Assembly: GCA_001717545.1 (NCBI GenBank)
Contig: CP017039.1
Location: 1,364,001-1,428,000, forward strand
Direction: 5' to 3'
Origin: Anaerolineaceae bacterium oral taxon 439
GTDB lineage: Bacteria > Chloroflexota > Anaerolineae > Anaerolineales > Anaerolineaceae
Length of the DNA: 64,000 bases
Shown here: positions 1 to 64,000 of the stretch, in pieces
How positions within the stretch are numbered: the stretch's first letter is position 1
Layout of the letters: each line of letters opens with the position of its first letter
Notes under the pieces: generated by a model
What the model saw: only the letters and a program-made list of their open reading frames with translations
Told to the model about the DNA's origin: nothing
The model's database searches: none
Position numbers and translations under genes: made by a program

Positions 1-134
1 ATCAGGGTGTTGGAATCGCCCCGTTCCATGAATTTGACGCGGAAATCTCCGACGAGCTCAAGGCCGAACTCGCCGATATTGAAGCGAAAATTATTTCCGG
101 CGATATTGCGCTGAACGAAGCGTTCGTTCAATAA
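1..134 (+). CDS. BMP-family nucleoside-binding lipoprotein, C-terminal fragment
   Basis: Only the last 43 codons lie in the window, reading from base 3 to a TAA at 132-134; the rest is beyond the left edge. The visible tail (GVGIAPFHEFDAEI followed by an Asp/Glu-rich helix and IISGDIAL) matches the conserved C-terminus of basic-membrane-protein (PnrA/BmpA-like) lipoproteins, the substrate-binding subunits of nucleoside ABC importers. An ATPase and two permeases of the same transporter type follow from 323, so it is most likely their binding protein. A terminator and a new promoter separate it from them, which would allow the binding protein to be made in excess. The family call rests on a short tail plus context. 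Confidence 0.72.
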   Translation, partial: QGVGIAPFHEFDAEISDELKAELADIEAKIISGDIALNEAFVQ

Positions 135-161
135 ATCGAAATTCCGGGAGCGTTTTGAATT

Positions 162-189
162 GGGCGGGGCGTACGTTCCCGCCCTTTTT
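162..189 (+). terminator. Rho-independent terminator after the BMP gene
   Basis: A 7-bp perfect stem (GGGCGGG at 162-168 with CCCGCCC at 178-184) around a 9-nt loop is followed by TTTTT at 185-189. It lies 28 nt after the stop codon and ahead of a separate promoter, so the binding protein and the membrane genes can be expressed at different levels. Confidence 0.8.
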
Positions 190-233
190 CAATCGGCCAT
201 ATGGACGGATCTTGAGAGTTGGGTCGAAAAACA

Positions 234-262
234 TCGACATTTTCGAAAAATCAAACTATAAT
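234..262 (+). promoter_or_regulatory. Sigma-70-type promoter of the first nucleoside ABC operon
   Basis: A -35 box TCGACA (234-239) and a perfect -10 box TATAAT (257-262) are separated by exactly 17 nt. Transcription would start near 269, giving a leader of about 55 nt before the ATG at 323. The -35 box sits within an inverted repeat (TCGAAAA at 223-229 and TTTTCGA at 239-245) that could be an operator; this last point is inference. Confidence 0.6.
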
Positions 263-322
263 TATTGAATGGAAATATAAGGGCTTCCAGTCGGTAAAAT
301 ATTACGGATGAGGAGTAGAAAA

Positions 323-1870
323 ATGCCTCCGGTATTGGAATTAAAAGGGATTACCAAGCGGTTTCCCGGCGTCCTGGCCAACGATCATATCGATCTGCGC
401 CTGGAAAAAGGAGAAATTCTGGCGCTTCTGGGCGAGAACGGCGCTGGAAAATCGACGTTGATGAATATTCTGTATGGGCTGTATCAGCCGGACGAAGGCG
501 GTTTCAAGATCAATGGCCAATCGATCCAGATTCACGGGTCGATGGACGCGATTCGCGCTGGAATCGGCATGGTTCATCAGCATTTCATGTTGATTCCCGT
601 GTTCACAGTGACGGAGAACGTCATGCTGGGCGAGGAATCGGTTCGCATGGCGGGAGTTCTCGACCGTCAGTCCGCTGCCAAACGGATTACCGAAATCGCG
701 GATACGTATGGGCTGAGCCTGGATCCGAACGCGTTCGTCAAAGACCTCCCGGTCGGAATCCAGCAGCGCGTCGAAATCGTCAAGCTTCTTTATCGCAACG
801 CGAATATCCTGATTTTCGACGAGCCGACCGCGGTTCTCACGCCGCAGGAGGCTGACGACCTGTTCCGCGTCATGAAGTCGCTGACCGATCAGGGTAAATC
901 GATTATTTTTATTACGCATAAGCTTCGGGAAGTTCTCGAATACTCTGACAGGATTATGGTCATCCGGCGCGGTAAAGTCGTCGGCGAGGCGCTCCCGAAG
1001 GAATCGGATCAGGCGTCCCTGGCGTCGATGATGGTCGGGCGATCGGTGAATATTGAAAGCGATAAAGCCCCCTGCAAGCCGGGCGAGCCGGTTCTTCGTG
1101 TCAACGATCTTTACGTCAGCGACAATACGCGGACGGTTACCGTTCATGGGATTTCGTTCGAAATTCGCGCCGGCGAGATTTTAGGCGTCGCCGGCGTTCA
1201 GGGCAACGGACAGACCGAGTTGGAGGAAGCGGTAACGGGAATGCGCGATCCCGACGCGGGGACGATCGAATTCCTGGGGCGTCCATACGCGAGGCTTCAG
1301 CCGCGGAAATTTGTCGAAATGGGCGGAGCGCATGTTCCAGAGGACCGACAGCGCGACGGCCTGATCCTGGGGTTCTCGGTTGAAGACAATCTGATGCTTT
1401 GTACGTATTATAGGCCGCCGTTCTCAGTTAACGGAATTTTCGATCGCGGGGAAATTTCCGAGAACGCGCTGGAGCTGATCGAGCGGTTCGACGTCCGCCC
1501 GCCGCATCCGCTTAACGCGGTCGGGAATCTTTCCGGCGGCAACCAGCAGAAGGTCATCGTCGCGCGCGAGTTATCGCGTGGAAATAAGCTGATCGTCGCG
1601 TCGCAGCCGACGCGCGGCCTCGACATCGGTTCGATTGAATATATTCATGCGCAGCTCGTCCGGCAGCGCGACGAGGGCTGCGCCGTGCTGCTGATTTCGT
1701 CCGAGCTGGACGAGATTATGTCGTTGGCGGACCGCGTTCTTGTCATGTACAAGGGGCAGGCGATGACGCTGGTAGATCGCGACAAGACGACGAAAGAGAA
1801 GATCGGGTTATACATGGCGGGCGTCATGGACCCGTCCGAGAAGGCAGATTCCCACGAGGTCGAATCATGA
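323..1870 (+). CDS. Nucleoside ABC importer ATP-binding protein (two ABC domains)
   Basis: This is a cytoplasmic ATPase with two ABC domains in one chain, as in RbsA/YufO-type importers. The first domain has a canonical Walker A (GENGAGKST), signature region (LPVGIQQR) and Walker B (ILIFDEPTAVLT). The second has the degenerate P-loop usual for this family (GVQGNGQTE), LSGGNQQK, and ASQPTRGLD in place of a standard Walker B. Length (515 aa) is normal. An in-frame ATG at 308 exists, but AGGAG at 311-315 lies just downstream of it and is spaced 7 nt from the ATG at 323, so I chose 323. The stop overlaps the next start (ATGA), showing translational coupling to the permeases. The substrate is inferred as a nucleoside from the BMP partner. 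Confidence 0.88.
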   Translation: MPPVLELKGITKRFPGVLANDHIDLRLEKGEILALLGENGAGKSTLMNILYGLYQPDEGGFKINGQSIQIHGSMDAIRAGIGMVHQHFMLIPVFTVTENVMLGEESVRMAGVLDRQSAAKRITEIADTYGLSLDPNAFVKDLPVGIQQRVEIVKLLYRNANILIFDEPTAVLTPQEADDLFRVMKSLTDQGKSIIFITHKLREVLEYSDRIMVIRRGKVVGEALPKESDQASLASMMVGRSVNIESDKAPCKPGEPVLRVNDLYVSDNTRTVTVHGISFEIRAGEILGVAGVQGNGQTELEEAVTGMRDPDAGTIEFLGRPYARLQPRKFVEMGGAHVPEDRQRDGLILGFSVEDNLMLCTYYRPPFSVNGIFDRGEISENALELIERFDVRPPHPLNAVGNLSGGNQQKVIVARELSRGNKLIVASQPTRGLDIGSIEYIHAQLVRQRDEGCAVLLISSELDEIMSLADRVLVMYKGQAMTLVDRDKTTKEKIGLYMAGVMDPSEKADSHEVES

Positions 1871-3150
1871 GCAATACATTTTCATCGAGCGAAAAAAAGT
1901 TAAGTACCGGCGGCGTCCGTCCGGAAAACGGTTTGAGGCCTGAAAAGAAAAGAGGCTGGCTCTATCGGTTCTGGCAGGCGATTCGGATTCCGTTCCTGGC
2001 AATTTTCAGCGGTCTTCTTCTGGGCGCGATTTTTATCGCCGTTACCTCGACGCCCGTTTACATGGCGTTCAGGAACGGTTTTGGTCCCGGGATGCGCGCT
2101 GTCTTCGCGACGATCGGCGACGCTTACAGCGCGTTATTCCAGGGCGCGTTCGGCGATCCGGGAAAGATTGTCGAGGCGATCCGGAACGGCGAGAAGGTCA
2201 GCCGCGCGTTTAAACCGATTTTTCAGAGTTTGGTCGAGACGACGCCGTACCTGTTTACCGGGCTGGCGTTAGCGCTGGGTTTTCGCGCCGGCGTTTTTAA
2301 TATCGGCGGCGAGGGCCAGATTTATATCGGCGCGGTTCTGGCGACGCTCGTTGGGACGACCGATTTGGGGTTGCCCCCGGCGCTGCATATGACGGCCGCG
2401 ATCCTGCTCGGCGTGATCGGCGGGGCGGTCTGGGGCTTCGTTCCCGGTTGGTTGAAAGCGAACGCCGGGTCGCATGAAGTAATCAATACGATTATGATGA
2501 ATTATATTGCGCTTCGGTTGGTTGAATTTCTCCTGACCGGGCCGATGACAAAGACGGGCAGCGGCGGGATGCCTACGTCGAACGGGATCCTCGAATCGGC
2601 GCGGATCCCGCTCGTCTTCGCCCGTCCGTTGACGCTGCATTGGGGTTTTTTCCTTTCGATCGTGATCGCGATTCTGGCGTGGTTCCTGTTGTTCAAGACG
2701 AAATGGGGCTTCAACTTGCAGATCGCCGGCGCGAATAAGCACGCGGCAAAGTACGCCGGACTGAACGTCAAAGTGTGGATGGTGCTGGGTATGACGCTGT
2801 CCGGCGCGCTTGCCGGGCTCTGCGGCGCGGTTCAGGTCCTGGGTGTGACCTATTCGATGGGTCTGGGGGTTTCGGCCGGCTATGGATTTGACGCGATATC
2901 GCTGGCGCTGTTGGCGAATAACAATCCTCTGGCCTGCATCCCGGCGGCATTCCTGTTTGGGTTCATGAAAAACGGGTCGCGCGCGATGATGAGTCGGACG
3001 GGAATTCCGATCGATATCGTATCGATTATTCAGGCGTTTATTTTGGTCTTCATCGCCGCACCGGCGATTATTCGGACGATTTACCGGCTGCGTGGGGATT
3101 CGAAAACCGATTCGAAAGCGGTTAGCGTATCCGGATTTGGAGGTAACTGA
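1867..3150 (+). CDS. Nucleoside ABC importer permease 1 (YufP-like)
   Basis: This 427-aa inner-membrane permease belongs to the BPD_transp_2 family (the LivH/RbsC fold). After a basic cytoplasmic N-terminus (about 40 aa) comes a first membrane segment, then a soluble stretch and a bundle of hydrophobic helices. Family landmarks include FRAGVFNIGGEGQIYIGA in the middle and the EAA-like GANKHAAKYAGLNV loop followed by LAGLCGAVQVLG. The start overlaps the ATPase stop by 4 nt and its stop overlaps the next permease start, so the three genes are co-translated. It should pair with the permease at 3150 to form a heterodimeric channel. Confidence 0.87.
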   Translation: MSNTFSSSEKKLSTGGVRPENGLRPEKKRGWLYRFWQAIRIPFLAIFSGLLLGAIFIAVTSTPVYMAFRNGFGPGMRAVFATIGDAYSALFQGAFGDPGKIVEAIRNGEKVSRAFKPIFQSLVETTPYLFTGLALALGFRAGVFNIGGEGQIYIGAVLATLVGTTDLGLPPALHMTAAILLGVIGGAVWGFVPGWLKANAGSHEVINTIMMNYIALRLVEFLLTGPMTKTGSGGMPTSNGILESARIPLVFARPLTLHWGFFLSIVIAILAWFLLFKTKWGFNLQIAGANKHAAKYAGLNVKVWMVLGMTLSGALAGLCGAVQVLGVTYSMGLGVSAGYGFDAISLALLANNNPLACIPAAFLFGFMKNGSRAMMSRTGIPIDIVSIIQAFILVFIAAPAIIRTIYRLRGDSKTDSKAVSVSGFGGN

Positions 3151-4433
3151 TGAGTCAGCGCGCTGCTTCTGTGGTTGAAAGTTCTATTCATGCGCATTCG
3201 CGGTCTGTCCGCGACCGGATTATCGGAGCGTTGCTTGTATTTTTCGCGGCGGTGATCTATTTTGCGTTTACAACGGCTTCGACCCCGTCGACAATCTCAA
3301 CGTTTATCATGGCCCCTGGCGGGGCTACGCGTGGGGTCATGGATGATTTGGCGCTTCCTTCCCGCGCGATCCTGATCGGGATTACCGTCGTTTTGGCGCT
3401 TTTGGGTCTCTGGCTCCTGACGTTCGGGTCAAAAGGGCGATCGAACGCATTTCTCGTCGCTGGCGGCGTCGGGTTGATTCTGGCGTTTCTGGTTTACGTT
3501 TCGTTCGATAAGCGGCTGAATTTCGCGAGCCTGTTTAACTCAGCGTTGACGATGTCGGTTCCGATCGCGCTCGGCGCGCTCTCCGGGATCCTTTCGGAGC
3601 GCTCCGGGATCACGAATATCGCCGTCGAAGGGTACATGCTGATTTCGGCGATGGTTGGGTCGATCGTCGGGTCGGTAACGAAGAATATCTGGCTTGGCGT
3701 GCTGGCTGCGATGCTGTCGAGCGGGCTGCTCTCCGGCGTTCATGCCTGGTTATCGATTCACTACAAGGTCAACCAGGTCATCTCCGGTACCGTTATTAAT
3801 ATTTTTTCTCTGGGATTGACCTCGTATATCTCGTCCATGTACTTGCAGAATATTCAGGCGCTGAATAAAACGCCGCGCTTTCCGACCGTCTCGATCCCGC
3901 TCCTGGCCGATATTCCGTTTTTCGGCCCGGTTCTCTTCAGCAACAGCCTTCTCGTGTTTGGGATGCTCCTGCTGGTACTGGCGTTTAACTTCCTGCTGTT
4001 TAAGACGCGCTGGGGACTTCGCCTCCGCGCAGTGGGGGAACATCCGAAAGCCGCGGATACGCTCGGCGTCAACGTTTTCAAAACGCGTTACATGGCGGTT
4101 ATTTTATCCGGTTTGATCGCGGGCATTGGCGGCGCTTACTTCTCGCTGGGTTCGGTCGGCCGCTTCGACGAAGGGATGACCGCTGGGAAAGGGTTTATTT
4201 CTCTGGCGGCGATGATTTTCGGCGGATGGAACCCGATTCCGTCGTTCCTCGCCGGCGTTCTTTTCGGGTTTGCTGACGCGCTGGCGTCGGCCGTCTCGAT
4301 TCTTGGCTCGCCGATTCCAGGGCAGTTTATTAACATGCTGCCTTACGTGATTACGATGGTCGTTCTGGGCGGCGTCGTTGGGAAGGGCGCGACCGGGCCG
4401 GCGGCGGCGGGCGTCCCATACGAAAAAGAATAG
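3150..4433 (+). CDS. Nucleoside ABC importer permease 2 (YufQ-like)
   Basis: This is the second BPD_transp_2 permease, 427 aa and mostly hydrophobic. It carries the family motif ERSGITNIAVEGYMLISA near residue 150, the cytoplasmic coupling loop GEHPKAADTLGVNVF near 290, and a glycine-rich GIGGAYFSLG segment after it. The N-terminus is longer than in most YufQ-type permeases, with extra hydrophobic helices before the conserved core. The start overlaps the previous stop (TGATG), with GGAGG 5 nt upstream. It is the last gene of the operon and is followed by a strong bidirectional terminator. Confidence 0.87.
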   Translation: MSQRAASVVESSIHAHSRSVRDRIIGALLVFFAAVIYFAFTTASTPSTISTFIMAPGGATRGVMDDLALPSRAILIGITVVLALLGLWLLTFGSKGRSNAFLVAGGVGLILAFLVYVSFDKRLNFASLFNSALTMSVPIALGALSGILSERSGITNIAVEGYMLISAMVGSIVGSVTKNIWLGVLAAMLSSGLLSGVHAWLSIHYKVNQVISGTVINIFSLGLTSYISSMYLQNIQALNKTPRFPTVSIPLLADIPFFGPVLFSNSLLVFGMLLLVLAFNFLLFKTRWGLRLRAVGEHPKAADTLGVNVFKTRYMAVILSGLIAGIGGAYFSLGSVGRFDEGMTAGKGFISLAAMIFGGWNPIPSFLAGVLFGFADALASAVSILGSPIPGQFINMLPYVITMVVLGGVVGKGATGPAAAGVPYEKE

Positions 4434-4455
4434 CTTTTCCTTATTATTCTTTATA

Positions 4456-4501
4456 AAAGAAGACGGCGGGCATATTTCCAATCGCGCCCGCCGTCTTCTT
4501 T
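4456..4501. terminator. Bidirectional terminator between convergent operons
   Basis: A perfect 16-bp inverted repeat (4456-4471 and 4486-4501) has an A-rich outer left end and a T-rich outer right end. It can end both the plus-strand ABC operon and the minus-strand ddl-cupin pair. Confidence 0.85.
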
Positions 4502-4522
4502 CAGTATTGCGCTGGGAAAAAC

Positions 4523-4864
4523 TCAGGCTCGTCCGAAGTCGTCCTCAACCCGAACGATATCGTCCTCAGGGCAGATACCGAGCTGCGTTTCAATCAGGAC
4601 GAGCGTTTCGGCGGTATTGTTTTCGATCCGGTGCCGCTGTTCCTTTTCGATCCGGACGACGTCGCCGGCGCTTACCTGGAAGCGTTTTTCGCCGAGCGTC
4701 ATCAAGCCGGAGCCCTGAACGATGACCCAGACTTCGGCGCGCTGATGATGGTACTGGAGCGAAAGGCGCTTTCCGGGAAAAACGAAAATCCGCTTCACGC
4801 GGTACGACGGTTCAAACAGGTATTCTTCCCATCGGCCCCACGGGCGATTATCGAAATCGATCAT
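4523..4864 (-). CDS. Mannose-6-phosphate isomerase/ManC C-terminal-type cupin
   Basis: This 113-aa single-domain cupin matches the C-terminal domain of type II phosphomannose isomerase/GDP-mannose pyrophosphorylase. It shows RPWGRWEEY at the start, KRIFVFPGKRLSLQYHHQR (cupin motif 1 with metal-binding His), a glycine turn, and GDVVRIEKEQRHRIEN (motif 2). It ends with EDDIVRVEDDFGRA, the usual end of these proteins. No nucleotidyltransferase domain is present, so it is a stand-alone sugar-phosphate isomerase-like cupin; the actual sugar is not determinable. GAGGAG lies 10 nt upstream of the ATG. The gene lies 33 nt after the D-Ala ligase gene and is probably co-transcribed with it. Confidence 0.82.
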   Translation of the reverse strand: MIDFDNRPWGRWEEYLFEPSYRVKRIFVFPGKRLSLQYHHQRAEVWVIVQGSGLMTLGEKRFQVSAGDVVRIEKEQRHRIENNTAETLVLIETQLGICPEDDIVRVEDDFGRA

Positions 4865-4897
4865 GTCGTTTGGTCTCCTCTATTCGTTTTGGGGGTA

Positions 4898-5977
4898 CTA
4901 ACTCGAAATGGAATCGCGGAATATCGCGTTCACCGCGATCCGGTTGCAGAGGTCCGCATACGCGATTCCGGCCGTGGCGGCTTCTTTCGGGAGCAGGCTC
5001 CCGGGCGTCATTCCCGGCAGCGTATTCGCTTCAAGGCAATACGCCGTTCCGCCGTCGTCGACGCGAAAATCGATTCGGGAATAATACCCAAGCCGGAGTC
5101 CCTGATGGATCCTGAGCGCTTTGGATTGAAGGGCGGCGCTGAGCTCGTCGGGAATCTCCGCGGGGCAGATCTCGCGCGTCCGTTCGCTCTGATATTTCGA
5201 TTCATAGTCGAACCAGCCGGATTGCGGGATGATCTCGATCGGGGGGAGCGGCTTTCCGTCTAAGATACCGACGCTGAATTCGCGTCCGGATATGAACCGT
5301 TCGATCAGGACGTCGCCGTCGCTCCCGGTTTTATCGGACGTCGTCGCGACGCGAATCGCCTCGGCGCATTCCGCTTCATTGTTCGGGATACTCACGCCGA
5401 TACTCGATCCGCCGCGCGGCGGCTTTACGACGCAGGGGAAGCCGATTTTCTCGCGGACTCCGGCGAAGTCGATCTCCTCGATCGTTCTGTAATAGAGCCA
5501 GTCCGGCGTTTCACAGCCAAGCGAGCGGATCAGGTTTTTCGAAAGCTGCTTATCCATCGCGATCACGCAATCGGCAAAATCGGACCCGGTATACGGGATC
5601 CCGAGGAGGTCGAAGGCGGCCTGAAGCTGACCGTTCTCTCCGGCGGCGCCATGGAGCGCGATAAAGGCGACGTCCGCCGCCCGGCAGAGGTCTAAGACAT
5701 GCACGCCGAAATAGCCGGATCCGTTCCGGATCCGGTTTTCGCGGAGTCTCGCCAGGTTCGGCGGCGTTCGCGGAACCTGATAAGCATAATCCTGATAATC
5801 TGGACGCGCCAGGAAAAGCGATTCGGGCTCCCGATCGAGCTCCGGAAGCCCGAGCCAGACGTCGACGAGCGCGACGGCGTGGCCGGCGTCGGCTAAGGCG
5901 TTACTGATTTTGCAGCCGGAAGCCCAGGAGACATCTCGTTCTCCGGAATTCCCTCCGGCCAGTACAGCGATTTTCAT
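4898..5977 (-). CDS. ddl: D-alanine--D-alanine ligase
   Basis: This ATP-grasp enzyme would join two D-alanines for peptidoglycan precursors in the cytoplasm. The N-terminal GGNSGERDVS glycine-rich motif, the ATP-grasp lid PPRGGSSIGV and the metal-binding C-terminal block (YCLEANTLPGMTPGSLLP) are all present. Length is normal (359 aa from this start). The reading frame allows a TTG start at 5983; I prefer the ATG at 5977, which begins directly with the conserved MKIAVLAGG. A ribosome site (AAGGA) lies upstream of both. Whether it makes D-Ala-D-Ala or D-Ala-D-Lac cannot be settled by eye. It is followed by the cupin gene and has no division or murein genes beside it. Confidence 0.88.
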   Translation of the reverse strand: MKIAVLAGGNSGERDVSWASGCKISNALADAGHAVALVDVWLGLPELDREPESLFLARPDYQDYAYQVPRTPPNLARLRENRIRNGSGYFGVHVLDLCRAADVAFIALHGAAGENGQLQAAFDLLGIPYTGSDFADCVIAMDKQLSKNLIRSLGCETPDWLYYRTIEEIDFAGVREKIGFPCVVKPPRGGSSIGVSIPNNEAECAEAIRVATTSDKTGSDGDVLIERFISGREFSVGILDGKPLPPIEIIPQSGWFDYESKYQSERTREICPAEIPDELSAALQSKALRIHQGLRLGYYSRIDFRVDDGGTAYCLEANTLPGMTPGSLLPKEAATAGIAYADLCNRIAVNAIFRDSISS

Positions 5978-6138
5978 CAGCAAAAATTTCCTTTTTGATT
6001 TCTCAATTTCCCGCGGTTAAAGGTTTCTCAGCCGCAAAGTTATTGTATCACCCTGACGAAATGAGGCGGAGGCGGCGAATTCAAACGGTGACCCGGGGAG
6101 GCGCGCGGAAGAGGACGGGGAAAGCCGGACAGGTAAAC

Positions 6139-6167
6139 GAAAGAGACCGCGTGGCGCGGCCCCTTTC
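6139..6167 (-). terminator. Hairpin terminator downstream of groEL
   Basis: A 13-bp stem with two G-U pairs (6139-6151 with 6155-6167) and a 3-nt loop lies about 30 nt after the groEL stop on the minus strand. The T tract is weak, so termination could be partial. Confidence 0.55.
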
Positions 6168-6195
6168 ATGATTTTCGTATAGATACGAACGAAGA

Positions 6196-7824
6196 TTAAT
6201 ATTCGGGCATCTGCGGAGCGGCAGGTTTCGCCGGTTCCGGAATTTCGGTGACCAGAGCTTCGGTCGTCAGGATCATCGCGGCGATCGAGGCGGCGTTTTC
6301 GAGCGCGCCGCGCGTGACCTTCGCCGGGTCGATAATACCGCCGTCAACCATGTCGATATAGCTGTCTTTGAGGACGTCGTAGCCGATCTGCTTCGATTTC
6401 TTCGACTTCTGCTGCGCGCGGATGTTGCTGGCGATAACGGAGCCGTCGCGTCCGGCGTTCTCCGCGATTTTCTTCATCGGGCAATCCAGCGCTTTGCGGA
6501 CGATATTGATCCCGGTCTGGATATCTTCGTTGCGGTCCTTGAGGTCGGCGATCTTGCTCATGGCGTTGACGAGCGCAACGCCGCCGCCCGGGACGATCCC
6601 TTCTTCAACCGCGGCGCGCGTCGCCGAGAGAGCGTCTTCGACGCGATGTTTCTTTTCTTTGAGCTCGACTTCCGTCGCCGCGCCGACGCGGATAATCGCG
6701 ACGCCGCCGGAGAGTTTCGCTAAGCGTTCCTGAAGCTTTTCGCGATCGTAATCGCTCGTCGTCTTATCGATTTCGGCTCGGATCTGGTCGACGCGGGCCT
6801 TAATTTCGTTCGCGTCGCCGCGACCGCCGACGATCGTCGTATTTTCTTTATCGGAAATGACCTTTTCGCAGCGGCCAAGGTCGGAAATCTGGACGGAATC
6901 GAGCTTTCGCCCGGTTTCTTCGCTGATGACCTGAGCGGCGGTCAGGATCGCGATATCCTGGAGCATCGCCTTCCGCCGATCGCCGAAGCCCGGCGCCTTG
7001 ATCGCGAGGACGTTGAGCATGCCGCGAAGTTTGTTGAGGACGAGGGTCGCGAGCGCTTCGCCGTCGATATCTTCGGCGATAATAACGACGTCGCGTTTCC
7101 CGGTCTGGACGAGCTTTTCGAGGATCGGGACGAGATCCTGCGCGGCCGAGATCTTCTTATCATGAATCAGGATATACGGATCGCTGATAACGGATTCCAT
7201 CTTGTCGGTGTCGGTCATGAAATACGAGCTGATATACCCGCGATCGAATTTCATTCCTTCGACGTACTCGGTTTCGAATTCAAGCCCCTTGGATTCTTCG
7301 ACGGTGATCACGCCGTCTTTCCCGACTTTGTCCATGACGTCGGCGATCAGGTTCCCGATATGTTCGTCCTGCGCCGAGATCGTGGCAACGTTGGCAATAT
7401 CGGTCTTGGTCGTGACTTCGATCGCCTGATCGCGGATATCTTCGGCGACGATCTTCGCGGCGACTTCGATCCCGCGCTTGAGCATCATCGGATTCGCGCC
7501 GGCGGCTAAGGTTTTCAGCCCTTCTGTAACGATTGCGTGCGCCAGGACGGTCGAGGTCGTCGTTCCGTCGCCGGCGATGTCGTTCGTTTTCGCGGAAGCT
7601 TCTTTCAGCAGCTGAGCGCCCATATTTTCGAACGGATCGGGTAATTCAACTTCCTTCGCGACGGTCACGCCGTCGTGGGTAATCGTCGGAGAACCGAATT
7701 TCTGCTCGATCGCGACGTTCCGGCCTTTCGGACCCAGCGTCGTCGAAACCGCGTTCGCGACTGCGTCGATACCGATCTTAAGTTTATTTCGAGCGTCTTC
7801 ACCGAATAATAATTTTTTTGCCAT
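6196..7824 (-). CDS. groL: 60-kDa chaperonin GroEL
   Basis: This is the ATP-dependent tetradecameric chaperonin that folds proteins inside the GroES-capped chamber. It starts with [17 protein letters not shown] and carries the phosphate-binding loop [15 protein letters not shown] near residue 87. The NAGRDGSVI and [11 protein letters not shown] equatorial segments are present, as is the conserved C-terminal [19 protein letters not shown]. Length (542 aa) is standard. The tail ends in PAAPQMPEY, without the Gly-Gly-Met repeats typical of many GroELs. It lies 38 nt downstream of groES in the same transcript, controlled by the CIRCE-like element at 8190-8215. Confidence 0.98.
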
Positions 7825-7862
7825 GATACTTTATGTCCCTTCGTTGTTTTTAGAAAAAAGAA

Positions 7863-8150
7863 TTATTGAACGATCGCGAGAACGTCGGATTCGCGCAGGA
7901 TAAGATATTTCTTTCCGTCCATCTTGATCTCGGTTCCGGAATATTTCGCGAAAAGAACGACGTCGTTGACATGAACGTCCGGAGTGACGCGTTCGCCTTT
8001 ATCGTTGCGTTCGCCTTCGCCAACGGCGAGAACGGTCGCTTTCTGGGGCTTTTCTTTCGCGGTTTCCGGTAATACGATCCCCCCGGCGGTGATATCCTGT
8101 TCTTCGATCGGTTCAACAACCAAACGATTTCCCAACGGTTTTAAGTTCAT
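7863..8150 (-). CDS. groS: 10-kDa co-chaperonin GroES
   Basis: This 95-aa protein is the lid of the GroEL chamber. It begins [23 protein letters not shown], with the mobile loop ([16 protein letters not shown]) that contacts GroEL, and contains the conserved [12 protein letters not shown] and [12 protein letters not shown] segments. It is the first gene of the groESL operon, behind a consensus promoter and a CIRCE-like operator. Confidence 0.98.
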
Positions 8151-8189
8151 TACAGTCCTCCATCCAATATTTTTGGCTTTTTCCCAGTT

Positions 8190-8215
8190 TTAGCACTTAA
8201 AAGCTTGAGTGCTAA
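8190..8215 (-). promoter_or_regulatory. CIRCE-like HrcA operator of groESL
   Basis: On the minus strand the arms are TTAGCACTC and AAGTGCTAA. CIRCE is normally TTAGCACTC-N9-GAGTGCTAA. Here one arm is perfect, the other has one mismatch, and the spacer is 8 nt instead of 9. It lies just after the -10 box, as expected for repression by HrcA. hrcA itself is not in the window. Confidence 0.85.
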
Positions 8216-8226
8216 CGGTTGCTCCA

Positions 8227-8255
8227 ATCATACAGGTTCTGAATTTGAATGTCAA
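8227..8255 (-). promoter_or_regulatory. Consensus SigA promoter of groESL
   Basis: Read on the minus strand: -35 TTGACA (8250-8255), 17-nt spacer, -10 TATGAT (8227-8232). The start of transcription would fall within or at the edge of the CIRCE-like repeat, so HrcA binding would block initiation. Confidence 0.85.
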
Positions 8256-8377
8256 GCGTGTTTAAGCGTTTCTAATAAAACTCTTACAAGCGTTTCACCG
8301 GTTTTTCCGCCTGGACGGGACCGCATGAGTTTTCCGGGAAACGCCGCGGCGGGCGGGAAACTAGTAGAATAGAAGGC

Positions 8378-9106
8378 ATGAAGTTCGATATCTTTACGCT
8401 TATTCCGGAAGCTTTTCCGGCTTACCTTTCTTCGAGTATCCTGGCCAGGGCGATCGAGAATGGGATTATTTCCGTCGACGTTCATAATATCCGCGATTGG
8501 GCGACAGATAAGCATCATATTACGGACGAACCGCCGTACGGCGGCGGGGGCGGGATGGTCATGAAAGTCGAGCCGGTTTTCGACGCGGTCGAATCGGTTC
8601 TGGGGACGCCTCCCGATTGCCCGGTTGTCCTGCTGACGCCGCAGGGGCGCGTTTTCGATCAGCAGGCCGCGCGTCAGTTCGCGCGGCTACCGCGTCTGGC
8701 GATGATCTGCGGCCGATATGAGGGGTTCGACGAACGGATCCGGACGCACCTCGCGACGGACGAAATTTCGATCGGCGATTTTGTCCTGACCGGCGGCGAG
8801 CTTCCCGCGCTGGCGATTCTCGACGCGGTCAGCCGCAACCTTTCCGGCGTCTTAGGCGACCCGGACGGCGCGTTCGACGATTCGCATGCGCAGTTCCTTC
8901 TTGAATACCCTCACTATACCCGTCCGGCGGTTTACCGCGGATGGGAGGTCCCGGATGTGCTGCTGAGCGGGAACCATGCGAAAATCGCGGCGTGGCGTCG
9001 CGAGGAATCGCTCCGGCGGACGCGCGCGCGCCGTCCGGAGCTGCTGGAGCGAGCGGAGCTCAGCGAAGCGGACCGGAAGTTCCTCCGTGAATTAACCGAC
9101 GACTGA
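8378..9106 (+). CDS. trmD: tRNA (guanine-N1)-methyltransferase TrmD
   Basis: TrmD uses S-adenosylmethionine to make m1G37 in tRNAs and prevents +1 frameshifting. The protein starts MKFDIFTLIPEAF and has PPYGGGGGMVMK. The trefoil-knot SAM site segments GRYEGFDERI and SIGDFVLTGGELPAL are present, as is the HYTRPAVYRGWEVPDVLLSG substrate loop. Length (242 aa) is normal. A short ribosome site (GAAGG) precedes the ATG. Its usual neighbours rpsP, rimM and rplS are absent here; it stands alone between the divergent groESL operon and tgt. Confidence 0.96.
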   Translation: MKFDIFTLIPEAFPAYLSSSILARAIENGIISVDVHNIRDWATDKHHITDEPPYGGGGGMVMKVEPVFDAVESVLGTPPDCPVVLLTPQGRVFDQQAARQFARLPRLAMICGRYEGFDERIRTHLATDEISIGDFVLTGGELPALAILDAVSRNLSGVLGDPDGAFDDSHAQFLLEYPHYTRPAVYRGWEVPDVLLSGNHAKIAAWRREESLRRTRARRPELLERAELSEADRKFLRELTDD

Positions 9107-9140
9107 CGATTCTTACGGTACAAATCATATCAGAGGCTTT

Positions 9141-9168
9141 CATTGCCTGGCAATGCATTGCTTTTTTT
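9141..9168 (+). terminator. Probable terminator after trmD
   Basis: CATTGCC (9141-9147) pairs with GGCAATG (9149-9155) or, alternatively, GCAATG with CATTGC (9150-9161), followed by seven T at 9162-9168. The very short loops make the exact fold uncertain, but the T tract after GC-bearing repeats suits a terminator for trmD. Confidence 0.45.
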
Positions 9169-9210
9169 CTGCGGTACGCGCTTTCGCTTCGTTCCAGCTA
9201 TTCATTCCCG

Positions 9211-10326
9211 TTACGGTTTCAACGGGTAGTTCGCTAAAAACGCATCTGCGAATTGATCGTAGGTCCCGGCGAGGATCGCTTTTCGCGCGTCGCGAACGAT
9301 CGTGATCAGCGTATGGATATTATGAATCGAGAGGAGCGTCCCCGACAGGTTTTCCCTGCAGCGGAACAGGTGATGAATATACGCGCGGCTATGGTTCCGG
9401 CAGGCGTAGCACTGGCAGCCTTCGACGAGCGGCCGCGGGTCGTCGCGGTACTGGCGATTGACGAGGTTCATCTGTCCCCGGCGGGTCATCGCCGCGCCAT
9501 GGCGGGCGAGGCGCGTCGGCAGCACGCAGTCAAAGATATCGACGCCGCGGCGGATTCCCTGAACGAGGTCTTCCGGCGAACCGACGCCCATCAGGTAGCG
9601 CGGCCTGGCTTCGGGAAGGATCGGCGTCAGCGCGTCCAACGTCGCGATCATTTGCGCCTTGGTTTCGCCGACGGAAAGTCCGCCGATCGCGATCCCGGGC
9701 GTATTCATTTCAGAAACGAACGCCGCCGACCGTTCGCGCAGGTCTGCGAAAACGCCTCCCTGGATGATCCCGAAGAGCGCCTGATCCGGGCGTTTTTTCG
9801 CTTTCAGGCAGCGTTCCAGCCAGCGGTGCGTCCGGTTCATCGCGGCGACGTTATAGTCGTAGTCGAGCGGCGGGGCGCATTCGTCAAACGCCATGATAAT
9901 ATCCGAACCGAGATTCTCCTGGATCGCGATCGATTTTTCCGGGGTGAAGCGATGGGTCGAACCGTCGAGATGCGACCGGAAGGTGACCCCCTGTTCGTCG
10001 ATTTTCCTCAGCTCGTTCAGCGAGAAGACCTGAAACCCGCCGGAGTCGGTCAGGATCGGCCCTTTCCAGTTCATGAAGCCATGGACGCCGCCGAGCGAAG
10101 CGATGAGTTCGTCGCCGGGGCGGAGATAGAGATGATACGTGTTGTTCAGGATGAATGAGATGTTTTCGGCTTCGAGCTGGCTGGCGGTCAGCGATTTTAC
10201 CGTCGCCTGGGTTCCGACGGGCGCGAAGACCGGCGTCTCGATCGGTCCGTGCGGCGTGTAAAAGACGCCGGCGCGGGCGTTCCCATCCCGTCCGATCAGG
10301 TCGAATTCAAAATTTTTCTTCGTCAT
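9211..10326 (-). CDS. tgt: Queuine/preQ1 tRNA-guanine transglycosylase
   Basis: The enzyme exchanges guanine-34 in GUN-anticodon tRNAs for preQ1 on the way to queuosine. DSGGFQVFSL carries the catalytic Asp of the first motif, GIIQGGVFADLRERSA the substrate pocket, and FDCVLPTRLARHGA the nucleophilic Asp. The C-terminal zinc site is visible as CQCYACRNHSRAYIHHL. Length (371 aa) is normal. The start lies 3 nt after the stop of the thioesterase-like gene, so the two form an operon. No other queuosine genes are in the window. Confidence 0.96.
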   Translation of the reverse strand: MTKKNFEFDLIGRDGNARAGVFYTPHGPIETPVFAPVGTQATVKSLTASQLEAENISFILNNTYHLYLRPGDELIASLGGVHGFMNWKGPILTDSGGFQVFSLNELRKIDEQGVTFRSHLDGSTHRFTPEKSIAIQENLGSDIIMAFDECAPPLDYDYNVAAMNRTHRWLERCLKAKKRPDQALFGIIQGGVFADLRERSAAFVSEMNTPGIAIGGLSVGETKAQMIATLDALTPILPEARPRYLMGVGSPEDLVQGIRRGVDIFDCVLPTRLARHGAAMTRRGQMNLVNRQYRDDPRPLVEGCQCYACRNHSRAYIHHLFRCRENLSGTLLSIHNIHTLITIVRDARKAILAGTYDQFADAFLANYPLKP

Positions 10327-10329
10327 CGC

Positions 10330-10725
10330 TCAGCGTCCGATTCGAGGTCTGGCTTCGGCCTTCGCGAGAAATTCGTCGGACCTGACGATGAAACGTTCAT
10401 GCGTCCCTTCGCCGATTTTTCCGGAATCGTCGAACGCTTCGACGCTGAACGAGATTTTTTTTCGATCGACGGCGGCGACAACGGCGACGGCGCGGATTTT
10501 CGCGCCGATCGGAGAGGCCGCTATATGGCGAACGTCGATCTCCGTTCCGACCGTCGTCGAGCCGGCTTCAAGACAGGGCTCGACGGCGCGCCACGCGGCT
10601 TTTTCCATCAGCGCGATCATCGCCGGGGTCGCGTAGACAGCTAAGCCGCCGGAGCCGACCGCAGCGGCGACGTTGGTTTCATTGACGGTTTCGATTTCCT
10701 CAAGGGTGCGTCCGATTTCGATCAT
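10330..10725 (-). CDS. Thioesterase-superfamily (FlK-like hotdog) protein
   Basis: This 131-aa hotdog-fold protein resembles the fluoroacetyl-CoA thioesterase/thioesterase family: ATPAMIALMEKAAW gives the central helix with a candidate catalytic Glu, and GTEIDVRHIAASPIGAKI the following strand. The frame continues upstream to a possible start at 10794, but the ATG at 10725 has GGAGA about 9 nt upstream and begins at the conserved fold, so I chose it. Substrate unknown; an acyl-CoA is likely. It is coupled to tgt (3-nt gap), an association without obvious functional meaning. Confidence 0.75.
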   Translation of the reverse strand: MIEIGRTLEEIETVNETNVAAAVGSGGLAVYATPAMIALMEKAAWRAVEPCLEAGSTTVGTEIDVRHIAASPIGAKIRAVAVVAAVDRKKISFSVEAFDDSGKIGEGTHERFIVRSDEFLAKAEARPRIGR

Positions 10726-10885
10726 AAGGATTTTCTCCGGATTCGAATTATATCGTATATTCGCCGTGGAAAAATCCGGGCCGCGAGGAATCACCGGATG
10801 CGCGTCCGCGGCGGCGAAGCCATGGGAGAATCGTTTATAATGGCTGAGTTAGAATAAGCTAACCATGGCGCAGAAGGAGATTGCT

Positions 10886-11509
10886 ATGATTAAACTGCAA
10901 GGCTTGTCGGACGATGAGCTCGGATTGATTTCGCGTCAGATCGCGAATGTCTTTTATGATTATCCATATCCGGCGGAAAGCCGGGGCTTGTGCGCGTTCC
11001 TGCCAGAGTGGGACCGGATGCTGACGTATATTGACGGGATCGTCCGGGCGGGGTATCGCAGCGGGCTGTTGTATACGACGAGCGAGAAGCGGGAAGGATA
11101 CCTGATGATGACCTGCTCGAAAGGCGATTCGGTCCGCTTTCTGGACGGGATCAGGATGATCCTGGCGATGAAGAAAGCATTGGGCGGGTGGAAGGAGCTG
11201 ATCCGGTTTATCCGGGCTTTTTTAAGAAATGGAGGGACGTTTGAACTCCGGATGCGGAAGGCTAAACGTGATTTCATCAAGGTCGATTTACTGGCCGTTC
11301 GAGCTGAATACCAGAAGCAGGGTTTTATGAAGCGGATGCTGGAATTCGCTTTCGGACTGGCGGCGGAGCGGGGCGTTCCTGTCATTCTGGAGACCGACGA
11401 TCGGGATAAATGCGAACGGTACATGCATTATGGGATGAAGGTCGATAGGAGCCGGGAAGTCGCCGCAGGTGTGCAGGTGTATGATCTGATCTGGGAGGGA
11501 AATCGTTAA
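10886..11509 (+). CDS. GNAT-family N-acetyltransferase
   Basis: This 207-aa protein has an acetyl-CoA-binding signature VRAEYQKQGFMKRMLEFAF (the Q-x-x-G-x-A/G type motif A) near residue 140. The downstream segment GVPVILETDDRDKCERYMHYG, in which Glu-Thr and Tyr residues are typical of GNAT sites, is also present. The earlier ATG at 10865 is in frame, but AGGAG lies 8 nt before the ATG at 10886, so the latter is chosen. The acceptor substrate is unknown. It is monocistronic; a TATAAT at 10832-10837 could be its -10 box. Confidence 0.78.
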   Translation: MIKLQGLSDDELGLISRQIANVFYDYPYPAESRGLCAFLPEWDRMLTYIDGIVRAGYRSGLLYTTSEKREGYLMMTCSKGDSVRFLDGIRMILAMKKALGGWKELIRFIRAFLRNGGTFELRMRKAKRDFIKVDLLAVRAEYQKQGFMKRMLEFAFGLAAERGVPVILETDDRDKCERYMHYGMKVDRSREVAAGVQVYDLIWEGNR

Positions 11510-11684
11510 CCGTCCCGGGTCCGGTCGCTGCGCAGGAAATCGGCGGGGAGATCGCCGCGAACGTTTTCGGATATATTTTTCGCCGATTGGATTATGATTA
11601 ACGCGGACCGTGGCCGGAGGCAGGCTTCGGAACGGGTCAGACCGCGCAGGATGCGGATCATTCAACAAGAGGCGAAGGGATCAG

Positions 11685-13289
11685 ATGACAAAATTTATTT
11701 TTGTAACCGGCGGGGTCGTATCCGGACTCGGAAAAGGGATAACTGCCGCGTCGTTGGGGCGTTTATTGAAGGCTCGCGGGATAAAAGTCATGGCGCAAAA
11801 GTTAGACCCGTATATTAACGTCGATCCGGGAACGATCAGTCCGTTCCAGCATGGCGAGGTTTTCGTCACGGAGGACGGGGCGGAAACCGACCTGGACCTG
11901 GGTCATTACGAACGCTTTATTGACGAGAACCTGAATCATTTTTCAAATCTGACGACCGGGAAGGTCTACTGGAACGTTTTGAATAAAGAGCGGAGCGGCG
12001 AGTATCTCGGCCAGACGATTCAGGTCATTCCGCATATTACCGATGAAATCAAGAATTTCATTTATTCTGTCGGGAAGATGTCGGCGGCGGATATCGTTAT
12101 TACCGAGATCGGCGGGACGGTCGGGGACATGGAAAGTCAGCCGTTTATCGAGGCGATCCGCCAGATCGGGCTCGAACTCGGCCCGGACAACGTTTTATGT
12201 ATTCACGTGACGCTCGTTCCGTATCTTTCCGGATCCGGGGAGCAGAAATCAAAGCCGACGCAGCATTCCGTCAAAGAGCTTCAGAGTCTGGGGATCAATC
12301 CGCGGATCATTGTTTTACGCTGCGACCAGCCGATCGAATATGGCATTAAGCAGAAAATCTCAATGTTCTGCAATGTGAAGCCGGACTGCGTGATCGAGAA
12401 CGATACGGTTTCGGTTCTGTACGAAGCGCCGATGATGCTGGAGAAGGCGCGGTTCTCTGAGATCGTCTGCCGCGAGCTGAAGATATCGCCGACGTTCAGC
12501 GACATGAGCGACTGGGAGCGCATGCTGGGGCGGATCGCCGCCTGCAGGCAGGAGGTCAAGATCGCGCTGGTCGGTAAGTATGTCAAGCTGCATGACGCGT
12601 ACTTATCGGTCATGGAAGCGCTTCAGCATGGCGGTTACGAAAACGGGGCCAAGGTCAAAATTGAATGGGTCGACTCGGAAACGGTCACGCGCGAGACGGT
12701 CAAGGAGATTTTCACCGGCTGCGACGGGATGATCATTCCCGGCGGGTTCGGGAGCCGCGGGATTGAGGGCAAGATTATTTCCGCCCGTTACGCGCGGGAA
12801 AATAATCTTCCGTATCTGGGGATCTGCCTTGGGATGCAGATCGCCGTGATCGAGTACGCGCGGAATGTCGGCGGATTGGAGGGGGCGAACTCGACTGAGT
12901 TCACGGAGCGGACGGCGCATCCGGTGATCGATTTCATGCCGGACCAGACGTCGGAGACGGCGAAGGGCGGGACGATGCGGCTGGGGGCGTACCCCTGCTC
13001 CGTCCTGCCGGGGACAAAGATGTTTGAATGCTACGGGCGCGAAGAGATTTCCGAACGCCACCGTCACCGCTATGAATTCAACAACGCGTACCGCGAGCGG
13101 CTGACGAACGCCGGACTGCGAATCAGCGGGACCTCCCCCGACGGACGGATCGTTGAAACGATTGAGATACCGGAAAATGATTTCTTTGTCGGAGTGCAGT
13201 TTCATCCGGAATTCAAGAGCCGCCCGAACCGCGCGCATCCGCTTTTCCGCGGATTGATCGCCGCGGCGAAGAAAAAAGCGTATCAGTAG
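11685..13289 (+). CDS. pyrG: CTP synthase
   Basis: PyrG aminates UTP to CTP with glutamine and ATP. The N-terminal synthetase domain starts [20 protein letters not shown] (P-loop) and contains [20 protein letters not shown]. The C-terminal class I glutamine amidotransferase domain has the nucleophile in YLGICLGMQ and the His-Glu pair in [10 protein letters not shown]. Length is 534 aa from this ATG, the family norm; the open frame runs further upstream to 11610 but the extension is not conserved. It stands alone between a GNAT gene and a secreted-protein gene. Confidence 0.97.
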
Positions 13290-13342
13290 GATCGGCACGG
13301 GAAAATCGCTCCTCCTTTCCGCTCAGGATATTCAGCGACATA

Positions 13343-13385
13343 TGTCATGGGTTTTATTATTAACATAACGATAGAACCTATGACA
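13343..13385. repeat. Inverted repeat upstream of the secreted-protein gene
   Basis: Arms of 11 bp, TGTCATGGGTT (13343-13353) and AACCTATGACA (13375-13385), differ by one base and are 21 nt apart in AT-rich DNA. They lie about 80 nt before the ATG at 13464. A -10-like TGTATACT follows around 13414-13421. An operator role is inference. Confidence 0.4.
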
Positions 13386-13463
13386 ATTATGTGATATTCG
13401 TTTCGTTTTTTTTTGTATACTGAGTATTAAGAAACGCCTTTTTTTTGAGCAGAAAGGAAGTGT

Positions 13464-14438
13464 ATGATGAAAAAGTTGCTGTTTCCTGTCGCCGTCTTTT
13501 CCTGCCTGATTTTTTTGCGGGCGGCGTTCGCGCAGGGACCGGACGAATCGGCTGAGCCGATGCGGATGACGGTTCCGTTTCGCGGCGATATCGTGATCGA
13601 GATGGAATCGCTCGAAAATACGGATGAAGCGCTGACGCTGACGCTGCTGTACGGCTCCGGCGATCCGGCGGAGGATCGGGTCTGCGAATTTGTTGACGGG
13701 GAGACGGAAGCGGGAGAAATCAACGTGTCGGATTGCGGCGCGGTCCGGATGATTTACCGGTATGCGCCGTCGCCGGTTCCGGCCGACAGCCCGATTTTAT
13801 TTGCGCTGGTGAAGTTCTGGGACGTTCAGAAGCTTCGATTCGCGAGTTCGGACGCCTTTCCGGACGACGGAATCGTCAAGCGCGCGGATTCCGGATTTCG
13901 GGTTGCTTTCTTCGGCGACGACGGTCAGAAGCTGGCGGAAGCGCTGAAAGACGCGCCGTATTATATCAGCGAGGACTACGAACCGACTGTGAACCGGACG
14001 AAAATGGAGCTGCGGAAAAAGCCGTCGGATAACGGCCTGCTTTTTCAATATCAGATCCGCCGGATCAATGAATTCGTGTATCCGACGGCTTACGACGGAC
14101 AGCTTTGCGCTTTCAGCGACGCCCCCACGGCGTTTCAGGGGAGCAACGTGGTTCTCGACGGAAGGGTCCAGCTCGCGAGCGGCGGCGGATGCGATGAAGA
14201 AGATTCGCTCTCGGCGAATCGATTTGACGGGCCGGATATCGGTTGGATCGAGGATTATATTTTCGCCGACCCGAAGCTTCGCCAATCGGACCAGATCATC
14301 TTCGAATATGTCAGGCCGGACCTGAAATTCGCGTATCTGAACCCTGAGAACCGGACGGTTCATCAGTGGGATACGGAGACGGAAACGATCCTGAGCTTTG
14401 CGGTTGCGTTGACGGAAGAGGCGTCCCCGATTCCATAA
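13464..14438 (+). CDS. Secreted hypothetical protein
   Basis: I do not recognise this 324-aa protein. It opens with a classical signal peptide (MMKKLLFPV, a hydrophobic core, then a likely cut after AFA-Q near residue 24) and has no later membrane helix, so it is exported and probably soluble. The mature part is acidic, with several Cys (VCEFVD, VSDCGAV, LCAFSD, GGCDEED) that could form disulfides, and it looks beta-rich. AAGGAAG lies just upstream of two consecutive ATG codons, either of which may start. It is flanked by an upstream inverted repeat and a downstream terminator, so it is a single-gene unit. Confidence 0.7.
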   Translation: MMKKLLFPVAVFSCLIFLRAAFAQGPDESAEPMRMTVPFRGDIVIEMESLENTDEALTLTLLYGSGDPAEDRVCEFVDGETEAGEINVSDCGAVRMIYRYAPSPVPADSPILFALVKFWDVQKLRFASSDAFPDDGIVKRADSGFRVAFFGDDGQKLAEALKDAPYYISEDYEPTVNRTKMELRKKPSDNGLLFQYQIRRINEFVYPTAYDGQLCAFSDAPTAFQGSNVVLDGRVQLASGGGCDEEDSLSANRFDGPDIGWIEDYIFADPKLRQSDQIIFEYVRPDLKFAYLNPENRTVHQWDTETETILSFAVALTEEASPIP

Positions 14439-14463
14439 TCGCCGCCGGAGTTTTTACCTGATC

Positions 14464-14493
14464 AACGCCTTCTCCTGACCGGGAAGGCGTTTT
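14464..14493 (+). terminator. Terminator after the secreted-protein gene
   Basis: AACGCCTTC (14464-14472) pairs perfectly with GAAGGCGTT (14483-14491) around a 10-nt loop and runs into TTTT. It lies 26 nt after the stop codon. Confidence 0.8.
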
Positions 14494-14606
14494 CAGTCTG
14501 ACTTTGCCGTTTCCGGATTCGCTATTTGTCTATGTCTTATTACATTCGTCATGGATGATTGATATATGTCTTCCGGTTCACGAACTGAAAGATCCATGCT
14601 AAGATT

Positions 14607-14621
14607 AGTTGTCAAACAACT
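14607..14621 (+). promoter_or_regulatory. Hyphenated palindrome before the second nucleoside operon
   Basis: AGTTGT-CAA-ACAACT forms a perfect 6-bp-arm palindrome 20 nt before the chosen ATG and just upstream of its ribosome site (GGAG near 14632). TTGT...ACAA half-sites of this sort are common among GntR/LacI-type repressors; the identity of any binding protein is unknown. Confidence 0.35.
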
Positions 14622-14641
14622 TGTTGATTGCGGAGTGGACT

Positions 14642-15703
14642 ATGACAATCGCGCGTACAATCCTACGAATCGGCGTTTCCGTTTTCTCGATTCTGCTGGC
14701 GATGCTGACCGGGGCGATCCTGATTCTCCTGATCGGGAAAGACCCGATCCTTGCGTACGGGTTCCTTTTCCGCGGTGCGTTCGGAAGTCTTCCATCGATC
14801 GGCGAAACGATCGTGAAGGTTACGCCGCTGATTTTTACAGGTCTGGCGGCGGTTTTCTCGTATCAGTGCGGGATGCTGAATCTGGGGATCGAGGGGCAGT
14901 TTATCGCCGGCGCGATCGCGGCGAACTGGCTTTCGACGATCGTTCTTCCGTTTACCGGCGCGGCGAATATGATCCTGAGCCTGATTGGCGGGATGGCGGC
15001 CGGGGCGGTCTGGGGCGCGATTCCCGGACTGTTGAAAGCGTTCCGGAACCTGAACGAGATGATTATCGGGATTCTTCTGAACTATGTCGCGCTGCTGTTC
15101 ATGGGTTATTTATATGCGGGCCCATTGATGGAAGCGAACATTCCGCAGACAGCGGCGATCGAGCCGGCGGACCGCCTTTCGCGGATCCTGCCGCCGACGC
15201 GGGTCCATGCCGGGATCCTGATCGCGCTGGCGGTACTGATCCTGATTTATTACTATTTATATAATACGGCGAGCGGCTTCCGTTTGCGCGTTGTCGGGAA
15301 CAACCCGGTCGCGGCGCTGGTGAACGGGCTGCCGGTCAAGCGGATGACCGTAATTTCGTTCGTCGCGTCCGGCGCGATTTCGGGGCTTGGCGGCGCGGTC
15401 GAGGTTCTGGGCGTGTCTTACCGCCTGATGGGCGGGTTTGGCGCCGGGTTCGGGTTCGACGGCGTCGCGATCGCGCTCATCGGGCAGCTCAACCCGATCG
15501 GAACGGGATTTGTCGCCTATCTCTTCGCGGTGCTTCGCGTCGGCGCGAATACGATGCAGGTCGGGGCGGGGATTCCTTCCGCGATCGTCGACGTCGTTCA
15601 GGCGATTATTATTATCTTCGCGGTCGGCGCGGCGGCTTTCGTCAGCCTTCCCGAATTTCAGCAGCTGACCGCGCGAATTTTCAGGAAAAAACAGGGGGCG
15701 TAA
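14642..15703 (+). CDS. Nucleoside ABC importer permease 1, second system
   Basis: This 353-aa BPD_transp_2 permease is the counterpart of the gene at 1867. Landmarks are FSYQCGMLNLGIEGQFIAGA, the cytoplasmic loop GNNPVAALVNGLPVKRM, and SGLGGAVEVLGVSYRL. A TTG at 14609 is in frame, but the ATG at 14642 has GGAG about 7 nt upstream and begins at the first hydrophobic helix. It is the first gene of a five-gene operon (permease, permease, BMP lipoprotein, ATPase, deaminase), and its order differs from the other two BMP systems in the window. Confidence 0.87.
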   Translation: MTIARTILRIGVSVFSILLAMLTGAILILLIGKDPILAYGFLFRGAFGSLPSIGETIVKVTPLIFTGLAAVFSYQCGMLNLGIEGQFIAGAIAANWLSTIVLPFTGAANMILSLIGGMAAGAVWGAIPGLLKAFRNLNEMIIGILLNYVALLFMGYLYAGPLMEANIPQTAAIEPADRLSRILPPTRVHAGILIALAVLILIYYYLYNTASGFRLRVVGNNPVAALVNGLPVKRMTVISFVASGAISGLGGAVEVLGVSYRLMGGFGAGFGFDGVAIALIGQLNPIGTGFVAYLFAVLRVGANTMQVGAGIPSAIVDVVQAIIIIFAVGAAAFVSLPEFQQLTARIFRKKQGA

Positions 15704-15707
15704 GCGG

Positions 15708-16649
15708 ATGGGAGCGATTTTCGATTTGGCGTTTTTAGAAAACCTGCTGGTTTCGATGATCCGGATGGCGACGCCGCTCCTTTTAGCGGGGTTGGGAGAG
15801 TTATATTCGGAAAAGGCGGGAATGGTCAATATCGGGCTCGACGGGCTCATGACGATTGGCGCGGGCGTCGGGTTTATCGTCGGCTACCTGACCGGGAGCC
15901 CGGTTTCAGGTCTGGCCGCGGGGGCGCTCGCCGGGATTTTACTGAACCTGATTTACGCGTTTTCGACGATTTCGCTCCGCTCTGGTCAGACGATCAACGG
16001 CATGGCGTTGAATATTTTAGCGCCGGCGCTGGCGACGTTTTTATCGCGGACGTTTTTCGGGGTTAAGACGACGTTGATGAAAGGGCCGACGATCGGAAAT
16101 CTTTCGATTCCGGGGCTTTCGAAGCTCCCGTTTATCGGGTCGATCCTCTTCTCTGCGCATCCAATGACCTGGTTTGCGCTTCTCCTGACGATCCTGACGG
16201 CCTGGTTTTTCCGGCGGACGAAACCGGGGCTGAACTACCTGGCGGTCGGCGAGTATCCGCGCGCCGCGGAGTCGATGGGGATTAACGTCGCGGGGGTGAA
16301 GTATCTTTCCTGCGTGATTTGCGGATGTTTAGGCGGATTGGGCGGGGCATATCTGACGACCTGCTATATCGGGGCGTATTCGGAGGGCGTCGTCGCCGGC
16401 CGCGGCTTCATCGCGCTTTCGGCGGTTATTTTCGGGAATTGGAGCGCCGCCGGAGTTTTGCTCGCGACGCTCCTGTTCGGGCTTGCCGACGCGGTTCAGC
16501 TCCGCTTCCAGGTTCTTTTCCGTGACATCCCGTATCAGTTATTATCGATGCTGCCTTATCTGATGACGATTTTCGTACTGCTCCTTTCGAGCAAGCAATC
16601 GAACGAACCGAAGGCGAACGGGCAACCGTACGCTCGGGAAGGAAAGTGA
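15708..16649 (+). CDS. Nucleoside ABC importer permease 2, second system
   Basis: This 313-aa permease partners the upstream gene (4-nt gap). It has the family motif YSEKAGMVNIGLDGLMTIGA, the coupling loop GEYPRAAESMGINVAG and GCLGGLGGAYLTTC. It lacks the long N-terminal extension seen in the permease at 3150 and is closer to the usual family length. GGGGGCG upstream serves as ribosome site. Inner membrane, about nine hydrophobic segments. Confidence 0.87.
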   Translation: MGAIFDLAFLENLLVSMIRMATPLLLAGLGELYSEKAGMVNIGLDGLMTIGAGVGFIVGYLTGSPVSGLAAGALAGILLNLIYAFSTISLRSGQTINGMALNILAPALATFLSRTFFGVKTTLMKGPTIGNLSIPGLSKLPFIGSILFSAHPMTWFALLLTILTAWFFRRTKPGLNYLAVGEYPRAAESMGINVAGVKYLSCVICGCLGGLGGAYLTTCYIGAYSEGVVAGRGFIALSAVIFGNWSAAGVLLATLLFGLADAVQLRFQVLFRDIPYQLLSMLPYLMTIFVLLLSSKQSNEPKANGQPYAREGK

Positions 16650-16681
16650 TTCAGCTTTCCACCATCAAAACAGGAGTTATG

Positions 16682-17710
16682 ATGAAACGGTATTTATTCT
16701 TTTTAGTTGTTGTTTTGTCGGTTTTATCGTTGTTGGTTGGCTGCGCGCCGAAAGCGGAACCGACTCCGGAAGCCGCCGCTCCAGAGACGGACGCGAAAGC
16801 TCCAGCGGCGAGCGATAAGGTTTGGAAGGTGGCGATGATCGCGAATACGCCGATCGCCGACGGCGGCTGGAACAGCGCTTGTTACGCGGGGATGACCGGC
16901 GCGGCGGAAAACTTCGGATTCGAGACAGCTTATTCCGAAAACGTTGCTCAGACGGATTACGTTTCGATCCTGACCGAATATGGGAACATGGGGTTCGATC
17001 TCGTTTTCGCTCCGGGAAATGAATTTACCGACGCGGTTCTCGAAGTCGCGCCTGCGTTCCCGAAGACGAATTTCCTCGTCCTGAACGGCGATGTCAAGGC
17101 TGAAAACGTCATGTCAGTTAAGGCGGATAATACGCAGATGGGGTTCCTCGCCGGAGCGCTGGCCGGGCTGAAGACGCGGACGAAGAAAGTCGGGTTCGTC
17201 GGTGGAATGGAAATCACGACGGCGAAGCAGGCGATCAACGGTTATTATCAGGGCGTCGCTTATACGAACCCGGAGGCTGAGGTCTCGGTCAGCTGGGCGA
17301 ACAGTTGGGACGATACCGCGAAAGGGAAAGAAATCGCGATGTCGATGATTTCCACGAATGATACGGACGTATTCTTCGGGACCGCCAGCGCGGTTGACGT
17401 CGGCGTTCGCGAAGGGCTCGTCGAGTTCGAGGACCGCTGGGGAATTGCGCAGCCGGGCGAATCACTGGACCAGAATCCGGAACGTATCCTGACGAGTATT
17501 ATTACGGATAATGTCGCGCTCGTCGGGATCGGGCTGGAACGGACGCAGGCCGGGACGTTCGGCGGCGAAGTGATCGAGGCGGGGGTTAAAGAAGGCGTTT
17601 TATACGTTGGGAAGATCGGCGAGTCGATGAAGGACGTTGAAGAAGCGTTCATGAAAATTTTCGATGAGCTGAAGGCCGGATCGATTACGATCGATTACGA
17701 ACTGAAATAA
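16682..17710 (+). CDS. BMP-family nucleoside-binding lipoprotein, second system
   Basis: This 342-aa exported lipoprotein delivers substrate to the permeases. The signal ends in a lipobox (LSLLVGC, lipidated Cys near residue 21), followed by a flexible Ala/Pro/Glu linker. Then comes the PnrA-type core: VAMIANTPIADGGWNSACYAG for the first strand and the ADNTQMGFLAGALAG and KKVGFVGGMEITT segments. The frame opens earlier with GTG at 16646, but AGGAG at 16672-16676 fits the ATG at 16682. Family members bind purine nucleosides; here the neighbouring deaminase supports a purine or nucleobase substrate. Confidence 0.88.
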   Translation: MKRYLFFLVVVLSVLSLLVGCAPKAEPTPEAAAPETDAKAPAASDKVWKVAMIANTPIADGGWNSACYAGMTGAAENFGFETAYSENVAQTDYVSILTEYGNMGFDLVFAPGNEFTDAVLEVAPAFPKTNFLVLNGDVKAENVMSVKADNTQMGFLAGALAGLKTRTKKVGFVGGMEITTAKQAINGYYQGVAYTNPEAEVSVSWANSWDDTAKGKEIAMSMISTNDTDVFFGTASAVDVGVREGLVEFEDRWGIAQPGESLDQNPERILTSIITDNVALVGIGLERTQAGTFGGEVIEAGVKEGVLYVGKIGESMKDVEEAFMKIFDELKAGSITIDYELK

Positions 17711-17746
17711 CGCTGACGGACGAAGGCCGAGCGGAGGAGATTAACC

Positions 17747-19297
17747 ATGAGCGAAGGACATACGCCGCCGCTGCTGGAGATGCAGCGGATTACGAAGCAG
17801 TTCGGCGCTTTTACCGCGATTCGGGATATTCATCTGACGCTGAACCGCGGCGAGACGCTGACGTTACTGGGCGAAAACGGCGCGGGAAAATCGACTTTGA
17901 TGAACGTTCTCTGCGGGCTGTACCGGCCGACGTCCGGCGAAATCCGAATGAACGGTCGGCAGGTGAAATTAACTTCGCCTGCCGACGCGGTCAGATACGG
18001 GATCGGCATGGTCCATCAGCATTTCATGCTGGTTGAGGCGTTTTCGGTCTTCCAGAATATTATTTTGGGCGTGACCGACGATAAGGCCGTCGTTATTAAC
18101 GAGGCGAAACTCCGAAGCGAAATTATGGCGCTGTCGGATCGGTACGGGCTGGATATCGAATTCGATAAGAAGATTAAAGAGATTTCCGTGGGGGCGCAGC
18201 AGCGCGTCGAAATTATCAAGACGCTTTGGCGCGGGAGCGAAATCCTGATTTTAGACGAGCCGACGGCGGTTCTGACTGATGAAGAAACGGTCGGGCTGTT
18301 CGGTATTATCCGCCGGCTGACCGCCGAAGGGAAGTCGGTGATCTTCATTTCGCACAAGATGCGCGAGGTCATGGAGATCAGCGACCGGATCATGGTCCTT
18401 CGCCATGGCGAGGTCGTCTCGACGGTTGGGCGCGGCGAGGCGGACGAAACCGAGCTTGCGGCGATGATGGTGGGGCATCGGCTGGTCGAGAAAAAGTACC
18501 CGAAGGTACAGTCCGTCGCGGACCTGCCGCCGGTGCTTTCGATTCAAAACGCGTCTTATCATGCGTTTTCGAAGCATAACGGGCTGCGCGGTCTTTCGCT
18601 GACGGTTGGACGCGGTGAAATCGTCGGTATCGCGGGCGTCGACGGAAACGGTCAGAGCGAATTGGCGCGGTTAGTTACCGGACTGATCGCGCCGGATTCA
18701 GGCGAGGTCGTTTTCCGGGGAAAAACGGTTGGTCTCTTCTCTCCCTGCGATTTTATCGCGCGGAATATTTCGCATGTTCCTGAGGATCGGAATAAGATGG
18801 GCCTGATCGGCGCGATGTCGATTCGAGAAAACCTGCTTCTGAAATCTGAATCGTCTCCTGAGTACGCGGGTCTCGGCGGTTTTTATCTCAGGAAGAAAGC
18901 GATATCGGCTCATGCGGATCAATTGCGCGAGAAATACGACGTTCGCTGCTTCTCGATCGATCAGCCGACCGGCCAGCTTTCTGGCGGCAATCAACAGAAG
19001 GTTATCCTTGCGCGCGAGCTGGAACGGAATCCTGATTTGCTGATCGCGGTTCATCCGATCCGTGGGCTGGATATCGGCGCGGCGCAGTTTATTCACGACT
19101 GCATTATCGCAGCGCGCGATCGTGGCTGCGGCGTGCTGCTGATATCGACGGACCTGAACGAGATTCTGGAGGTTTCGGATCGGATTGTCGTACTGTTTGA
19201 GGGCGAGGCGACCGGCGTTTTCAGCGGCGAGAATCCGCCGATCGAGGCGATCGCGGTCGCGATGAGCGGGAGAGAAAAGGAGATGGAAGGATGTTGA
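17747..19297 (+). CDS. Nucleoside ABC importer ATP-binding protein, second system
   Basis: This is a tandem ABC ATPase of 516 aa. Domain 1 has GENGAGKST, a VGAQQR signature region and ILILDEPTAVLT. Domain 2 has the atypical P-loop GVDGNGQSE, LSGGNQQK, and AVHPIRGLD in place of the usual PTRGLD, which suggests that the second site is mainly regulatory, as in RbsA relatives. GGAGGAG precedes the ATG by 7 nt. The last 7 nt overlap the start of the deaminase gene, tying transport to deamination. Confidence 0.88.
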   Translation: MSEGHTPPLLEMQRITKQFGAFTAIRDIHLTLNRGETLTLLGENGAGKSTLMNVLCGLYRPTSGEIRMNGRQVKLTSPADAVRYGIGMVHQHFMLVEAFSVFQNIILGVTDDKAVVINEAKLRSEIMALSDRYGLDIEFDKKIKEISVGAQQRVEIIKTLWRGSEILILDEPTAVLTDEETVGLFGIIRRLTAEGKSVIFISHKMREVMEISDRIMVLRHGEVVSTVGRGEADETELAAMMVGHRLVEKKYPKVQSVADLPPVLSIQNASYHAFSKHNGLRGLSLTVGRGEIVGIAGVDGNGQSELARLVTGLIAPDSGEVVFRGKTVGLFSPCDFIARNISHVPEDRNKMGLIGAMSIRENLLLKSESSPEYAGLGGFYLRKKAISAHADQLREKYDVRCFSIDQPTGQLSGGNQQKVILARELERNPDLLIAVHPIRGLDIGAAQFIHDCIIAARDRGCGVLLISTDLNEILEVSDRIVVLFEGEATGVFSGENPPIEAIAVAMSGREKEMEGC

Positions 19298-19836
19298 TTC
19301 GGAAGACGATCGAATGGCAGGAAACGGAAACGAAGTTATCTGATTTGAAGGCGTTCGAGGTGAAGCTGCTGAAACGGGCGATCGAGATTGCGCGGGAAGC
19401 GAAGGAACGCGGAAATCACCCATTCGGATGTCTCCTGGCCGACGCGCAGGGGAATATCCTGATGGAACAGGGGAACGAAGAGGTTACCGGAGACGGGAAC
19501 TGTACGGCGCACGCGGAAACGGAGCTGATGCGCCGCGCTTCGCAGCTCTACTCCAAAGACGAGATGGCGGAACTGACGATGTACAATGTCGCCGAGGCTT
19601 GCGCGATGTGTACCGGGGCGATGTACTGGGGAAATCTGGGACGGACGGTTTATATTTGCCGCGAATCGGAACTGAAACGGGTCACCGGCGACGATCCACG
19701 GAATCCGACGCTTGATCTGCCTTCGCGGGCGGTCATTGCCTGCGGTCAGAAACCGATGCGGATTGTCGGGCCGATTCTCGAGCTGGAACCCGATTTTTTA
19801 GCGTTGCACGAGGGGTACTGGACGCCGAGCGCGTAA
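19291..19836 (+). CDS. Nucleoside/nucleobase deaminase (CDA fold, guanine deaminase-like)
   Basis: This 181-aa zinc hydrolase belongs to the cytidine-deaminase-like superfamily. The His ligand and catalytic Glu lie in TAHAETELMRRA and the two Cys ligands in EACAMCTGAMYWGN. The usual Pro of the PCxxC motif is Ala here. NHPFGCLLAD (substrate loop) and FLALHEGYW (C-terminal loop) fit the guanine deaminase/tRNA adenosine deaminase branch. It overlaps the ATPase gene by 7 nt, so it most likely deaminates the imported compound, for example guanine to xanthine or a related purine. The extra N-terminal 25 residues are not part of the core. Confidence 0.8.
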   Translation: MLIRKTIEWQETETKLSDLKAFEVKLLKRAIEIAREAKERGNHPFGCLLADAQGNILMEQGNEEVTGDGNCTAHAETELMRRASQLYSKDEMAELTMYNVAEACAMCTGAMYWGNLGRTVYICRESELKRVTGDDPRNPTLDLPSRAVIACGQKPMRIVGPILELEPDFLALHEGYWTPSA

Positions 19837-19859
19837 TTGCGCCTTGGATCAGGTTTGCG

Positions 19860-19896
19860 AACCGCCGCGCTGTGGGATCCAGCGCGGCGGTTTTCC
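19860..19896 (+). terminator. Terminator after the deaminase gene
   Basis: A perfect 13-bp stem (19860-19872 and 19880-19892) with a 7-nt loop leads into a short T tract (19891-19894). It closes the second nucleoside operon and lies between convergent genes. Confidence 0.82.
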
Positions 19897-19964
19897 GTCA
19901 GATTGCGCGCCCGCCGCGTCCGAACGTTGCGGCGCCGTCTTGAAGTCGGCTGCGACTGAGCGCA

Positions 19965-21161
19965 TCATTCGCGGAAGGCGTAGCCGGCGGCGCGCAGCGC
20001 GCCGCAGATTTCAGCGAAGTGGTCATGGTTTCGGGTCTCGAGCGTCAGCCGCAGGTAACAGCCGTTGATATCGGTATGCTCGCCTCCATGCTCATGGTTG
20101 ACTTTGGTGACGTTCGCTCCATGATTGGCGATAATTTCGGCGACTTCCTTGAGCTGGCCGGGCTTATCGATGAGTTCGAGGCAGAGGTCGGAAATCCGCC
20201 CTGTCGTCAGGAGCGCGCGCGTGATGACGCGCGAAAGGATGGTGACGTCGATATTTCCACCGGAGACGATCGGAACGATTTTCTTTCCTTTTTCGGGGAT
20301 CTTATTGAAGAGGAGGGCGGCGACGCCGGTCGCGCCCGCGCCCTCGGCGACGACTTTCTCGTCTTCCATGAGTTTTAAAATCGCCGCGGCGATTTCGTCG
20401 TCGTTAACGGTGACGAGGTCGTCTAAAAACTGGCCGCAGATTTCATACGTCATTTCGCCGGGGCGTTTTACCGCGATCCCATCGGCGAAGGTTGTGACTT
20501 TGTCGGTCCGGGTCAGCGCGTGCTGATGGATCGAATCGAACATGGCGGAGGCGCCTTGCGCCTGAACGCCGTAGACGCGGACGTCCGGGTTCAGCTTCTT
20601 GATCGTGAAGGCGACGCCGGAGGCGAGCCCGCCCCCGCCGATCGGGACGATGACCGCGTCGACGTCATGCAGTTGGTCCAGGATTTCCAGCCCGATGGTG
20701 CCTTGTCCGGCGATGACGTCTTCGTCGTTAAACGGATGGATAAAAATCGCGCCGGTTTCTTCGACGGCCTGAATCGCGGCGCTGTAGGCGTCGTCGTAGA
20801 CGCCGTCGACAAGGACGACTTCCGCTCCGTAGCGTTTCGTGGCTTCGATTTTGGAGAGCGGGGCAGTGCTGGGGACGAAGATGCGCGCCTTGACGCCGTT
20901 GCGCGCCGCTGCGAGCGCGACGCCTTGCGCATGGTTCCCCGCCGAGCTGGCGATAATTCCGCGGCTCTTTTCTTCGTCCGAAAGACAGGAAACTTTATAA
21001 AACGAGCCGCGAATTTTGAAGGAACCGGTCACCTGGAGGTTTTCCGGTTTGAGGTATACCTGATTTTCGCCGCTCAGCGAGCGCGCCTGGATCAGGTCGG
21101 TTCGGCGAATGATCTTTTTTAATCGGTGATTTGCTTTATATATGTTGTCTAATGTCAGCAT
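19965..21161 (-). CDS. ilvA: Threonine ammonia-lyase with ACT domain
   Basis: This PLP enzyme deaminates threonine to 2-oxobutyrate. The PLP lysine is in TGSFKIRGSFYKV, the phosphate-related SSAGNHAQGVALAA follows, and the glycine loop PIGGGGLASGVAF lies near residue 180. A C-terminal ACT domain (about residues 325-398, CLELIDKPGQLKEVAEIIA) is of the single-ACT type found in short TdcB/IlvA proteins. Total 398 aa. Biosynthetic and catabolic roles cannot be separated; no ilv genes are adjacent. It is a monocistronic minus-strand gene with AAAGGCG before the ATG. Confidence 0.9.
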   Translation of the reverse strand: MLTLDNIYKANHRLKKIIRRTDLIQARSLSGENQVYLKPENLQVTGSFKIRGSFYKVSCLSDEEKSRGIIASSAGNHAQGVALAAARNGVKARIFVPSTAPLSKIEATKRYGAEVVLVDGVYDDAYSAAIQAVEETGAIFIHPFNDEDVIAGQGTIGLEILDQLHDVDAVIVPIGGGGLASGVAFTIKKLNPDVRVYGVQAQGASAMFDSIHQHALTRTDKVTTFADGIAVKRPGEMTYEICGQFLDDLVTVNDDEIAAAILKLMEDEKVVAEGAGATGVAALLFNKIPEKGKKIVPIVSGGNIDVTILSRVITRALLTTGRISDLCLELIDKPGQLKEVAEIIANHGANVTKVNHEHGGEHTDINGCYLRLTLETRNHDHFAEICGALRAAGYAFRE

Positions 21162-21279
21162 GCTGCGCCTTTTTCCGCTTCCGCGCGGCGTTTTTCGCTT
21201 TGCGGATGAATTCCGGTATCGGGTCCGACGGACAGGGAAAGTATACCGAAGAAACGGATCGTTTCAGCGGATCAGGGCG

Positions 21280-21312
21280 AAAAGAAATACCCGCGAATCT
21301 GATCGCGGGTAT
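21280..21312 (-). terminator. Terminator downstream of adhE
   Basis: On the minus strand a perfect 10-bp stem (21312-21303 with 21296-21287) and 6-nt loop are followed by TTCTTTT. It lies about 25 nt after the adhE stop. Confidence 0.85.
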
Positions 21313-21335
21313 CTTTCGGGTCGGTAAACCCGGCG

Positions 21336-23960
21336 TCAGGCGAAGTCGCCGTAGTACGCGCGGCGGTAAATATCTTCTAATTCGCTGATAAGCGGATAGC
21401 GCGGGTTCGCGCCGGTGCACTGGTCTTCGAAGGCGTTTTCCGACATTTTGCGGATAACCGCAAAGAATTCGGTTTCGTCGATTCCGGTGTCTTTCAGCGT
21501 TTCCGGGATTCCCAGTTTCCGGTTCATGTCGCGGATTTTCTCGATCAGCGCGGTGACAAGTTCTTCCGTAGTGTTCCCCTGAAGCCCGGAAACACGGGCA
21601 ATTTCGGCGTAGCGCTGATCCGCGATGAATTCGCTGTATTTCGGGAAGATCGTGAATTTAGTCGGTTTGGTCGCGTTGTAACGGATGACATGCGGGAGCA
21701 GGATCGCGTTGGCGCGGCCGTGGGCGATATGGAACTCGCCGCCGAGTTTATGCGCGAGCGAATGGGAGATGCCTAAGAACGCGTTGGTGAACGCCAGCCC
21801 GGCGATACAGGAAGCGTTATGCATTTTTTCGCGGGCGACCATGTCGTTCGCGTTGGCGAAAGAACGTTCAAGGTATTGCATAACGAGCTGAATCGCTTTC
21901 ATTGCCAGTCCGTCGGTGTAATCCGAAGCCAGGACCGAGACGTAGGCTTCGATCGCGTGCGTCAGGACGTCCATCCCGGTGTCGGCGGTGATGGATTTGG
22001 GCATGGTTTTGACGAATTGCGGGTCGATAATCGCAACGTCCGGCGTAAGTTCATAATCCGCAAGCGGGTACTTGATATTGCCGTTCTGCTTATCGGTAAT
22101 GACCGAGAAGGAGGTTACTTCGGAGCCGGTTCCGCTTGTCGTCGGGACGGCGACGAGCTTCGCTTTCTTCCCCAGGTTCGGGAAATGGAACGCGCGCTTG
22201 CGAATATCCATGAATTTCAGCTTGAGCCCGTCGAAGCTGGTCCCCGGGTTTTCGTAGAAAAGCCACATCCCTTTGGCGGCGTCGATCGCTGAACCGCCGC
22301 CGATCGCAATGATGACGTCCGGTTGGAACCGGTTCATTGCCGCGACGCCGCGATTGATCGTCTCGACGGACGGATCGGGTTCGACTTCGTTGAAGATTTC
22401 GAGCGCGACGTGAACTTCGCGTTTTCGCAGGTAGTAGATCGCCTTATCGACGTAGCCTAATTTACTGATGACCGGATCGGTGACGATAAAGACGCGGTTA
22501 AGATTCGGCATCTTCTCAAGGTACTGGATCGCATTGTATTCGAAGTACAGCTTCGGCGGAATTTTGAACCATTGCATATTGACTCTCCTGTGTGCAATGC
22601 GCTTTTTATTGATGAGATTGACGGTTGAAACGTTGGCGGTAGTCGAATTATGGCCGAACGAGCCACAGCCCAACGTCAGCGACGGGGTGTTGGTGTTATA
22701 AATGTCGCCGATCGCGCCCTGGGACGAGGGAGAATTGACGATAATCCGTCCGACTTTCATCTGTTTCCCGTATTGGACCGCGATTTCTTCGTCGTCGGTA
22801 TGGATGACGGCGGAATGGCCCAGACCGCCGAGCTCCAGCATGCGCTGCGCATAGGCGAATCCCTGTTCTGTGCTGTCGACGACGAAATAAGCGAGGACAG
22901 GGGACAGTTTTTCGAGGGAGAGCGGATATTCCAGGGATGGTTCCGGAAGCTTTGCCAGGAGGATTTTGGTGTTTTCTGGTACGGCGACGCCAGCGTCGCG
23001 AGCGATTACGTACGCGGGATGCCCCACGACGATCGGGTTGACCGCCATTTTGTCATAATTGATAACGTAGCGCGAAACCTTTTCGATTTCTTCGGCGTTC
23101 AGGAAGTAGCAGCTGTTCTCCGACATGAAGGTTTCGAATTCATCGGCGATTTCGTGGTCGACGATCACCGCCTGTTCCGAGGCGCAGATCATTCCGTTAT
23201 CAAACGTCTTGGACATCATCAGGTCGGTACAGGCGCGGCGGACGTTGACGTTTTTATGGATATAGCAGGGAACGTTCCCCGGCCCGACGCCAAGCGCGGG
23301 TTTCCCGCAGGAGTACGCGGCGCGAACCATGCCTGCGCCGCCGGTCGCGAGGATCAGCGAGACGCCCGGATGATTCATCAGTGCGTTCGTCGCTTCGAGC
23401 GAGGGGATCTCGATCCATTGGATACAGTATTCGGACGCGCCATGTTTGACGGCGGCGTCGCGTAAGATCTTCGCGGCTTCCATCGAGCATTTCTGCGCGG
23501 AGGGATGGAAACCGAAGATAATCGGATTCCGCGACTTGGCGCAGATCAGGCTCTTGAACATGGTTGTCGAAGTGGGGTTGGTAACAGGGGTGACGCCGGC
23601 GACGATTCCGACCGGTTCGGCGACCTCAACGTAACCTTCGTTTTCGTTTTCGTCAACGACGCCGACGGTTTTCTGATATTTGATGCTGTGCCAGATGTAT
23701 TCGGTCGCGAAGATATTCTTGATATCTTTGTCCTCGACGACGCCGCGGCCGGTTTCTTCGTAAGCCATCTTGGCGAGCGGGAAGTGCTGGTCAAGTCCGG
23801 CGAGGGTCATCGCGTGAACCATGGCGTCGATCTGTTCCTGTGTCATCGACATGTAGGTCTGGAGCGCGATTTCCGCGTTGGCGACGAGCCGATCGATCAT
23901 CGCCCGGACGTCGACGGTTTCAGCTTCGGTTTCACTTTTTTTTGTTTTCGTTTCAGCCAT
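21336..23960 (-). CDS. adhE: Bifunctional acetaldehyde-CoA/alcohol dehydrogenase
   Basis: AdhE reduces acetyl-CoA to acetaldehyde and then ethanol, re-oxidising NADH during fermentation; it forms cytoplasmic filaments. The N-terminal aldehyde dehydrogenase half (about 1-450) has the catalytic Cys in [13 protein letters not shown] and [13 protein letters not shown]. The C-terminal iron-type alcohol dehydrogenase half has [13 protein letters not shown] for NAD and the iron-binding His cluster in [20 protein letters not shown]. Length is standard (874 aa). AGGAGG lies 9 nt before the ATG. It indicates an ethanol-forming anaerobe and could also consume acetaldehyde from the aldolase at 36138. Confidence 0.97.
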
Positions 23961-23998
23961 TTTCTTTAGCCTCCTGTTTTGCAGAATAACTATACCAC

Positions 23999-24022
23999 GT
24001 TATGTTCAAAGTTATGTTCAAA
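23999..24022. repeat. 12-bp tandem repeat in the adhE promoter region
   Basis: GTTATGTTCAAA occurs twice with no gap (23999-24010 and 24011-24022), 39 nt upstream of the adhE ATG. A Rex-like half-site (TTTCACAA at 24024-24031) follows. On the minus strand a TATAGT lies nearer the gene and could be the -10 box. A regulatory role is inference. Confidence 0.45.
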
Positions 24023-24149
24023 ATTTCACAAAGTTACCCGATTCTGTTACGAGAATATGATTTCTATTGTCGGATCAGTGCCGTTTGTCATGAGGTGTAG
24101 ACGGGATGTGGTGTGGTGTGCCCGGAAATTTCTCTGGCGTATATAAAAA

Positions 24150-24181
24150 ATCATCAAGGCATAGAAGAATGCCTTGATGAT
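24150..24181 (-). terminator. Terminator downstream of the S10 peptidase gene
   Basis: A perfect 13-bp stem (24150-24162 and 24169-24181) with a 6-nt loop is followed on the minus strand by TTTTTTAT. It lies 37 nt after the stop. Confidence 0.88.
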
Positions 24182-24217
24182 CTGTACTGAAACTGCAAAA
24201 TCGGGTAGGGTTACAGC

Positions 24218-25714
24218 TCAGGCGCTTTTCCCATCGAAGAATTCCTCCGCGTCCCGGCGGAATTTCACGAGCGACGGTCGATGAATATAGAGCATGTGCC
24301 CGGCTTCATAGTAGGTCATCGTCAGATTTTTCCGCAGCTCAGGCGTCAGGTTGAGATGATTGAAGACGAATTCAGCGGCGAAGAACGGAGTCGCCAGATC
24401 GTAATAACCGTTCAGGACCCACACGCGCATGAATTTATTCCGCACCATCGTATCATGCAGCATTTCTTCCAGCTGAACGTAGCGGTTCTGAAATTCCTTA
24501 TAGTCCCAGATTCGCCAGAGCGCGTTGGAAATATTATATTCCCGATCGGTCTTGAAATTCAGCTCACGGTTCAGGTAATCGTTGAGCGCGCCGGCAAAGA
24601 CGCCGCTGATCTCGCTGTCGGACGGATCGTAGCTGGGCGATTCGCCCGCGCCGTTCTTATCCGGCCCGATAAAACGGGCGTCGAAGCGTCCGATGACCTT
24701 TCCTTCGCCGCGGAGAAGCTCTTTCCCGAAATGGTCCATGCTGACGCGGAGGTTCGATTTCAGGATATAGTCGGCGGAAAGTCCGATCCATTCGGCTGTC
24801 TTTTCCGCGACGGCCCGTTTCTGTTCATCGCTGAGCCGGTCCCCGGCGAAAAGCGCGCTCATGTATTCGCTGGAGGCGAATTCGGAGGATCGCGCCGCGA
24901 CTTCTTTAAGCGTCAGCGAGCGGTATTTCTCCGCGATTTTCCCATGTTTCCATGCCGCGGTCGCGTAAGTCGGGAGGAACGTCACGTACGGCAGGTCGTT
25001 TCCATCGTAGAAATCAAGCGTCATGAAGTCGAGCGCGGTCGAGATCAGGATAATTCCGTTCAGGTACAGGCCATGTTTATCGGAAAGGTAATCGGCGAGG
25101 CCGGTTGCGCGCGTCGTTCCGTAGGATTCGCCGGCGATATATTTTGGCGAGCCCCAACGGCCGTTTTCAGCGATAAACGAGCGGATAAATTCGCCGACGG
25201 ATTCGATATCTTTTTTCCAGCCCCAAAAGTCCTTCGGCTTATCGCCGCTGACAGCGCGGGAGAAGCCGGTTCCGACGGGATCGATCATGACGAGATCGGT
25301 CCGGTCCAGGAGCGAGAATTCGTTGTCGACGAGCTTCGAGGGTGGAGGAAGCGGCGAACCGTCTTCGTTAAGCGCGACGCGCCGCGGTCCAAGGACGCCT
25401 AAATGGACCCATAGAGAAGGCGCGCCCGGGCCGCCGTTGAAGGCGAACGTAATCGGGCGCTCCCCGATATCTTTAACGTCTTTTTTTGTATAAGCCGTGT
25501 AGAAGATTTCGACGCGCGGTTTTTCGCCTTCATATACGTCTTTTTTATCGCCTTCGCCGAATTTTTCCTCGTTGAGAATATACGTTCCGGCTGTCGCGGT
25601 GTAAGCGATAGGTTTCCCTTGAATCGTGACGGTATGGTCAGTTTGAACGGTTTTGCTCTGCGGCGGGGTCGGAACCGGGGTCGCGTTCTCAGTGGTTTTG
25701 GTCTCTGTTGTCAT
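24218..25714 (-). CDS. Peptidase S10 (serine carboxypeptidase-like) family protein
   Basis: This 498-aa alpha/beta hydrolase has the S10 triad in order: nucleophile Ser in AGESYGTTRA, Asp in LNGYYDLATP, and His in YYEAGHMLYIH. The oxyanion and substrate segment NGGPGAPSLWVHLGVLGPRR is also clear. It should release C-terminal residues from peptides at acidic pH if active. The frame continues upstream, but the ATG at 25714 follows GAGAGGA and starts a Thr/Pro-rich tail. No signal peptide or membrane helix is visible, unusual for a family that is mostly secreted. A terminator follows; the gene stands alone. Confidence 0.85.
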   Translation of the reverse strand: MTTETKTTENATPVPTPPQSKTVQTDHTVTIQGKPIAYTATAGTYILNEEKFGEGDKKDVYEGEKPRVEIFYTAYTKKDVKDIGERPITFAFNGGPGAPSLWVHLGVLGPRRVALNEDGSPLPPPSKLVDNEFSLLDRTDLVMIDPVGTGFSRAVSGDKPKDFWGWKKDIESVGEFIRSFIAENGRWGSPKYIAGESYGTTRATGLADYLSDKHGLYLNGIILISTALDFMTLDFYDGNDLPYVTFLPTYATAAWKHGKIAEKYRSLTLKEVAARSSEFASSEYMSALFAGDRLSDEQKRAVAEKTAEWIGLSADYILKSNLRVSMDHFGKELLRGEGKVIGRFDARFIGPDKNGAGESPSYDPSDSEISGVFAGALNDYLNRELNFKTDREYNISNALWRIWDYKEFQNRYVQLEEMLHDTMVRNKFMRVWVLNGYYDLATPFFAAEFVFNHLNLTPELRKNLTMTYYEAGHMLYIHRPSLVKFRRDAEEFFDGKSA

Positions 25715-25860
25715 TCGATAAAAATCCTCTCTTTTCGTTGGTAGAAAGCCGGAAGATGAATCGTTTCCGGCGCACATCCGATGATCGTTGATGATACCCC
25801 ATTTCAGGTAAAATTGACAGGCGGTGATCGATGAGTCTTGGAATTGAGGGAGGTGCGAAG

Positions 25861-26412
25861 GTGGCGAATGGATGGGCCCGGGAAGTTATTGTCATGCCAT
25901 ACGATTCGGCCTGGGATCGGATGGCGGCGGCGGAAGCGGGCATGATCCGGAACGCGCTTGGCGAAGCGCTGCTTGATGTTAAGCATATCGGCAGCACGTC
26001 GGTTCCGGGTCTGAGCGCTAAGCCAATTTTAGATTTTCTCGGGATTGTTCGCGATCTTTCCGTTTTGGACGCGCGGGCGGAGGCTTTGGAGATGCTCGGC
26101 TATATGGCGATGGGGGAGAACGGGCTCCCGGGGCGGCGTTTCTTTAAAAAGGGCGAATCGCCGAGAACGCATCATCTTCATTTTTATCAGCGGGATAACG
26201 TTCGCGAGATTGAGCGTCATTTAGCGCTTCCGGCGTACCTGCGCGCGTATCAGGCTGAAGCGGAGGCGTACGGCGCGCTGAAGACGAAGCTGGCGGCGGC
26301 GTTTCCGCAGGATATTGAAGCGTATATGGCCGGGAAAAGCGCGTTTGTCAGGGAACTGGAGTCACGGGCGCTCCTCTGGCGGAAAGCCAACGGAACGGAT
26401 TACCGGATTTAA
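25861..26412 (+). CDS. GrpB/nucleotidyltransferase-like family protein
   Basis: This protein (about 183 aa) belongs to the GrpB (UPF0157) family of the nucleotidyltransferase fold. Characteristic are VMPYDSAWDRM at the start, HIGSTSVPGLSAKPILDFL (the Gly-Ser motif plus two acidic or polar positions) near 45, and HHLHFYQRDN near 115. Family members have no firmly established function. The frame opens at an ATG at 25831, but GGGAGG spaced 7 nt before the GTG at 25861 makes the latter more likely. It is the last gene of native base composition before the AT-rich island. Confidence 0.8.
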   Translation: MANGWAREVIVMPYDSAWDRMAAAEAGMIRNALGEALLDVKHIGSTSVPGLSAKPILDFLGIVRDLSVLDARAEALEMLGYMAMGENGLPGRRFFKKGESPRTHHLHFYQRDNVREIERHLALPAYLRAYQAEAEAYGALKTKLAAAFPQDIEAYMAGKSAFVRELESRALLWRKANGTDYRI

Positions 26413-26482
26413 TCCGCATGTGCTCTTCTTTTCCGCTGATGTTCCCCCTTTTCTTGAGTCATTTTCCGTTGTTATTGACACG

Positions 26483-27388
26483 TTATTCGCTTTCCGTTAG
26501 TCTCTGAACCGATGAGATATAATCGGAAGGCGACATTCCTACCATCACATGGAATTGCTTTGAAAAATGATGTATAGAGCTGTAGCATAGGAGATCTGCA
26601 ATTTCGGTAAAGGTCATATTTCGGCTTCGCATCAGGAACTTTGCTTCTTCAATACGTAGCTCTGTCAAATAGCGCATTACGCTTGTTCCCGTTTTCTGCC
26701 GAAACATTCGCTGCATTTGCGAGCTGCTGATGGCCGAATTGACACATATATCGTCCAAGGTGATTCTGTTTGTTAGGTTCTCTTTCATATACACAATAGC
26801 CCGCTGTACATAATCGTCAGCCAATTTCACCTGAGCATGCTCTGCCGCCTCTGCTTCACTGCGTACATCCTCATGCCTGTATAGCGAGATGAGCAACAGC
26901 TCCAGCGTATTCACCACAACCTGCTCCGCACCAAAAGGGGCGGAGCGGTCACGCTTAAGTTTGGGGACATTAGGATCGGCCAATGGCACTGAAAAGCATA
27001 ATCGTGATTCTTCCAGCAGACGGCTGATCTTTGCGCGCATTGGAGAACGTGTGTGAAAAAACGGATGTTCCTGAAAATGCTCCATCGCGGGACTCCCGCT
27101 TGCAAACGACACAACAAAAAGATTATGAGGAACAATATTGTTGGCGTAAAATGAATGAAACTCATTTGGTCTGTGTAGAAGCAAATCTCCGCGTTCCATG
27201 CGAATAGGGCGTTCCAACCGATCCGTCTCGACAATAATTTCCCCTCTATCGACATACAAAATTTCCCAAAAATTATGTCGTTCTCCTGAAAAATAATAAT
27301 TCTTAAAGTTTTCAAAATAATGTACTGTGTATAATTCCGTTACAACAATGGGTCGAATTGGTATAATACTAAAATACTTACGATGCAC
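26483..27388 (-). CDS. AraC-family regulator of the island sugar transporter
   Basis: This 301-aa transcription factor has an N-terminal cupin sensor (HNFWEILYVDRGEIIVE, ERGDLLLHRPNEFHSFYA). Its C-terminal double helix-turn-helix contains ITLDDICVNSAISSSQMQR and the second helix pair ending FSKQFHVMVGMSPSDY. GTG at 27388 is preceded by GGAGGAG at 8 nt; TTG at 27391 is an alternative. It is transcribed away from the ABC operon starting at 27546 and probably activates it in response to an imported sugar. Base composition is markedly richer in A+T than the genes to its left. Confidence 0.9.
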   Translation of the reverse strand: MHRKYFSIIPIRPIVVTELYTVHYFENFKNYYFSGERHNFWEILYVDRGEIIVETDRLERPIRMERGDLLLHRPNEFHSFYANNIVPHNLFVVSFASGSPAMEHFQEHPFFHTRSPMRAKISRLLEESRLCFSVPLADPNVPKLKRDRSAPFGAEQVVVNTLELLLISLYRHEDVRSEAEAAEHAQVKLADDYVQRAIVYMKENLTNRITLDDICVNSAISSSQMQRMFRQKTGTSVMRYLTELRIEEAKFLMRSRNMTFTEIADLLCYSSIHHFSKQFHVMVGMSPSDYISSVQRLTESE

Positions 27389-27428
27389 CAAAAAAGCTCC
27401 TCCCTTTTTCTTTTTATTATATAAAACT

Positions 27429-27513
27429 GTGTTAAATAGTGCAACCTATGCGCTTTTTATGCACCTAATTGAACACAATATACAAATACTTTCCCTCAAT
27501 AAAGCCATATAAT
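27429..27513 (+). promoter_or_regulatory. Divergent control region: paired half-sites and -10 box
   Basis: GTGTTAAATAGTGCA (27429-27443) and the inverted, related TGCACCTAATTGAACAC (27460-27476) form an imperfect inverted pair. A perfect -10 box TATAAT lies at 27508-27513 without a recognisable -35 box, a pattern expected of an activator-dependent promoter. The natural candidate is the adjacent AraC protein. Confidence 0.5.
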
Positions 27514-27545
27514 AGCATTCATAAACAAACAAGGAGGTGCTCTGA

Positions 27546-28454
27546 ATGCGAGGGAATAAAGCAATGAGAAAGCCTATCCAACGAATGGCAGTCATTTTTC
27601 TTGCTCCTGCGCTGATATTCTATTTATGGATGTTTATCTACCCGTCACTCAAGGCCTTTTACATCAGCCTTTTTGACTGGAATGGGTTTACCAGTGGAAT
27701 GAATTTTGTTGGCCTGAAAAATTTTAAGGAACTGATAGGGGATTCCTCTTTCTGGAACGTTGCAGTTAAAAACTCTCTTCTTATTACTTTTGCGGGCGGC
27801 GCGATTATTTTCAGTATTTCTTTTTTGTTGTCTGCGATTTTATCGGGGAAAATCCGTGGTAAAAAGTTTTTTCGCGCGCTCATCTTCTTTCCATCCGTTA
27901 TCAATCCCATTGCGATCGCCATTTTGTGGACGTTTATCTACAACAATAAATGGGGCCTGCTGAACAATTTTCTCGCGCTCTTCGGAATTACCGGAAAAAC
28001 ATGGATGGATCCCTCCACGCTGTTCTGGGCCATTTTAGCTGCTATGGTATGGATGTATACCGGATTTTACTGTGTGATTCTCCTCGCGGCTCTGGATCGC
28101 GTACCGGAAAGCCATATCGAGGCGGCAACTTTGGAAGGCGCCAGTGAATTTACAATTTTCTTTAAAATCAAAATACCGATGATTTGGGATGTGTTGGTTA
28201 CTGCGTTGACCTTATGGGGTATCAACTCCGTGAAGGAATTCGCTTTGCTTTACGCGTGGGGCGGCGGTGTCGACATCCCGCCGGATGGCGCCACGAATAT
28301 CGCCGTGCGGATGTATATTACCGCATTTGGTAAGCGCGTTACCGTTTATCGCATGGGCTACAGCACTGCCATGGGTGTGCTTATGTTTCTCGCCGTAGCG
28401 ATTATCGTTATGGTGATTAGCGTTGTGATGAAACGCGAAAAACTGGAATATTGA
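27546..28454 (+). CDS. Sugar ABC transporter permease (MalF/UgpA type)
   Basis: This 302-aa inner-membrane permease has about six hydrophobic helices. The cytoplasmic EAA loop is visible as AATLEGASEFTIFFKIKIPMI near residue 205. The N-terminus has the family start LAPALIFYLWMFIYPSLKAF. AGGAGG lies 8 nt before the ATG. It is the first gene of a five-gene unit (two permeases, binding protein, esterase, deacetylase-like) diverging from the AraC regulator. The ATPase is missing, so a shared MsmX-like ATPase elsewhere must energise it. Confidence 0.92.
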   Translation: MRGNKAMRKPIQRMAVIFLAPALIFYLWMFIYPSLKAFYISLFDWNGFTSGMNFVGLKNFKELIGDSSFWNVAVKNSLLITFAGGAIIFSISFLLSAILSGKIRGKKFFRALIFFPSVINPIAIAILWTFIYNNKWGLLNNFLALFGITGKTWMDPSTLFWAILAAMVWMYTGFYCVILLAALDRVPESHIEAATLEGASEFTIFFKIKIPMIWDVLVTALTLWGINSVKEFALLYAWGGGVDIPPDGATNIAVRMYITAFGKRVTVYRMGYSTAMGVLMFLAVAIIVMVISVVMKREKLEY

Positions 28455-28463
28455 GGAGGCGAT

Positions 28464-29318
28464 ATGATGGACAGTAAAAAGAAAATAAATATTTTCACTG
28501 TCGGCGGAGGCTTGGCTCGCCTGTTCCTCTATATTTGGTGTGCGTTTTCAATATTTGCTTTTGGCTGGATTATTCTTTCCAGCTTCAAAACCAACAAAGA
28601 ATTTTTCAAAAACGCCTGGGGATTGCCCGCGACGCCACAGTGGCTGAATTATGCAAAAGTTTTTACCGCCTATCATTTGGGAACAAATTTTTTAAACAGC
28701 GTCCTTATCGTTTCCGTTTCTGTTATTTTTATTATTGCCATTTCAGCCCCAGCGGCATATGTGTTGTCTCGCTGTAGCTTTTTCGGCAATGGATTTCTCA
28801 ATAAATTTTTCACCTTTGGTATGGGCGTTCCATTCCAACTTCTTTTAGTTCCGTTGTTTTTTCAAATGTACTCTATCGGAATTGTTGGGACCAAACTCAG
28901 CTTGATCCTTATTTATATTGCCTTGTCCATTCCGTTTACGATTTTCCTTATCCAAGGCTTCTTTCGCAGTCTTCCCAGCGTATTGGAGGAAGCATCCTAC
29001 ATTGACGGCTGCGGGCCTATGCGTACTTTTTTCTCTATCATGTTGCCCCTCGGCAAGCCTGGCCTCATTGCCGCAGCTATTTTTAATTTCATCAGTCTGT
29101 GGAACGAGTTTCTTTTGGCGCTCACGTTTGTCAATGACAGTGCGGATTACCCGCTGTCCGTTGGTTTGTACGCTTTACAAGGCAGTCTCCAGTATACCGG
29201 GGACTGGGTTGCGCTTTTTGCAGCGCTAGTCGTTATTACATTGCCTACCTTGCTGATCTACGTATTTCTCTCACGCCAAATTATTGAAGGGCTTACGATG
29301 GGGGCAGTAAAGGGATAG
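28464..29318 (+). CDS. Sugar ABC transporter permease (MalG/UgpE type)
   Basis: This 284-aa permease is the partner of the gene 9 nt upstream. It carries the EAA loop EEASYIDGCGPMRTFFSIMLP near 190, the family region SSFKTNKEFFKNAWGLP near residue 40, and a C-terminal SRQIIEGLTMGAVKG, the usual end of these permeases. AGGAGG lies 4 nt before the first and 7 nt before the second of two tandem ATG codons; the second (28467) may be the true start. Confidence 0.92.
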   Translation: MMDSKKKINIFTVGGGLARLFLYIWCAFSIFAFGWIILSSFKTNKEFFKNAWGLPATPQWLNYAKVFTAYHLGTNFLNSVLIVSVSVIFIIAISAPAAYVLSRCSFFGNGFLNKFFTFGMGVPFQLLLVPLFFQMYSIGIVGTKLSLILIYIALSIPFTIFLIQGFFRSLPSVLEEASYIDGCGPMRTFFSIMLPLGKPGLIAAAIFNFISLWNEFLLALTFVNDSADYPLSVGLYALQGSLQYTGDWVALFAALVVITLPTLLIYVFLSRQIIEGLTMGAVKG

Positions 29319-29367
29319 CAGAGAGCAATATGATACAAATAATTATAATAAAATAGGAGGTATTCTG

Positions 29368-30753
29368 ATGAAAAAGCGATTCAGAACAATAGTATTGGTT
29401 CTTTCTTTGGCACTCCTGACGGCAGTATTCGCTTCTTGCGGCGGTCCTGCGTCGCCTAGCGCGGCGCCGTCTTCTGGTGCTATCAGTATGGCCGTGGACA
29501 ATTCAATGGATGCGGCAGAAAACAATTTCAAAGGTGTCACGATTCAATACGCGAGTTGCTTCAATGAAGCCGAACAGCAGGCGATTTGGCTCAAGGATAT
29601 GGCTGAGCAATGGGCCAAAGAGACCGGTGGCTCCGTCAATTTCAATTTTGCCGGACGAGATGTGCTCACCTCTGTGAAATCTGATATTTTAATAGGAAAT
29701 GCTCCAGACATTATTGATAATGACGCAAGTGAACTGATTGCCGCCCTTCTGACCGATCAAGAAGTGCTGCTCGATCCCTTGAACGATGTCTATGCCCGCA
29801 GCGCTTATGGAGAAGATACTCCTATCAAGGATAACATGAACGGTGCCTATACGCTTTATACCGAGGCTGGAAACGATTATGTAATGCCCTTTATCTACAT
29901 TACCAGCGGCTTCTTCTATAACAAAACCATGTTTGCTGAACTGGGATTAAAAACTCCCACAACTTGGGATGAGTTCCTTGCAGTCAGCGACTCCATAGAG
30001 ACCAGCGGTGTTCCCGCTCTCGCGGCAGACGGCAACATCAGTTTCTATAACTGCTATTACTTCCAAGCGCTTTGCCAGCGCATTCTCGGCAGCGGCAAAT
30101 TCTTGGAAGCTGCGCTGGATAAGACAGGCGCCTCTTGGAATGATCCCGGTTTTCTGCAGGCAGCCCAAATGCTAAGCGAGATCAGCGCCGCCGGTAAAAA
30201 CTATTTTCAGGACGGTTATGCTGGGTCCGCATATCCTGCCGCACAGTCTGATTGGGCGATGGGTGGTGCAGGTATGATATACTGCGGCACGTGGATTCCT
30301 CTTGAAACTGCTTCCCTGACTGAAGACGATTTTGAGTTTGGTTTTTTCCCGTTTCCAACTGTTGAGGGAGGTGCTGGTGAACTCAACGACATCGAAGCGC
30401 AGCTTATGAGCTTCTCTGTTCCCAGAGATGCAAAAAACAAGGATGCCGCCAAGGACTTCATTGCTTTCTGTTCTTCCAAAGCAGCGGCTGACCGCCTTGT
30501 GGAATTAAGCGACAATATGGCAGCCCGCACGGACGCGATTTATCCCGATGCTCTCATAGACGTGAAACCTACGGTTGATAATGCAACCGCATACCACAAA
30601 AACTTCGACGGAGCCATGAGCGCTGCTCCGGAATGGTGGGCGAACGTATTTTATCCCGCCGACGATGGCTTGTTCTTTGGCGAGCTCTCTCCGGAAGCCT
30701 TTATTGAGCAGATGAAAACTGAAACTGTTAAATTCTACGAAAATAAGCAATAA
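29368..30753 (+). CDS. Extracellular sugar-binding lipoprotein (family 1)
   Basis: This 461-aa solute-binding protein starts with a lipoprotein signal ending in AVFASC (lipidated Cys near 24) and a Ser/Ala/Pro linker. The core shows the type 1 binding-protein pattern: WAKETGGSVNFNF, DILIGNAPDIIDND, ITSGFFYNKTMFAELGLKTPTTWDE, and a late FFPFPTVEGG. The substrate is probably an oligosaccharide, since the downstream genes encode an esterase and a deacetylase-like protein. GGAGG precedes the ATG. Confidence 0.92.
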   Translation: MKKRFRTIVLVLSLALLTAVFASCGGPASPSAAPSSGAISMAVDNSMDAAENNFKGVTIQYASCFNEAEQQAIWLKDMAEQWAKETGGSVNFNFAGRDVLTSVKSDILIGNAPDIIDNDASELIAALLTDQEVLLDPLNDVYARSAYGEDTPIKDNMNGAYTLYTEAGNDYVMPFIYITSGFFYNKTMFAELGLKTPTTWDEFLAVSDSIETSGVPALAADGNISFYNCYYFQALCQRILGSGKFLEAALDKTGASWNDPGFLQAAQMLSEISAAGKNYFQDGYAGSAYPAAQSDWAMGGAGMIYCGTWIPLETASLTEDDFEFGFFPFPTVEGGAGELNDIEAQLMSFSVPRDAKNKDAAKDFIAFCSSKAAADRLVELSDNMAARTDAIYPDALIDVKPTVDNATAYHKNFDGAMSAAPEWWANVFYPADDGLFFGELSPEAFIEQMKTETVKFYENKQ

Positions 30754-30769
30754 AATTGTCTTTTGCTGC

Positions 30770-30806
30770 CAAAGGAAGGCGGAGAATCATTCTCTGCCTT
30801 CCTTTG
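30770..30806 (+). other. Long intergenic hairpin after the binding-protein gene
   Basis: CAAAGGAAGGC (30770-30780) pairs perfectly with GCCTTCCTTTG (30796-30806), with a second inner stem GAGAA/TTCTC. No T tract follows. Such structures after binding-protein genes usually protect the upstream mRNA or give partial termination, raising binding-protein output over the downstream enzymes. Confidence 0.65.
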
Positions 30807-30825
30807 CTGAAAGGTTCGTGAGTTT

Positions 30826-31590
30826 ATGGCTGTTGCGACAATCTGTTTCCAATCCCAGCTTCTTCATCGGCCGGTATCGCTTTATGCTCTGTTACCGGAT
30901 GCATCTCCAATCAAGAGCGTGTTATACCTGCTGCATGGATACTCGGATGGGCATGCATCTTTTATCTACAATAGCGCATTGGTCCAATACTGTTCAGGAG
31001 CCCCTTTGGCGGTGATAATGCCTGAAGCGCAATGTAGTTTTTACATGGATACCTCCTATGGGCAGCCGTATTGGAAACATATTTCCGAAGAGGTTCCTCA
31101 GATATTACAGCAGTGGCTACAGTTGGATATTTCCCGCGCGCATAGTTTTGTTAGTGGAATTTCCATGGGAGGATATGGAGCAGCAAAGCTTGCCCTGCAA
31201 AAACCAAATCAATTTGCACAAGCATATCTGCTTTCTCCTGTTACTGATATCGTCGGAATCGCTCAACAGGGTTTTGTCCATGAAAGGAACGATGGCGCAC
31301 CACAGCTGAATAAATTTCATTTTGACGCAATTTTAGGCGATCGGCATATACGCGACACCTCTGACGATCTGTTCTTCCTTCTCGAACACGGATGTGTCGC
31401 CGCATTTCCTAAATTCAAAATCTATACAGGAACAGAGGATTTTATGTACAACGATATTCTTCACTTCGCACATGCGCTGACCAAAAGAGGGGCAGATTGT
31501 TCTTTGCAGACTTCTCATGGCAAGCATGGCTGGAGGACATGGGAGCCTTTCCTTGCAGATATGGTGGCGCGCATTGTCGCGAGTGCCTAA
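30826..31590 (+). CDS. Esterase of the tributyrin esterase/acetyl esterase type
   Basis: This 254-aa alpha/beta hydrolase has the nucleophile elbow GISMGGYGA near residue 110 and the oxyanion segment LLHGYSDGHASF. A probable acid lies in GTEDFMYND and the His in SHGKHGWRTWEPF. The pattern matches EstA/esterase D-like enzymes that remove acetyl or other short acyl groups, often from sugars. There is no signal peptide, so it acts in the cytoplasm on imported material. Its stop overlaps the next start (TAATG). Confidence 0.85.
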   Translation: MAVATICFQSQLLHRPVSLYALLPDASPIKSVLYLLHGYSDGHASFIYNSALVQYCSGAPLAVIMPEAQCSFYMDTSYGQPYWKHISEEVPQILQQWLQLDISRAHSFVSGISMGGYGAAKLALQKPNQFAQAYLLSPVTDIVGIAQQGFVHERNDGAPQLNKFHFDAILGDRHIRDTSDDLFFLLEHGCVAAFPKFKIYTGTEDFMYNDILHFAHALTKRGADCSLQTSHGKHGWRTWEPFLADMVARIVASA

Positions 31591-32393
31591 TGATCGCGGG
31601 ACGAGCGGCGGGTGTGTATTGCTTTACGATAGACGATAACATCCGCTTTTTAGAGGAATGTACCAAAAGTAATTTGGGTAGTGTATTCGACCATCCTTAT
31701 CCCGCTATGCTGCGAAGAATGTATTTTGCCTACGGGACAAAATTTCAGCTGAATATGTATTACTGCTACGCACTGAATGAATTTTCGTTAGCAGATGTGC
31801 CGGATATTTGGAGGAATGAATTAGAGCAGAATTCGGGTTGGTTGCGTTTTTCCTTTCATGCTTACGCGAACGATCCCCCTTTTCCTTATGATAACGCAGC
31901 GGCGGACAATGTCTTGGCTGATTACCGCGCGGTGATGGTGCAGATGCATCGCATTGCGGGGAAAGCGGCTACGGATGCTACTACAACGCTTCACTATGTG
32001 TGTGCTACAAAAGAGACTTGCACTGCACTTCGCAAAGAAGGAGTTCGCGGTCTTATCGGAATGTTTCTTCCTATAAACGATCGTAGGGCCTTGCGATATT
32101 ACCTTACCTCCCAACAGGCTTCCATCCTTCAACAATATCGTTTATGGCATGATTCGGAAACGGATATCTCTTTTCTCTGTAACAACATAGTGCTCAATGC
32201 AGTTTCACTTGACGAAATTACGCCATTGCTGTCCCGTCAAATCTCAAATATCTACCACGTTATGATCCATGAGCAGTACTTCTATCCGGATTACATTGAT
32301 TATCAACCCGATTTCGAAAAGAAAATAGACGCAGCTATATCTTTTTTTCAAACACTTGGCTTGAACTCTTGTTTTTTCGAAGAATTAGTTTGA
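31590..32393 (+). CDS. Polysaccharide-deacetylase-like hypothetical protein
   Basis: This 268-aa cytoplasmic protein is only loosely recognisable. The start VYCFTIDDNIRFLEE resembles the first metal-binding motif of NodB-type carbohydrate deacetylases (TFDD), and RFSFHAYANDPPFPYD near residue 95 resembles the second His motif. It is not a close match, so the assignment to the NodB fold is inference. The chosen ATG overlaps the esterase stop by 1 nt, showing translational coupling. Paired with the esterase, it suggests stepwise deacylation of an imported sugar. Confidence 0.55.
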   Translation: MIAGRAAGVYCFTIDDNIRFLEECTKSNLGSVFDHPYPAMLRRMYFAYGTKFQLNMYYCYALNEFSLADVPDIWRNELEQNSGWLRFSFHAYANDPPFPYDNAAADNVLADYRAVMVQMHRIAGKAATDATTTLHYVCATKETCTALRKEGVRGLIGMFLPINDRRALRYYLTSQQASILQQYRLWHDSETDISFLCNNIVLNAVSLDEITPLLSRQISNIYHVMIHEQYFYPDYIDYQPDFEKKIDAAISFFQTLGLNSCFFEELV

Positions 32394-32708
32394 TCAATAT
32401 TCTATATAGTTTGTATATGTTTTTAAATGGCGCGCGCCTCCTGCTATCGATGAGCATGAATATTTTAAATTATTACATATGATAAATTATGATTTTAGGT
32501 GATGGGTAATTAAATATATAGAGGGTAATCCAAAGCCGCAGTAGGGACAAGGTTGCGAATAATCCACAAGGACGCAGACCTATCGCAAGCGGAATTTGGG
32601 AAAGCTGGCGGGACGCAATCAACCGTTATGAAACAGACTGGGTTGCTGTGCCATTTTGTATTTTGGTAGGGTATGCGCAGTATTTTAATTTATATGTGGA
32701 TTATATTT
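32394..32708. other. AT-rich right junction of the island
   Basis: 315 nt without an intact gene. It contains a 10-bp G/C-only palindrome GGCGCGCGCC (32429-32438) inside AT-rich sequence, a run of ATG/TAA-rich DNA, the XRE helix-turn-helix remnant (32529-32669), and an AT palindrome next to the cbiB stop. I see no tRNA or terminator with a T tract. It appears to be the scarred edge of an insertion. Confidence 0.5.
32529..32669 (+). pseudogene. XRE-type helix-turn-helix remnant
   Basis: The frame 32529-32669 reads through DADLSQAEFGKAGGTQSTV, closely similar to the recognition helix region of XRE/Cro-type regulators (LSQxEFGxxxGxxQSTV). No plausible ATG start or complete domain is present, and after the helices the frame decays into unrelated residues before a TAG. 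I read it as the leftover of a small phage- or element-borne regulator. Confidence 0.5.
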
Positions 32709-33653
32709 TTAAAACATTAAATTTAATATTACTACGCAGGACAACAAAAGAAAGGCTAAAGATGTTGCGGCTGTTCCCACGAGTTGGATCGTCATCTGAA
32801 GATCATGTTGCAGCGGCTCCCTTCCGCGTTCGTTTAGGACATAACAGCCCGGTTTCGTCAGCCGGACGCCGAGGGCCCCAGCTGCCGCGGCCATCGTCCA
32901 CCCTGCGTTGGGACTTTCGGTTTTCCCATGGTCGGAGCGTAGCAGGGCCCATCCGTTCCTTGCGTCAGCTCCGCAGGCCGCCGCGCCGGCGCAGAGCGCC
33001 AATGCGCAGAGCCGCGCCGGAAGATAATTCAGCAGGTCGTCGAGCCGTGCGCCTGTCTTCCCGATCCAGTTCCATTTTTCGTTTCGGTACCCGATCATCG
33101 CGTCGGCCGTGTTAACGAAACGATAGCCCCAGGCGGCGGGGAGTCCTCCGACGGCGAAAAACAGGAGCGGGGCGAAAAAGCTGTCGGTCAGGTTTTCAGC
33201 GAGCGATTCGATCACGGCCGACGCGATTTCGCTTTCTGAAAGCCGCGACGTATCCCGACTGACCAGGTGCCATCCGGTCAATCGGCGGGCCTCGATCAGG
33301 TCGCCCTTTACGAGCGCGTCGCGGATTTCAGCCCCGGCGCGGAGAAGCCCGCGCAGCGTGAACATCGGCTTCAGCAGCAGCGCGTACAGGAGGATTTTCG
33401 CCGAATCAGGAAACGAGGCAGTCCGCCGCTCAACGAAAAACAGGAGCGCGGCGAAGAAGGCGGCGCCGGAAAGGATCGCCGCCGTTCCCGCGAGAAACCG
33501 CCCGAGCTTTTTTTCGGGCGCGATACGGAGCGCTCGGTTCGAAAAAAAGCCGATCCAGCTTCCCATCGCGCGGACCGGGTGCAGCGCGGTTGGCGGATCG
33601 CCGAGGAACCAATCCAGCGCGAACGCGAGAAGCATGGCGGTTCCAGCGATCAT
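32709..33653 (-). CDS. cbiB: Adenosylcobinamide-phosphate synthase CbiB/CobD
   Basis: This membrane enzyme attaches the aminopropanol-phosphate (or related) arm to adenosylcobyric acid. The start LLAFALDWFLGDPPTALHPVRAMG is diagnostic, followed by several membrane helices, SLAENLTDSFFAPLLFF, RFVNTADAMIGYRNEK and the C-terminal hydrophobic end. Length (314 aa) is normal. Its ATG overlaps the cobQ stop by 4 nt. The final codons become AT-rich where the gene meets the island, so the native 3' end may have been replaced. Confidence 0.93.
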   Translation of the reverse strand: MIAGTAMLLAFALDWFLGDPPTALHPVRAMGSWIGFFSNRALRIAPEKKLGRFLAGTAAILSGAAFFAALLFFVERRTASFPDSAKILLYALLLKPMFTLRGLLRAGAEIRDALVKGDLIEARRLTGWHLVSRDTSRLSESEIASAVIESLAENLTDSFFAPLLFFAVGGLPAAWGYRFVNTADAMIGYRNEKWNWIGKTGARLDDLLNYLPARLCALALCAGAAACGADARNGWALLRSDHGKTESPNAGWTMAAAAGALGVRLTKPGCYVLNERGREPLQHDLQMTIQLVGTAATSLAFLLLSCVVILNLMF

Positions 33654-35125
33654 CCCGCTTCGCTTTCGTTCAGGATACGCTTGAGCTGGCTGATATTCAG
33701 GTTCTTTTCAAGATGATCCGCGAGCGCGTTGAACGCGTCCGAGATTTTCGCCGCGTCGTTTTCGGGATCGGGCGCGATCCCGAGCGACTTCAGCCAGCTT
33801 CGGCGAAACGAATCGTTGAAGAAAAGACCGTGAAGATAAGTTCCGAAGCTTTTTCCGTCGGGCGCGAGCGATCCATCCGTTTCCGAGGCGTCGTCGACCG
33901 CGGAAAAAAGCGGAGCGGTTGAAGCGGTTCGGCCATGATGAATTTCATAGCCGGAAACGATTTCGCCGTTCAGCGCTGCGAAAAGGCCGCGATCCGCGAC
34001 GACGCGGCGCGTGACCTGGCAGGTCGTCTTTGTCTCGCTGAACTGGGTTTCGATTGGAAGGATGCTTAACCCACTCTCGCTTTCGGCCCCTTCGTTTATT
34101 CGGGTCCCCATAACCTGATACCCGCCGCAGATTCCGACGACGGGCGTCCCGTTTTCATAGCGCTTTCGGATTTCATCGAAAAGTCCGCTTTTTCGGAGCC
34201 AGCGCAGATCGCCGATCGTGTTTTTCGTACCGGGAAGAATAATCGCGCGCGACTGCGTCAGGTCGGCGGGCTTTTTCGCGTAGCGAAGATCGACAAACTT
34301 CTCATATTTCAGCGGGTCGAAATCGTCGAAATTGCTGATATGCGGGAGCTGGACCACGGCGATTTTCGCGGCGTTCGGATCGGGAGAGACGCCGTCCGAG
34401 AAGGCGGCCGCGTCTTCGTCCGGGATCCGATGACGCTTGAGCCAGGGGACGACACCGACGACTGGAGCGCCATGCGGCCGCGTTTCGAGGATCCGGACGC
34501 CGTCGGCGAAGAGCGCGCTGTCGCCGCGGAACTTATTAACGATGAAGCCGCGGATCCGTGCCTGATCGCCCGGATCGAGAAGCGAACGGCTCCCGAGAAG
34601 CTGCGCGAAGATTCCGCCTCGATCGATATCCCCGACAAGCAGGACCGGCGCGTTCGCATAGCGCGCAACGCGAAGATTGACGATATCGTTTCCCGCCAGG
34701 TTCAATTCGGCGATACTGCCCGCCCCTTCGATCAGGACCAGCTCATGCGCTTCGCGGAGACGGTCGAGGCTTTCGGTAACGTTTCCCCATAAGCTTTCGC
34801 GCATGCGGTAGTAGTCCCGTCCGCTGAACGTTCCGATCGGCGCGCCCTGGACGATGATCTGGCTTTTATAGTCCGCCTCGGGCTTCATTAAGATCGGGTT
34901 CATGTCGACCGTCGGCAGGATTCTGGCGGCCTGAGCCTGAATCGCCTGAGCGCGGCCAATCTCGCCGCCATCGGCGCAGACGGCCGCGTTGTTGCTCATG
35001 TTTTGCGCCTTAAACGGGGCGACGGATACGCCGTTCCGCGCGAACAGTCTGCAAAGCCCGGCGGTTATCAGGCTTTTTCCGACGGACGACATCGTTCCGG
35101 CAATCATCAGGGTCTTCGCGCTCAT
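33650..35125 (-). CDS. cobQ: Cobyric acid synthase CobQ/CbiP
   Basis: CobQ amidates four side chains of adenosylcobyrinic acid a,c-diamide with glutamine and ATP. The P-loop-like GTMSSVGKSLITAGL and KAQNMSNNAAV open the protein, LIEGAGSIAELNL lies near 115, and the glutamine amidotransferase domain shows GICGGYQVMG with the nucleophilic Cys and GYEIHHGRT. Length (491 aa) is normal. It overlaps both neighbours by 4 nt, so kinase, cobQ and cbiB are translated as one unit. No other corrin genes are in the window; the cell may complete imported corrinoids. Confidence 0.95.
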   Translation of the reverse strand: MSAKTLMIAGTMSSVGKSLITAGLCRLFARNGVSVAPFKAQNMSNNAAVCADGGEIGRAQAIQAQAARILPTVDMNPILMKPEADYKSQIIVQGAPIGTFSGRDYYRMRESLWGNVTESLDRLREAHELVLIEGAGSIAELNLAGNDIVNLRVARYANAPVLLVGDIDRGGIFAQLLGSRSLLDPGDQARIRGFIVNKFRGDSALFADGVRILETRPHGAPVVGVVPWLKRHRIPDEDAAAFSDGVSPDPNAAKIAVVQLPHISNFDDFDPLKYEKFVDLRYAKKPADLTQSRAIILPGTKNTIGDLRWLRKSGLFDEIRKRYENGTPVVGICGGYQVMGTRINEGAESESGLSILPIETQFSETKTTCQVTRRVVADRGLFAALNGEIVSGYEIHHGRTASTAPLFSAVDDASETDGSLAPDGKSFGTYLHGLFFNDSFRRSWLKSLGIAPDPENDAAKISDAFNALADHLEKNLNISQLKRILNESEAG

Positions 35126-36027
35126 GATCGATTCTCTCTGGCCGCGATCGGGCCCGGAATAGCCGGCAGCTGATGATTTGTCGTGTAGTCGATCATGAGG
35201 CGGTTGTAGGCGCCGATATCGCGGACGTTCTCGTTTTCATGAATTTTGAGCCGCGCCCAAAGGCGCCAGCCGAGCGCGGTCAGCGTCGCATAGACAAAGA
35301 TCAGGTGCGTTTCCGTTTCCGTCGGCGCCCGGTTCAGGTATGTTTTGAGGCAGAAGTCTGGCGAGATCGATTCGGGCGGCAGGTGGCAATACAGCGAGCC
35401 GAGATCTTCCAAAGGGTCGCCGAGCGCGGCGAATTCGAAATCGATCAGGATAGCTCTCCCGTCGGAAAAGATCAGGACGTTTTCCGGCAGCAGGTCGCCA
35501 TGAACAGGGACGCGCGGGCGATCGTTCAGGAGTGGTTCCAATTTCCAAAGCTTCTCCAGTTGATCCTGGGTTTCGGCGTCGATTGCGATCTTTTTCGCGC
35601 TTACAATCCCGGCGAAACGGCGGGTCCGCTCGAAAAGCGTTTCTTTGCTCAACATTGGGACGGAAAGATGATGCAGTCTGCGCAGCGCCGTCAACGCGCG
35701 GGCGATTTCCTCGCCCGACAGCGGATTCATCGTCCGAACGTCCGTCTCGGCGAACGAAAGCTTGATTCCTGTATCCGGGTCGATTCGAACGACGCGGTTG
35801 GCGATCCCGGTTCCCCGGAGCGCGTTGCAGATCGCGATCTCATTCGCATAGGAGGAAAAGAGACGGCTTGCCGGCGTTGGAACGCGTAAAAAATATAGGA
35901 CACCGTCGCTTTCAAAACGGTAGGTGCGATTATTTAAGCCGCCGGGATCGGGGCGGAAATTAACGATCCGTTCCGGAGCGACGGACAGGAAGGATGCCGC
36001 GGTTCGGATCAGCTCTTCGGTACTCAT
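35122..36027 (-). CDS. Choline/aminoglycoside-kinase-fold phosphotransferase next to cobQ-cbiB
   Basis: This 301-aa protein has the choline kinase/APH fold. It has an N-lobe with NFRPDPGGLNNRTYRF, the catalytic loop VHGDLLPENVLI (HxDxxxxN) and metal site LIDFEFAALGDPLEDLGSL (DFE in place of DFG). The substrate is not evident from sequence. Its stop overlaps the cobQ start by 4 nt, which favours an amino alcohol such as aminopropanol, ethanolamine or serinol for the cobamide nucleotide loop. It is also 110 nt downstream of the aldolase gene, so a 5-deoxyribose or methylthioribose kinase role remains possible. The ribosome site is weak. Confidence 0.8.
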   Translation of the reverse strand: MSTEELIRTAASFLSVAPERIVNFRPDPGGLNNRTYRFESDGVLYFLRVPTPASRLFSSYANEIAICNALRGTGIANRVVRIDPDTGIKLSFAETDVRTMNPLSGEEIARALTALRRLHHLSVPMLSKETLFERTRRFAGIVSAKKIAIDAETQDQLEKLWKLEPLLNDRPRVPVHGDLLPENVLIFSDGRAILIDFEFAALGDPLEDLGSLYCHLPPESISPDFCLKTYLNRAPTETETHLIFVYATLTALGWRLWARLKIHENENVRDIGAYNRLMIDYTTNHQLPAIPGPIAARENRS

Positions 36028-36137
36028 GATTCGATTTTACCCGAAAGCGGAGGATCGCCTGAGCCTTCCGGATGGATCGGGGCGAATCGCGAGCGAAGCG
36101 TGCGGCCGTGGTTCGGCGTCTTCATGACGGCGCGCCA

Positions 36138-36734
36138 TCATGAAATCAGGATCGGTTTCCCAAGCCCTTCGGCGTAGGCGCAAATCTTCGCAGCGTCTTC
36201 AACGTATTCCGCGCGCAGGTAAGCTTGGTCGATCGTTTCTCCGATCGTCAGGACGCCATGATTCGCCATCAGGCAGCCGAAACGGTCGTTCCCAAGCGCC
36301 CGAACGACGCTTTTCCCTAATTCCAGCGTTCCCGGCGGAGCGTACTCGGCGAGCGGGACGTCTCCGCCTAAAAACGGGATCATCTCGATCAGGACCTGTG
36401 GGATACGGCGATGGACGACGGCGAAGGCGGTCGCGTAAGGGGAATGGGTATGGACGACGGCGTTAACCGTCTTCATCCGACGAAAGACTTCCAGGTGCAT
36501 TTGCCATTCCGAGGAGGGTTTGTAGCGTCCTTCGACGATTTCCCCATCGAGGTCGATCAGGACGATATCTTCAGCGGTCATCGTTTCGTAACGGACGCTC
36601 GTCGGCGTGATCGCGACGAGATTCTCTTCCGGAATCCGGATCGATAAATTTCCGCTCGTCCCGGCGAAAAGCTTCGCGGTAAATGCATTTTTTGCGGCGG
36701 ATATGACCGCGCTCCGCGCTTCATTCCGATTCAT
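36138..36734 (-). CDS. Class II aldolase, L-fuculose-phosphate aldolase-like (candidate DHAP-shunt aldolase)
   Basis: This zinc-dependent aldolase of 198 aa has GTSGNLSIR (phosphate binding), the catalytic Glu in PSSEWQMHLEV, zinc His residues in VVHTHSPYATAFA, and the third His in ANHGVLTIG. The sequence family includes FucA and the Ald2/DrdA-type enzymes that split 5-deoxyribulose-1-phosphate or methylthioribulose-1-phosphate into DHAP plus an aldehyde. It overlaps the MtnA-like isomerase gene by 1 nt, so its substrate should be that enzyme's ribulose-1-phosphate product. A different class II aldolase, in the fucose operon at 49968, leaves this one free for the nucleoside pathway. Confidence 0.85.
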   Translation of the reverse strand: MNRNEARSAVISAAKNAFTAKLFAGTSGNLSIRIPEENLVAITPTSVRYETMTAEDIVLIDLDGEIVEGRYKPSSEWQMHLEVFRRMKTVNAVVHTHSPYATAFAVVHRRIPQVLIEMIPFLGGDVPLAEYAPPGTLELGKSVVRALGNDRFGCLMANHGVLTIGETIDQAYLRAEYVEDAAKICAYAEGLGKPILIS

Positions 36735-37786
36735 CAGTATTCTCCTTCTCCATTGGCTTTATCGTATTGCGCGAGGTTGAACGGCGAGAAAACGCCGAGA
36801 TCCGTGACGACGCCGCTGACTAAACGCGGCGGGGTAATATCGAACGCCGGATAATATCCTTTCACCCCCGCCATCGCGGTTCGGACGCCCATTGCCTGAA
36901 GCGTGAATTCAGGATCGCGCATTTCGATTTGAACGGTATCGATCGTCGGATGCCCTTTGTCTGGCGCGCCGGTCGCGAAATATGGGATTCCCAGGTAATT
37001 CGCGACGATAGCGATTTGGAAGGTCCCGACTTTATTGACGATATGCCCATCGCCGCAGATCACGTCCGCCGCAGAGGTGAAAACGTCGATTTTTTCCTTC
37101 TGAATCGTAAAGGCGGGCATGTTGTCGGTGATGACGGTGGTATCGAAGCCCATGTCTTTCGCGACGGAAGCGGTCAGCCGCGCGCCCTGAAAGTAGGGCC
37201 GCGTCTCAGCGCAGAAAATTTTAAGCTCGTTTCCGCGTTCACGCGCGGCGCGGAGCGTCTGCCCAACGATCGTTTCCCCGAAACACTGAGTCAGGACTTT
37301 GGCGTTTTGAGGAAGCATGTCCAGCAGGTATTCCGCCATCTTCCCGATTTTCCTGTATCGGGCGTTGTTGGCGCGGATGGCATGGTCGACGAGGGATTGC
37401 GGAACGTTTTCGCCTTTTTCGCGCGCAGCGATCGCGGCGTCCAGGGATTTATTGACCAGAATCGTCATCCGGTCGACCGTTGTCGGTCGGGCGTGCGCGA
37501 TCGTATGGGCCGCCTTCTTCATGAAATCGAGCCAGCCGTTCTCATCCTGATTCCGGGCCTGATACGCTGCCAACGCCATGCCCATCTGCGCCGCGGTATA
37601 GGGACCGGCGCTCTGCGTAACCATGTCGGTAATCGCTTTCGCGACTTCCTGAACCGTTTTACATTCGACAAATTCGACTTTCGTCGGATAGACCCGGCGA
37701 TCTAAAATCCGGACGGTTCCGTTTTCGTACCACGCGATATTCTCATATTGGAGCATGAAGGCTAAGCCCCGATCCGCTCGTTCCAT
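36734..37786 (-). CDS. MtnA-like ribose-1-phosphate isomerase (5-deoxy/methylthioribose-1-P)
   Basis: This 350-aa protein belongs to the MtnA/eIF2B-like isomerase family, which converts 5-substituted ribose-1-phosphate to the ribulose-1-phosphate. The catalytic Cys lies in VLTQCFGETIVGQ, where canonical MtnA has a THCNTG-like motif. The acid is in VITDNMPAF, and the end of the site in GDGHIVNKVGTFQIA. An extended N-terminus contacts the substrate in MtnA. The substitutions around the Cys show that it is a divergent branch. Ribosome site GGAGA precedes the ATG. It sits between the deaminase and aldolase genes. Confidence 0.85.
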   Translation of the reverse strand: MERADRGLAFMLQYENIAWYENGTVRILDRRVYPTKVEFVECKTVQEVAKAITDMVTQSAGPYTAAQMGMALAAYQARNQDENGWLDFMKKAAHTIAHARPTTVDRMTILVNKSLDAAIAAREKGENVPQSLVDHAIRANNARYRKIGKMAEYLLDMLPQNAKVLTQCFGETIVGQTLRAARERGNELKIFCAETRPYFQGARLTASVAKDMGFDTTVITDNMPAFTIQKEKIDVFTSAADVICGDGHIVNKVGTFQIAIVANYLGIPYFATGAPDKGHPTIDTVQIEMRDPEFTLQAMGVRTAMAGVKGYYPAFDITPPRLVSGVVTDLGVFSPFNLAQYDKANGEGEY

Positions 37787-37808
37787 AAGCGTTCTCCGTT
37801 CTGTTCGT

Positions 37809-39101
37809 TTAATGAATCCTGGCGCAGCTTTGCCGATAGTCGGCTTTGGCCTTTTCGGCGTCGACCGTCAGGTATTTTCCATGATCATAAATCATTTTTC
37901 CATCAACAATTGTGCATACGACGTCGGACGCTTGCGCTGCGTAAACGATCAGCGCCGGGGCGTCGTGAACCGGCATGAGATGCGGCCTGTCAAGGTCGAA
38001 GATCGCCAGGTCCGCTTTATTTCCGACCTTGAGCCTTCCCGTATCGTTCCGCCCTTGCGCCGCCGCGCCGGCGGAAGTCGCCATCGTCAGGACTTCTTCC
38101 GCGCTGAGGATCGTCGGATCGTGCGCCGCTCCACAGTGAATCAGCGAAGCCAGATGTATTTCCTCCAGAAAATTCAGATTATTGTTGCTTGCGGTGGAGT
38201 CGGTTCCGAGGACGACGGGAATACCGGCGTCCATGAGCTTTCGAATCGGCATGAACCCGCTTCCGAGCTTCATGTTACTGGATGGGTTATGAATAGCCGC
38301 AACGCCTTTTTCTCTCAGAATTTCGATATCCGCGTCGCTGAGGACGACGCAGTGCGCGGCGTTGGTGGGGTTTTCGAACGTTCCGATCCCGGCGAAAAAA
38401 GCGGCCGGCGTGACGCCATGGCGTTCGATACACCCTTTGACGTCCGCTTCCGTTTCGGCGAGATGCAGGTGCATCCGTGCGCCGCAGCTCTGGCAGGCTT
38501 CCGAATAAGCTTGCGCCGAAGCCTTGAGCGACGTATATTCGGCGTGAATCGCGAAGTCGATCCGGATTCGCTCTTCGGCGCTCTGATGATACTCCTGAAA
38601 GACTTTGACGGCCGTATCGATCCGTTCCTGATCGATTTCGGGTCTGGAAAAATCTTTCGACGCGAAAGGAACGGAGAGATTGGCTTTCATTCCGCTGGTT
38701 TCGACGAGCGCCGCGGTCAGCCATGGCTGAATATACATGTCGCTGAACGAGACGATTCCGGACGCGATCATTTCCAGGATCGCGATTTGCGAGCTGCGCT
38801 GAATATCCGAGGGCGAAAATTTTGCTTCCCGGGGGAACATCGCCTCTTTCAGCCAACGATGCAGCGGCAGGCCGCTCCCGATCCCGCGCAGCGAAGTCAT
38901 ACCGGTATGCGCATGCAGGTTGAAAAAACCGGGCAGAATCAGATGATTTTCCAGATCGATTTCGTGGTCGTAGGATTGCGCCGGGGGAATGGCGTCGAGG
39001 TAATCGATTCGCTGATCGTTTATTCCGAGGAAACCGCGCGGAACCGTCTCCCAACGATCCTTTTCGACAAGCAGGATCGCGTTTTTTAACAAAGTTCGCA
39101 T
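37809..39101 (-). CDS. Amidohydrolase of the MTA/SAH/5'-deoxyadenosine deaminase type
   Basis: This 430-aa metal-dependent deaminase of the TrzN/SsnA/MtaD family has metal ligands HxH in FFNLHAHTGM, His in IHAEYTS, His with the catalytic Glu in HLHLAETEAD, and Asp in VLGTDSTASNNN. MtaD/DadD-like proteins convert 5'-methylthioadenosine, S-adenosylhomocysteine and 5'-deoxyadenosine to the inosine analogues. That suits the neighbouring phosphorylase, whose motifs suggest a preference for 6-oxopurines. GGAGA lies upstream of the ATG. Guanine- or cytosine-deaminase activity cannot be excluded by eye. Confidence 0.85.
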   Translation of the reverse strand: MRTLLKNAILLVEKDRWETVPRGFLGINDQRIDYLDAIPPAQSYDHEIDLENHLILPGFFNLHAHTGMTSLRGIGSGLPLHRWLKEAMFPREAKFSPSDIQRSSQIAILEMIASGIVSFSDMYIQPWLTAALVETSGMKANLSVPFASKDFSRPEIDQERIDTAVKVFQEYHQSAEERIRIDFAIHAEYTSLKASAQAYSEACQSCGARMHLHLAETEADVKGCIERHGVTPAAFFAGIGTFENPTNAAHCVVLSDADIEILREKGVAAIHNPSSNMKLGSGFMPIRKLMDAGIPVVLGTDSTASNNNLNFLEEIHLASLIHCGAAHDPTILSAEEVLTMATSAGAAAQGRNDTGRLKVGNKADLAIFDLDRPHLMPVHDAPALIVYAAQASDVVCTIVDGKMIYDHGKYLTVDAEKAKADYRQSCARIH

Positions 39102-39118
39102 TGTGAGCGGTTCTCCGT

Positions 39119-39940
39119 TTACGGTAACGCGCGCAGCAGGACCCGGAACCAGGCGCGGAACCGCGTTTCCACCGCTTTCGCGGTACGGTCGACCATTGCG
39201 TGGGCCGATTCCTGGTCGATGACGCCCGTCGCCATGTTCGTAATCAGCGATACAGCCAGGACCGGCAAGCCGGCATGGCGCGCGGTCAGGACTTCGGGAA
39301 CCGTCGACATTCCGACGGCGTCCGCGCCGAGGATCCGCGCCGCGCGAATTTCCGCGGCGGTCTCGAAATGCGGCCCGACGAAGTACATGTATACGCCTTC
39401 ATGCAGCGTCAGATCGGTATGCGGCTGCGTTCCGATCGCGACGGCGCGCAGCTTCGCGGAATATAAATCGGTTACGTCGAAGAAACGGGGCCCATATTCA
39501 GGGAGGTTCTCCCCGCGCGTGGGACTGGCGCCGACGAGGTTCAGGTGATCCTTGAGGATCATGATATCGCCGGGACGATAATCCGGATTAACTCCGCCGG
39601 CGGCGTTGGTCAGGATCACACGGGAAACGCCTGAATCCCTGAAAAGGCGGACCGGCGCGGCTAATTGCTCGAAGGTATACCCTTCGTAGTAATGGAACCG
39701 TCCGGACATGCAGATGACTTTTTTCCCTTCAATCGTTCCAAGGATCAGCTTCCCGGCATGCCCGGGGGCGGTTGAAACGAGGAAATTCGGAATATCGGCG
39801 TATGGAATAACGATCGGATCTTCGATTTCATCGGCGATTCCACCTAACGCGGTCCCCAGGATGATTCCGAGGTCCGGCGTGAAATTAATTCTGGATCGGA
39901 CATAATCCGCGGATTTTTTGTAAAACGCTGTCGTAAACAT
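39119..39940 (-). CDS. Purine nucleoside phosphorylase (PNP/MTAP family)
   Basis: This 273-aa phosphorylase would release the base and form (5-substituted) ribose-1-phosphate. It has the phosphate loop in ILGTALGG, HYYEGYTFEQLAAPVRLF, LTNAAGGVN and GPHFETAAEIRAARILGADAVGMSTVPE. SLITNMATG places an Asn where 6-oxopurine-specific PNPs have it, whereas MTA phosphorylases have Asp. This supports phosphorolysis of inosine-type, that is deaminated, 5'-deoxynucleosides. It lies 17 nt upstream of the deaminase gene and 21 nt after the permease gene. Confidence 0.88.
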   Translation of the reverse strand: MFTTAFYKKSADYVRSRINFTPDLGIILGTALGGIADEIEDPIVIPYADIPNFLVSTAPGHAGKLILGTIEGKKVICMSGRFHYYEGYTFEQLAAPVRLFRDSGVSRVILTNAAGGVNPDYRPGDIMILKDHLNLVGASPTRGENLPEYGPRFFDVTDLYSAKLRAVAIGTQPHTDLTLHEGVYMYFVGPHFETAAEIRAARILGADAVGMSTVPEVLTARHAGLPVLAVSLITNMATGVIDQESAHAMVDRTAKAVETRFRAWFRVLLRALP

Positions 39941-39961
39941 GTTTTTTACAGTACCTGCTCT

Positions 39962-40885
39962 TTACTTAGGTTCAGATTGACGCTGCGGGCTGCGCAGCCT
40001 GAACGAATTATAGGCCATCAACGCGAAAATGGTAGCCGCATAAGGGATAGCCATGGTTAATTCGGAACTGATCGACGAATTCTGAAGAAAATTCGCGAGC
40101 GATTGCGCCAGCCCGAAAAAAGCGCTGGAGACGATCGTCCCGATTGGGTGGGCTGCGCCGAGGGAAGCGGACGCCATGGCGATATAGCCGCGGCCGGCGG
40201 TGATATTCTGCGCGAAGAGGGTGACCCCGCCCATCGTCAGCAGTACGCCGCCCAGACCGGATAACGCCCCGGAGAAGATAATCGTCAGAATCTGGATTCG
40301 ATCGCCGTTAATGCCGAGGCTGTTCGCCGCGTCTTTGTTGATTCCGACGGAGCGCATGTGGAAGCCGGCGACGGTTCGGAACAGGACGAAATTCAGGACG
40401 AACGCCAGAACAAATGCAAACAGGTCAAGCCAGGTCAGCGAATCAAAAAGCGTATACAGGAACGGCGAGCCCCGAAGGCAGCTCACGTCGATTTTAGGCA
40501 GGCTGACGAGGTCCGAGCTGACGAACGCGCCCTTTATACCGAAAATCAGCTGCATCAGGAATGTCGTCAATCCGCTCATCAGCGTATTAATCGAAACGCC
40601 GACGACTAACATCGCGCCGTTGAGTTTCACCATGAAAATACCGGCGAGCCAGGCTACCAGCATGGACGCGATCATAGCGGAGAAGATTGATAACGCTACG
40701 CTCTTCGTATAGAAATTAGCGACGATCGCTGAAAATGCGCCCGCCAGCATCATGCCTTCCAGCCCGATATTGAAAATAAAAACCCGGTTGCAAAACGCGG
40801 ATCCAAGCGCAACGAATAGAATCGGCGTCGTCAGGCGGATTGTCGAGTTGAGGACGACGGCTAAGAAAACTGTGTCGAAATTCAT
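39962..40885 (-). CDS. Nucleoside ABC importer permease 2, third system
   Basis: This 307-aa BPD_transp_2 permease has FCNRVFIFNIGLEGMMLAGA, the coupling loop GINKDAANSLGINGDRI and SGLGGVLLTMGG. It overlaps the other permease gene by 4 nt (ATGA) and is followed directly by the phosphorylase gene. That places the transporter and the catabolic enzymes in one transcript. Inner membrane, about eight to nine helices. Confidence 0.87.
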   Translation of the reverse strand: MNFDTVFLAVVLNSTIRLTTPILFVALGSAFCNRVFIFNIGLEGMMLAGAFSAIVANFYTKSVALSIFSAMIASMLVAWLAGIFMVKLNGAMLVVGVSINTLMSGLTTFLMQLIFGIKGAFVSSDLVSLPKIDVSCLRGSPFLYTLFDSLTWLDLFAFVLAFVLNFVLFRTVAGFHMRSVGINKDAANSLGINGDRIQILTIIFSGALSGLGGVLLTMGGVTLFAQNITAGRGYIAMASASLGAAHPIGTIVSSAFFGLAQSLANFLQNSSISSELTMAIPYAATIFALMAYNSFRLRSPQRQSEPK

Positions 40886-42012
40886 GTGTTGGCTCCCTCT
40901 GGGTTTTTAAGCGTTTCCATGGCAGGGTTCGGGCGGCACCGGTGGCGGAAACGGCGGGGAACCCTGAATTTCAGCAGGAACCGGGCTGAAATAAACAGCG
41001 TGATACAGCCTTGGATGATCGCTGAGATTTCGATTGGAACGTTCGTTGAACGGGCGATTAAGGAGCCGCCGGTTTGGATTCCGGCGAGGATAATCGACGT
41101 GAATAAAATTCCGATTGGGTTATATCCGGAAATCAGCGCGGCGTTGAGTCCGACCCATGCGTAGCTGGCGGAAACGAAAATACCGTTGACATAACGATAT
41201 TGGACGCCGAAGACCTCGATCATGCCGGCAAATCCGCAGATCATTCCGCTTAATAAAAGTGTCCGACACATGATTTTTTTGCTGTCGACGCCGCCGTATT
41301 CGCAGAAACGGATATTAAATCCGCTCATTCTTGATTCGAAACCGAACGTCGTCCGATACATCAGGAACCAGATCGCGAAAACGAGCAGGATTGCCAGGAA
41401 GAAACCGGCGTGCAGGTTGTAGTTTTTGATAATGATCGGCAAGCGCATTTCCAGCGGAAGCATTTCCGTTTGGACCATTTTCCCATCGGTCGACAAGTCA
41501 AGGAAATGATTTTGCGTATAGTGAAGCATGACATATTGCGCGATGTAATTCATCATCAGCGTTGAAATCGCCAGCGACATTTTAAACCGGTCCAGGAGCC
41601 AGGCAGACAGGGCGGAATAGACGCCTCCTGCGGCGATCGCGGCGGCGAAAGCCAGCGTCCATCGAACCCAGACGGGGCCCGGCGCGTACAGACCGACGAT
41701 CGCGCTGACGAATCCCCCGAGGATCATCTGCCCTTCCCCGCCGATGCCCATGTAATTCGAAGCCCAGGCGATCGCGGCTCCCAGTCCGCAGATCAAGACC
41801 GGTGTCGCCCGCGCGAGCGTTGCAAACAGGTAGTACTGACCACCGAACGCGCCTTTCAGCATGGCCCGATAGATGGATATCGGCGAATTCCCGGTCAGAA
41901 GAATCGCAACAGCGCCGGCGGCGAGCGCAAAGAAAATGGCGATTGTTGGCTGCGCTATGGTTTTGGCAGCGCTGCGGAGTGTCCGTTGAAAATTCTTTTC
42001 CGAATTATTCAT
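40882..42012 (-). CDS. Nucleoside ABC importer permease 1, third system
   Basis: This permease (376 aa) has AIAWASNYMGIGGEGQMILG, the coupling loop SGFNIRFCEYGGVDSKKI and GMICGFAGMIEVFGVQYRY. A TTG at 42030 is in frame, but the ATG at 42012 has GGAGGAG 9 nt upstream, inside the end of the ATPase gene, so I chose it; the genes overlap by 8 nt. The basic C-terminal tail (FRVPRRFRHRCRPNP) is longer than in the two other permease 1 proteins of this window. Confidence 0.87.
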   Translation of the reverse strand: MNNSEKNFQRTLRSAAKTIAQPTIAIFFALAAGAVAILLTGNSPISIYRAMLKGAFGGQYYLFATLARATPVLICGLGAAIAWASNYMGIGGEGQMILGGFVSAIVGLYAPGPVWVRWTLAFAAAIAAGGVYSALSAWLLDRFKMSLAISTLMMNYIAQYVMLHYTQNHFLDLSTDGKMVQTEMLPLEMRLPIIIKNYNLHAGFFLAILLVFAIWFLMYRTTFGFESRMSGFNIRFCEYGGVDSKKIMCRTLLLSGMICGFAGMIEVFGVQYRYVNGIFVSASYAWVGLNAALISGYNPIGILFTSIILAGIQTGGSLIARSTNVPIEISAIIQGCITLFISARFLLKFRVPRRFRHRCRPNPAMETLKNPEGANT

Positions 42013-43567
42013 ATTTCTTTTCTCCTCCAACCATCAGGTAGCCTAATTCTTCTTCTGTGACGTTGCCGTGTTGAAATTCGCCGTTTATTTTCCCCTCGAA
42101 GATCACGTAAATCCGATCCGAGAGCTTCATGATTTCCGAGAGTTCTGAAGATATTAATAGAATTGCGTCGCCATGGTTGCGTTTTTCGATCAATTTTTCG
42201 TGAATGAATTCCATCGCGCCGATATCGATCCCGCGTGTCGGTTCGGCTGCGATCAGGAGCGGCGTGTTCTGCGATATCTCGCGGGCGACGATAAGCTTCT
42301 GCGCGTTTCCTCCGGAAAGCGAACTGGTCCTGAGTGCGATATTGTCTGTTTTGACTTTATACTGCTGGACGATATTCAGCGCGAAATTCCGGATTGCGCG
42401 GATATTCAGGATTCCGCGCCTGGAAAAGTCGATTTTTTCCTGATGGCCCATGATGGCTGATTCGCTGATTTTAGCCTGTCTGGCGATTCCCCAGATATTC
42501 CGGTCTTCCGGGATCAGCGATACGCCGGCGTTGCGGATTGCCTTGACGTCGTGGTTGACGATGCTTTCCCCCTTGACGAGAATCTCGCCGCTGTCGATTT
42601 TTCTCAGGCCGAACAGGGCGGATATGAATTCGGACTGGCCGTTTCCGGATACGCCGGCGATTCCGACGATTTCTCCCCCGGCGACATGAAGCGAGATTCG
42701 ATCCAGGATTGGTTTCACGCTTAGACCCTGAATCGATAGTTCGTTTACGACGAGGATATCCGCTTTGGGACGGGTATGCGCGATTGGGTTTTGGTTCAGC
42801 GTCCGTGCGACCATGAAATAGGAAAGTTCTTCGATCGACGTGTCGGCGACGCTGACGTTCGCGACTTCCTTTCCGGCGCGAAGGACAACGGCGCGATCGG
42901 CAATTTCCATGACCTCGTTGAGCTTATGCGTGATAATAATGATGCTTTTTCCGGAAGCGGCCAGTTTTTTGATTGTCTTCAAGAGCTCGCGCGTTTCCTG
43001 TGGCGTCAGGACGGCGGAAGGCTCGTCAAAGATAATAATTTTAGCGTTTTGATAGAGAACCTTGAAGATTTCAACGCGTTGTCGAAGGCCGACCGGCATT
43101 CCTTCGATTTTCGCGTTCGGATCGAGCGGAAGCTCGGTTTCCCGGGATAAATCTTTAACAACGCGGGCGGCGGATTCAAGGTCGAAAACCGGACCGCGCC
43201 GGGGCTCTCGGCTGTAAACGATATTTTCTGCAACGGTAAACGGATCGAAGAGCATAAAATGCTGCTGAACCATGCCGATTCCGAGCGCGATCGCGTCTGC
43301 GGCGTTCCGAATTGAGACTTCTTTTTCATTTATGTAAATTTTGCCTTCATTCGCCTGTTCCAAGCCGTAAAGGATTTTCATTAACGTCGTCTTTCCCGCG
43401 CCGTTTTCGCCGATAATCGCGAGAATTTCGTTTTTCTTGAGCGTCAGATGGATCGAATCGTTCGCAACGAGAGGTCCGAACGTTTTCGTAATATTTTCCA
43501 TTCTCAGGACGGTTTGACGGTCGTTTCTATCCTGATGGGGGCCTGCCTGATTTTTCTCTTCTGCCAT
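42005..43567 (-). CDS. Nucleoside ABC importer ATP-binding protein, third system
   Basis: This is a tandem ABC ATPase of 520 aa. Domain 1 has GENGAGKTT, a MPVGLRQR signature region and [12 protein letters not shown]. Domain 2 has the degenerate P-loop [18 protein letters not shown] and AAEPTRGID. The sequence is clearly paralogous to the ATPases at 323 and 17747. It lies 134 nt after the lipoprotein gene, separated by a strong hairpin. The N-terminus is extended by about 20 polar residues ahead of the first beta-strand ([13 protein letters not shown]). Confidence 0.88.
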
Positions 43568-43629
43568 AAGATTCTCTTTAGAATGGTCAATCGCCGGCGA
43601 ATCGCGATTTGTGCACGATCCGCTGAAGC

Positions 43630-43665
43630 AGGCAAATTGTCGCCGAAATAAGCGGCAATTTGCCT
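43630..43665 (-). other. Intergenic hairpin between lipoprotein and ATPase genes
   Basis: AGGCAAATTGTCGCC (43630-43644) and GCGGCAATTTGCCT (43652-43665) form a stem of about 14 bp with one mismatch and a 7-nt loop. No T tract follows on the minus strand. It probably stabilises the lipoprotein mRNA or attenuates the downstream genes. Confidence 0.65.
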
Positions 43666-43700
43666 GACCTCTGATTTAAATATATCGGAGTAAAATGCGG

Positions 43701-44810
43701 TTACTTTTGTTTCATATAATCTTCCTGAAGTGGGACGTTGAGAACGATTTCGCCGTTCTTGATTTTTTCAGCCGCTTCGCGTGCCGTTTTGACGATTTCA
43801 TCGGTCAGTATTTCGCTGTTGCGCGGATTGACGCCATCGTCGGTGATGTACGTCGCGCCGACGACGCCCTCTTTTAATCCGAGGCTGATAACGGTTTTGG
43901 GCAGCCCTTCGCCGAAGAAGTCTTTTAAGATCATTTCGGTGACGACGCCGGTATATTTAACCTGGGTCGTGATGATATATGGGTTGTCCGGCCTTGTCTG
44001 ATCGGCGTCCTGCCCTGAGGTGTAGAATCCTTTTTCGAGCGCGGCTTCGAACGTTCCCTGATCGGCGACGGCTGAAGCCGCGTTGATAAAGACGCATCCC
44101 TGGGCGGCTTGCTGCAGCGCTAATTCTTTTGCCAATGGCGCGTCGGTATAGGATTTCGTATAATTGAAAATGAAATCGTCGTTTGTGACGTTCGGGTTGA
44201 CCGATTTAATCCCCTCGATGTAGCCATACTGCCATTCAAATCCGCCCTGTCCCGGATTCGCGTGCACGCCGCAGAACGGGCCGTCCGGTTTCCCGAGATC
44301 GCGGCTGACCGATCCGGCGACAATCCCGATCAGGTAGGCGGCTTCTTGCGGTTTGAAAACGTAGGAGGTAACGTTTTCGTTGTTGGCGATCGTGTCAATA
44401 ATCGCATAGTCCGCTTTATCAGGGAACATGGCGGCGACCTGACTGATCGGATCCGCCCCCTGCCAGCCGACGGCAAGGATCAGGTTGTAGCCTTCCTCGA
44501 CGGACGCCCGGACGTTTTCGGCCCATGCTGCTGAGTCAGTGCATTCTACAATCGTGTATTCCATAGGGTAGGTCCCGGCTTCCCTGATCTCCGCGATTTT
44601 GTCGACAACCTGCGTCAGGAAGGGATTTACGCCGACAGGATCGAGAATAACGGCGATCCGTTTTACCGAACCGACATCGGCGGCCGCCTGCGAATTCCCG
44701 ACAGCGGCTCCTGAAGTCGGTTCCGTTTCGGTTTCTTTCGAACAGGAGGTAACCGATATGGCAATCATAAGCAGTATGCTAATCAAAATATAAAACATAT
44801 TTTTCTTCAT
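43701..44810 (-). CDS. BMP-family nucleoside-binding lipoprotein, third system
   Basis: This 369-aa lipoprotein has a signal ending in ISVTSC (Cys near residue 23) and a Ser/Thr/Glu linker. The BMP core begins VKRIAVILDPVGVNPFLTQVV and includes AIIDTIANNENVTSYVFKPQEAAYLIGI, written here only as its ends: AIIDTIANN and EAAYLIGI. It diverges from the binding protein at 16682 in the first strand and pocket residues, consistent with a different nucleoside. It is the first gene of the long minus-strand operon; GAAAGAGG precedes the ATG by 6 nt and a promoter lies at 44870-44897. I propose 5'-deoxynucleosides as ligand from the downstream enzymes. Confidence 0.87.
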   Translation of the reverse strand: MKKNMFYILISILLMIAISVTSCSKETETEPTSGAAVGNSQAAADVGSVKRIAVILDPVGVNPFLTQVVDKIAEIREAGTYPMEYTIVECTDSAAWAENVRASVEEGYNLILAVGWQGADPISQVAAMFPDKADYAIIDTIANNENVTSYVFKPQEAAYLIGIVAGSVSRDLGKPDGPFCGVHANPGQGGFEWQYGYIEGIKSVNPNVTNDDFIFNYTKSYTDAPLAKELALQQAAQGCVFINAASAVADQGTFEAALEKGFYTSGQDADQTRPDNPYIITTQVKYTGVVTEMILKDFFGEGLPKTVISLGLKEGVVGATYITDDGVNPRNSEILTDEIVKTAREAAEKIKNGEIVLNVPLQEDYMKQK

Positions 44811-44869
44811 TTTTTTCCTCTTTCCAGATTGTCGCGACGTTCAGGTTTGCTGTCGCAAATATTGGATTC

Positions 44870-44897
44870 ATTATACGCTGATTGTCTGGCGCTCAAA
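44870..44897 (-). promoter_or_regulatory. Promoter of the third nucleoside/DHAP-shunt operon
   Basis: Minus strand: -35 TTTGAG (44892-44897), 16-nt spacer, -10 TATAAT (44870-44875). Transcription would begin near 44863, about 53 nt before the ATG. The weak -35 box with a palindrome about 60 nt upstream of the start suggests activation. Confidence 0.6.
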
Positions 44898-44919
44898 GTA
44901 ATTTTCAACTGTAAAAATC

Positions 44920-44933
44920 ATGACGATCGTCAT
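44920..44933. promoter_or_regulatory. Perfect 14-bp palindrome, putative activator site
   Basis: ATGACGATCGTCAT is a complete palindrome centred about 63 nt upstream of the inferred transcription start, a typical class I activator distance. The TGACGA half also occurs in the sugar operon control region at 48760 and 48829. The binding protein is unknown. Confidence 0.5.
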
Positions 44934-44960
44934 ATCCGGTTCGCAAATTCCGTGGTGTTA

Positions 44961-44986
44961 AGAAAAGAAGGGCGTTCGGGACGCCC
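44961..44986 (-). terminator. Terminator downstream of the sugar-binding protein gene
   Basis: On the minus strand ACGCCC/GGGCGT arms (44970-44975 and 44981-44986) with a 5-nt loop are followed by TTCTTTTCTT. It lies 33 nt after the stop at 45020 and insulates the next operon. Confidence 0.78.
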
Positions 44987-45019
44987 CTCTCAATCGTTTG
45001 CGCTTGACTAGAACGCGCC

Positions 45020-46084
45020 TTATTCGTAAACCAGCTCGGAAACCGCCGGATCGTCCAGGTTCCCAGCGTCGTACCATTTCGCGCCGGTGTCGACGATTTC
45101 GGATTCAGCGGCTTTCCCTTCGATCGCGCTTACCGCGAGTTCGACGGCCTTGAAGCCGATCTGATACGGGTCCTGGGTCACGGAACCAAGGAACCAGCCT
45201 TTTTCGACGGCGGTCCGCTGGGTTTTACCGGCGTCAAAACCGATCGCGATAATATCCTTGAATTTTCCTTTTTCCGAATCGAAATCCGAGCCGTCGTTCG
45301 ACGCGGCGAGGACGCCGCCGGCGGCGTTCTCGTTCGAGGCGTAAATCGCGGCAGGTTCGAGCGAAAGGAGCGCTTCAGCGCCGGTCTTCTGGTCCGCGGC
45401 GGAGGTCGTCGCCGGAACGTTGACGACGATCTTCAGGACGGCGGCGTCGTTCGCACGCGCGTATTTATCGTGACCTTCAACGGAGGTCAGGTCTTCGCCG
45501 ACGAGTTCGACGAGTTTATCGATAAAGCCGGTCGTTCGGGAGACGATCGATTCTGAAGTCGCGTCCTGAGAAATGACGGCGACGGTAATCGGAGCGTCGG
45601 CGGTCGCGGCGGCGACTTTGGCGGCGAAGCTTTCGTCCGCGAAAAGATGCTCAGCAGCAATTGCGGCGGCGGCTTTGTTATCGGTCGAAGCGGTCGCGTA
45701 GATCGAACCTTCGGGAGCGCCCGGAACGCCGGAGTCGAACCCGACAACCGGGATCCCAGCGTCTTTCAGGGTTGCGAGCTGTTCCTTGACGGATTCGGTA
45801 TCCAGCGCAGCGAGCGCGATGGCGGCGGGTTTCTTATCGATCGCGGATTTCAGCATGTCGACCTGAATCGCGATATCGGACTCCGTCGGCGGTCCGTCGA
45901 ACGTGATCTCGACGCCGTACTGTTCGGCGGCGGCCTGCGCGCCCTTGGCGACGACCTGCCAGAACTGATGCTGAAAACCTTTGGATACGATGGCGATGTA
46001 GGGTTTATCCTGCGCGACGGCGACCGAGGCGGCGAGGGGTAAAACCAACGCGACAATCAGTAATACGGCTAAAAGCTTTTTCAT
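45020..46084 (-). CDS. Ribose-family sugar-binding protein (RbsB-like), candidate L-fucose binder
   Basis: This exported binding protein (354 aa) has a Sec signal (MKKLLAVLLIVALVLPLAAS, cleavage near AVA-Q, residue 24). It has the type 1 periplasmic fold: YIAIVSKGFQHQFWQVVAKG, ALAALDTES, VVGFDSGVPG, and a C-terminal GSVTQDPYQIGFKAVEL. No lipobox Cys is present, unlike the BMP proteins here, which raises the question of how it is retained. The frame extends upstream to 46153, but GGAGGAA before the ATG at 46084 decides the start. Adjacent AraC and fuc genes point to fucose rather than ribose. Confidence 0.87.
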   Translation of the reverse strand: MKKLLAVLLIVALVLPLAASVAVAQDKPYIAIVSKGFQHQFWQVVAKGAQAAAEQYGVEITFDGPPTESDIAIQVDMLKSAIDKKPAAIALAALDTESVKEQLATLKDAGIPVVGFDSGVPGAPEGSIYATASTDNKAAAAIAAEHLFADESFAAKVAAATADAPITVAVISQDATSESIVSRTTGFIDKLVELVGEDLTSVEGHDKYARANDAAVLKIVVNVPATTSAADQKTGAEALLSLEPAAIYASNENAAGGVLAASNDGSDFDSEKGKFKDIIAIGFDAGKTQRTAVEKGWFLGSVTQDPYQIGFKAVELAVSAIEGKAAESEIVDTGAKWYDAGNLDDPAVSELVYE

Positions 46085-46111
46085 GAGGGTTCCTCCCAAA
46101 AATTTTTGATG

Positions 46112-46136
46112 CCGGCGGACGCGAAAAGTCCGCCGG
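46112..46136 (-). other. Hairpin between permease and binding-protein genes
   Basis: CCGGCGGAC (46112-46120) and GTCCGCCGG (46128-46136) form a perfect 9-bp stem with a 7-nt loop, just upstream of the binding-protein ribosome site. It may be a 5' stabiliser producing extra binding protein. Confidence 0.6.
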
Positions 46137-46149
46137 GTTAACCACGGGT

Positions 46150-47124
46150 TCAATCTATCCTGACAGCGTTCGCTTTTTTATTCCGATAGATATCGAGAAG
46201 CACGGCGAGGATGACGACGAGACCGGTGAAGAAGGTCTGGAAATGTCCCTGCAGTCCCATCGACATCAGCCCGGTTTTCAGTACGGACATCAGGAACGCG
46301 CCGATCAGCGTTCCGGACATCGTCCCGACGCCGCCGGACATCGACGTTCCGCCGATAATAACCGCCGCAATCGCGTTCATTTCCAGCCCGTTCCCGGTTC
46401 CCGGGATGATCGTCGTATAGGTCGCGGCGTAGACGATCGCCGCAAGGCCGCAGAAGAAGCCGCAGACAATATAGACGGCGATTTTCCAAAACGGAACGTT
46501 GACGCCGGAGAGCCGGACGGATTCTTCGTTCGAGCCGATCGCGTAGGCGTAACGGCCGAAACGCGTTTTCGTCAGCAGGATCCAGGCGATAAGGAAAAAG
46601 AGAATCATGTAGATAATACCGCTGGGGAAGCCGCCGCCGGTTTTATAGAAGACCTGCTTATAGAGGCCGTCGACGTCGAACCCGGAGGGGAAGCGCTGCG
46701 TCTGGACCTTCGTGACAATCGCGCCGAACCCCTGCGTCATCATCATCGTCCCGAGCGTCGCGATAAACGGCGGGAGCTTGAGCTTCGCGACGAGGATCCC
46801 GTTGATCCAGCCGACGATCGTCGCGATCAGGACGACGATCCCCAGGACGATCCAGATATTCATGCCTTTCGTATAGAGGTAACCTCCGATCAGCGCGGAC
46901 ATCATCATATTCGTCCCGATCGAGAGATCGATTCCTCCAGTGATAATAATGAACGTGATCCCGAACGCCATCAGGCCGACGTAATACGTGCTGTCCAGAA
47001 TGCTGACCAGCGTTCCGGTCGAGAAGAAATTCTTCCCGAATAAACAGAAGAAAATATACAGGATAACCAAAGCCGCCGGAGCGAGAATTTGCTGAAGGTC
47101 GAATTTACGTTTGAGATTTTCCAT
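46150..47124 (-). CDS. Sugar ABC transporter permease (RbsC-like)
   Basis: This 324-aa permease of the BPD_transp_2 family has the RbsC landmarks AFGITFIIITGGIDLSIG, KLKLPPFIATLGTMMM, the coupling loop GSNEESVRLSGVNVPFWK and GTSMSGGVGTMSGTLIGAF. About eight to ten membrane helices. It lies 15 nt after the ATPase gene and would act as a homodimer, as in RbsC systems, since only one permease gene is present. Confidence 0.92.
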   Translation of the reverse strand: MENLKRKFDLQQILAPAALVILYIFFCLFGKNFFSTGTLVSILDSTYYVGLMAFGITFIIITGGIDLSIGTNMMMSALIGGYLYTKGMNIWIVLGIVVLIATIVGWINGILVAKLKLPPFIATLGTMMMTQGFGAIVTKVQTQRFPSGFDVDGLYKQVFYKTGGGFPSGIIYMILFFLIAWILLTKTRFGRYAYAIGSNEESVRLSGVNVPFWKIAVYIVCGFFCGLAAIVYAATYTTIIPGTGNGLEMNAIAAVIIGGTSMSGGVGTMSGTLIGAFLMSVLKTGLMSMGLQGHFQTFFTGLVVILAVLLDIYRNKKANAVRID

Positions 47125-47139
47125 GAGTTTTCTAATCCT

Positions 47140-48663
47140 TTAATTTCGCCGGGTGGCGTATTTCATGATGGTTTCCTGCGACGCTTCCTCGATATTGAGG
47201 ATTTTCGTGATCCGCCCTTCGCACATGCAGGCGACGCGGTCGCTCATGCGCAGGATTTCCTGTAATTCTGAACTGATCATGATGATGGACTTGCCTTCTT
47301 CCGCGAGCAGCGTCATCAGCTTATAGATTTCGTTTTTGGCGCCGACGTCGATCCCACGGGTCGGCTCGTCGAAGATCAGCACGTCGCAATTGCGTACGAT
47401 CCATTTCGCGATAATGACTTTCTGCTGATTGCCGCCGGAGAGGTTGCGGATGAGCTGCGAGACGGTCGGAGTTTTGATATTGATTTTCTTAACGTACGTT
47501 TCGGTCGTGCCGCGGATTTTCCCGTCGTCGACGAAGCCGTTCCGCGTAAAGCTTTCGAGATCGGCGAGGACGGTATTATCGGAAACGGAGAGCCCGACCG
47601 CGAGTCCGTAACGCTTCCGGTCTTCGGAAAGATAGCCGATTCCGGCGCGGACGGCGTCGACCGGGGCTTTTATTTTCAGCTTGTTCCCGTTTTTATAGAT
47701 ATCGCCGCTCTCGATCGGATCGGCCCCGAAGATCAGCCGGGCGGTTTCGGTTCTCCCGGCGCCCATGAGGCCTGCGAATCCGAGGATTTCGCCTTTTCGG
47801 AGATCGAACGACACGTCATGCACGTCGCGGGAGGTCAGTCCGCGAACTTCGAGAACGACCGGGGCGGAATCGGGAATACTCGATCCGGTTTTCGGCTCGA
47901 TATAAATGACCCGCCCGACCATGGCCTGGATAATTTCGTCGAGGTTCGTATCCTTCGTGACGAGAGTTTTGACGTATTCGCCGTCGCGCAGGATCGTAAT
48001 CCGGTCGGTAATCGCCTGAATTTCGTCCATGCGGTGCGAGATGTAAATCATGGTGACGCCATGGGCTTTCAGGTCCTTCATGACGTTGAACAGCTCGACG
48101 ACTTCGGTTTTCGTCAGCGCGGCGGTCGGTTCGTCGAGGATCAGGATCTTCGCGTTGAAGGAGATCGCTTTGACGATCTCGACCATCTGCTGTTTCCCCA
48201 CGGTCAGGTTCCCGACTTTTTCGGTTGGGCTGATATCCATCCTGATCCGTTCGAAGAGCCGCCGCGTCTTCTGGTTGATCGTTTCGTCGTTGACGAAGAA
48301 CGACGTCCCTTCGCGTCCGATAAAAATATTCTGCGCGGCGGTCAGGTGGTTCATCAGGTTCAGTTCCTGATGAACGATGGCGATCCCGGCGTCCTGCGCC
48401 TCTTTCGGGTTCCTGAACGAAACGCGTTCGCCGTTATAAAAAATTTCGCCTCTGTCCGCCTGATAAATTCCGGCCAGAACTTTCATCAGGGTCGATTTCC
48501 CCGCCCCGTTTTCTCCGACGAGCGCGTGAATTTCCCCTCTCCGAAGTTCGAAGCTGCATTGTTTCAAGGCGTGAACGCCCTGAAAACGCATGCCGACATC
48601 TTTCATTTCCAGGATGACCGGGTTTTCGTTTGTACCGTTGGCTGCGGATTTACCGGAATTCAC
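47140..48663 (-). CDS. Sugar ABC transporter ATP-binding protein (RbsA-like)
   Basis: This is a 507-aa tandem ABC ATPase. Domain 1 has GENGAGKST, LTVGKQQMVE and ILILDEPTAALT. Domain 2 has GLMGAGRTE, LSGGNQQK and IFDEPTRGID, with a more conventional Walker B than in the BMP systems. The start is GTG (48661-48663), preceded by GAGGTG. It is the first gene of the operon, 231 nt downstream of the AraC regulator gene on the same strand, and its own promoter lies at 48731-48759. Confidence 0.92.
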   Translation of the reverse strand: MNSGKSAANGTNENPVILEMKDVGMRFQGVHALKQCSFELRRGEIHALVGENGAGKSTLMKVLAGIYQADRGEIFYNGERVSFRNPKEAQDAGIAIVHQELNLMNHLTAAQNIFIGREGTSFFVNDETINQKTRRLFERIRMDISPTEKVGNLTVGKQQMVEIVKAISFNAKILILDEPTAALTKTEVVELFNVMKDLKAHGVTMIYISHRMDEIQAITDRITILRDGEYVKTLVTKDTNLDEIIQAMVGRVIYIEPKTGSSIPDSAPVVLEVRGLTSRDVHDVSFDLRKGEILGFAGLMGAGRTETARLIFGADPIESGDIYKNGNKLKIKAPVDAVRAGIGYLSEDRKRYGLAVGLSVSDNTVLADLESFTRNGFVDDGKIRGTTETYVKKINIKTPTVSQLIRNLSGGNQQKVIIAKWIVRNCDVLIFDEPTRGIDVGAKNEIYKLMTLLAEEGKSIIMISSELQEILRMSDRVACMCEGRITKILNIEEASQETIMKYATRRN

Positions 48664-48730
48664 TGAAGCACCTCACTTTTTTTGTTCTGCTATTGCTGGC
48701 GGAAATATCATGACTGTTATTGATATTCGA

Positions 48731-48759
48731 AGTTTAGCGCACAGGGTAGTCTCCTGCAA
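48731..48759 (-). promoter_or_regulatory. Promoter of the sugar ABC operon
   Basis: Minus strand: -35 TTGCAG (48754-48759), 17-nt spacer, -10 TAAACT (48731-48736), each four of six matches to consensus. A TGACGAATG element abuts the -35 box, the place an AraC-type class II activator would bind. Confidence 0.55.
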
Positions 48760-48845
48760 TGACGAATGCGGTCTAAATTTGGATGATATTCACATTCGCA
48801 AGGAATTATGACTTTCATCATGATAAACTGACGAATGTCATAATT
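48760..48845. promoter_or_regulatory. Direct and inverted repeats, probable AraC-type activator sites
   Basis: TGACGAATG occurs at 48760-48768 (touching the -35 box) and again at 48829-48837. The second copy lies within a perfect 9-bp inverted repeat AATTATGAC (48804-48812) and GTCATAATT (48837-48845). Two direct repeats plus a distal inverted pair resemble sites for looping AraC-family proteins; the gene at 48894 encodes one. Confidence 0.5.
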
Positions 48846-48893
48846 ACGGAATGAAACTGGACGATTGCGTAAAAATATCGGCGGACGGCTCGT

Positions 48894-49787
48894 TCAGTTC
48901 GGATTGGACTCCGCCGGTTCGGCTTCGCTGCGCGCGATCCGATTATTACGAAAATCACGCGCGGACATTCCTTTATACTTTTTGAACGTTTTAGAGAAGT
49001 AGCTCAGGTCGTGAAAGCCGCAGGCGAGCGCGATTTCTGTGATATGCTCCGTTGTTACGATCATCTTTTCCGCGGCGCATTCGATTCGATAATAGTTAAG
49101 ATATTCGATCGGTGTCCGTCCGGTCAGGTCCCGGAAAGCGCGGCAGAGGTATTTCGGGACCAGGTTGGCTTCGTCAGCCAGGTCCTGAAGCGTCAGGTCG
49201 GTCGCGTAGTCCTTTCGGATCCGTCTCAGGACTTTTTTCATCTGGTCGATCCGCCGCCAGTCTTTCGGATGCGGATCTGCGGCTGGATTCCGCGACGTTT
49301 CGTCGACGAGCGACCCCATGAGCTGCCAGATCAGGCCGTGAACCGTGAGTTCATAGCCGAATTTTTTATTCCGCAGCTCTACCATCAGCGCTTGGATTAT
49401 GTCGGCGGGCTTGCTTCCGGCCGGGAAAACGTGATGACGCAGCGCGGTTTCGGTCAGGACCTTCAGGAGCGAACGCTTTCCGATCGTCGTTTCTTCGAGG
49501 AAACGGGCGAAGTCAAAAACGGCGCATTCATAGACACAGTCATGCGGCAGGCCGCCATGGATAAAGCCGTCGGGGATCAGGACTGCGTCGCCGGCGTTCA
49601 TCTCGATCGTTTCGTCGTCGAGCCGGAGCGTGAAAGCGCCGCTGTCGATCAGGATCAGTTCATATTCGATATGCCAGTGAAAGGGCATCTGGTAGCGGGG
49701 ATGGGTCCGGTCGACGAAGTAGTATTCGAGCGGGAAATCGAACGTGCCGCGCGTTTGGTTTTCCTGCGAAACCGTGCTTTTGATCAT
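48894..49787 (-). CDS. AraC-family regulator of sugar uptake and fucose genes
   Basis: This 297-aa AraC protein has an N-terminal cupin (PFHWHIEYELILIDSGAFTL, NAGDAVLIPDGFIHGG). Its two C-terminal helix-turn-helices are LTLQDLADEANLVPKYLCR and ITEIALACGFHDLSYFSKTF, ending YKGMSARDFRNNR. It lies between the RbsABC-like operon and the divergent fuc operon, so it most likely controls both in response to L-fucose or fuculose-1-phosphate. The short intergenic region (49788-49967) would hold both promoters. Confidence 0.9.
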   Translation of the reverse strand: MIKSTVSQENQTRGTFDFPLEYYFVDRTHPRYQMPFHWHIEYELILIDSGAFTLRLDDETIEMNAGDAVLIPDGFIHGGLPHDCVYECAVFDFARFLEETTIGKRSLLKVLTETALRHHVFPAGSKPADIIQALMVELRNKKFGYELTVHGLIWQLMGSLVDETSRNPAADPHPKDWRRIDQMKKVLRRIRKDYATDLTLQDLADEANLVPKYLCRAFRDLTGRTPIEYLNYYRIECAAEKMIVTTEHITEIALACGFHDLSYFSKTFKKYKGMSARDFRNNRIARSEAEPAESNPN

Positions 49788-49896
49788 GCTGCGCTCCTGG
49801 CTTGTTCAGGCAATCCGGAAAGAGAGACGTCATCCTGAATGTGAATATTATAACAGTTTTGGTCGGTAAAAACCATGGGCTTCGACGATTTCTTTT

Positions 49897-49902
49897 TATA
49901 AT
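49897..49902 (+). promoter_or_regulatory. -10 box of the fucose operon
   Basis: A perfect TATAAT lies 65 nt before the fucA start. No -35 box matches at 16-18 nt upstream, which fits activator dependence. On the minus strand another TATAAT (ATTATA at about 49847-49852) may serve the regulator gene. Confidence 0.45.
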
Positions 49903-49967
49903 TCAAGATATCGCAAGCGTAAATATTGCAACTGAATTTGGTTCAGACGATTCAGAAGGAGGCGAAA

Positions 49968-50645
49968 ATGGATATTAACACCGTCAAAGAACAAATTTGC
50001 GATGTCTGTCATAAAATGTGGCAGCTGGGGTGGGTCGCGGCGAACGACGGAAACGTCAGCGCGAAATTAGAGGATGGGACGATCCTAGCGACGCCGACGG
50101 GGATCAGCAAGTCCTTCATCACGCCGGAGAAATTAATCCTGCTGAACGGGAAGGGCGAGGTCCTGGAGGCGGCGGAAGGCTACCGTCCGAGCAGCGAGCT
50201 GAAAATGCATTTGCGCTGCTACGATAGGCGCGACGACGTTTTTTCGGTTGTGCACGCGCATCCGCCGGGAGCGACCGGTTTCGCCGTGGCGCATCGTCCG
50301 ATGGATATGTATAACATGATCGAGGACGTCGCCGTGATCGGCTCGGTCCCGCTGACGCCGTACGGGACGCCGTCGACGTCGGAGGTCCCGGACGCGATCG
50401 AGCCCTACCTGGAGGAGCATGACGTTATGCTGCTCACGAATCATGGGGCGCTCGCGGTCGGCGCGGACGTTTACACGGCGTTCTACCGCATGGAGTCGCT
50501 CGAACTCTGGGCAAAGATTACGATCAACGCCGAGATTTTAGGCGGGAGCAAGGATATCGATCGGGAGAATATTCAAAAGCTGATCGATCTGCGCTCGTTT
50601 TATAGAGTAACCGGACGCCATCCGGGCTATAAGAAATACAGCTGA
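49968..50645 (+). CDS. fucA: L-fuculose-phosphate aldolase
   Basis: This class II aldolase (225 aa) splits L-fuculose-1-phosphate into DHAP and L-lactaldehyde. It has NDGNVSAKLEDG (phosphate loop), catalytic Glu in RPSSELKMHLRCY, zinc His in VVHAHPPGATGFAVAH and the third ligand in LTNHGALAVGAD. The frame opens at 49926, but AGGAGG 5 nt before the ATG at 49968 sets the start. It is the first gene of the fuc operon; the same-family rhamnulose-phosphate aldolase is longer. Confidence 0.9.
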   Translation: MDINTVKEQICDVCHKMWQLGWVAANDGNVSAKLEDGTILATPTGISKSFITPEKLILLNGKGEVLEAAEGYRPSSELKMHLRCYDRRDDVFSVVHAHPPGATGFAVAHRPMDMYNMIEDVAVIGSVPLTPYGTPSTSEVPDAIEPYLEEHDVMLLTNHGALAVGADVYTAFYRMESLELWAKITINAEILGGSKDIDRENIQKLIDLRSFYRVTGRHPGYKKYS

Positions 50646-50679
50646 GCTTCAGGCAGGTTTCGCGAAAGGAGACCCCGAC

Positions 50680-51117
50680 ATGCTGAAAAACATCCCTTCG
50701 ATTCTTTCCCCGTCGCTGCTGATGACGCTGATGGAGATGGGCCATGGCGATGAAATCGTGATCGGAGATGGGAATTTCCCCGCGGAGAGCGTTGGGAGAG
50801 ATTGTATCGCGGTGCATCGGGCGGATGGGCATGGCGTTCCAGAGCTGTTGGACGCTATTCTGACGTTGATGCCGTTGGATCAGTACGCGGCTCGACCGGT
50901 CGGGCTGATGGAAGTCGTTCCGGGTGATCCGGTCGTTCCGACAATCTGGGACGAGTATCGACGGATCCTGAAGGCGCATGATCCCGACCATTGTCAGATC
51001 GAGATGATCGAGCGATTCGCGTTTTACGAGCGGGCGAAAAAAGCGTACGCGATTGTCGCGTCCGGCGAAAAGGCGATTTACGCGAATATCATCTTAAAGA
51101 AGGGCGTCGTAAAATGA
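50680..51117 (+). CDS. fucU: L-fucose mutarotase FucU/RbsD family
   Basis: This 145-aa mutarotase interconverts fucose anomers so that FucI receives the right one. It starts with LKNIPSILSPSLLMTLMEMGHGDEIVIGDGNFPA, in which His and Asp are the family's active residues, and ends with GEKAIYANIILKKGVV, the conserved Tyr-containing C-terminus. AAAGGAG lies 8 nt upstream. Its stop overlaps the kinase start (ATGA). Confidence 0.92.
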   Translation: MLKNIPSILSPSLLMTLMEMGHGDEIVIGDGNFPAESVGRDCIAVHRADGHGVPELLDAILTLMPLDQYAARPVGLMEVVPGDPVVPTIWDEYRRILKAHDPDHCQIEMIERFAFYERAKKAYAIVASGEKAIYANIILKKGVVK

Positions 51118-52553
51118 GCGGCGTCAGGAAGTTATTGGCGATCGATTTAGGCGCGTCGAGCGGGCGGGCGATCCTGGCGGCTTACGACGGCGCGGCGGGG
51201 ACGCTTTCAACCGAGGAGGTGCATCGGTTCGAGAACGTCCCGGTTGAAAAGGACGGAACGCTGCGCTGGGATATCGACGCGCTGACGGCGAATATCCGCG
51301 AAGGCGCTGCCAAAGCCGGCGCGTTTGAGAGCGTTTCCGTCGATACCTGGGGCGTCGATTTCGCGCTTTCAGACGCGGAAGGCCGGCTCATCGAAGCGCC
51401 GGTTCATTACCGGGACCGGCGAACCGAAGGAGTCGCCGCGCAGGTGATCGAAAAAATCGGCGCGGAAACGCTTTACCGGCGAACCGGGAACCAGTTTTTA
51501 GACCTGAATACGCTTTTTCAGCTGGTCGCGCTGAAGCGGGACGCGCCCGAAGTATATGAAAAAACGGCGACGATTTTATTCATGCCGGATTTTTTTAATT
51601 ATACGCTGGGCGGACGGCCCGTTTCCGAGCTGACGATTTCGTCCACGTCGCAGGCGTTAAATCCTCTGACGCGGCGCTGGGATACGGAGACGCTGAGCGC
51701 GTTGGGGCTGGACGTTGGAAAATTCGCGCCGCTCGTTCCTTCGGGCACGGTTATCGGCGAGCGAAACGGCGTCCGTGTCGTAGCCGCCGCCGGGCATGAT
51801 ACGCAGTGCGCCGTGGCGGCGATCCCGACGGATCGAACCGACGTGGCTTTTTTGTCCTGCGGGACGTGGAGCGTGTTGGGGACAGAGCTGGACGAGCCGA
51901 TCCTGACCCGCGAGAGCCTTGATGCGTCGCTCTCGAACGAGATCGGCGCGAACGGAAAGATTAACTATCTCCAAAATATTATCGGACTTTGGCTGATTCA
52001 GGAGTCGCGGCGCGAATGGCGGCGGCGGGGGACGAATTATACGTATGGCGAGCTGGAAAAGCTGGCTGGCGAGGCGGCGCCGCTGCGCTCGTTTATCGAT
52101 CCGGACGCGCCGGCGTTCAACGCGCCGGGTGACATGCCGGATCGGATCCGGGCGTACTGCCGGACGACGGGACAGCCGGTCCCGGAGACCGCCGGCGAAA
52201 TAACGCGCTGTATTTACGAAAGCCTGGCGCTCCGCTACCGGCTGGGGTTAGAGCGGATGAGCGCTGCGACCGGAAAAACGTTCGCAGCGCTTCACCTGAT
52301 CGGCGGCGGGGCGCAAAGCGCGACGCTCTGCCGCTTTACCGCGGATTGCTGCGAGCTGCCGGTTGTCGCCGGACCGGTCGAGGCGACCGCGCTCGGCAAT
52401 ATCGTTATTCAACTGACCGCGCTGGGCGCAGTCCCGAACTTGAACGCTGGACGTGCGCTGATCGGGAAAGCGGAAAAGATCGTTCGTTACGAAGGGCGGC
52501 CCTCCGAAGACTGGCGGGACGCGTATCGAAAATTTAAAAGGAGCTTGAAATGA
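51114..52553 (+). CDS. Rhamnulokinase-like sugar kinase acting in fucose catabolism
   Basis: This 479-aa FGGY-family kinase resembles RhaB more than the E. coli FucK. It opens LLAIDLGASSGRAILA and has DTWGVDFALSDAEGRL, TISSTSQALNPLTRRWD, AGHDTQCAVAAIP and the C-terminal IGGGAQSATLCRFTADCC. In this operon the substrate should be L-fuculose, although L-rhamnulose activity is possible because the two ketoses are alike. The ATG at 51114 overlaps the fucU stop; the longer open frame upstream lies in fucU and is not coding. Its stop overlaps fucI by 4 nt. Confidence 0.87.
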   Translation: MSGVRKLLAIDLGASSGRAILAAYDGAAGTLSTEEVHRFENVPVEKDGTLRWDIDALTANIREGAAKAGAFESVSVDTWGVDFALSDAEGRLIEAPVHYRDRRTEGVAAQVIEKIGAETLYRRTGNQFLDLNTLFQLVALKRDAPEVYEKTATILFMPDFFNYTLGGRPVSELTISSTSQALNPLTRRWDTETLSALGLDVGKFAPLVPSGTVIGERNGVRVVAAAGHDTQCAVAAIPTDRTDVAFLSCGTWSVLGTELDEPILTRESLDASLSNEIGANGKINYLQNIIGLWLIQESRREWRRRGTNYTYGELEKLAGEAAPLRSFIDPDAPAFNAPGDMPDRIRAYCRTTGQPVPETAGEITRCIYESLALRYRLGLERMSAATGKTFAALHLIGGGAQSATLCRFTADCCELPVVAGPVEATALGNIVIQLTALGAVPNLNAGRALIGKAEKIVRYEGRPSEDWRDAYRKFKRSLK

Positions 52554-54334
52554 ACTATCCGAAAATAGGAATACGACCTGTTATTGATGGCCGCTGGGGC
52601 GGCGTTCGGGAATCGCTTGAAGCGAAAACGATGGGCATGGCGAAATCTGCCGCCGAGCTGATCAGCTCGACGCTGCGCTATCCTGACGGGAAGTCGGTTG
52701 AATGCGTGATTGCGAATTCGACGATCGGCGGCGGCGCTGAGGCTGCGCGCTGCGCCGAGCAGTTCAGCCGCGAAAACGTCGTCGCGACGTTATCGGTAAC
52801 GCCATGCTGGTGCTACGGGTCGGAAACGTTCGATATGGACCCGAAAACGATCAAGGCGGTCTGGGGCTTCAACGGGACGGAACGGCCGGGCGCGGTTTAT
52901 TTAGCGGCGGTCATGGCGGCGCATGCGCAGCGCGGCTTACCCGCGTTCGCGATTTATGGCCATGACGTCCAGGACGCGTCGGATTCGACGATCCCGGCGG
53001 ACGTCTCGGAAAAAATCCTGCGTTTCGCGCGTGGGGCGGTCGTCGTCGGTTGGATCAGAAATAAAGCGTACGTCAATTTCGGCGCGGTTTCGATGGGGAT
53101 TATGGGGTCGTACTGCGATATCTCCGTATTCCAGAAGACTTTCGGGATCCGCGCTGAGTTCGTCGACATGACGGAAATATTGCGTCGCGTTACGCTGGGG
53201 ATTTACGATCCCGCGGAATACGAAAAGGCGCTGACGTGGATTAAAGCAAACTGCAAGGAGGGATACGACGTCAACGCCGGAAAGGACCTCCCGTTCGTCA
53301 TTACGCATTCGAAGCACATTCCCGCCGATCAGGACTGGGAATTTATCGCGAAGATGACGCTGGTTATGCGCGATATCCTGTATGGAAATCCGAAGCTGGC
53401 TGAGTTGGGGTGGCACGAGGAATCGCTCGGCAAGAACGCGGTCGCCGGCGGCTTCCAGGGTCAGCGCAATTGGACGGACTGGCTTCCGAACGCCGACTTT
53501 ACCGAAGCGATCCTGGCTTCCTCGTTCGACTGGAACGGGATTAAAGCGCCGACGCCGTTCGCGACCGAAAACGACACGCTGAACGGCGCTTCCATGATGC
53601 TGGGGACATTCCTGACCAACAGCGCGCCCTGCTTCCACGACGTCCGGACGTATTGGAGCCCTGAAGCGACGAAACGCGTTACCGGTTACATGCCGAGCGG
53701 CGTCGTTGAAAACGGGTTTATTCACCTGATCAACTCGGGAGCGACCGCGCTCGACGGAAGCGGCGTCGTAAAGGACGCCGACGGAAACGGCTGCATGAAG
53801 AAATGGTGGGACGTTACCGAGAAGGATATTCAGGCGATGCTGGCGGCGACGGACTGGTGCCGGGCGAATTACGAATATTTCCGCGGCGGCGGTTTTTCAA
53901 GCCATTTCCGCTGCGACGCTGAAATGCCGGTGACGCTGCTGCGGCTGAATATCGTGGAGGGCGTCGGATTGACGATGCAGCTGGCCGAGGGGTATACCGC
54001 TTCGCTTCCGGACGCGGCGCATACCGCGATCGATCACCGGACCGACCGCAGCTGGCCGACGACCTGGTTCGCGCCGCGGCTGACCGGAGCCGGCGCGTTT
54101 ACGGACGTTTACTCGGTCATGGCGAACTGGGGCGCGAATCATGGCGTGACCGTTTACGGTCATATCGGCGCCGATCTGATCACGCTGGCTTCGATGCTGC
54201 GGATCCCGGTCACGATGCATAACGTTGAGGACGGGAAAATCTACCGGCCCCATGCCTGGGCGTCGTTCGGAACTGAGAATAAGGAATCGGCGGATTTTGC
54301 GGCCTGTAAGCATTATGGCCCGCTGTATCAATAA
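52550..54334 (+). CDS. fucI: L-fucose isomerase
   Basis: FucI converts L-fucose to L-fuculose with manganese. At 594 aa it has normal length and carries KIGIRPVIDGRWGGVRESLE at the start, STIGGGAEAARCAEQF, NGTERPGAVYLAAVMAAHAQRG, and VAGGFQGQRNWTDWLPNADF. The C-terminal metal-site region GASMMLGTFLTN and HAWASFGTENK are also present. AGGAG precedes the ATG; the gene overlaps the kinase by 4 nt. It can also act on D-arabinose in some organisms. Confidence 0.96.
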   Translation: MNYPKIGIRPVIDGRWGGVRESLEAKTMGMAKSAAELISSTLRYPDGKSVECVIANSTIGGGAEAARCAEQFSRENVVATLSVTPCWCYGSETFDMDPKTIKAVWGFNGTERPGAVYLAAVMAAHAQRGLPAFAIYGHDVQDASDSTIPADVSEKILRFARGAVVVGWIRNKAYVNFGAVSMGIMGSYCDISVFQKTFGIRAEFVDMTEILRRVTLGIYDPAEYEKALTWIKANCKEGYDVNAGKDLPFVITHSKHIPADQDWEFIAKMTLVMRDILYGNPKLAELGWHEESLGKNAVAGGFQGQRNWTDWLPNADFTEAILASSFDWNGIKAPTPFATENDTLNGASMMLGTFLTNSAPCFHDVRTYWSPEATKRVTGYMPSGVVENGFIHLINSGATALDGSGVVKDADGNGCMKKWWDVTEKDIQAMLAATDWCRANYEYFRGGGFSSHFRCDAEMPVTLLRLNIVEGVGLTMQLAEGYTASLPDAAHTAIDHRTDRSWPTTWFAPRLTGAGAFTDVYSVMANWGANHGVTVYGHIGADLITLASMLRIPVTMHNVEDGKIYRPHAWASFGTENKESADFAACKHYGPLYQ

Positions 54335-54359
54335 ATAAATCAGGATCAAGGAGTGTGAA

Positions 54360-55508
54360 ATGTCTCAGCGTATCGTATTAAACACGATTTCTTATCATGG
54401 AAAGGGCGCGATCAACGATATCGTCCCTGAATTAACCGGACGCGGGTTCAGGAAAGCTTTCGTTTGCTCCGATCCGGACCTGATCCAGTTTGGCGTTACG
54501 AAGAAGGTTACCGATCTTCTCGATCAGGCCGGCTTCAAATACGCGATTTTCTCCGATATTAAGCCGAATCCGTCGATCGAAAACGTTCAGGCCGGCGTGG
54601 CTGCGTTCCAGGCCAGCGGGGCCGACTGCATCGTTGCGATTGGCGGCGGATCCTCGATGGACACTGCGAAAGCGGTCGGAGTTATTGTCCGCAACCCGGA
54701 ATTCGCGGACGTTCGCAGTCTCGAAGGGGTTGCGCCGACGAAGAATCACGCGGTCTTTACGATCGCGGTCCCGACGACCGCCGGAACCGCCGCGGAAGTC
54801 ACGATCAACTACGTGATTACCGACGTCGAGAAAAAGCGAAAATTCGTCTGCGTCGACGTTCACGATATTCCGGAGGTCGCCGTTGTCGATCCGGATATGA
54901 TGGCGTCGATGCCGAAGGGGCTGACCGCCGCGACGGGGATGGACGCGCTGACGCACGCGATCGAAGGATATATTACCAAAGCTGCCTGGACGATGACCGA
55001 CATGTTCCATCTGGAATCGATTCGGCTGACGTCGAAATGGCTCCGCGCCGCGGTTGAAAATAAACCGGAAGGACGCGAGGGGATGGCGCTGTCGCAGTAT
55101 ATCGCGGGGCAGGGCTTCTCAAACGTCGGATTGGGCATCGTTCATTCGATGGCGCATGGGCTGGGCGCGCTGTACGATACGCCGCATGGCGTAGCCAACG
55201 CGATCCTGCTGCCGACGGTTATGGCGTACAACGCGCCGGCGACCGGCGATAAGTACCGCGCGATCGCGGAAGCGATGGGCGTTGAGGGGACCGGATCGAT
55301 GACGATCGAAGAGGCGCGGAAGGCAGCGGTCGAAGCCGTTCGGAAGCTGGCTCAGGACGTCGGTATTCCCGCCGATCTCAAGGGAATCCTGAAGGAAGAG
55401 GACGTTCAGTTCCTTTCTGAAAGCGCATACGCGGACGCCTGCCGTCCCGGAAATCCGCGCGATACGTCGGTCGAGGAGATCGCCGCGTTGTTCCGAAGCT
55501 TACTGTAA
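54360..55508 (+). CDS. fucO: Lactaldehyde reductase (iron-type alcohol dehydrogenase)
   Basis: This 382-aa enzyme would reduce L-lactaldehyde to 1,2-propanediol with NADH, the anaerobic end of fucose catabolism. It shows IAIGGGSSMDTAKAVGVIV for NAD, PTTAGTAAEVTINYVI, MDALTHAIEGY, and iron ligands in GLGIVHSMAHGLGALYDTPHG. AGGAG lies upstream. It is the last gene of the operon and a terminator follows. Related alcohol dehydrogenases cannot be separated from FucO by sequence alone; the operon position decides. Confidence 0.93.
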   Translation: MSQRIVLNTISYHGKGAINDIVPELTGRGFRKAFVCSDPDLIQFGVTKKVTDLLDQAGFKYAIFSDIKPNPSIENVQAGVAAFQASGADCIVAIGGGSSMDTAKAVGVIVRNPEFADVRSLEGVAPTKNHAVFTIAVPTTAGTAAEVTINYVITDVEKKRKFVCVDVHDIPEVAVVDPDMMASMPKGLTAATGMDALTHAIEGYITKAAWTMTDMFHLESIRLTSKWLRAAVENKPEGREGMALSQYIAGQGFSNVGLGIVHSMAHGLGALYDTPHGVANAILLPTVMAYNAPATGDKYRAIAEAMGVEGTGSMTIEEARKAAVEAVRKLAQDVGIPADLKGILKEEDVQFLSESAYADACRPGNPRDTSVEEIAALFRSLL

Positions 55509-55530
55509 CGTCGATTTCTTCGGTTTTCTG

Positions 55531-55564
55531 GACGGGGCCGGGCTTTTTCGGTCCCGTCTTTTTT
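55531..55564 (+). terminator. Terminator of the fucose operon
   Basis: GACGGGGCC (55531-55539) and GGTCCCGTC (55550-55558) form a 9-bp stem with one G-U pair, followed by TTTTTT. It lies 22 nt after the fucO stop. Confidence 0.85.
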
Positions 55565-55669
55565 ATAGACGTTTCCGCGGAGGACGTCGTGTAGGCCGCG
55601 CCTTAGAATAAAATAAGAATCGACGGAAACGAATTTTCGCGGGGGAAAGACTGGTAAAATTGGGCGTTG

Positions 55670-57040
55670 ATGAAACGCTTAGGAACGATCGACGAGGCGC
55701 TGGACGCAATTTATTCGTTCGTGGATTACAGCATGACGCACGTTCAGACGACCGACGCGGCGGTTTTTTCTTTAGCGAAGATCCGGGAGTTAATGACGCG
55801 TCTGGGCAATCCGCAGGAGACGTTCCGTTCGATTCATGTCGCCGGGACGAAGGGGAAGGGCTCAGTCTGCGCGCTGATGAGTTCGGAGTTGTCGTCCTAT
55901 GGCTATAAGGTCGGGTTTTATTCCAGTCCGCACCTGATCGATTTCAACGAGCGTTTTCAGATTAATGGGAAGATGATCGGGAACGGCAGGCTTCTCGAAT
56001 TGATCAACCGGGTTTTGGCGGTGATCGACGATGGGTTTCGTCCTTCGACGTTCGACCTGATGACGGCGATTGCGTTCTGCTGGTTTGCCGAGGAGCGGGT
56101 CGATTTCGCCGTTGTCGAGACGGGATTGGGCGGGCGGTTGGATTCGACGAACGTCGTGAATCCGATTCTGACCGTGATCACGTCGATTTCAATGGATCAC
56201 ACGGCGTTTCTCGGCGATACGATTGAGGCAATCGCGGGCGAGAAGGCAGGAATCCTGAAAGCGGGGGTCCCCGCTGTGGTCGCCCCGGAGCATCCGGACG
56301 CCCTGAAAACGATCCTGACGCGGGCGAAGGCGATCGGCGCCCCTGTCGTCAATGTCCGGGAAACGTACGGCTTTCAGCGTGTCGCGGACGATGTTCATGG
56401 GCAGGACGTTCTTTTCTGGCGCCGCGTGGACCAGGCGGTTTTCAATCGATGGCTTGACAGCGCTGCGGATGAGTTTTCGCCCGCGCGTTTTCATTTGAAT
56501 CTGGTCGGGCTGTATCAGGTCCTGAACGCGGCGACCGCCGCCGCGGGGCTGATCCGGTTGAAAGCTGACGGATATCTTCCTGACGCAGGGCTCAGTTTTA
56601 ACGGTTTCGCGGGCGCCGAATGGCCCGGCCGGTTTGAAGTGATGCGGCTTGACGGGGAACGGACGGTCGTCCTCGACGGGGCGCATAATCCCGATTCGGC
56701 GGAAAAGCTGACCGTCGCCGTGAACCGTTATTTTGGCGTAAGGCGGATCGGCTTCGTCGTCGGGTTTTCAGAGGATAAGAACGCGGCGGCGATGATCGAG
56801 ACGTTCGGAGCGGTCGGGGCGGTCTTTATTGCGACGCGCTCGACGCATCCGCGCGCGGCGGATCCGGCGGAAATCGCGGCGCAGGTTCGCGTCAACGGAC
56901 GTCCGGTTTCCGTCTGCGAGACGTTGGAAGGCGCGCTGGCGGAAATGAGGCGGATGACGGACGTGGAGGTTTTTATCGTGACCGGGAGCTTATTCGTTGC
57001 CGGCGGGATGCGGTCTCTGCTGCTTGGACGGGAATTGTAA
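55670..57040 (+). CDS. folC: Folylpolyglutamate synthase/dihydrofolate synthase
   Basis: FolC adds glutamates to folates, and in many bacteria also makes dihydrofolate. The protein (456 aa) has the P-loop VAGTKGKGSVCALMSSE, YSSPHLIDFNERFQ, FCWFAEERVDFAVVETGLGG and the Mur-ligase C-terminal segment VLDGAHNPDSAEKL. The frame allows a TTG at 55667; I prefer the adjacent ATG at 55670. The lon gene starts 47 nt later with a hairpin lacking a T tract between, so co-transcription is likely. Confidence 0.93.
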   Translation: MKRLGTIDEALDAIYSFVDYSMTHVQTTDAAVFSLAKIRELMTRLGNPQETFRSIHVAGTKGKGSVCALMSSELSSYGYKVGFYSSPHLIDFNERFQINGKMIGNGRLLELINRVLAVIDDGFRPSTFDLMTAIAFCWFAEERVDFAVVETGLGGRLDSTNVVNPILTVITSISMDHTAFLGDTIEAIAGEKAGILKAGVPAVVAPEHPDALKTILTRAKAIGAPVVNVRETYGFQRVADDVHGQDVLFWRRVDQAVFNRWLDSAADEFSPARFHLNLVGLYQVLNAATAAAGLIRLKADGYLPDAGLSFNGFAGAEWPGRFEVMRLDGERTVVLDGAHNPDSAEKLTVAVNRYFGVRRIGFVVGFSEDKNAAAMIETFGAVGAVFIATRSTHPRAADPAEIAAQVRVNGRPVSVCETLEGALAEMRRMTDVEVFIVTGSLFVAGGMRSLLLGREL

Positions 57041-57087
57041 AAAACGCGGCTGGTTTTGTCCAGCGCCGCGGTTGGAGTAAGGAAGCT

Positions 57088-59574
57088 ATGAACAGAAGTA
57101 AATGGTCAGATGACGAGGAAGCTTTCGAAGGATTGGCGTCGATGACGGATCGGGCGGAAGAGCTTTTCGGGATCCCGAATACGCCGATCGACGACGCTGG
57201 CGGTTTCGTCGCGCCGATTTTTCCGATGCGCGAGGTGGTTCTCTTTCCGCGGATGATTACGCCGGTTTTTTTTGCGGGCGACGCTGAGCTGCAGGTCGTT
57301 GAGGTCGCGCAGCAGATCAAGCAGACGATCATTGTGGCTTTTCCAAAGGATCCGAAGAAAAAGACGTATTCGAGGAAGACGGATTTCCTGCCGATATCGG
57401 TTGAAGCGGCTTCCGGATCGGTCGTTTCGCTTCCGGATGATCATTATTCTGTCCTGCTCCAGGGGCGGCGGCGGGTCAAAATCCTCGAAACGCGGAAGCA
57501 GGATGGGTTCCATCTGGCGTATTGCTGCCCGATCGACGACGAGGTCAAGCTGACGAACGCGATGAAAGGGCTGATCCGGTCGACGAAGAATTTATTCGAA
57601 CGTGTCGTTTCGCTGGATCGGAAGCTCCCCGACGAATCTTATGGGCTGGCGTCGTCGATTGACGATCCGATCTGGCTGGCGGATATGATCATGACGACGG
57701 TGACGATCCCGCGTCAGGATCGGCTCGCGATTCTTCAGGAGGCCGATCCTGTGAAGCGGCTGAATCTGGTGAATCGGGCGTTGGCGGCGGAGCTCTCGAT
57801 TCTGGAGGTTGAATCGGAAATCAGCGAGAAGGTTCAGGACGAGGTTGACAGAAGCCAGCGAGAGTTCTACCTGCGCGAACAGGTTAAAGCGATTCAAAAG
57901 GAGCTCAACGAAGAAGATATTTTCACGCGGGAAACCGAAGAGCTGCGCGCGAAAGTCGCGGAGAAGGGTTTCCCGGACGCGGTCCTGGCGGTTGCGGAGC
58001 GTGAAGTCGATCGGCTGGCGGCGCTGCCGCCGATGTCGCCCGAGATTACGGTCTCGCGGACGTATCTGGATTGGCTTCTGGACCTGCCCTGGACGGAGAC
58101 GACGGAAGATAACCTGGACGTGCGCAACGCCGAACGCGTCCTGAACGAGAATCATTACGGCCTGAAGAAGGCGAAGGACCGGATCCTCGAATATATTGCG
58201 GTTCGCTCGCTGAAGCCGAAAAAAGAACGCCAGCCAATTCTCTGTTTCGTCGGGCCTCCCGGGACGGGAAAAACGTCGATCGGACGGTCGATCGCGGACG
58301 CGCTGGGGCGGGAGTTCGTCCGGATTTCGTTAGGCGGGGTCCGCGACGAGGCGGAAATCCGCGGCCACCGTAAAACCTACGTCGGCGCGCTCCCGGGGCG
58401 TATTCTTCAGACCATTAAACGCGCCGGAACGATTAATCCGCTTTTCATGCTCGACGAGATCGATAAGCTGGGGAACGATTACCGCGGAGATCCGGCGTCG
58501 GCGCTTCTCGAGGTATTGGACCCGGAACAGAATAACACCTTCGCGGATCATTATCTGGAAGTTGAATATGACCTGTCAAAGGTGATGTTCGTGACGACCG
58601 CGAATTCGCAGGACGCGATCCCAACGCCGCTGCTGGATCGGATGGAGGTAATCGAGTTTCCCGGATATACGCCGGAGGAGAAGCTGATCATTGCGAAGGA
58701 TTACCTGATCGGGCGGCAGTTCGACGAAAACGGGATCGACGCGAATGAGCTGACGTTGTCCGACGGCGCGATCCGGAAGCTGATCCGGGAGTACACTTAC
58801 GAAGCGGGGGTCCGGAACCTTGAACGTGAAATCGGTAAGATTTGCCGGAAGATCGCTCGGATGAAAGCGGAGAAGCGCGCGTTCCCGGAGGTGATCGACC
58901 CGGATCAGGTTGAGACGCTGATGGGTCCGCCGCAGTTTTTCGACAGTGAAAAAGAACGGCAGGATCAGGTTGGCGTGGCGACCGGGCTGGCCTGGACCGA
59001 GAACGGCGGCGACCTGACGACGATCGAAGCGCTCTGCTTCGAAGGCAAAGGCAATTTGCAGCTGACCGGACAGCTGGGAGAGGTCATGCAGGAGTCGGCA
59101 CAGGCGGCGCTTTCCTATATCAAAGCGAATACGCAGCGATTCAATATTCCGATTTCCCGGTATGAAAAAATGGATCTTCATATCCATGTCCCAGAAGGCG
59201 CGGTCCCGAAAGATGGTCCGAGCGGCGGAATTACGTTGGCGACGGCGATGATTTCCGCGCTGACGAATACGCCGATCAGGCGGGACGTAGCGATGACCGG
59301 CGAGATTACGCTGCGCGGGCATGTTCTTCCGATCGGCGGGCTGAAAGAAAAGTCGCTGGCAGCGCTGCGCGCGGGAATAACGACGGTCCTGATCCCGGAA
59401 AAAAACCTGAAGGATTTGGTCGAGCTGTCGAAAGAGGCGCTGGAACGGCTGACGTTTATCGGCGTTTCGACGATGGATGAGGTGATCCCGATCGCGTTCG
59501 GCGGCGTAGAACCGCGCGCGGCGGATTGTCCGCCGGATGATGAGACGGAGGAAACGGACGATGAAACTGACTGA
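57088..59574 (+). CDS. lon: ATP-dependent Lon protease
   Basis: This 828-aa cytoplasmic protease degrades misfolded and regulatory proteins. It has an N-terminal LON domain (FPMREVVLFPRMITPVFFAG), a helical linker (QREFYLREQVKAIQKELNEE), an AAA+ module with VGPPGTGKTSIGRSIA and FMLDEIDKLGNDY, and the protease domain. The catalytic Ser lies in PKDGPSGGITLATA and the Lys in GGLKEKSLAALRAG. The C-terminal tail is Asp/Glu/Thr-rich. AAGGAAG precedes the ATG. The extra 50 N-terminal residues before the LON domain are acidic. Confidence 0.97.
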   Translation: MNRSKWSDDEEAFEGLASMTDRAEELFGIPNTPIDDAGGFVAPIFPMREVVLFPRMITPVFFAGDAELQVVEVAQQIKQTIIVAFPKDPKKKTYSRKTDFLPISVEAASGSVVSLPDDHYSVLLQGRRRVKILETRKQDGFHLAYCCPIDDEVKLTNAMKGLIRSTKNLFERVVSLDRKLPDESYGLASSIDDPIWLADMIMTTVTIPRQDRLAILQEADPVKRLNLVNRALAAELSILEVESEISEKVQDEVDRSQREFYLREQVKAIQKELNEEDIFTRETEELRAKVAEKGFPDAVLAVAEREVDRLAALPPMSPEITVSRTYLDWLLDLPWTETTEDNLDVRNAERVLNENHYGLKKAKDRILEYIAVRSLKPKKERQPILCFVGPPGTGKTSIGRSIADALGREFVRISLGGVRDEAEIRGHRKTYVGALPGRILQTIKRAGTINPLFMLDEIDKLGNDYRGDPASALLEVLDPEQNNTFADHYLEVEYDLSKVMFVTTANSQDAIPTPLLDRMEVIEFPGYTPEEKLIIAKDYLIGRQFDENGIDANELTLSDGAIRKLIREYTYEAGVRNLEREIGKICRKIARMKAEKRAFPEVIDPDQVETLMGPPQFFDSEKERQDQVGVATGLAWTENGGDLTTIEALCFEGKGNLQLTGQLGEVMQESAQAALSYIKANTQRFNIPISRYEKMDLHIHVPEGAVPKDGPSGGITLATAMISALTNTPIRRDVAMTGEITLRGHVLPIGGLKEKSLAALRAGITTVLIPEKNLKDLVELSKEALERLTFIGVSTMDEVIPIAFGGVEPRAADCPPDDETEETDDETD

Positions 59575-59599
59575 CGCCTGTCTTCATTATTCAAGATCG

Positions 59600-60241
59600 T
59601 TATGAACAAATGAACTCAGTCGGACAGTCGGGTCCCGCGATTTTCCAGAGATACAGCGAAGCGACGGTTGCGACCGGAGAATAAAGCGCGGCGCGGTCTT
59701 CGAAGAAACTCCGGTCGATTTTCTCTTTCCCGTACAGGCGGGACAATCCACGGCGGATTCCGAGATCGCCGAAGCTGATCACGTTTGGCCGCTGGAGCGT
59801 GAAAATCAGGAGCATCTCCGCGGTCCAAAGGCCGATGCCTTTCAGCGCGGTCAGCCGGTCGATAATTTCCTGATCTGGGGTGGTTTCGAATTCGGCGAGG
59901 TTAAGCTTCCCGTTCTGAATTTCGCTGATAAACGTTCGGATGGTATTCGCTTTGCGTTCCGAGACGCCGGCGCCACGAAGGTCTTCAACGCTGGCGTCGC
60001 TTAGATTTTCGATTGCGATTTTCCCGAATTGCGCGCTGATCCGTGCCAGAATCCCGTCCTGCGCTTTCCCGGAAATCTGCTGTCCGACGATCGTTGAAAC
60101 GACCGCGGCGAAGGGATCCGGTTCGATCGGGTTCCGAATCGGCGGGATGATCTCGATCGCTCTGCGCAGTCGCACACAACGTCCGCTCAGGTAAGCCAAA
60201 GCGTCGTCAGAGATTGGGAAATACGGGCGTTCATGATTCAT
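59600..60241 (-). CDS. DNA-3-methyladenine glycosylase II (AlkA-like)
   Basis: This 213-aa base-excision enzyme has the helix-hairpin-helix LTALKGIGLWTAEML and the catalytic Asp in VISFGDLGIRRGL. The N-terminal TBP-like domain of E. coli AlkA is missing; the shorter form occurs in many bacteria. It would remove alkylated purines. The gene converges on lon with only 25 nt between the stops and no visible terminator, so antisense read-through is possible. The ribosome site is weak. Confidence 0.88.
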   Translation of the reverse strand: MNHERPYFPISDDALAYLSGRCVRLRRAIEIIPPIRNPIEPDPFAAVVSTIVGQQISGKAQDGILARISAQFGKIAIENLSDASVEDLRGAGVSERKANTIRTFISEIQNGKLNLAEFETTPDQEIIDRLTALKGIGLWTAEMLLIFTLQRPNVISFGDLGIRRGLSRLYGKEKIDRSFFEDRAALYSPVATVASLYLWKIAGPDCPTEFICS

Positions 60242-60340
60242 GTTTTTTTTCGGTCAGCCCTGAACTCAGCGTATTGTTGAAATTATACCAACGCCTGTAA
60301 CCCGAGGAAAGACAGAAAAAGCTACCGTCCGGTTTCATAA

Positions 60341-60384
60341 AAACGAAAGCCCCTGTCGACCGTGGGGTCCGGGGCTTCGTTTTT
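60341..60384. terminator. Bidirectional terminator between AlkA-like and foldase genes
   Basis: AACGAAAGCCCC (60342-60353) and GGGGCTTCGTT (60371-60381) form a stem with one bulged A, flanked by A and T tracts on each side. On the minus strand it can end the foldase transcript. Confidence 0.8.
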
Positions 60385-60454
60385 GATTCAAGGCGGTCCG
60401 TCTAAAGCGGCTCTCCGCTTGGTTCAGGCGATGAGAAATCTGGCTGGCGTCCGC

Positions 60455-62014
60455 TTAGAACTGAACCGTGTTATACGGAAGCGTCGGCTCGGTTGGGACG
60501 TAATTCTGCCAATCGTCGCTGCTCTTAACGTTCATTTCCGCTTTGTGGTCGTCAATCCATTTCGTATACGCGGCGTCAAGACGGCTCGAGTATTCGCTCG
60601 ACGTGAGCGGATGGATTTCATGTCCGATGATCTGGATGATGTGATAGCCGAAATCGCTCTGAACCGGGGCATTGCTGATCGTGCCGACTTCCTGCGCGAA
60701 CGCGGCTTCTTCGAATGGCGCGACCATCCGGCCTTTCCCGAACCAGCCGAGATCTCCGCCGTTCTGAGCGTTCGAGGTATCGGTCGAGACTTCGGCCGCG
60801 ACGGCGTTCCAGTCTTCTCCGTTGTTAAGGCGTTCGAGGACAGCGTTGGCTTCCTCTTCTGTCGCGACTAAAATATGCCGCGCCCAGACCATTTCTTCCT
60901 CGCGAGCGACGGTCTTTTCGATATCGTCGCGCACCTTATTTCCGAGGAGTTCGTAGAAGACCAGCTTGCGCTGAAATTCGAGGTCGGCGTATTCGTTCGA
61001 CGCGAAGTATTCGTCAGAATTCTTTTTGTACATTTCTTCCGTGTAAACGGTCGCGGTCGGTTCCGGCGTTGCGGTTTCAGCGGTCTCTTCCGGAGCTTCG
61101 GTTTCAGCTCCCGCTTCGAGGGCGTCGTTTTCCGCGGGCTCGTTCGCAGTCGCTTCCTCTTCGGAGGCGACTGGTTCTTCGACTGTCTCTTCGTTCGCGG
61201 CGTCGTCCGCAGTCGGTTCCGTCGTTTCCGTTTCGATCTTTCCGGACTCGGCGGTTTCATCGACCGGTTCAGCGCCTGTGTCTTCGGCTGTCTCTTCGCC
61301 CGTGCCTTCCGGTACCGCGGTCGCGGCGGTTTCGAGCGTCAGCTCTCCGTCGGCCGTCGGGCCTTCTTCGCCAAGGCTTTCAAGATCGTTTTCCGCGGGA
61401 ATTTCCGTGGGCTCCGGCGTCGCGGTATAGTTCAGCAGCTTCAGCTGTTCTTCCGACGGGGTCGCGGTTTCAGCGAACGGCAGCTCGGTCGGTTCCGGAG
61501 TCGGGGTCCCGTTCGGGAAATAACCGAACAGCGATTCCATGCGCGCGTCGATCTCAGCATCGCTGACAGTAAAGCCGGCTTCTTTCGCCGCGTCTTCGAG
61601 AACGTACTGGTCGATGAGCGTGGTGTAGACCTGCGATCCGATCAGCGAGGCGTATTCCGGTTGGAGCTGGTTTTCATACTGGCTCCGCGTCGCTTCGTCC
61701 ATTTCGATCCCGAACGACTGATAGAGCTGGCGCATGTATTCGTAATTGTCGATCAGTTGGCTCCGCCGGTAGCGGACGGTCTTTTCGAAATCGCTTACGG
61801 TGACTTTATGATCATTGACTTTGGCGAGGACTTTATTGGGGCGGATTACGGTAGCGAATAACACGCCGAAAATCAGGGTCAGCGCGATCAGTCCAATGAC
61901 GGCGGCCCCGGCGATTTTCAGGATCCGAATCTGCTGGTTTTCTTTTTCGTGCCGCGCGCGGTTCGCTTTATTGTTCAGGCGCGGATGTTTCGGTTCTTTT
62001 TTCTCAGTTGGCAT
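60455..62014 (-). CDS. Membrane-anchored parvulin-type peptidyl-prolyl isomerase (PrsA/SurA-like)
   Basis: This 519-aa protein has a basic cytoplasmic tail, one membrane anchor (about residues 31-53) and a SurA-N-like helical region that includes AKVNDHKVTVSDFEKTVRYR. A long acidic, Thr/Glu/Pro/Ala-rich stretch (about 160-325) follows, with ATPEPTE repeats. The parvulin domain has WARHILVATEEEANAVLERL and GDLGWFGKGRMVAPFEEAAF, ending in FGYHIIQIIGHE. It should fold exported proteins on the outer face. The low-complexity insert between the two halves is unusually long for PrsA. AAGGAG precedes the ATG; it ends at a bidirectional terminator. Confidence 0.87.
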   Translation of the reverse strand: MPTEKKEPKHPRLNNKANRARHEKENQQIRILKIAGAAVIGLIALTLIFGVLFATVIRPNKVLAKVNDHKVTVSDFEKTVRYRRSQLIDNYEYMRQLYQSFGIEMDEATRSQYENQLQPEYASLIGSQVYTTLIDQYVLEDAAKEAGFTVSDAEIDARMESLFGYFPNGTPTPEPTELPFAETATPSEEQLKLLNYTATPEPTEIPAENDLESLGEEGPTADGELTLETAATAVPEGTGEETAEDTGAEPVDETAESGKIETETTEPTADDAANEETVEEPVASEEEATANEPAENDALEAGAETEAPEETAETATPEPTATVYTEEMYKKNSDEYFASNEYADLEFQRKLVFYELLGNKVRDDIEKTVAREEEMVWARHILVATEEEANAVLERLNNGEDWNAVAAEVSTDTSNAQNGGDLGWFGKGRMVAPFEEAAFAQEVGTISNAPVQSDFGYHIIQIIGHEIHPLTSSEYSSRLDAAYTKWIDDHKAEMNVKSSDDWQNYVPTEPTLPYNTVQF

Positions 62015-62031
62015 TTTTCAAGCTCCTTTAG

Positions 62032-62064
62032 AAAAAAAGGCACAGAAGTCTGACTCCCATGCCT
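62032..62064 (-). terminator. Terminator after rpsR
   Basis: On the minus strand AGGCA/TGCCT arms (62060-62064 and 62038-62042) enclose a 17-nt loop region and lead into TTTTTTT (62032-62038). It separates the rpsF-rpsR unit from the foldase gene. Confidence 0.65.
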
Positions 62065-62088
62065 GAAATGGATATGATCGAGGCTCGC

Positions 62089-62376
62089 TTAGCGAACGAC
62101 TTCCTGATACGGTTCCGACGTATACGGAAGAAGCGCAATCTGGCGGGCGCGTTTGATGGCGGATGCGACGGCGCGCTGATGCTTTGCGCAGGTTCCCGTC
62201 TGGCGCCGGGGGCGAATCTTTCCTTCTTCGGTTACAAAGCGGCGGAGAAGATCCACGTTTTTATAATCAATTTCTGTCGTTTTGTCAGAGCAGAACTGGC
62301 ATACCTTCAATCGGGGGACGAACCGGCGACTGTTTCCACCACGGTGTTCCTGCTCATTCACAATTTCATCACTCAT
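62089..62376 (-). CDS. rpsR: 30S ribosomal protein S18
   Basis: This 95-aa S18 has the core [45 protein letters not shown], written here by its parts [15 protein letters not shown] and [12 protein letters not shown], and ends LLPYTSEPY. An N-terminal VCQFCSDK segment (CxxC) is of the zinc-binding kind seen in some S18 paralogues. It lies 30 nt downstream of rpsF with GGGAG before the ATG. No ssb lies between them, unlike the common rpsF-ssb-rpsR order. Confidence 0.96.
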
Positions 62377-62406
62377 TACAAAACTCCCAATTTAACTCGA
62401 ATGAAC

Positions 62407-62697
62407 TTATTTACTTTCAACCGCGGTAATCATGTAGCGGAAAATGTTCTCTACGAAACGCAGATCAGACGAGATCGGTTTAATCGCCGTGGGGTCTAAT
62501 TTCGCGTTAATGAGAACGTAGTGACCATCGCGCTGTTTCTGGATTCGATAAGCGAGGCGTCGTTTTCCCCAGTCATCGATTTTCTCAACTTCACCACCGC
62601 TTTCGGTGATCCAGCCTGCGACTTTATTATTCAAATCGGTAATGGACTGGTCGTCAAGATCCGGATTGGCAATATAGATGATCTCATACTGTTTCAT
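62407..62697 (-). CDS. rpsF: 30S ribosomal protein S6
   Basis: This 96-aa S6 begins MKQYEIIYIANPDLDDQSI and includes KIDDWGKRRLAYRIQKQRDGHYVLIN by parts (DDWGKRRLAY, RDGHYVLIN), with the C-terminal DLRFVENIFRYMITAVE. S6 and S18 bind the central domain of 16S rRNA as a heterodimer. AGGAGG lies 8 nt upstream of the ATG. It is the first gene of the unit, preceded by a leader hairpin. Confidence 0.96.
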   Translation of the reverse strand: MKQYEIIYIANPDLDDQSITDLNNKVAGWITESGGEVEKIDDWGKRRLAYRIQKQRDGHYVLINAKLDPTAIKPISSDLRFVENIFRYMITAVESK

Positions 62698-62723
62698 TGC
62701 TTCTTCCTCCTTTCCTCGGGATT

Positions 62724-62758
62724 ACTCCTGACTCTTGACGCTGCGGCCGTTCAGGAGT
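62724..62758 (-). promoter_or_regulatory. Leader hairpin of rpsF, possible S6:S18 autoregulatory element
   Basis: ACTCCTGA/TCAGGAGT arms (62724-62731 and 62751-62758) form a perfect 8-bp stem on the minus strand. The loop contains CGGCCGC, which includes the CCG trinucleotide conserved in S6:S18-binding leaders. It lies just ahead of the rpsF ribosome site, inside a leader of about 90 nt if TATACT (62795-62800) is the -10 box. The fold was judged by eye. Confidence 0.45.
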
Positions 62759-62869
62759 GGAAAGATTTTGCCGTTGGCAAATCAAACGGGATCCAGTATA
62801 TCATGAATCTGAGAGTTAAGGGAGAAAGTCAGGCGAAAGTGTCAGTTGGAATAGTAAATGAAACCTAAC

Positions 62870-63260
62870 ATTCCTTGTAACATACCTCTAAATATTCACA
62901 AGCTTATAATGAATATCTGTCAGGTCATTCCTAGTAACTTCTGCTGCTAATGAATGAACTTGCGTTTGAGATTAAAAAGATCTCCGTACGCCAGGTTTAA
63001 CCCATCTCGATCACTCGGTTTTATTAGCTGGGTTAGCACACATGGATTTTTGAGAAGCTTAATTCTGGCTTAGATTCCACCTATTTCAGTTGGCGAAGAT
63101 TATGATTTTGCTGAAGAGTATGAGCAAGCTCGCACAGAAAATTTGCCAAGTTATATAAAAAAGTGGCTTAGCTTAGAGATTAATGGTTCCGAGTAGCGGT
63201 TTTGTCATCGCAACATATCTATATAACCACGGTAATTTGTCCAATTGTTTCTGCCCCTAA
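62870..63260 (+). pseudogene. AT-rich stretch with degenerate gene fragments
   Basis: No intact gene is visible. Short frames with protein-like composition remain: one from an ATG near 62949 (MNELAFEIKKISVRQV, then stop), continued in another frame (NPSRSLGFISWVSTHGFL), and one at 63074-63196 (GEDYDFAEEYEQARTE, SYIKKWLSLEIN, then TAG). The frame switches suggest one or more decayed genes of unknown identity. The base composition and codon use match the nitrilase-like gene that follows rather than the housekeeping genes to the left. Confidence 0.4.
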
Positions 63261-64000
63261 TCACTGTCTGTTCCTAACCTTGGTATGACCAAAACCAGCA
63301 GGAGTAGGTTTATACCGTTTGTCGGTCGGACTATATTTTCTTATCTGAAAATCTCTTAGATCACTGATTGGAAGATTAGCTTTTATGAGTACCGAGTTTT
63401 CTCCTCCTTTTATTCGTACAAAATTCATTTCCTCAGTTGACTTTGGTGCAATTAATCGAGAATCCCCATAGTCAGAAGTATTTGCTTGTACTGCAAAGCA
63501 ATGTACATCTCTTGCCACAGCCTCTAGAATATTGGAATAGTAATTCACATCTTTGTTGTACTCTACTGCAGCTAACAAGTCGATATCTGATCGGAAAAGC
63601 CCACGATGTAAAATGTCTGTTAGTTCGAAGCAATTAAACACTGTGAACACAGTTCCATGCCAATGAAACTTCTCATAAAGGAACGGCAGATTTGGCCTTT
63701 CTAAGGAAAGACGGGAAAGCTCATATGCTTCCATTGGGGAGTAATGGTTCTTTAGCCTCAATGAGGCATACAATTTGGAAAAGCCCTTCTTGTCTTTGAA
63801 CGGGAGGAGGGTGGCTACTAAATTAAGAGAGTGTTTTCCAATGTTGATATGTTCTAATCCAAAAATAAAACCTACTTGACGTTTTCGTGATTGTGCTGCC
63901 ATGAAAGGCAGCCAACCCAAGGGTAAGTAAACTTCAGGGAAAACAACTAGATCACATTTAGGGTCTGATTCTGCCTCATTGATTAGGTCGAAGAGCTCTT
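63261..64000 (-). CDS. Nitrilase-fold protein, 5' end beyond the window; possible C-terminal domain of a defence reverse transcriptase
   Basis: The frame is open to the right edge, so at least 246 codons are present and the start is missing. The carbon-nitrogen hydrolase triad is complete: Glu in DLVVFPEVYLPLG, Lys in ASLRLKNHYSPMEAY, Cys in VFNCFELTDILHR. Further conserved-looking segments are YSNILEAVARDVHCFAVQ and NTSDYGDSRLIAP. This is not a housekeeping nitrilase or NAD synthetase domain. The pattern resembles the nitrilase domain fused to the C-terminus of UG1/DRT1-type reverse transcriptases, which I infer from memory of the family. AT-rich composition suggests horizontal transfer. Confidence 0.65.
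   Translation of the reverse strand, partial: ELFDLINEAESDPKCDLVVFPEVYLPLGWLPFMAAQSRKRQVGFIFGLEHINIGKHSLNLVATLLPFKDKKGFSKLYASLRLKNHYSPMEAYELSRLSLERPNLPFLYEKFHWHGTVFTVFNCFELTDILHRGLFRSDIDLLAAVEYNKDVNYYSNILEAVARDVHCFAVQANTSDYGDSRLIAPKSTEEMNFVRIKGGENSVLIKANLPISDLRDFQIRKYSPTDKRYKPTPAGFGHTKVRNRQ

Follow-up and report, generated by a model that had tools for sequence, protein, structure and literature searches.

The window, by which we mean the whole 64,000-nucleotide stretch analysed here from the anaerobe Anaerolineaceae bacterium oral taxon 439, holds eight tightly packed genes on the minus strand between positions 36138 and 44810 (Table 1). A preliminary description had reported eight co-directional genes, and this was borne out: coordinates and strand match, and each of the eight products exceeds the cut-off of the expected Pfam family (Aldolase_II, IF-2B, Amidohydro_1, PNP_UDP_1, BPD_transp_2 twice, ABC_tran and Bmp). 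Its statement that the genes mostly overlap was too strong, as overlaps occur at just three of the seven junctions (26 nt between the ATPase and permease A genes, 4 nt between the two permease genes and 1 nt between isomerase and aldolase), the remainder being gaps of 17-22 nt at three junctions and of 133 nt between the BMP and ATPase genes. Read by eye, the BMP gene is directly preceded by a TATAAT and by a purine-rich ribosome site, and a hairpin with a T-rich stretch lies 3' of the gene upstream of the operon. The promoter and terminator scan listed neither this TATAAT nor this hairpin, and its totals were not clearly above chance (9 promoter-like sites vs 5.6 ± 2.1; 13 terminator-like sites vs 13.9 ± 4.0).

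Table 1. Genes of the operon, with their coordinates in the window and profile matches.
Product	Coordinates	Strand	Profile evidence
BMP/PnrA-type nucleoside-binding lipoprotein of importer	43701..44810	-	Pfam Bmp 114.2 bits, cut-off 24.1
ATPase of the ABC importer, with two ABC domains	42005..43567	-	Pfam ABC_tran, 2 stretches
Importer permease A, listed with a TTG start	40882..42030	-	Pfam BPD_transp_2
Importer permease B	39962..40885	-	Pfam BPD_transp_2
Purine nucleoside phosphorylase (PNP), isomerase-linked clade	39119..39940	-	PRK08202 338.0 (cut-off 218)
MTA/SAH-type adenosine-class deaminase (amidohydrolase)	37809..39101	-	Pfam Amidohydro_1 191.5
MtnA-like aldose-ketose isomerase, short-loop clade	36734..37786	-	Pfam IF-2B; PRK05720 339.5, cut-off 271
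Class II (fuculose-phosphate type) aldolase	36138..36734	-	Pfam Aldolase_II 194.2

The search of other genomes for the same gene order, proposed earlier as a check, found it to recur in Chloroflexota and Mycoplasmatota. Mycoplasmatota bacterium zrk6 (L063) carries all seven genes other than the aldolase in unchanged order, followed by an Fe-alcohol dehydrogenase and then the aldolase, and four genomes of the same genus (L041, L042, L052 on a cut contig, and L053) keep the order for six or seven of the eight genes; the arrangement is thus more than a chance one. The deaminase also adjoins the isomerase in loci of Bacillota and Spirochaetota, and a deaminase-isomerase-aldolase trio lies downstream of an S-adenosylhomocysteine hydrolase gene in five importer-less genomes of the same genus (one hydrolase was scanned, the others being 90-92% identical to it). 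The importer, like the aldolase, is not universal in related clusters. Given this recurrence of the order and of the deaminase-isomerase pair, together with an aldolase-isomerase fusion encoded at L125, we regard as highly improbable that the genes are a chance neighbourhood or serve a futalosine/menaquinone or other nucleoside pathway, even though aminofutalosine deaminases belong to the amidohydrolase family (91.3 bits against a cut-off of 320). We know of no place for an aldolase in futalosine routes.

The best-supported reading is that the operon would constitute a deaminase/phosphorylase entry module of the dihydroxyacetone phosphate (DHAP) shunt. The BMP protein and ABC transporter would take up the nucleoside, which the amidohydrolase would convert to 5'-deoxyinosine (or 5'-methylthioinosine); phosphorolysis of 5'-deoxyinosine by the PNP would give hypoxanthine and 5-deoxyribose-1-phosphate, the isomerase would turn the latter into 5-deoxyribulose-1-phosphate, and the class II aldolase would cleave this to DHAP and acetaldehyde (or methylthioacetaldehyde), the aldehyde presumably being reduced afterwards. 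Such a sequence of import, deamination, phosphorolysis, isomerisation and cleavage was the central claim of the preliminary description, and it is supported by the non-detection of MtnN, MtnP and MtnK, by the partners of sister isomerases and by a PNP clade that has mostly lost its ligand for the 5'-OH. Each substrate and reaction is a prediction, built on what the tools returned in the way of genes, gene order, conservation, clades and residues. We consider it probable that the operon serves the scavenging and disposal of purine 5'-deoxynucleosides, foremost 5'-deoxyadenosine and possibly external 5'-methylthioadenosine (MTA).

The isomerase has its catalytic positions at Cys168 and Asp241, and this Cys and Asp are conserved in 90/90 members of what we call the short-loop clade and in 12/12 canonical MtnA sequences. 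The clade is split from canonical MtnA with a support of 100/100. All 90 members have 14 residues after the catalytic Cys, vs 21 in the 12 canonical sequences; the Arg of the VRGAP motif is Gln in all 89 members having a residue there (Gln58 in the window isomerase), and the Asn of the CN motif is F, W or Y in 89/90. The tree and these counts omit L060, L067 and L073 (copies of L053, L046 and L047) and L136 (too short), and the canonical rows comprise L054, L140, L142, L143 and eight hand-picked from the 17 distant matches L016-L032. Loop, Arg and tree rule out a canonical MtnA, which is how the isomerase of an E. coli DHAP-shunt cluster (L140) is classified, being outside the clade and 23% identical to that of the window. 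A ribose-1,5-bisphosphate isomerase was likewise rejected (TIGR00511, 125.8 bits against 314.1), although the Cys loop of that family is presumably short as well. Current models label the short-loop subfamily 'methylthioribose-1-phosphate isomerase'.

Neighbours of the short-loop isomerases were counted when they belonged to a chain of recognised genes on either strand with gaps below 1,300 nt, kinase, phosphorylase and deaminase being labelled by BLAST similarity to one example each rather than by a profile scan per member. Among 80 named loci, 21 have an MtnK-type kinase, 15 a deaminase (at least 40% identical) and 10 an MTA/MTI-type phosphorylase, and no locus has two of these three; a further four have a PNP without a deaminase, and 30 have no recognised supply gene, nine of which adjoin acyl-CoA-ligase-like genes. 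Both kinase examples scanned exceeded the MTRK equivalog cut-off. For the partner phosphorylases scanned, the MTAP model was best in 3/3, below its cut-off, and the MTI phosphorylase cut-off was passed in 2/3. Considering these supply partners, we infer that the sister lineages handle 5-deoxy- or methylthioribose-1-phosphate.

Across the genome, profile searches gave no match for MtnK, and none of the eight PF01048 genes has MtnN or MtnP as its best model, the best models all being PNP, DeoD or uridine phosphorylase. With neither the MtnN/MtnK pair nor MtnP found as a means of supply, the operon is a variant rather than a plain member of the DHAP-shunt group, and offers a concrete, testable answer for such a genome. 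Radical-SAM proteins gave 14 matches, and the 13 above the cut-off would yield 5'-deoxyadenosine. AdoMet decarboxylase (SpeD) and spermidine synthase (SpeE) had no matches in the genome, which makes polyamine synthesis an unlikely internal source of MTA; MTA may still come from outside. Both results speak against the operon being mainly a route of MTA salvage to methylthioacetaldehyde with incidental 5'-deoxy activity, which we hold to be quite improbable despite the names of the nearest models (MTA/SAH-type deaminase and methylthioribose-1-phosphate isomerase families) and the acceptance of MTA by known DHAP shunts (PMC10986504, PMC12632272).

The window PNP passed the cut-off of TIGR01700 (PNP-I, inosine/guanosine; 299.6 bits, cut-off 293.35) and fell below those of the MTI/MTA phosphorylase models (PRK09136, 70.5 bits of 223; TIGR01694, 81.2 of 274.85). 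In the tree, the PNPs in line with a short-loop isomerase form one side of a branch with 100/100 support (17 rows vs 29 ordinary PNPs). The ordinary PNPs are those of loci L147-L175, counting L147, L148, L153 and L160, which lie on the other strand near an importer-less deaminase-isomerase-aldolase cluster; L176, the 30th locus, holds the linked PNP of G009. His257 (bovine numbering), described as hydrogen-bonding the nucleoside 5'-OH (PMC12648331), is present at the equivalent position in 29/29 ordinary PNPs and lost in 14 of 16 relatives within the linked clade, and the Pro160 position is Phe in 17/17 linked PNPs, window included, and in 0/29 ordinary ones. The clade has a simple residue signature. 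The window enzyme has Phe154 at the Pro160 position and, like L085 and L120, retains the His (His247), so it may also use inosine. We propose that it is a 5'-deoxyinosine/5'-methylthioinosine phosphorylase.

The retained His and the PNP-I score would also fit ordinary purine catabolism, in which imported adenosine would pass through inosine, ribose-1-phosphate and ribulose-1-phosphate to DHAP and glycolaldehyde. In haloarchaea, guanosine has been described as being converted to DHAP by way of ribulose-1-phosphate (PMC9700705), and the ligands given for characterised BMP proteins are ordinary nucleosides (PMC13325309). In the five importer-less genomes of the same genus (G004, G005, G006, G012 and G013), moreover, the sole PNP above the family cut-off is of the ordinary, His-bearing type, adjoining the aldolase on the opposite strand in three of them; the residue argument thus fails for the importer-less clusters. 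We nevertheless judge this route unlikely for the operon, as the sister isomerases pair with MTR-type kinases or MTA/MTI-type phosphorylases, the linked PNP clade bears the signature given above, and the genome encodes, outside the operon, a second PNP, two enzymes of the DeoD type and four genes resembling uridine phosphorylase, with related ABC importer genes alongside two of these loci (L054 and L055).

The PDB relatives nearest to the BMP protein include nucleoside-binding proteins. Alignment with BmpA shows that the positions of Asp19, Phe27, Asp98 and Asp225 are kept, with Phe176 replaced by Tyr and Phe151 by Trp, so that the aromatic sandwich and polar ribose contacts are present (Phe64, Tyr221, Asp139, Asp268); by our reading of this alignment the Lys242 position falls on Gln283, but Lys285 aligns with a Lys in 4pev, 7x0r and 2fqw. 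The protein is 73% identical to its counterparts in three genomes of the same genus and 62% to that of the Mycoplasmatota, vs only 23-24% to two other BMPs of its own genome.

The deaminase scored below the models for 5'-deoxyadenosine deaminase (PRK07228, 266 bits of 522) and MTA/SAH deaminase (PRK15493, 235.9 of 779). Aligned to TM0936, it retains the metal ligands and Glu84, which we take to bind the metal and the ribose, respectively. The position of Arg136, presumably the binder of the SAH carboxylate, is Val in the window and Thr, Tyr, His and Tyr in L041, L042, L052 and L053, and Arg is kept in the 19 other deaminase rows at least 40% identical, including L063 and two copies. Its absence from the window and the four same-genus importer operons is suggestive only, as the importer-bearing L063 keeps it.

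The best PDB relative of the aldolase is the fuculose phosphate aldolase 6btd (128.6 bits), which we take to be DrdA. Identity to 6btd reaches at most 63% for aldolases adjoining a short-loop isomerase and is 38% for the window enzyme and 34% for the E. coli one. Glu76, His95, His97 and His159, presumably the catalytic Glu and metal-binding His residues, are invariant across six aligned aldolases. The window aldolase is below the cut-offs of the fuculose and ribulose-1-phosphate aldolase models; its second-best match is the haloarchaeal model RU1PAldHalo, which would favour the ordinary ribulose-1-phosphate route, though at 163.6 bits of 300. The aldolase lies within the cluster at 7/15 named deaminase loci, some contigs ending early; in L041 and L042 opposite-strand genes come after the isomerase, and aldolases elsewhere in those genomes are at most 41% identical. 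The gene at 21336-23960, earlier suggested to receive the acetaldehyde, does encode an AdhE (1369.6 bits, cut-off 951), but we did not accept it as a partner, as it lies 12 kb away and nothing ties it to the operon. Relatives carry an Fe-alcohol dehydrogenase inside the cluster, and a lactaldehyde reductase at 54360-55508 is an alternative candidate for aldehyde reduction.

The deaminase/phosphorylase reading had its precedents. For Pseudomonas aeruginosa an MTA deaminase and an MTI phosphorylase were reported, and for Methanocaldococcus jannaschii a 5'-deoxyadenosine deaminase, MtiP and MtnA were already proposed, together with a proposed aldolase step (both as told in PMC6302742). These routes share deamination of MTA or 5'-deoxyadenosine before phosphorolysis, and differ in that the PMC6302742 account gives no operon with aldolase and importer. 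The earlier claim of novelty can consequently apply only to the full combination with an aldolase and a BMP importer, which we did not find in the literature. The haloarchaeal non-carboxylating pentose bisphosphate pathway, as described in PMC9700705, shares a nucleoside phosphorylase, a FucA-type aldolase and DHAP, and its ribose-1,5-bisphosphate isomerase belongs to the same superfamily as the window isomerase; it differs in its guanosine substrate and in its passage through ribose-1,5-bisphosphate, which involves a kinase and a phosphatase, and by Pfam none of the eight operon genes belongs to the R1P kinase or RuBP phosphatase families.

With the DHAP shunt that mtnK-mtnA-ald2-permease encodes in ExPEC E. 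coli, which is described as allowing growth on external 5'-deoxynucleosides (PMC10986504, PMC12632272), the operon shares isomerase, aldolase and a transporter gene; Pfs nucleosidase and MtnK are used there instead. The drdK-drdI-drdA system of Bacillus thuringiensis, for which kinase-isomerase-aldolase disposal of 5-deoxyribose was shown biochemically, has in common an MtnA-type isomerase, a FucA-type class II aldolase and the products DHAP and acetaldehyde; according to the same source, sugar transporters occur in some drd-type clusters, and Clostridium phytofermentans has a phosphorylase instead of the kinase (PMC6079011). Compared with drdK-drdI-drdA as described there, the window has no kinase, the sugar phosphate presumably being supplied by a deaminase and an inosine-type PNP, and a nucleoside (BMP) ABC importer lies inside the operon, which suggests uptake of 5'-deoxynucleosides as food. 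More broadly, and with doubt slightly outweighing confidence, a deaminase/PNP-fed branch of the DHAP shunt, with an unrecognised isomerase subfamily and a dedicated 5'-deoxyinosine phosphorylase clade, may be widespread in gut and rumen anaerobes, the private ABC importer of Flexilinea-type Chloroflexota making the 5'-deoxyadenosine of their neighbours a shared carbon source.

The operon (eight minus-strand genes, window 36138-44810) encodes a BMP-type importer (binding protein, ATPase and two permeases), a PNP, an MTA/SAH-type deaminase, an MtnA-like isomerase and a class II aldolase, which together would import, deaminate, phosphorolyse, isomerise and cleave a 5'-deoxynucleoside to DHAP and an aldehyde. 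Three of its seven junctions overlap, three have gaps of 17-22 nt and one has a gap of 133 nt. For the isomerase, 37786 is the most likely start, because the N-terminal MER..(D/G)LAFML stretch is common to most relatives of the same clade. The 3' side holds an APH-type kinase and cobalamin genes, and the 5' side a sugar ABC set, whose ATPase was identified by profile scan and whose binding protein and permease were named by eye. This set forms, with a class II aldolase family gene, a rhamnulokinase-like kinase and a lactaldehyde reductase, an adjoining deoxyhexose-type cluster (window 45020-55508). Operon and cluster have aldol logic in common, and the reductase could serve both alike.

Genes of the deoxyhexose-type cluster upstream of the operon
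Feature	Window position	Profile score
Aldolase-family gene	49926-50645	
Rhamnulokinase-like kinase	50991-52553	457.4 of 527.95 bits
Lactaldehyde reductase	54360-55508	over cut-off

The source genome is a single contig of 2.95 Mb, rated 99.89% complete, and absences from it mean not found by the models used. Eight genes match PF01048: two of PNP-I type, two of DeoD type and four nearest to uridine phosphorylase (below its cut-off). None of the eight had MTA/SAH nucleosidase or MTA phosphorylase as best match and MtnK gave no matches in the genome, in agreement with the preliminary description of a route lacking nucleosidase and kinase. AdoMet decarboxylase and spermidine synthase likewise gave none, and S-adenosylhomocysteine hydrolase, three Aldolase_II genes and 14 radical-SAM matches (13 over cut-off) were found.

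The operon isomerase belongs to a short-loop clade, whose 90 rows split from 12 canonical MtnA rows at 100/100 support. The catalytic Cys and Asp are present in all 90, the stretch after the Cys has 14 residues in 90/90 against 21 in 12/12 canonical rows, and Gln replaces the canonical Arg in all 89 short-loop rows with a residue at that position. The genome also carries a canonical MtnA in a cluster with a PNP of DeoD type, and therefore the operon isomerase is not its sole MtnA-like enzyme. At that locus (L054, G000:C1:2304000-2323900), permeases and an ATPase related to the operon's, the PNP, the MtnA and a phosphohexomutase-like gene stand side by side.

Around short-loop isomerases, 80 named loci carried a kinase similar to an MTRK-equivalog protein (21), a deaminase sharing at least 40% identity with that of the window (15), an MTA/MTI-type phosphorylase (10, eight on the same strand) or a PNP without deaminase (4); no recognised supply gene was found in the neighbour chain of 30. 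No two of kinase, deaminase and MTA/MTI-type phosphorylase occurred together in any of the 80, and two loci (L135, L137) pair the phosphorylase with a remote (30-31%) amidohydrolase. In the isomerase tree, one group of 39 rows (support 93/95, not starred) holds all 22 deaminase-linked rows, 14 with no recognised supply gene and three PNP-only rows, and no kinase or MTA/MTI-phosphorylase row. The chain includes an aldolase in 16/21 kinase, 7/15 deaminase and 3/10 phosphorylase loci, and an Fe-ADH on either strand in 10/21 kinase and 1/15 deaminase loci, counts that are minima because some contigs stop inside the cluster.

Several loci show further arrangements. In the PNP-without-deaminase loci (L064, L081, L097, L132) a linked-type PNP adjoins the isomerase. 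In nine Bacillota loci (L065, L069, L070, L071, L077, L080, L088, L089, L090) acyl-CoA-ligase-like genes, a label scanned in one example and extended by similarity, adjoin it in place of a supply gene. Four kinase-type clusters (L093, L096, L099, L116) have a 2-hydroxyacid dehydrogenase and an FGGY carbohydrate kinase between isomerase and aldolase. A Spirochaetales bin encodes a 625-aa aldolase-isomerase fusion (L125 1122-2999), and one short-loop isomerase (L109 8879-11020) has an N-terminal extension of ~360 residues with no match among 16 reference proteins.

A search of the genome collection that used the isomerase alignment as query found at least 579 confirmed relatives. By record titles, the best 80 of these are mostly Bacillota, many from rumen or gut samples, the remainder being Spirochaetota, Mycoplasmatota, Chloroflexota, two Actinomycetota and a few others; a record titled Flexilinea sp. 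MO118 carries the same operon. Some MtnA-like match occurs in 31 of 40 relatives of the source genome, and the close type (E <1e-100) in 9/13 same-genus and 1/11 same-family genomes. The genome search for shared gene order, suggested in the preliminary description, recovered the importer version within the genus in L041, L042 and L053 (= L060), besides the window, plus L052 on a cut contig, and outside it in Mycoplasmatota bacterium zrk6 (L063), where an Fe-alcohol dehydrogenase lies between isomerase and aldolase; window and L063 are 62% identical in the binding protein and 42% in the deaminase. L127 has a related importer set in opposite orientation.

The closest solved relatives of the binding protein belong to the BMP family, and several of those bind nucleosides. 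The BmpA positions for base sandwich and ribose, as given in PMC13325309, are mostly kept, with two aromatics swapped for other aromatics and Val224 replaced by Gln. These positions fit a nucleoside ligand and do not tell the nature of its 5' group.

Seventeen PNPs stand in line with a short-loop isomerase, the window's among them; these linked PNPs lie together on one side of a branch with 100/100 support, opposite 29 ordinary PNPs of relatives. Phe occupies the Pro160 position in 17/17 linked PNPs and Pro in 29/29 others. The bovine His257 position, numbered via the 1fxu alignment, is His in 29/29 ordinary PNPs; of the 16 linked relatives two also have His there, and the others have Gly (4), Asp (3), Thr (2), Glu (2), Gln, Asn and Ala (one each). 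According to PMC12648331, His257 hydrogen-bonds the 5'-OH, and its table lists side-chain hydrogen bonding in 81/89 nucleoside phosphorylase complexes against 1/21 MTA phosphorylase complexes. The window PNP keeps His; a hexameric Plasmodium PNP (PMC3885546) uses both inosine and methylthioinosine with His7 at a distance of 3 A from the 5'-OH, and thus His does not exclude a 5'-deoxy substrate. Five same-genus genomes have S-adenosylhomocysteine hydrolase followed by deaminase, isomerase and aldolase, and no importer. For these importer-less clusters the sole PNP is of the ordinary kind, in three cases next to the aldolase on the opposite strand, and such a PNP would therefore have to perform the phosphorolysis step.

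Most useful among the additions are the residue signature of the PNPs, the subfamily of isomerases and the supply modules that exclude one another, and the His retained in the window PNP, the ordinary PNPs of importer-less clusters and the patchy aldolase are the weakest points. Among the matches listed from open-licence literature on the DHAP shunt, 5-deoxyribose, ribulose-1-phosphate, methylthioinosine and related topics, no description was seen of an operon that joins deaminase, PNP, isomerase and aldolase to a BMP importer, and we predict that the window's operon represents a new DHAP-shunt variant. In E. coli, the isomerase of an mtnK-mtnA-aldolase-transporter cluster (L140), which from its gene order we infer to be the cluster studied in the E. 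coli DHAP-shunt papers, is of the canonical MtnA type.
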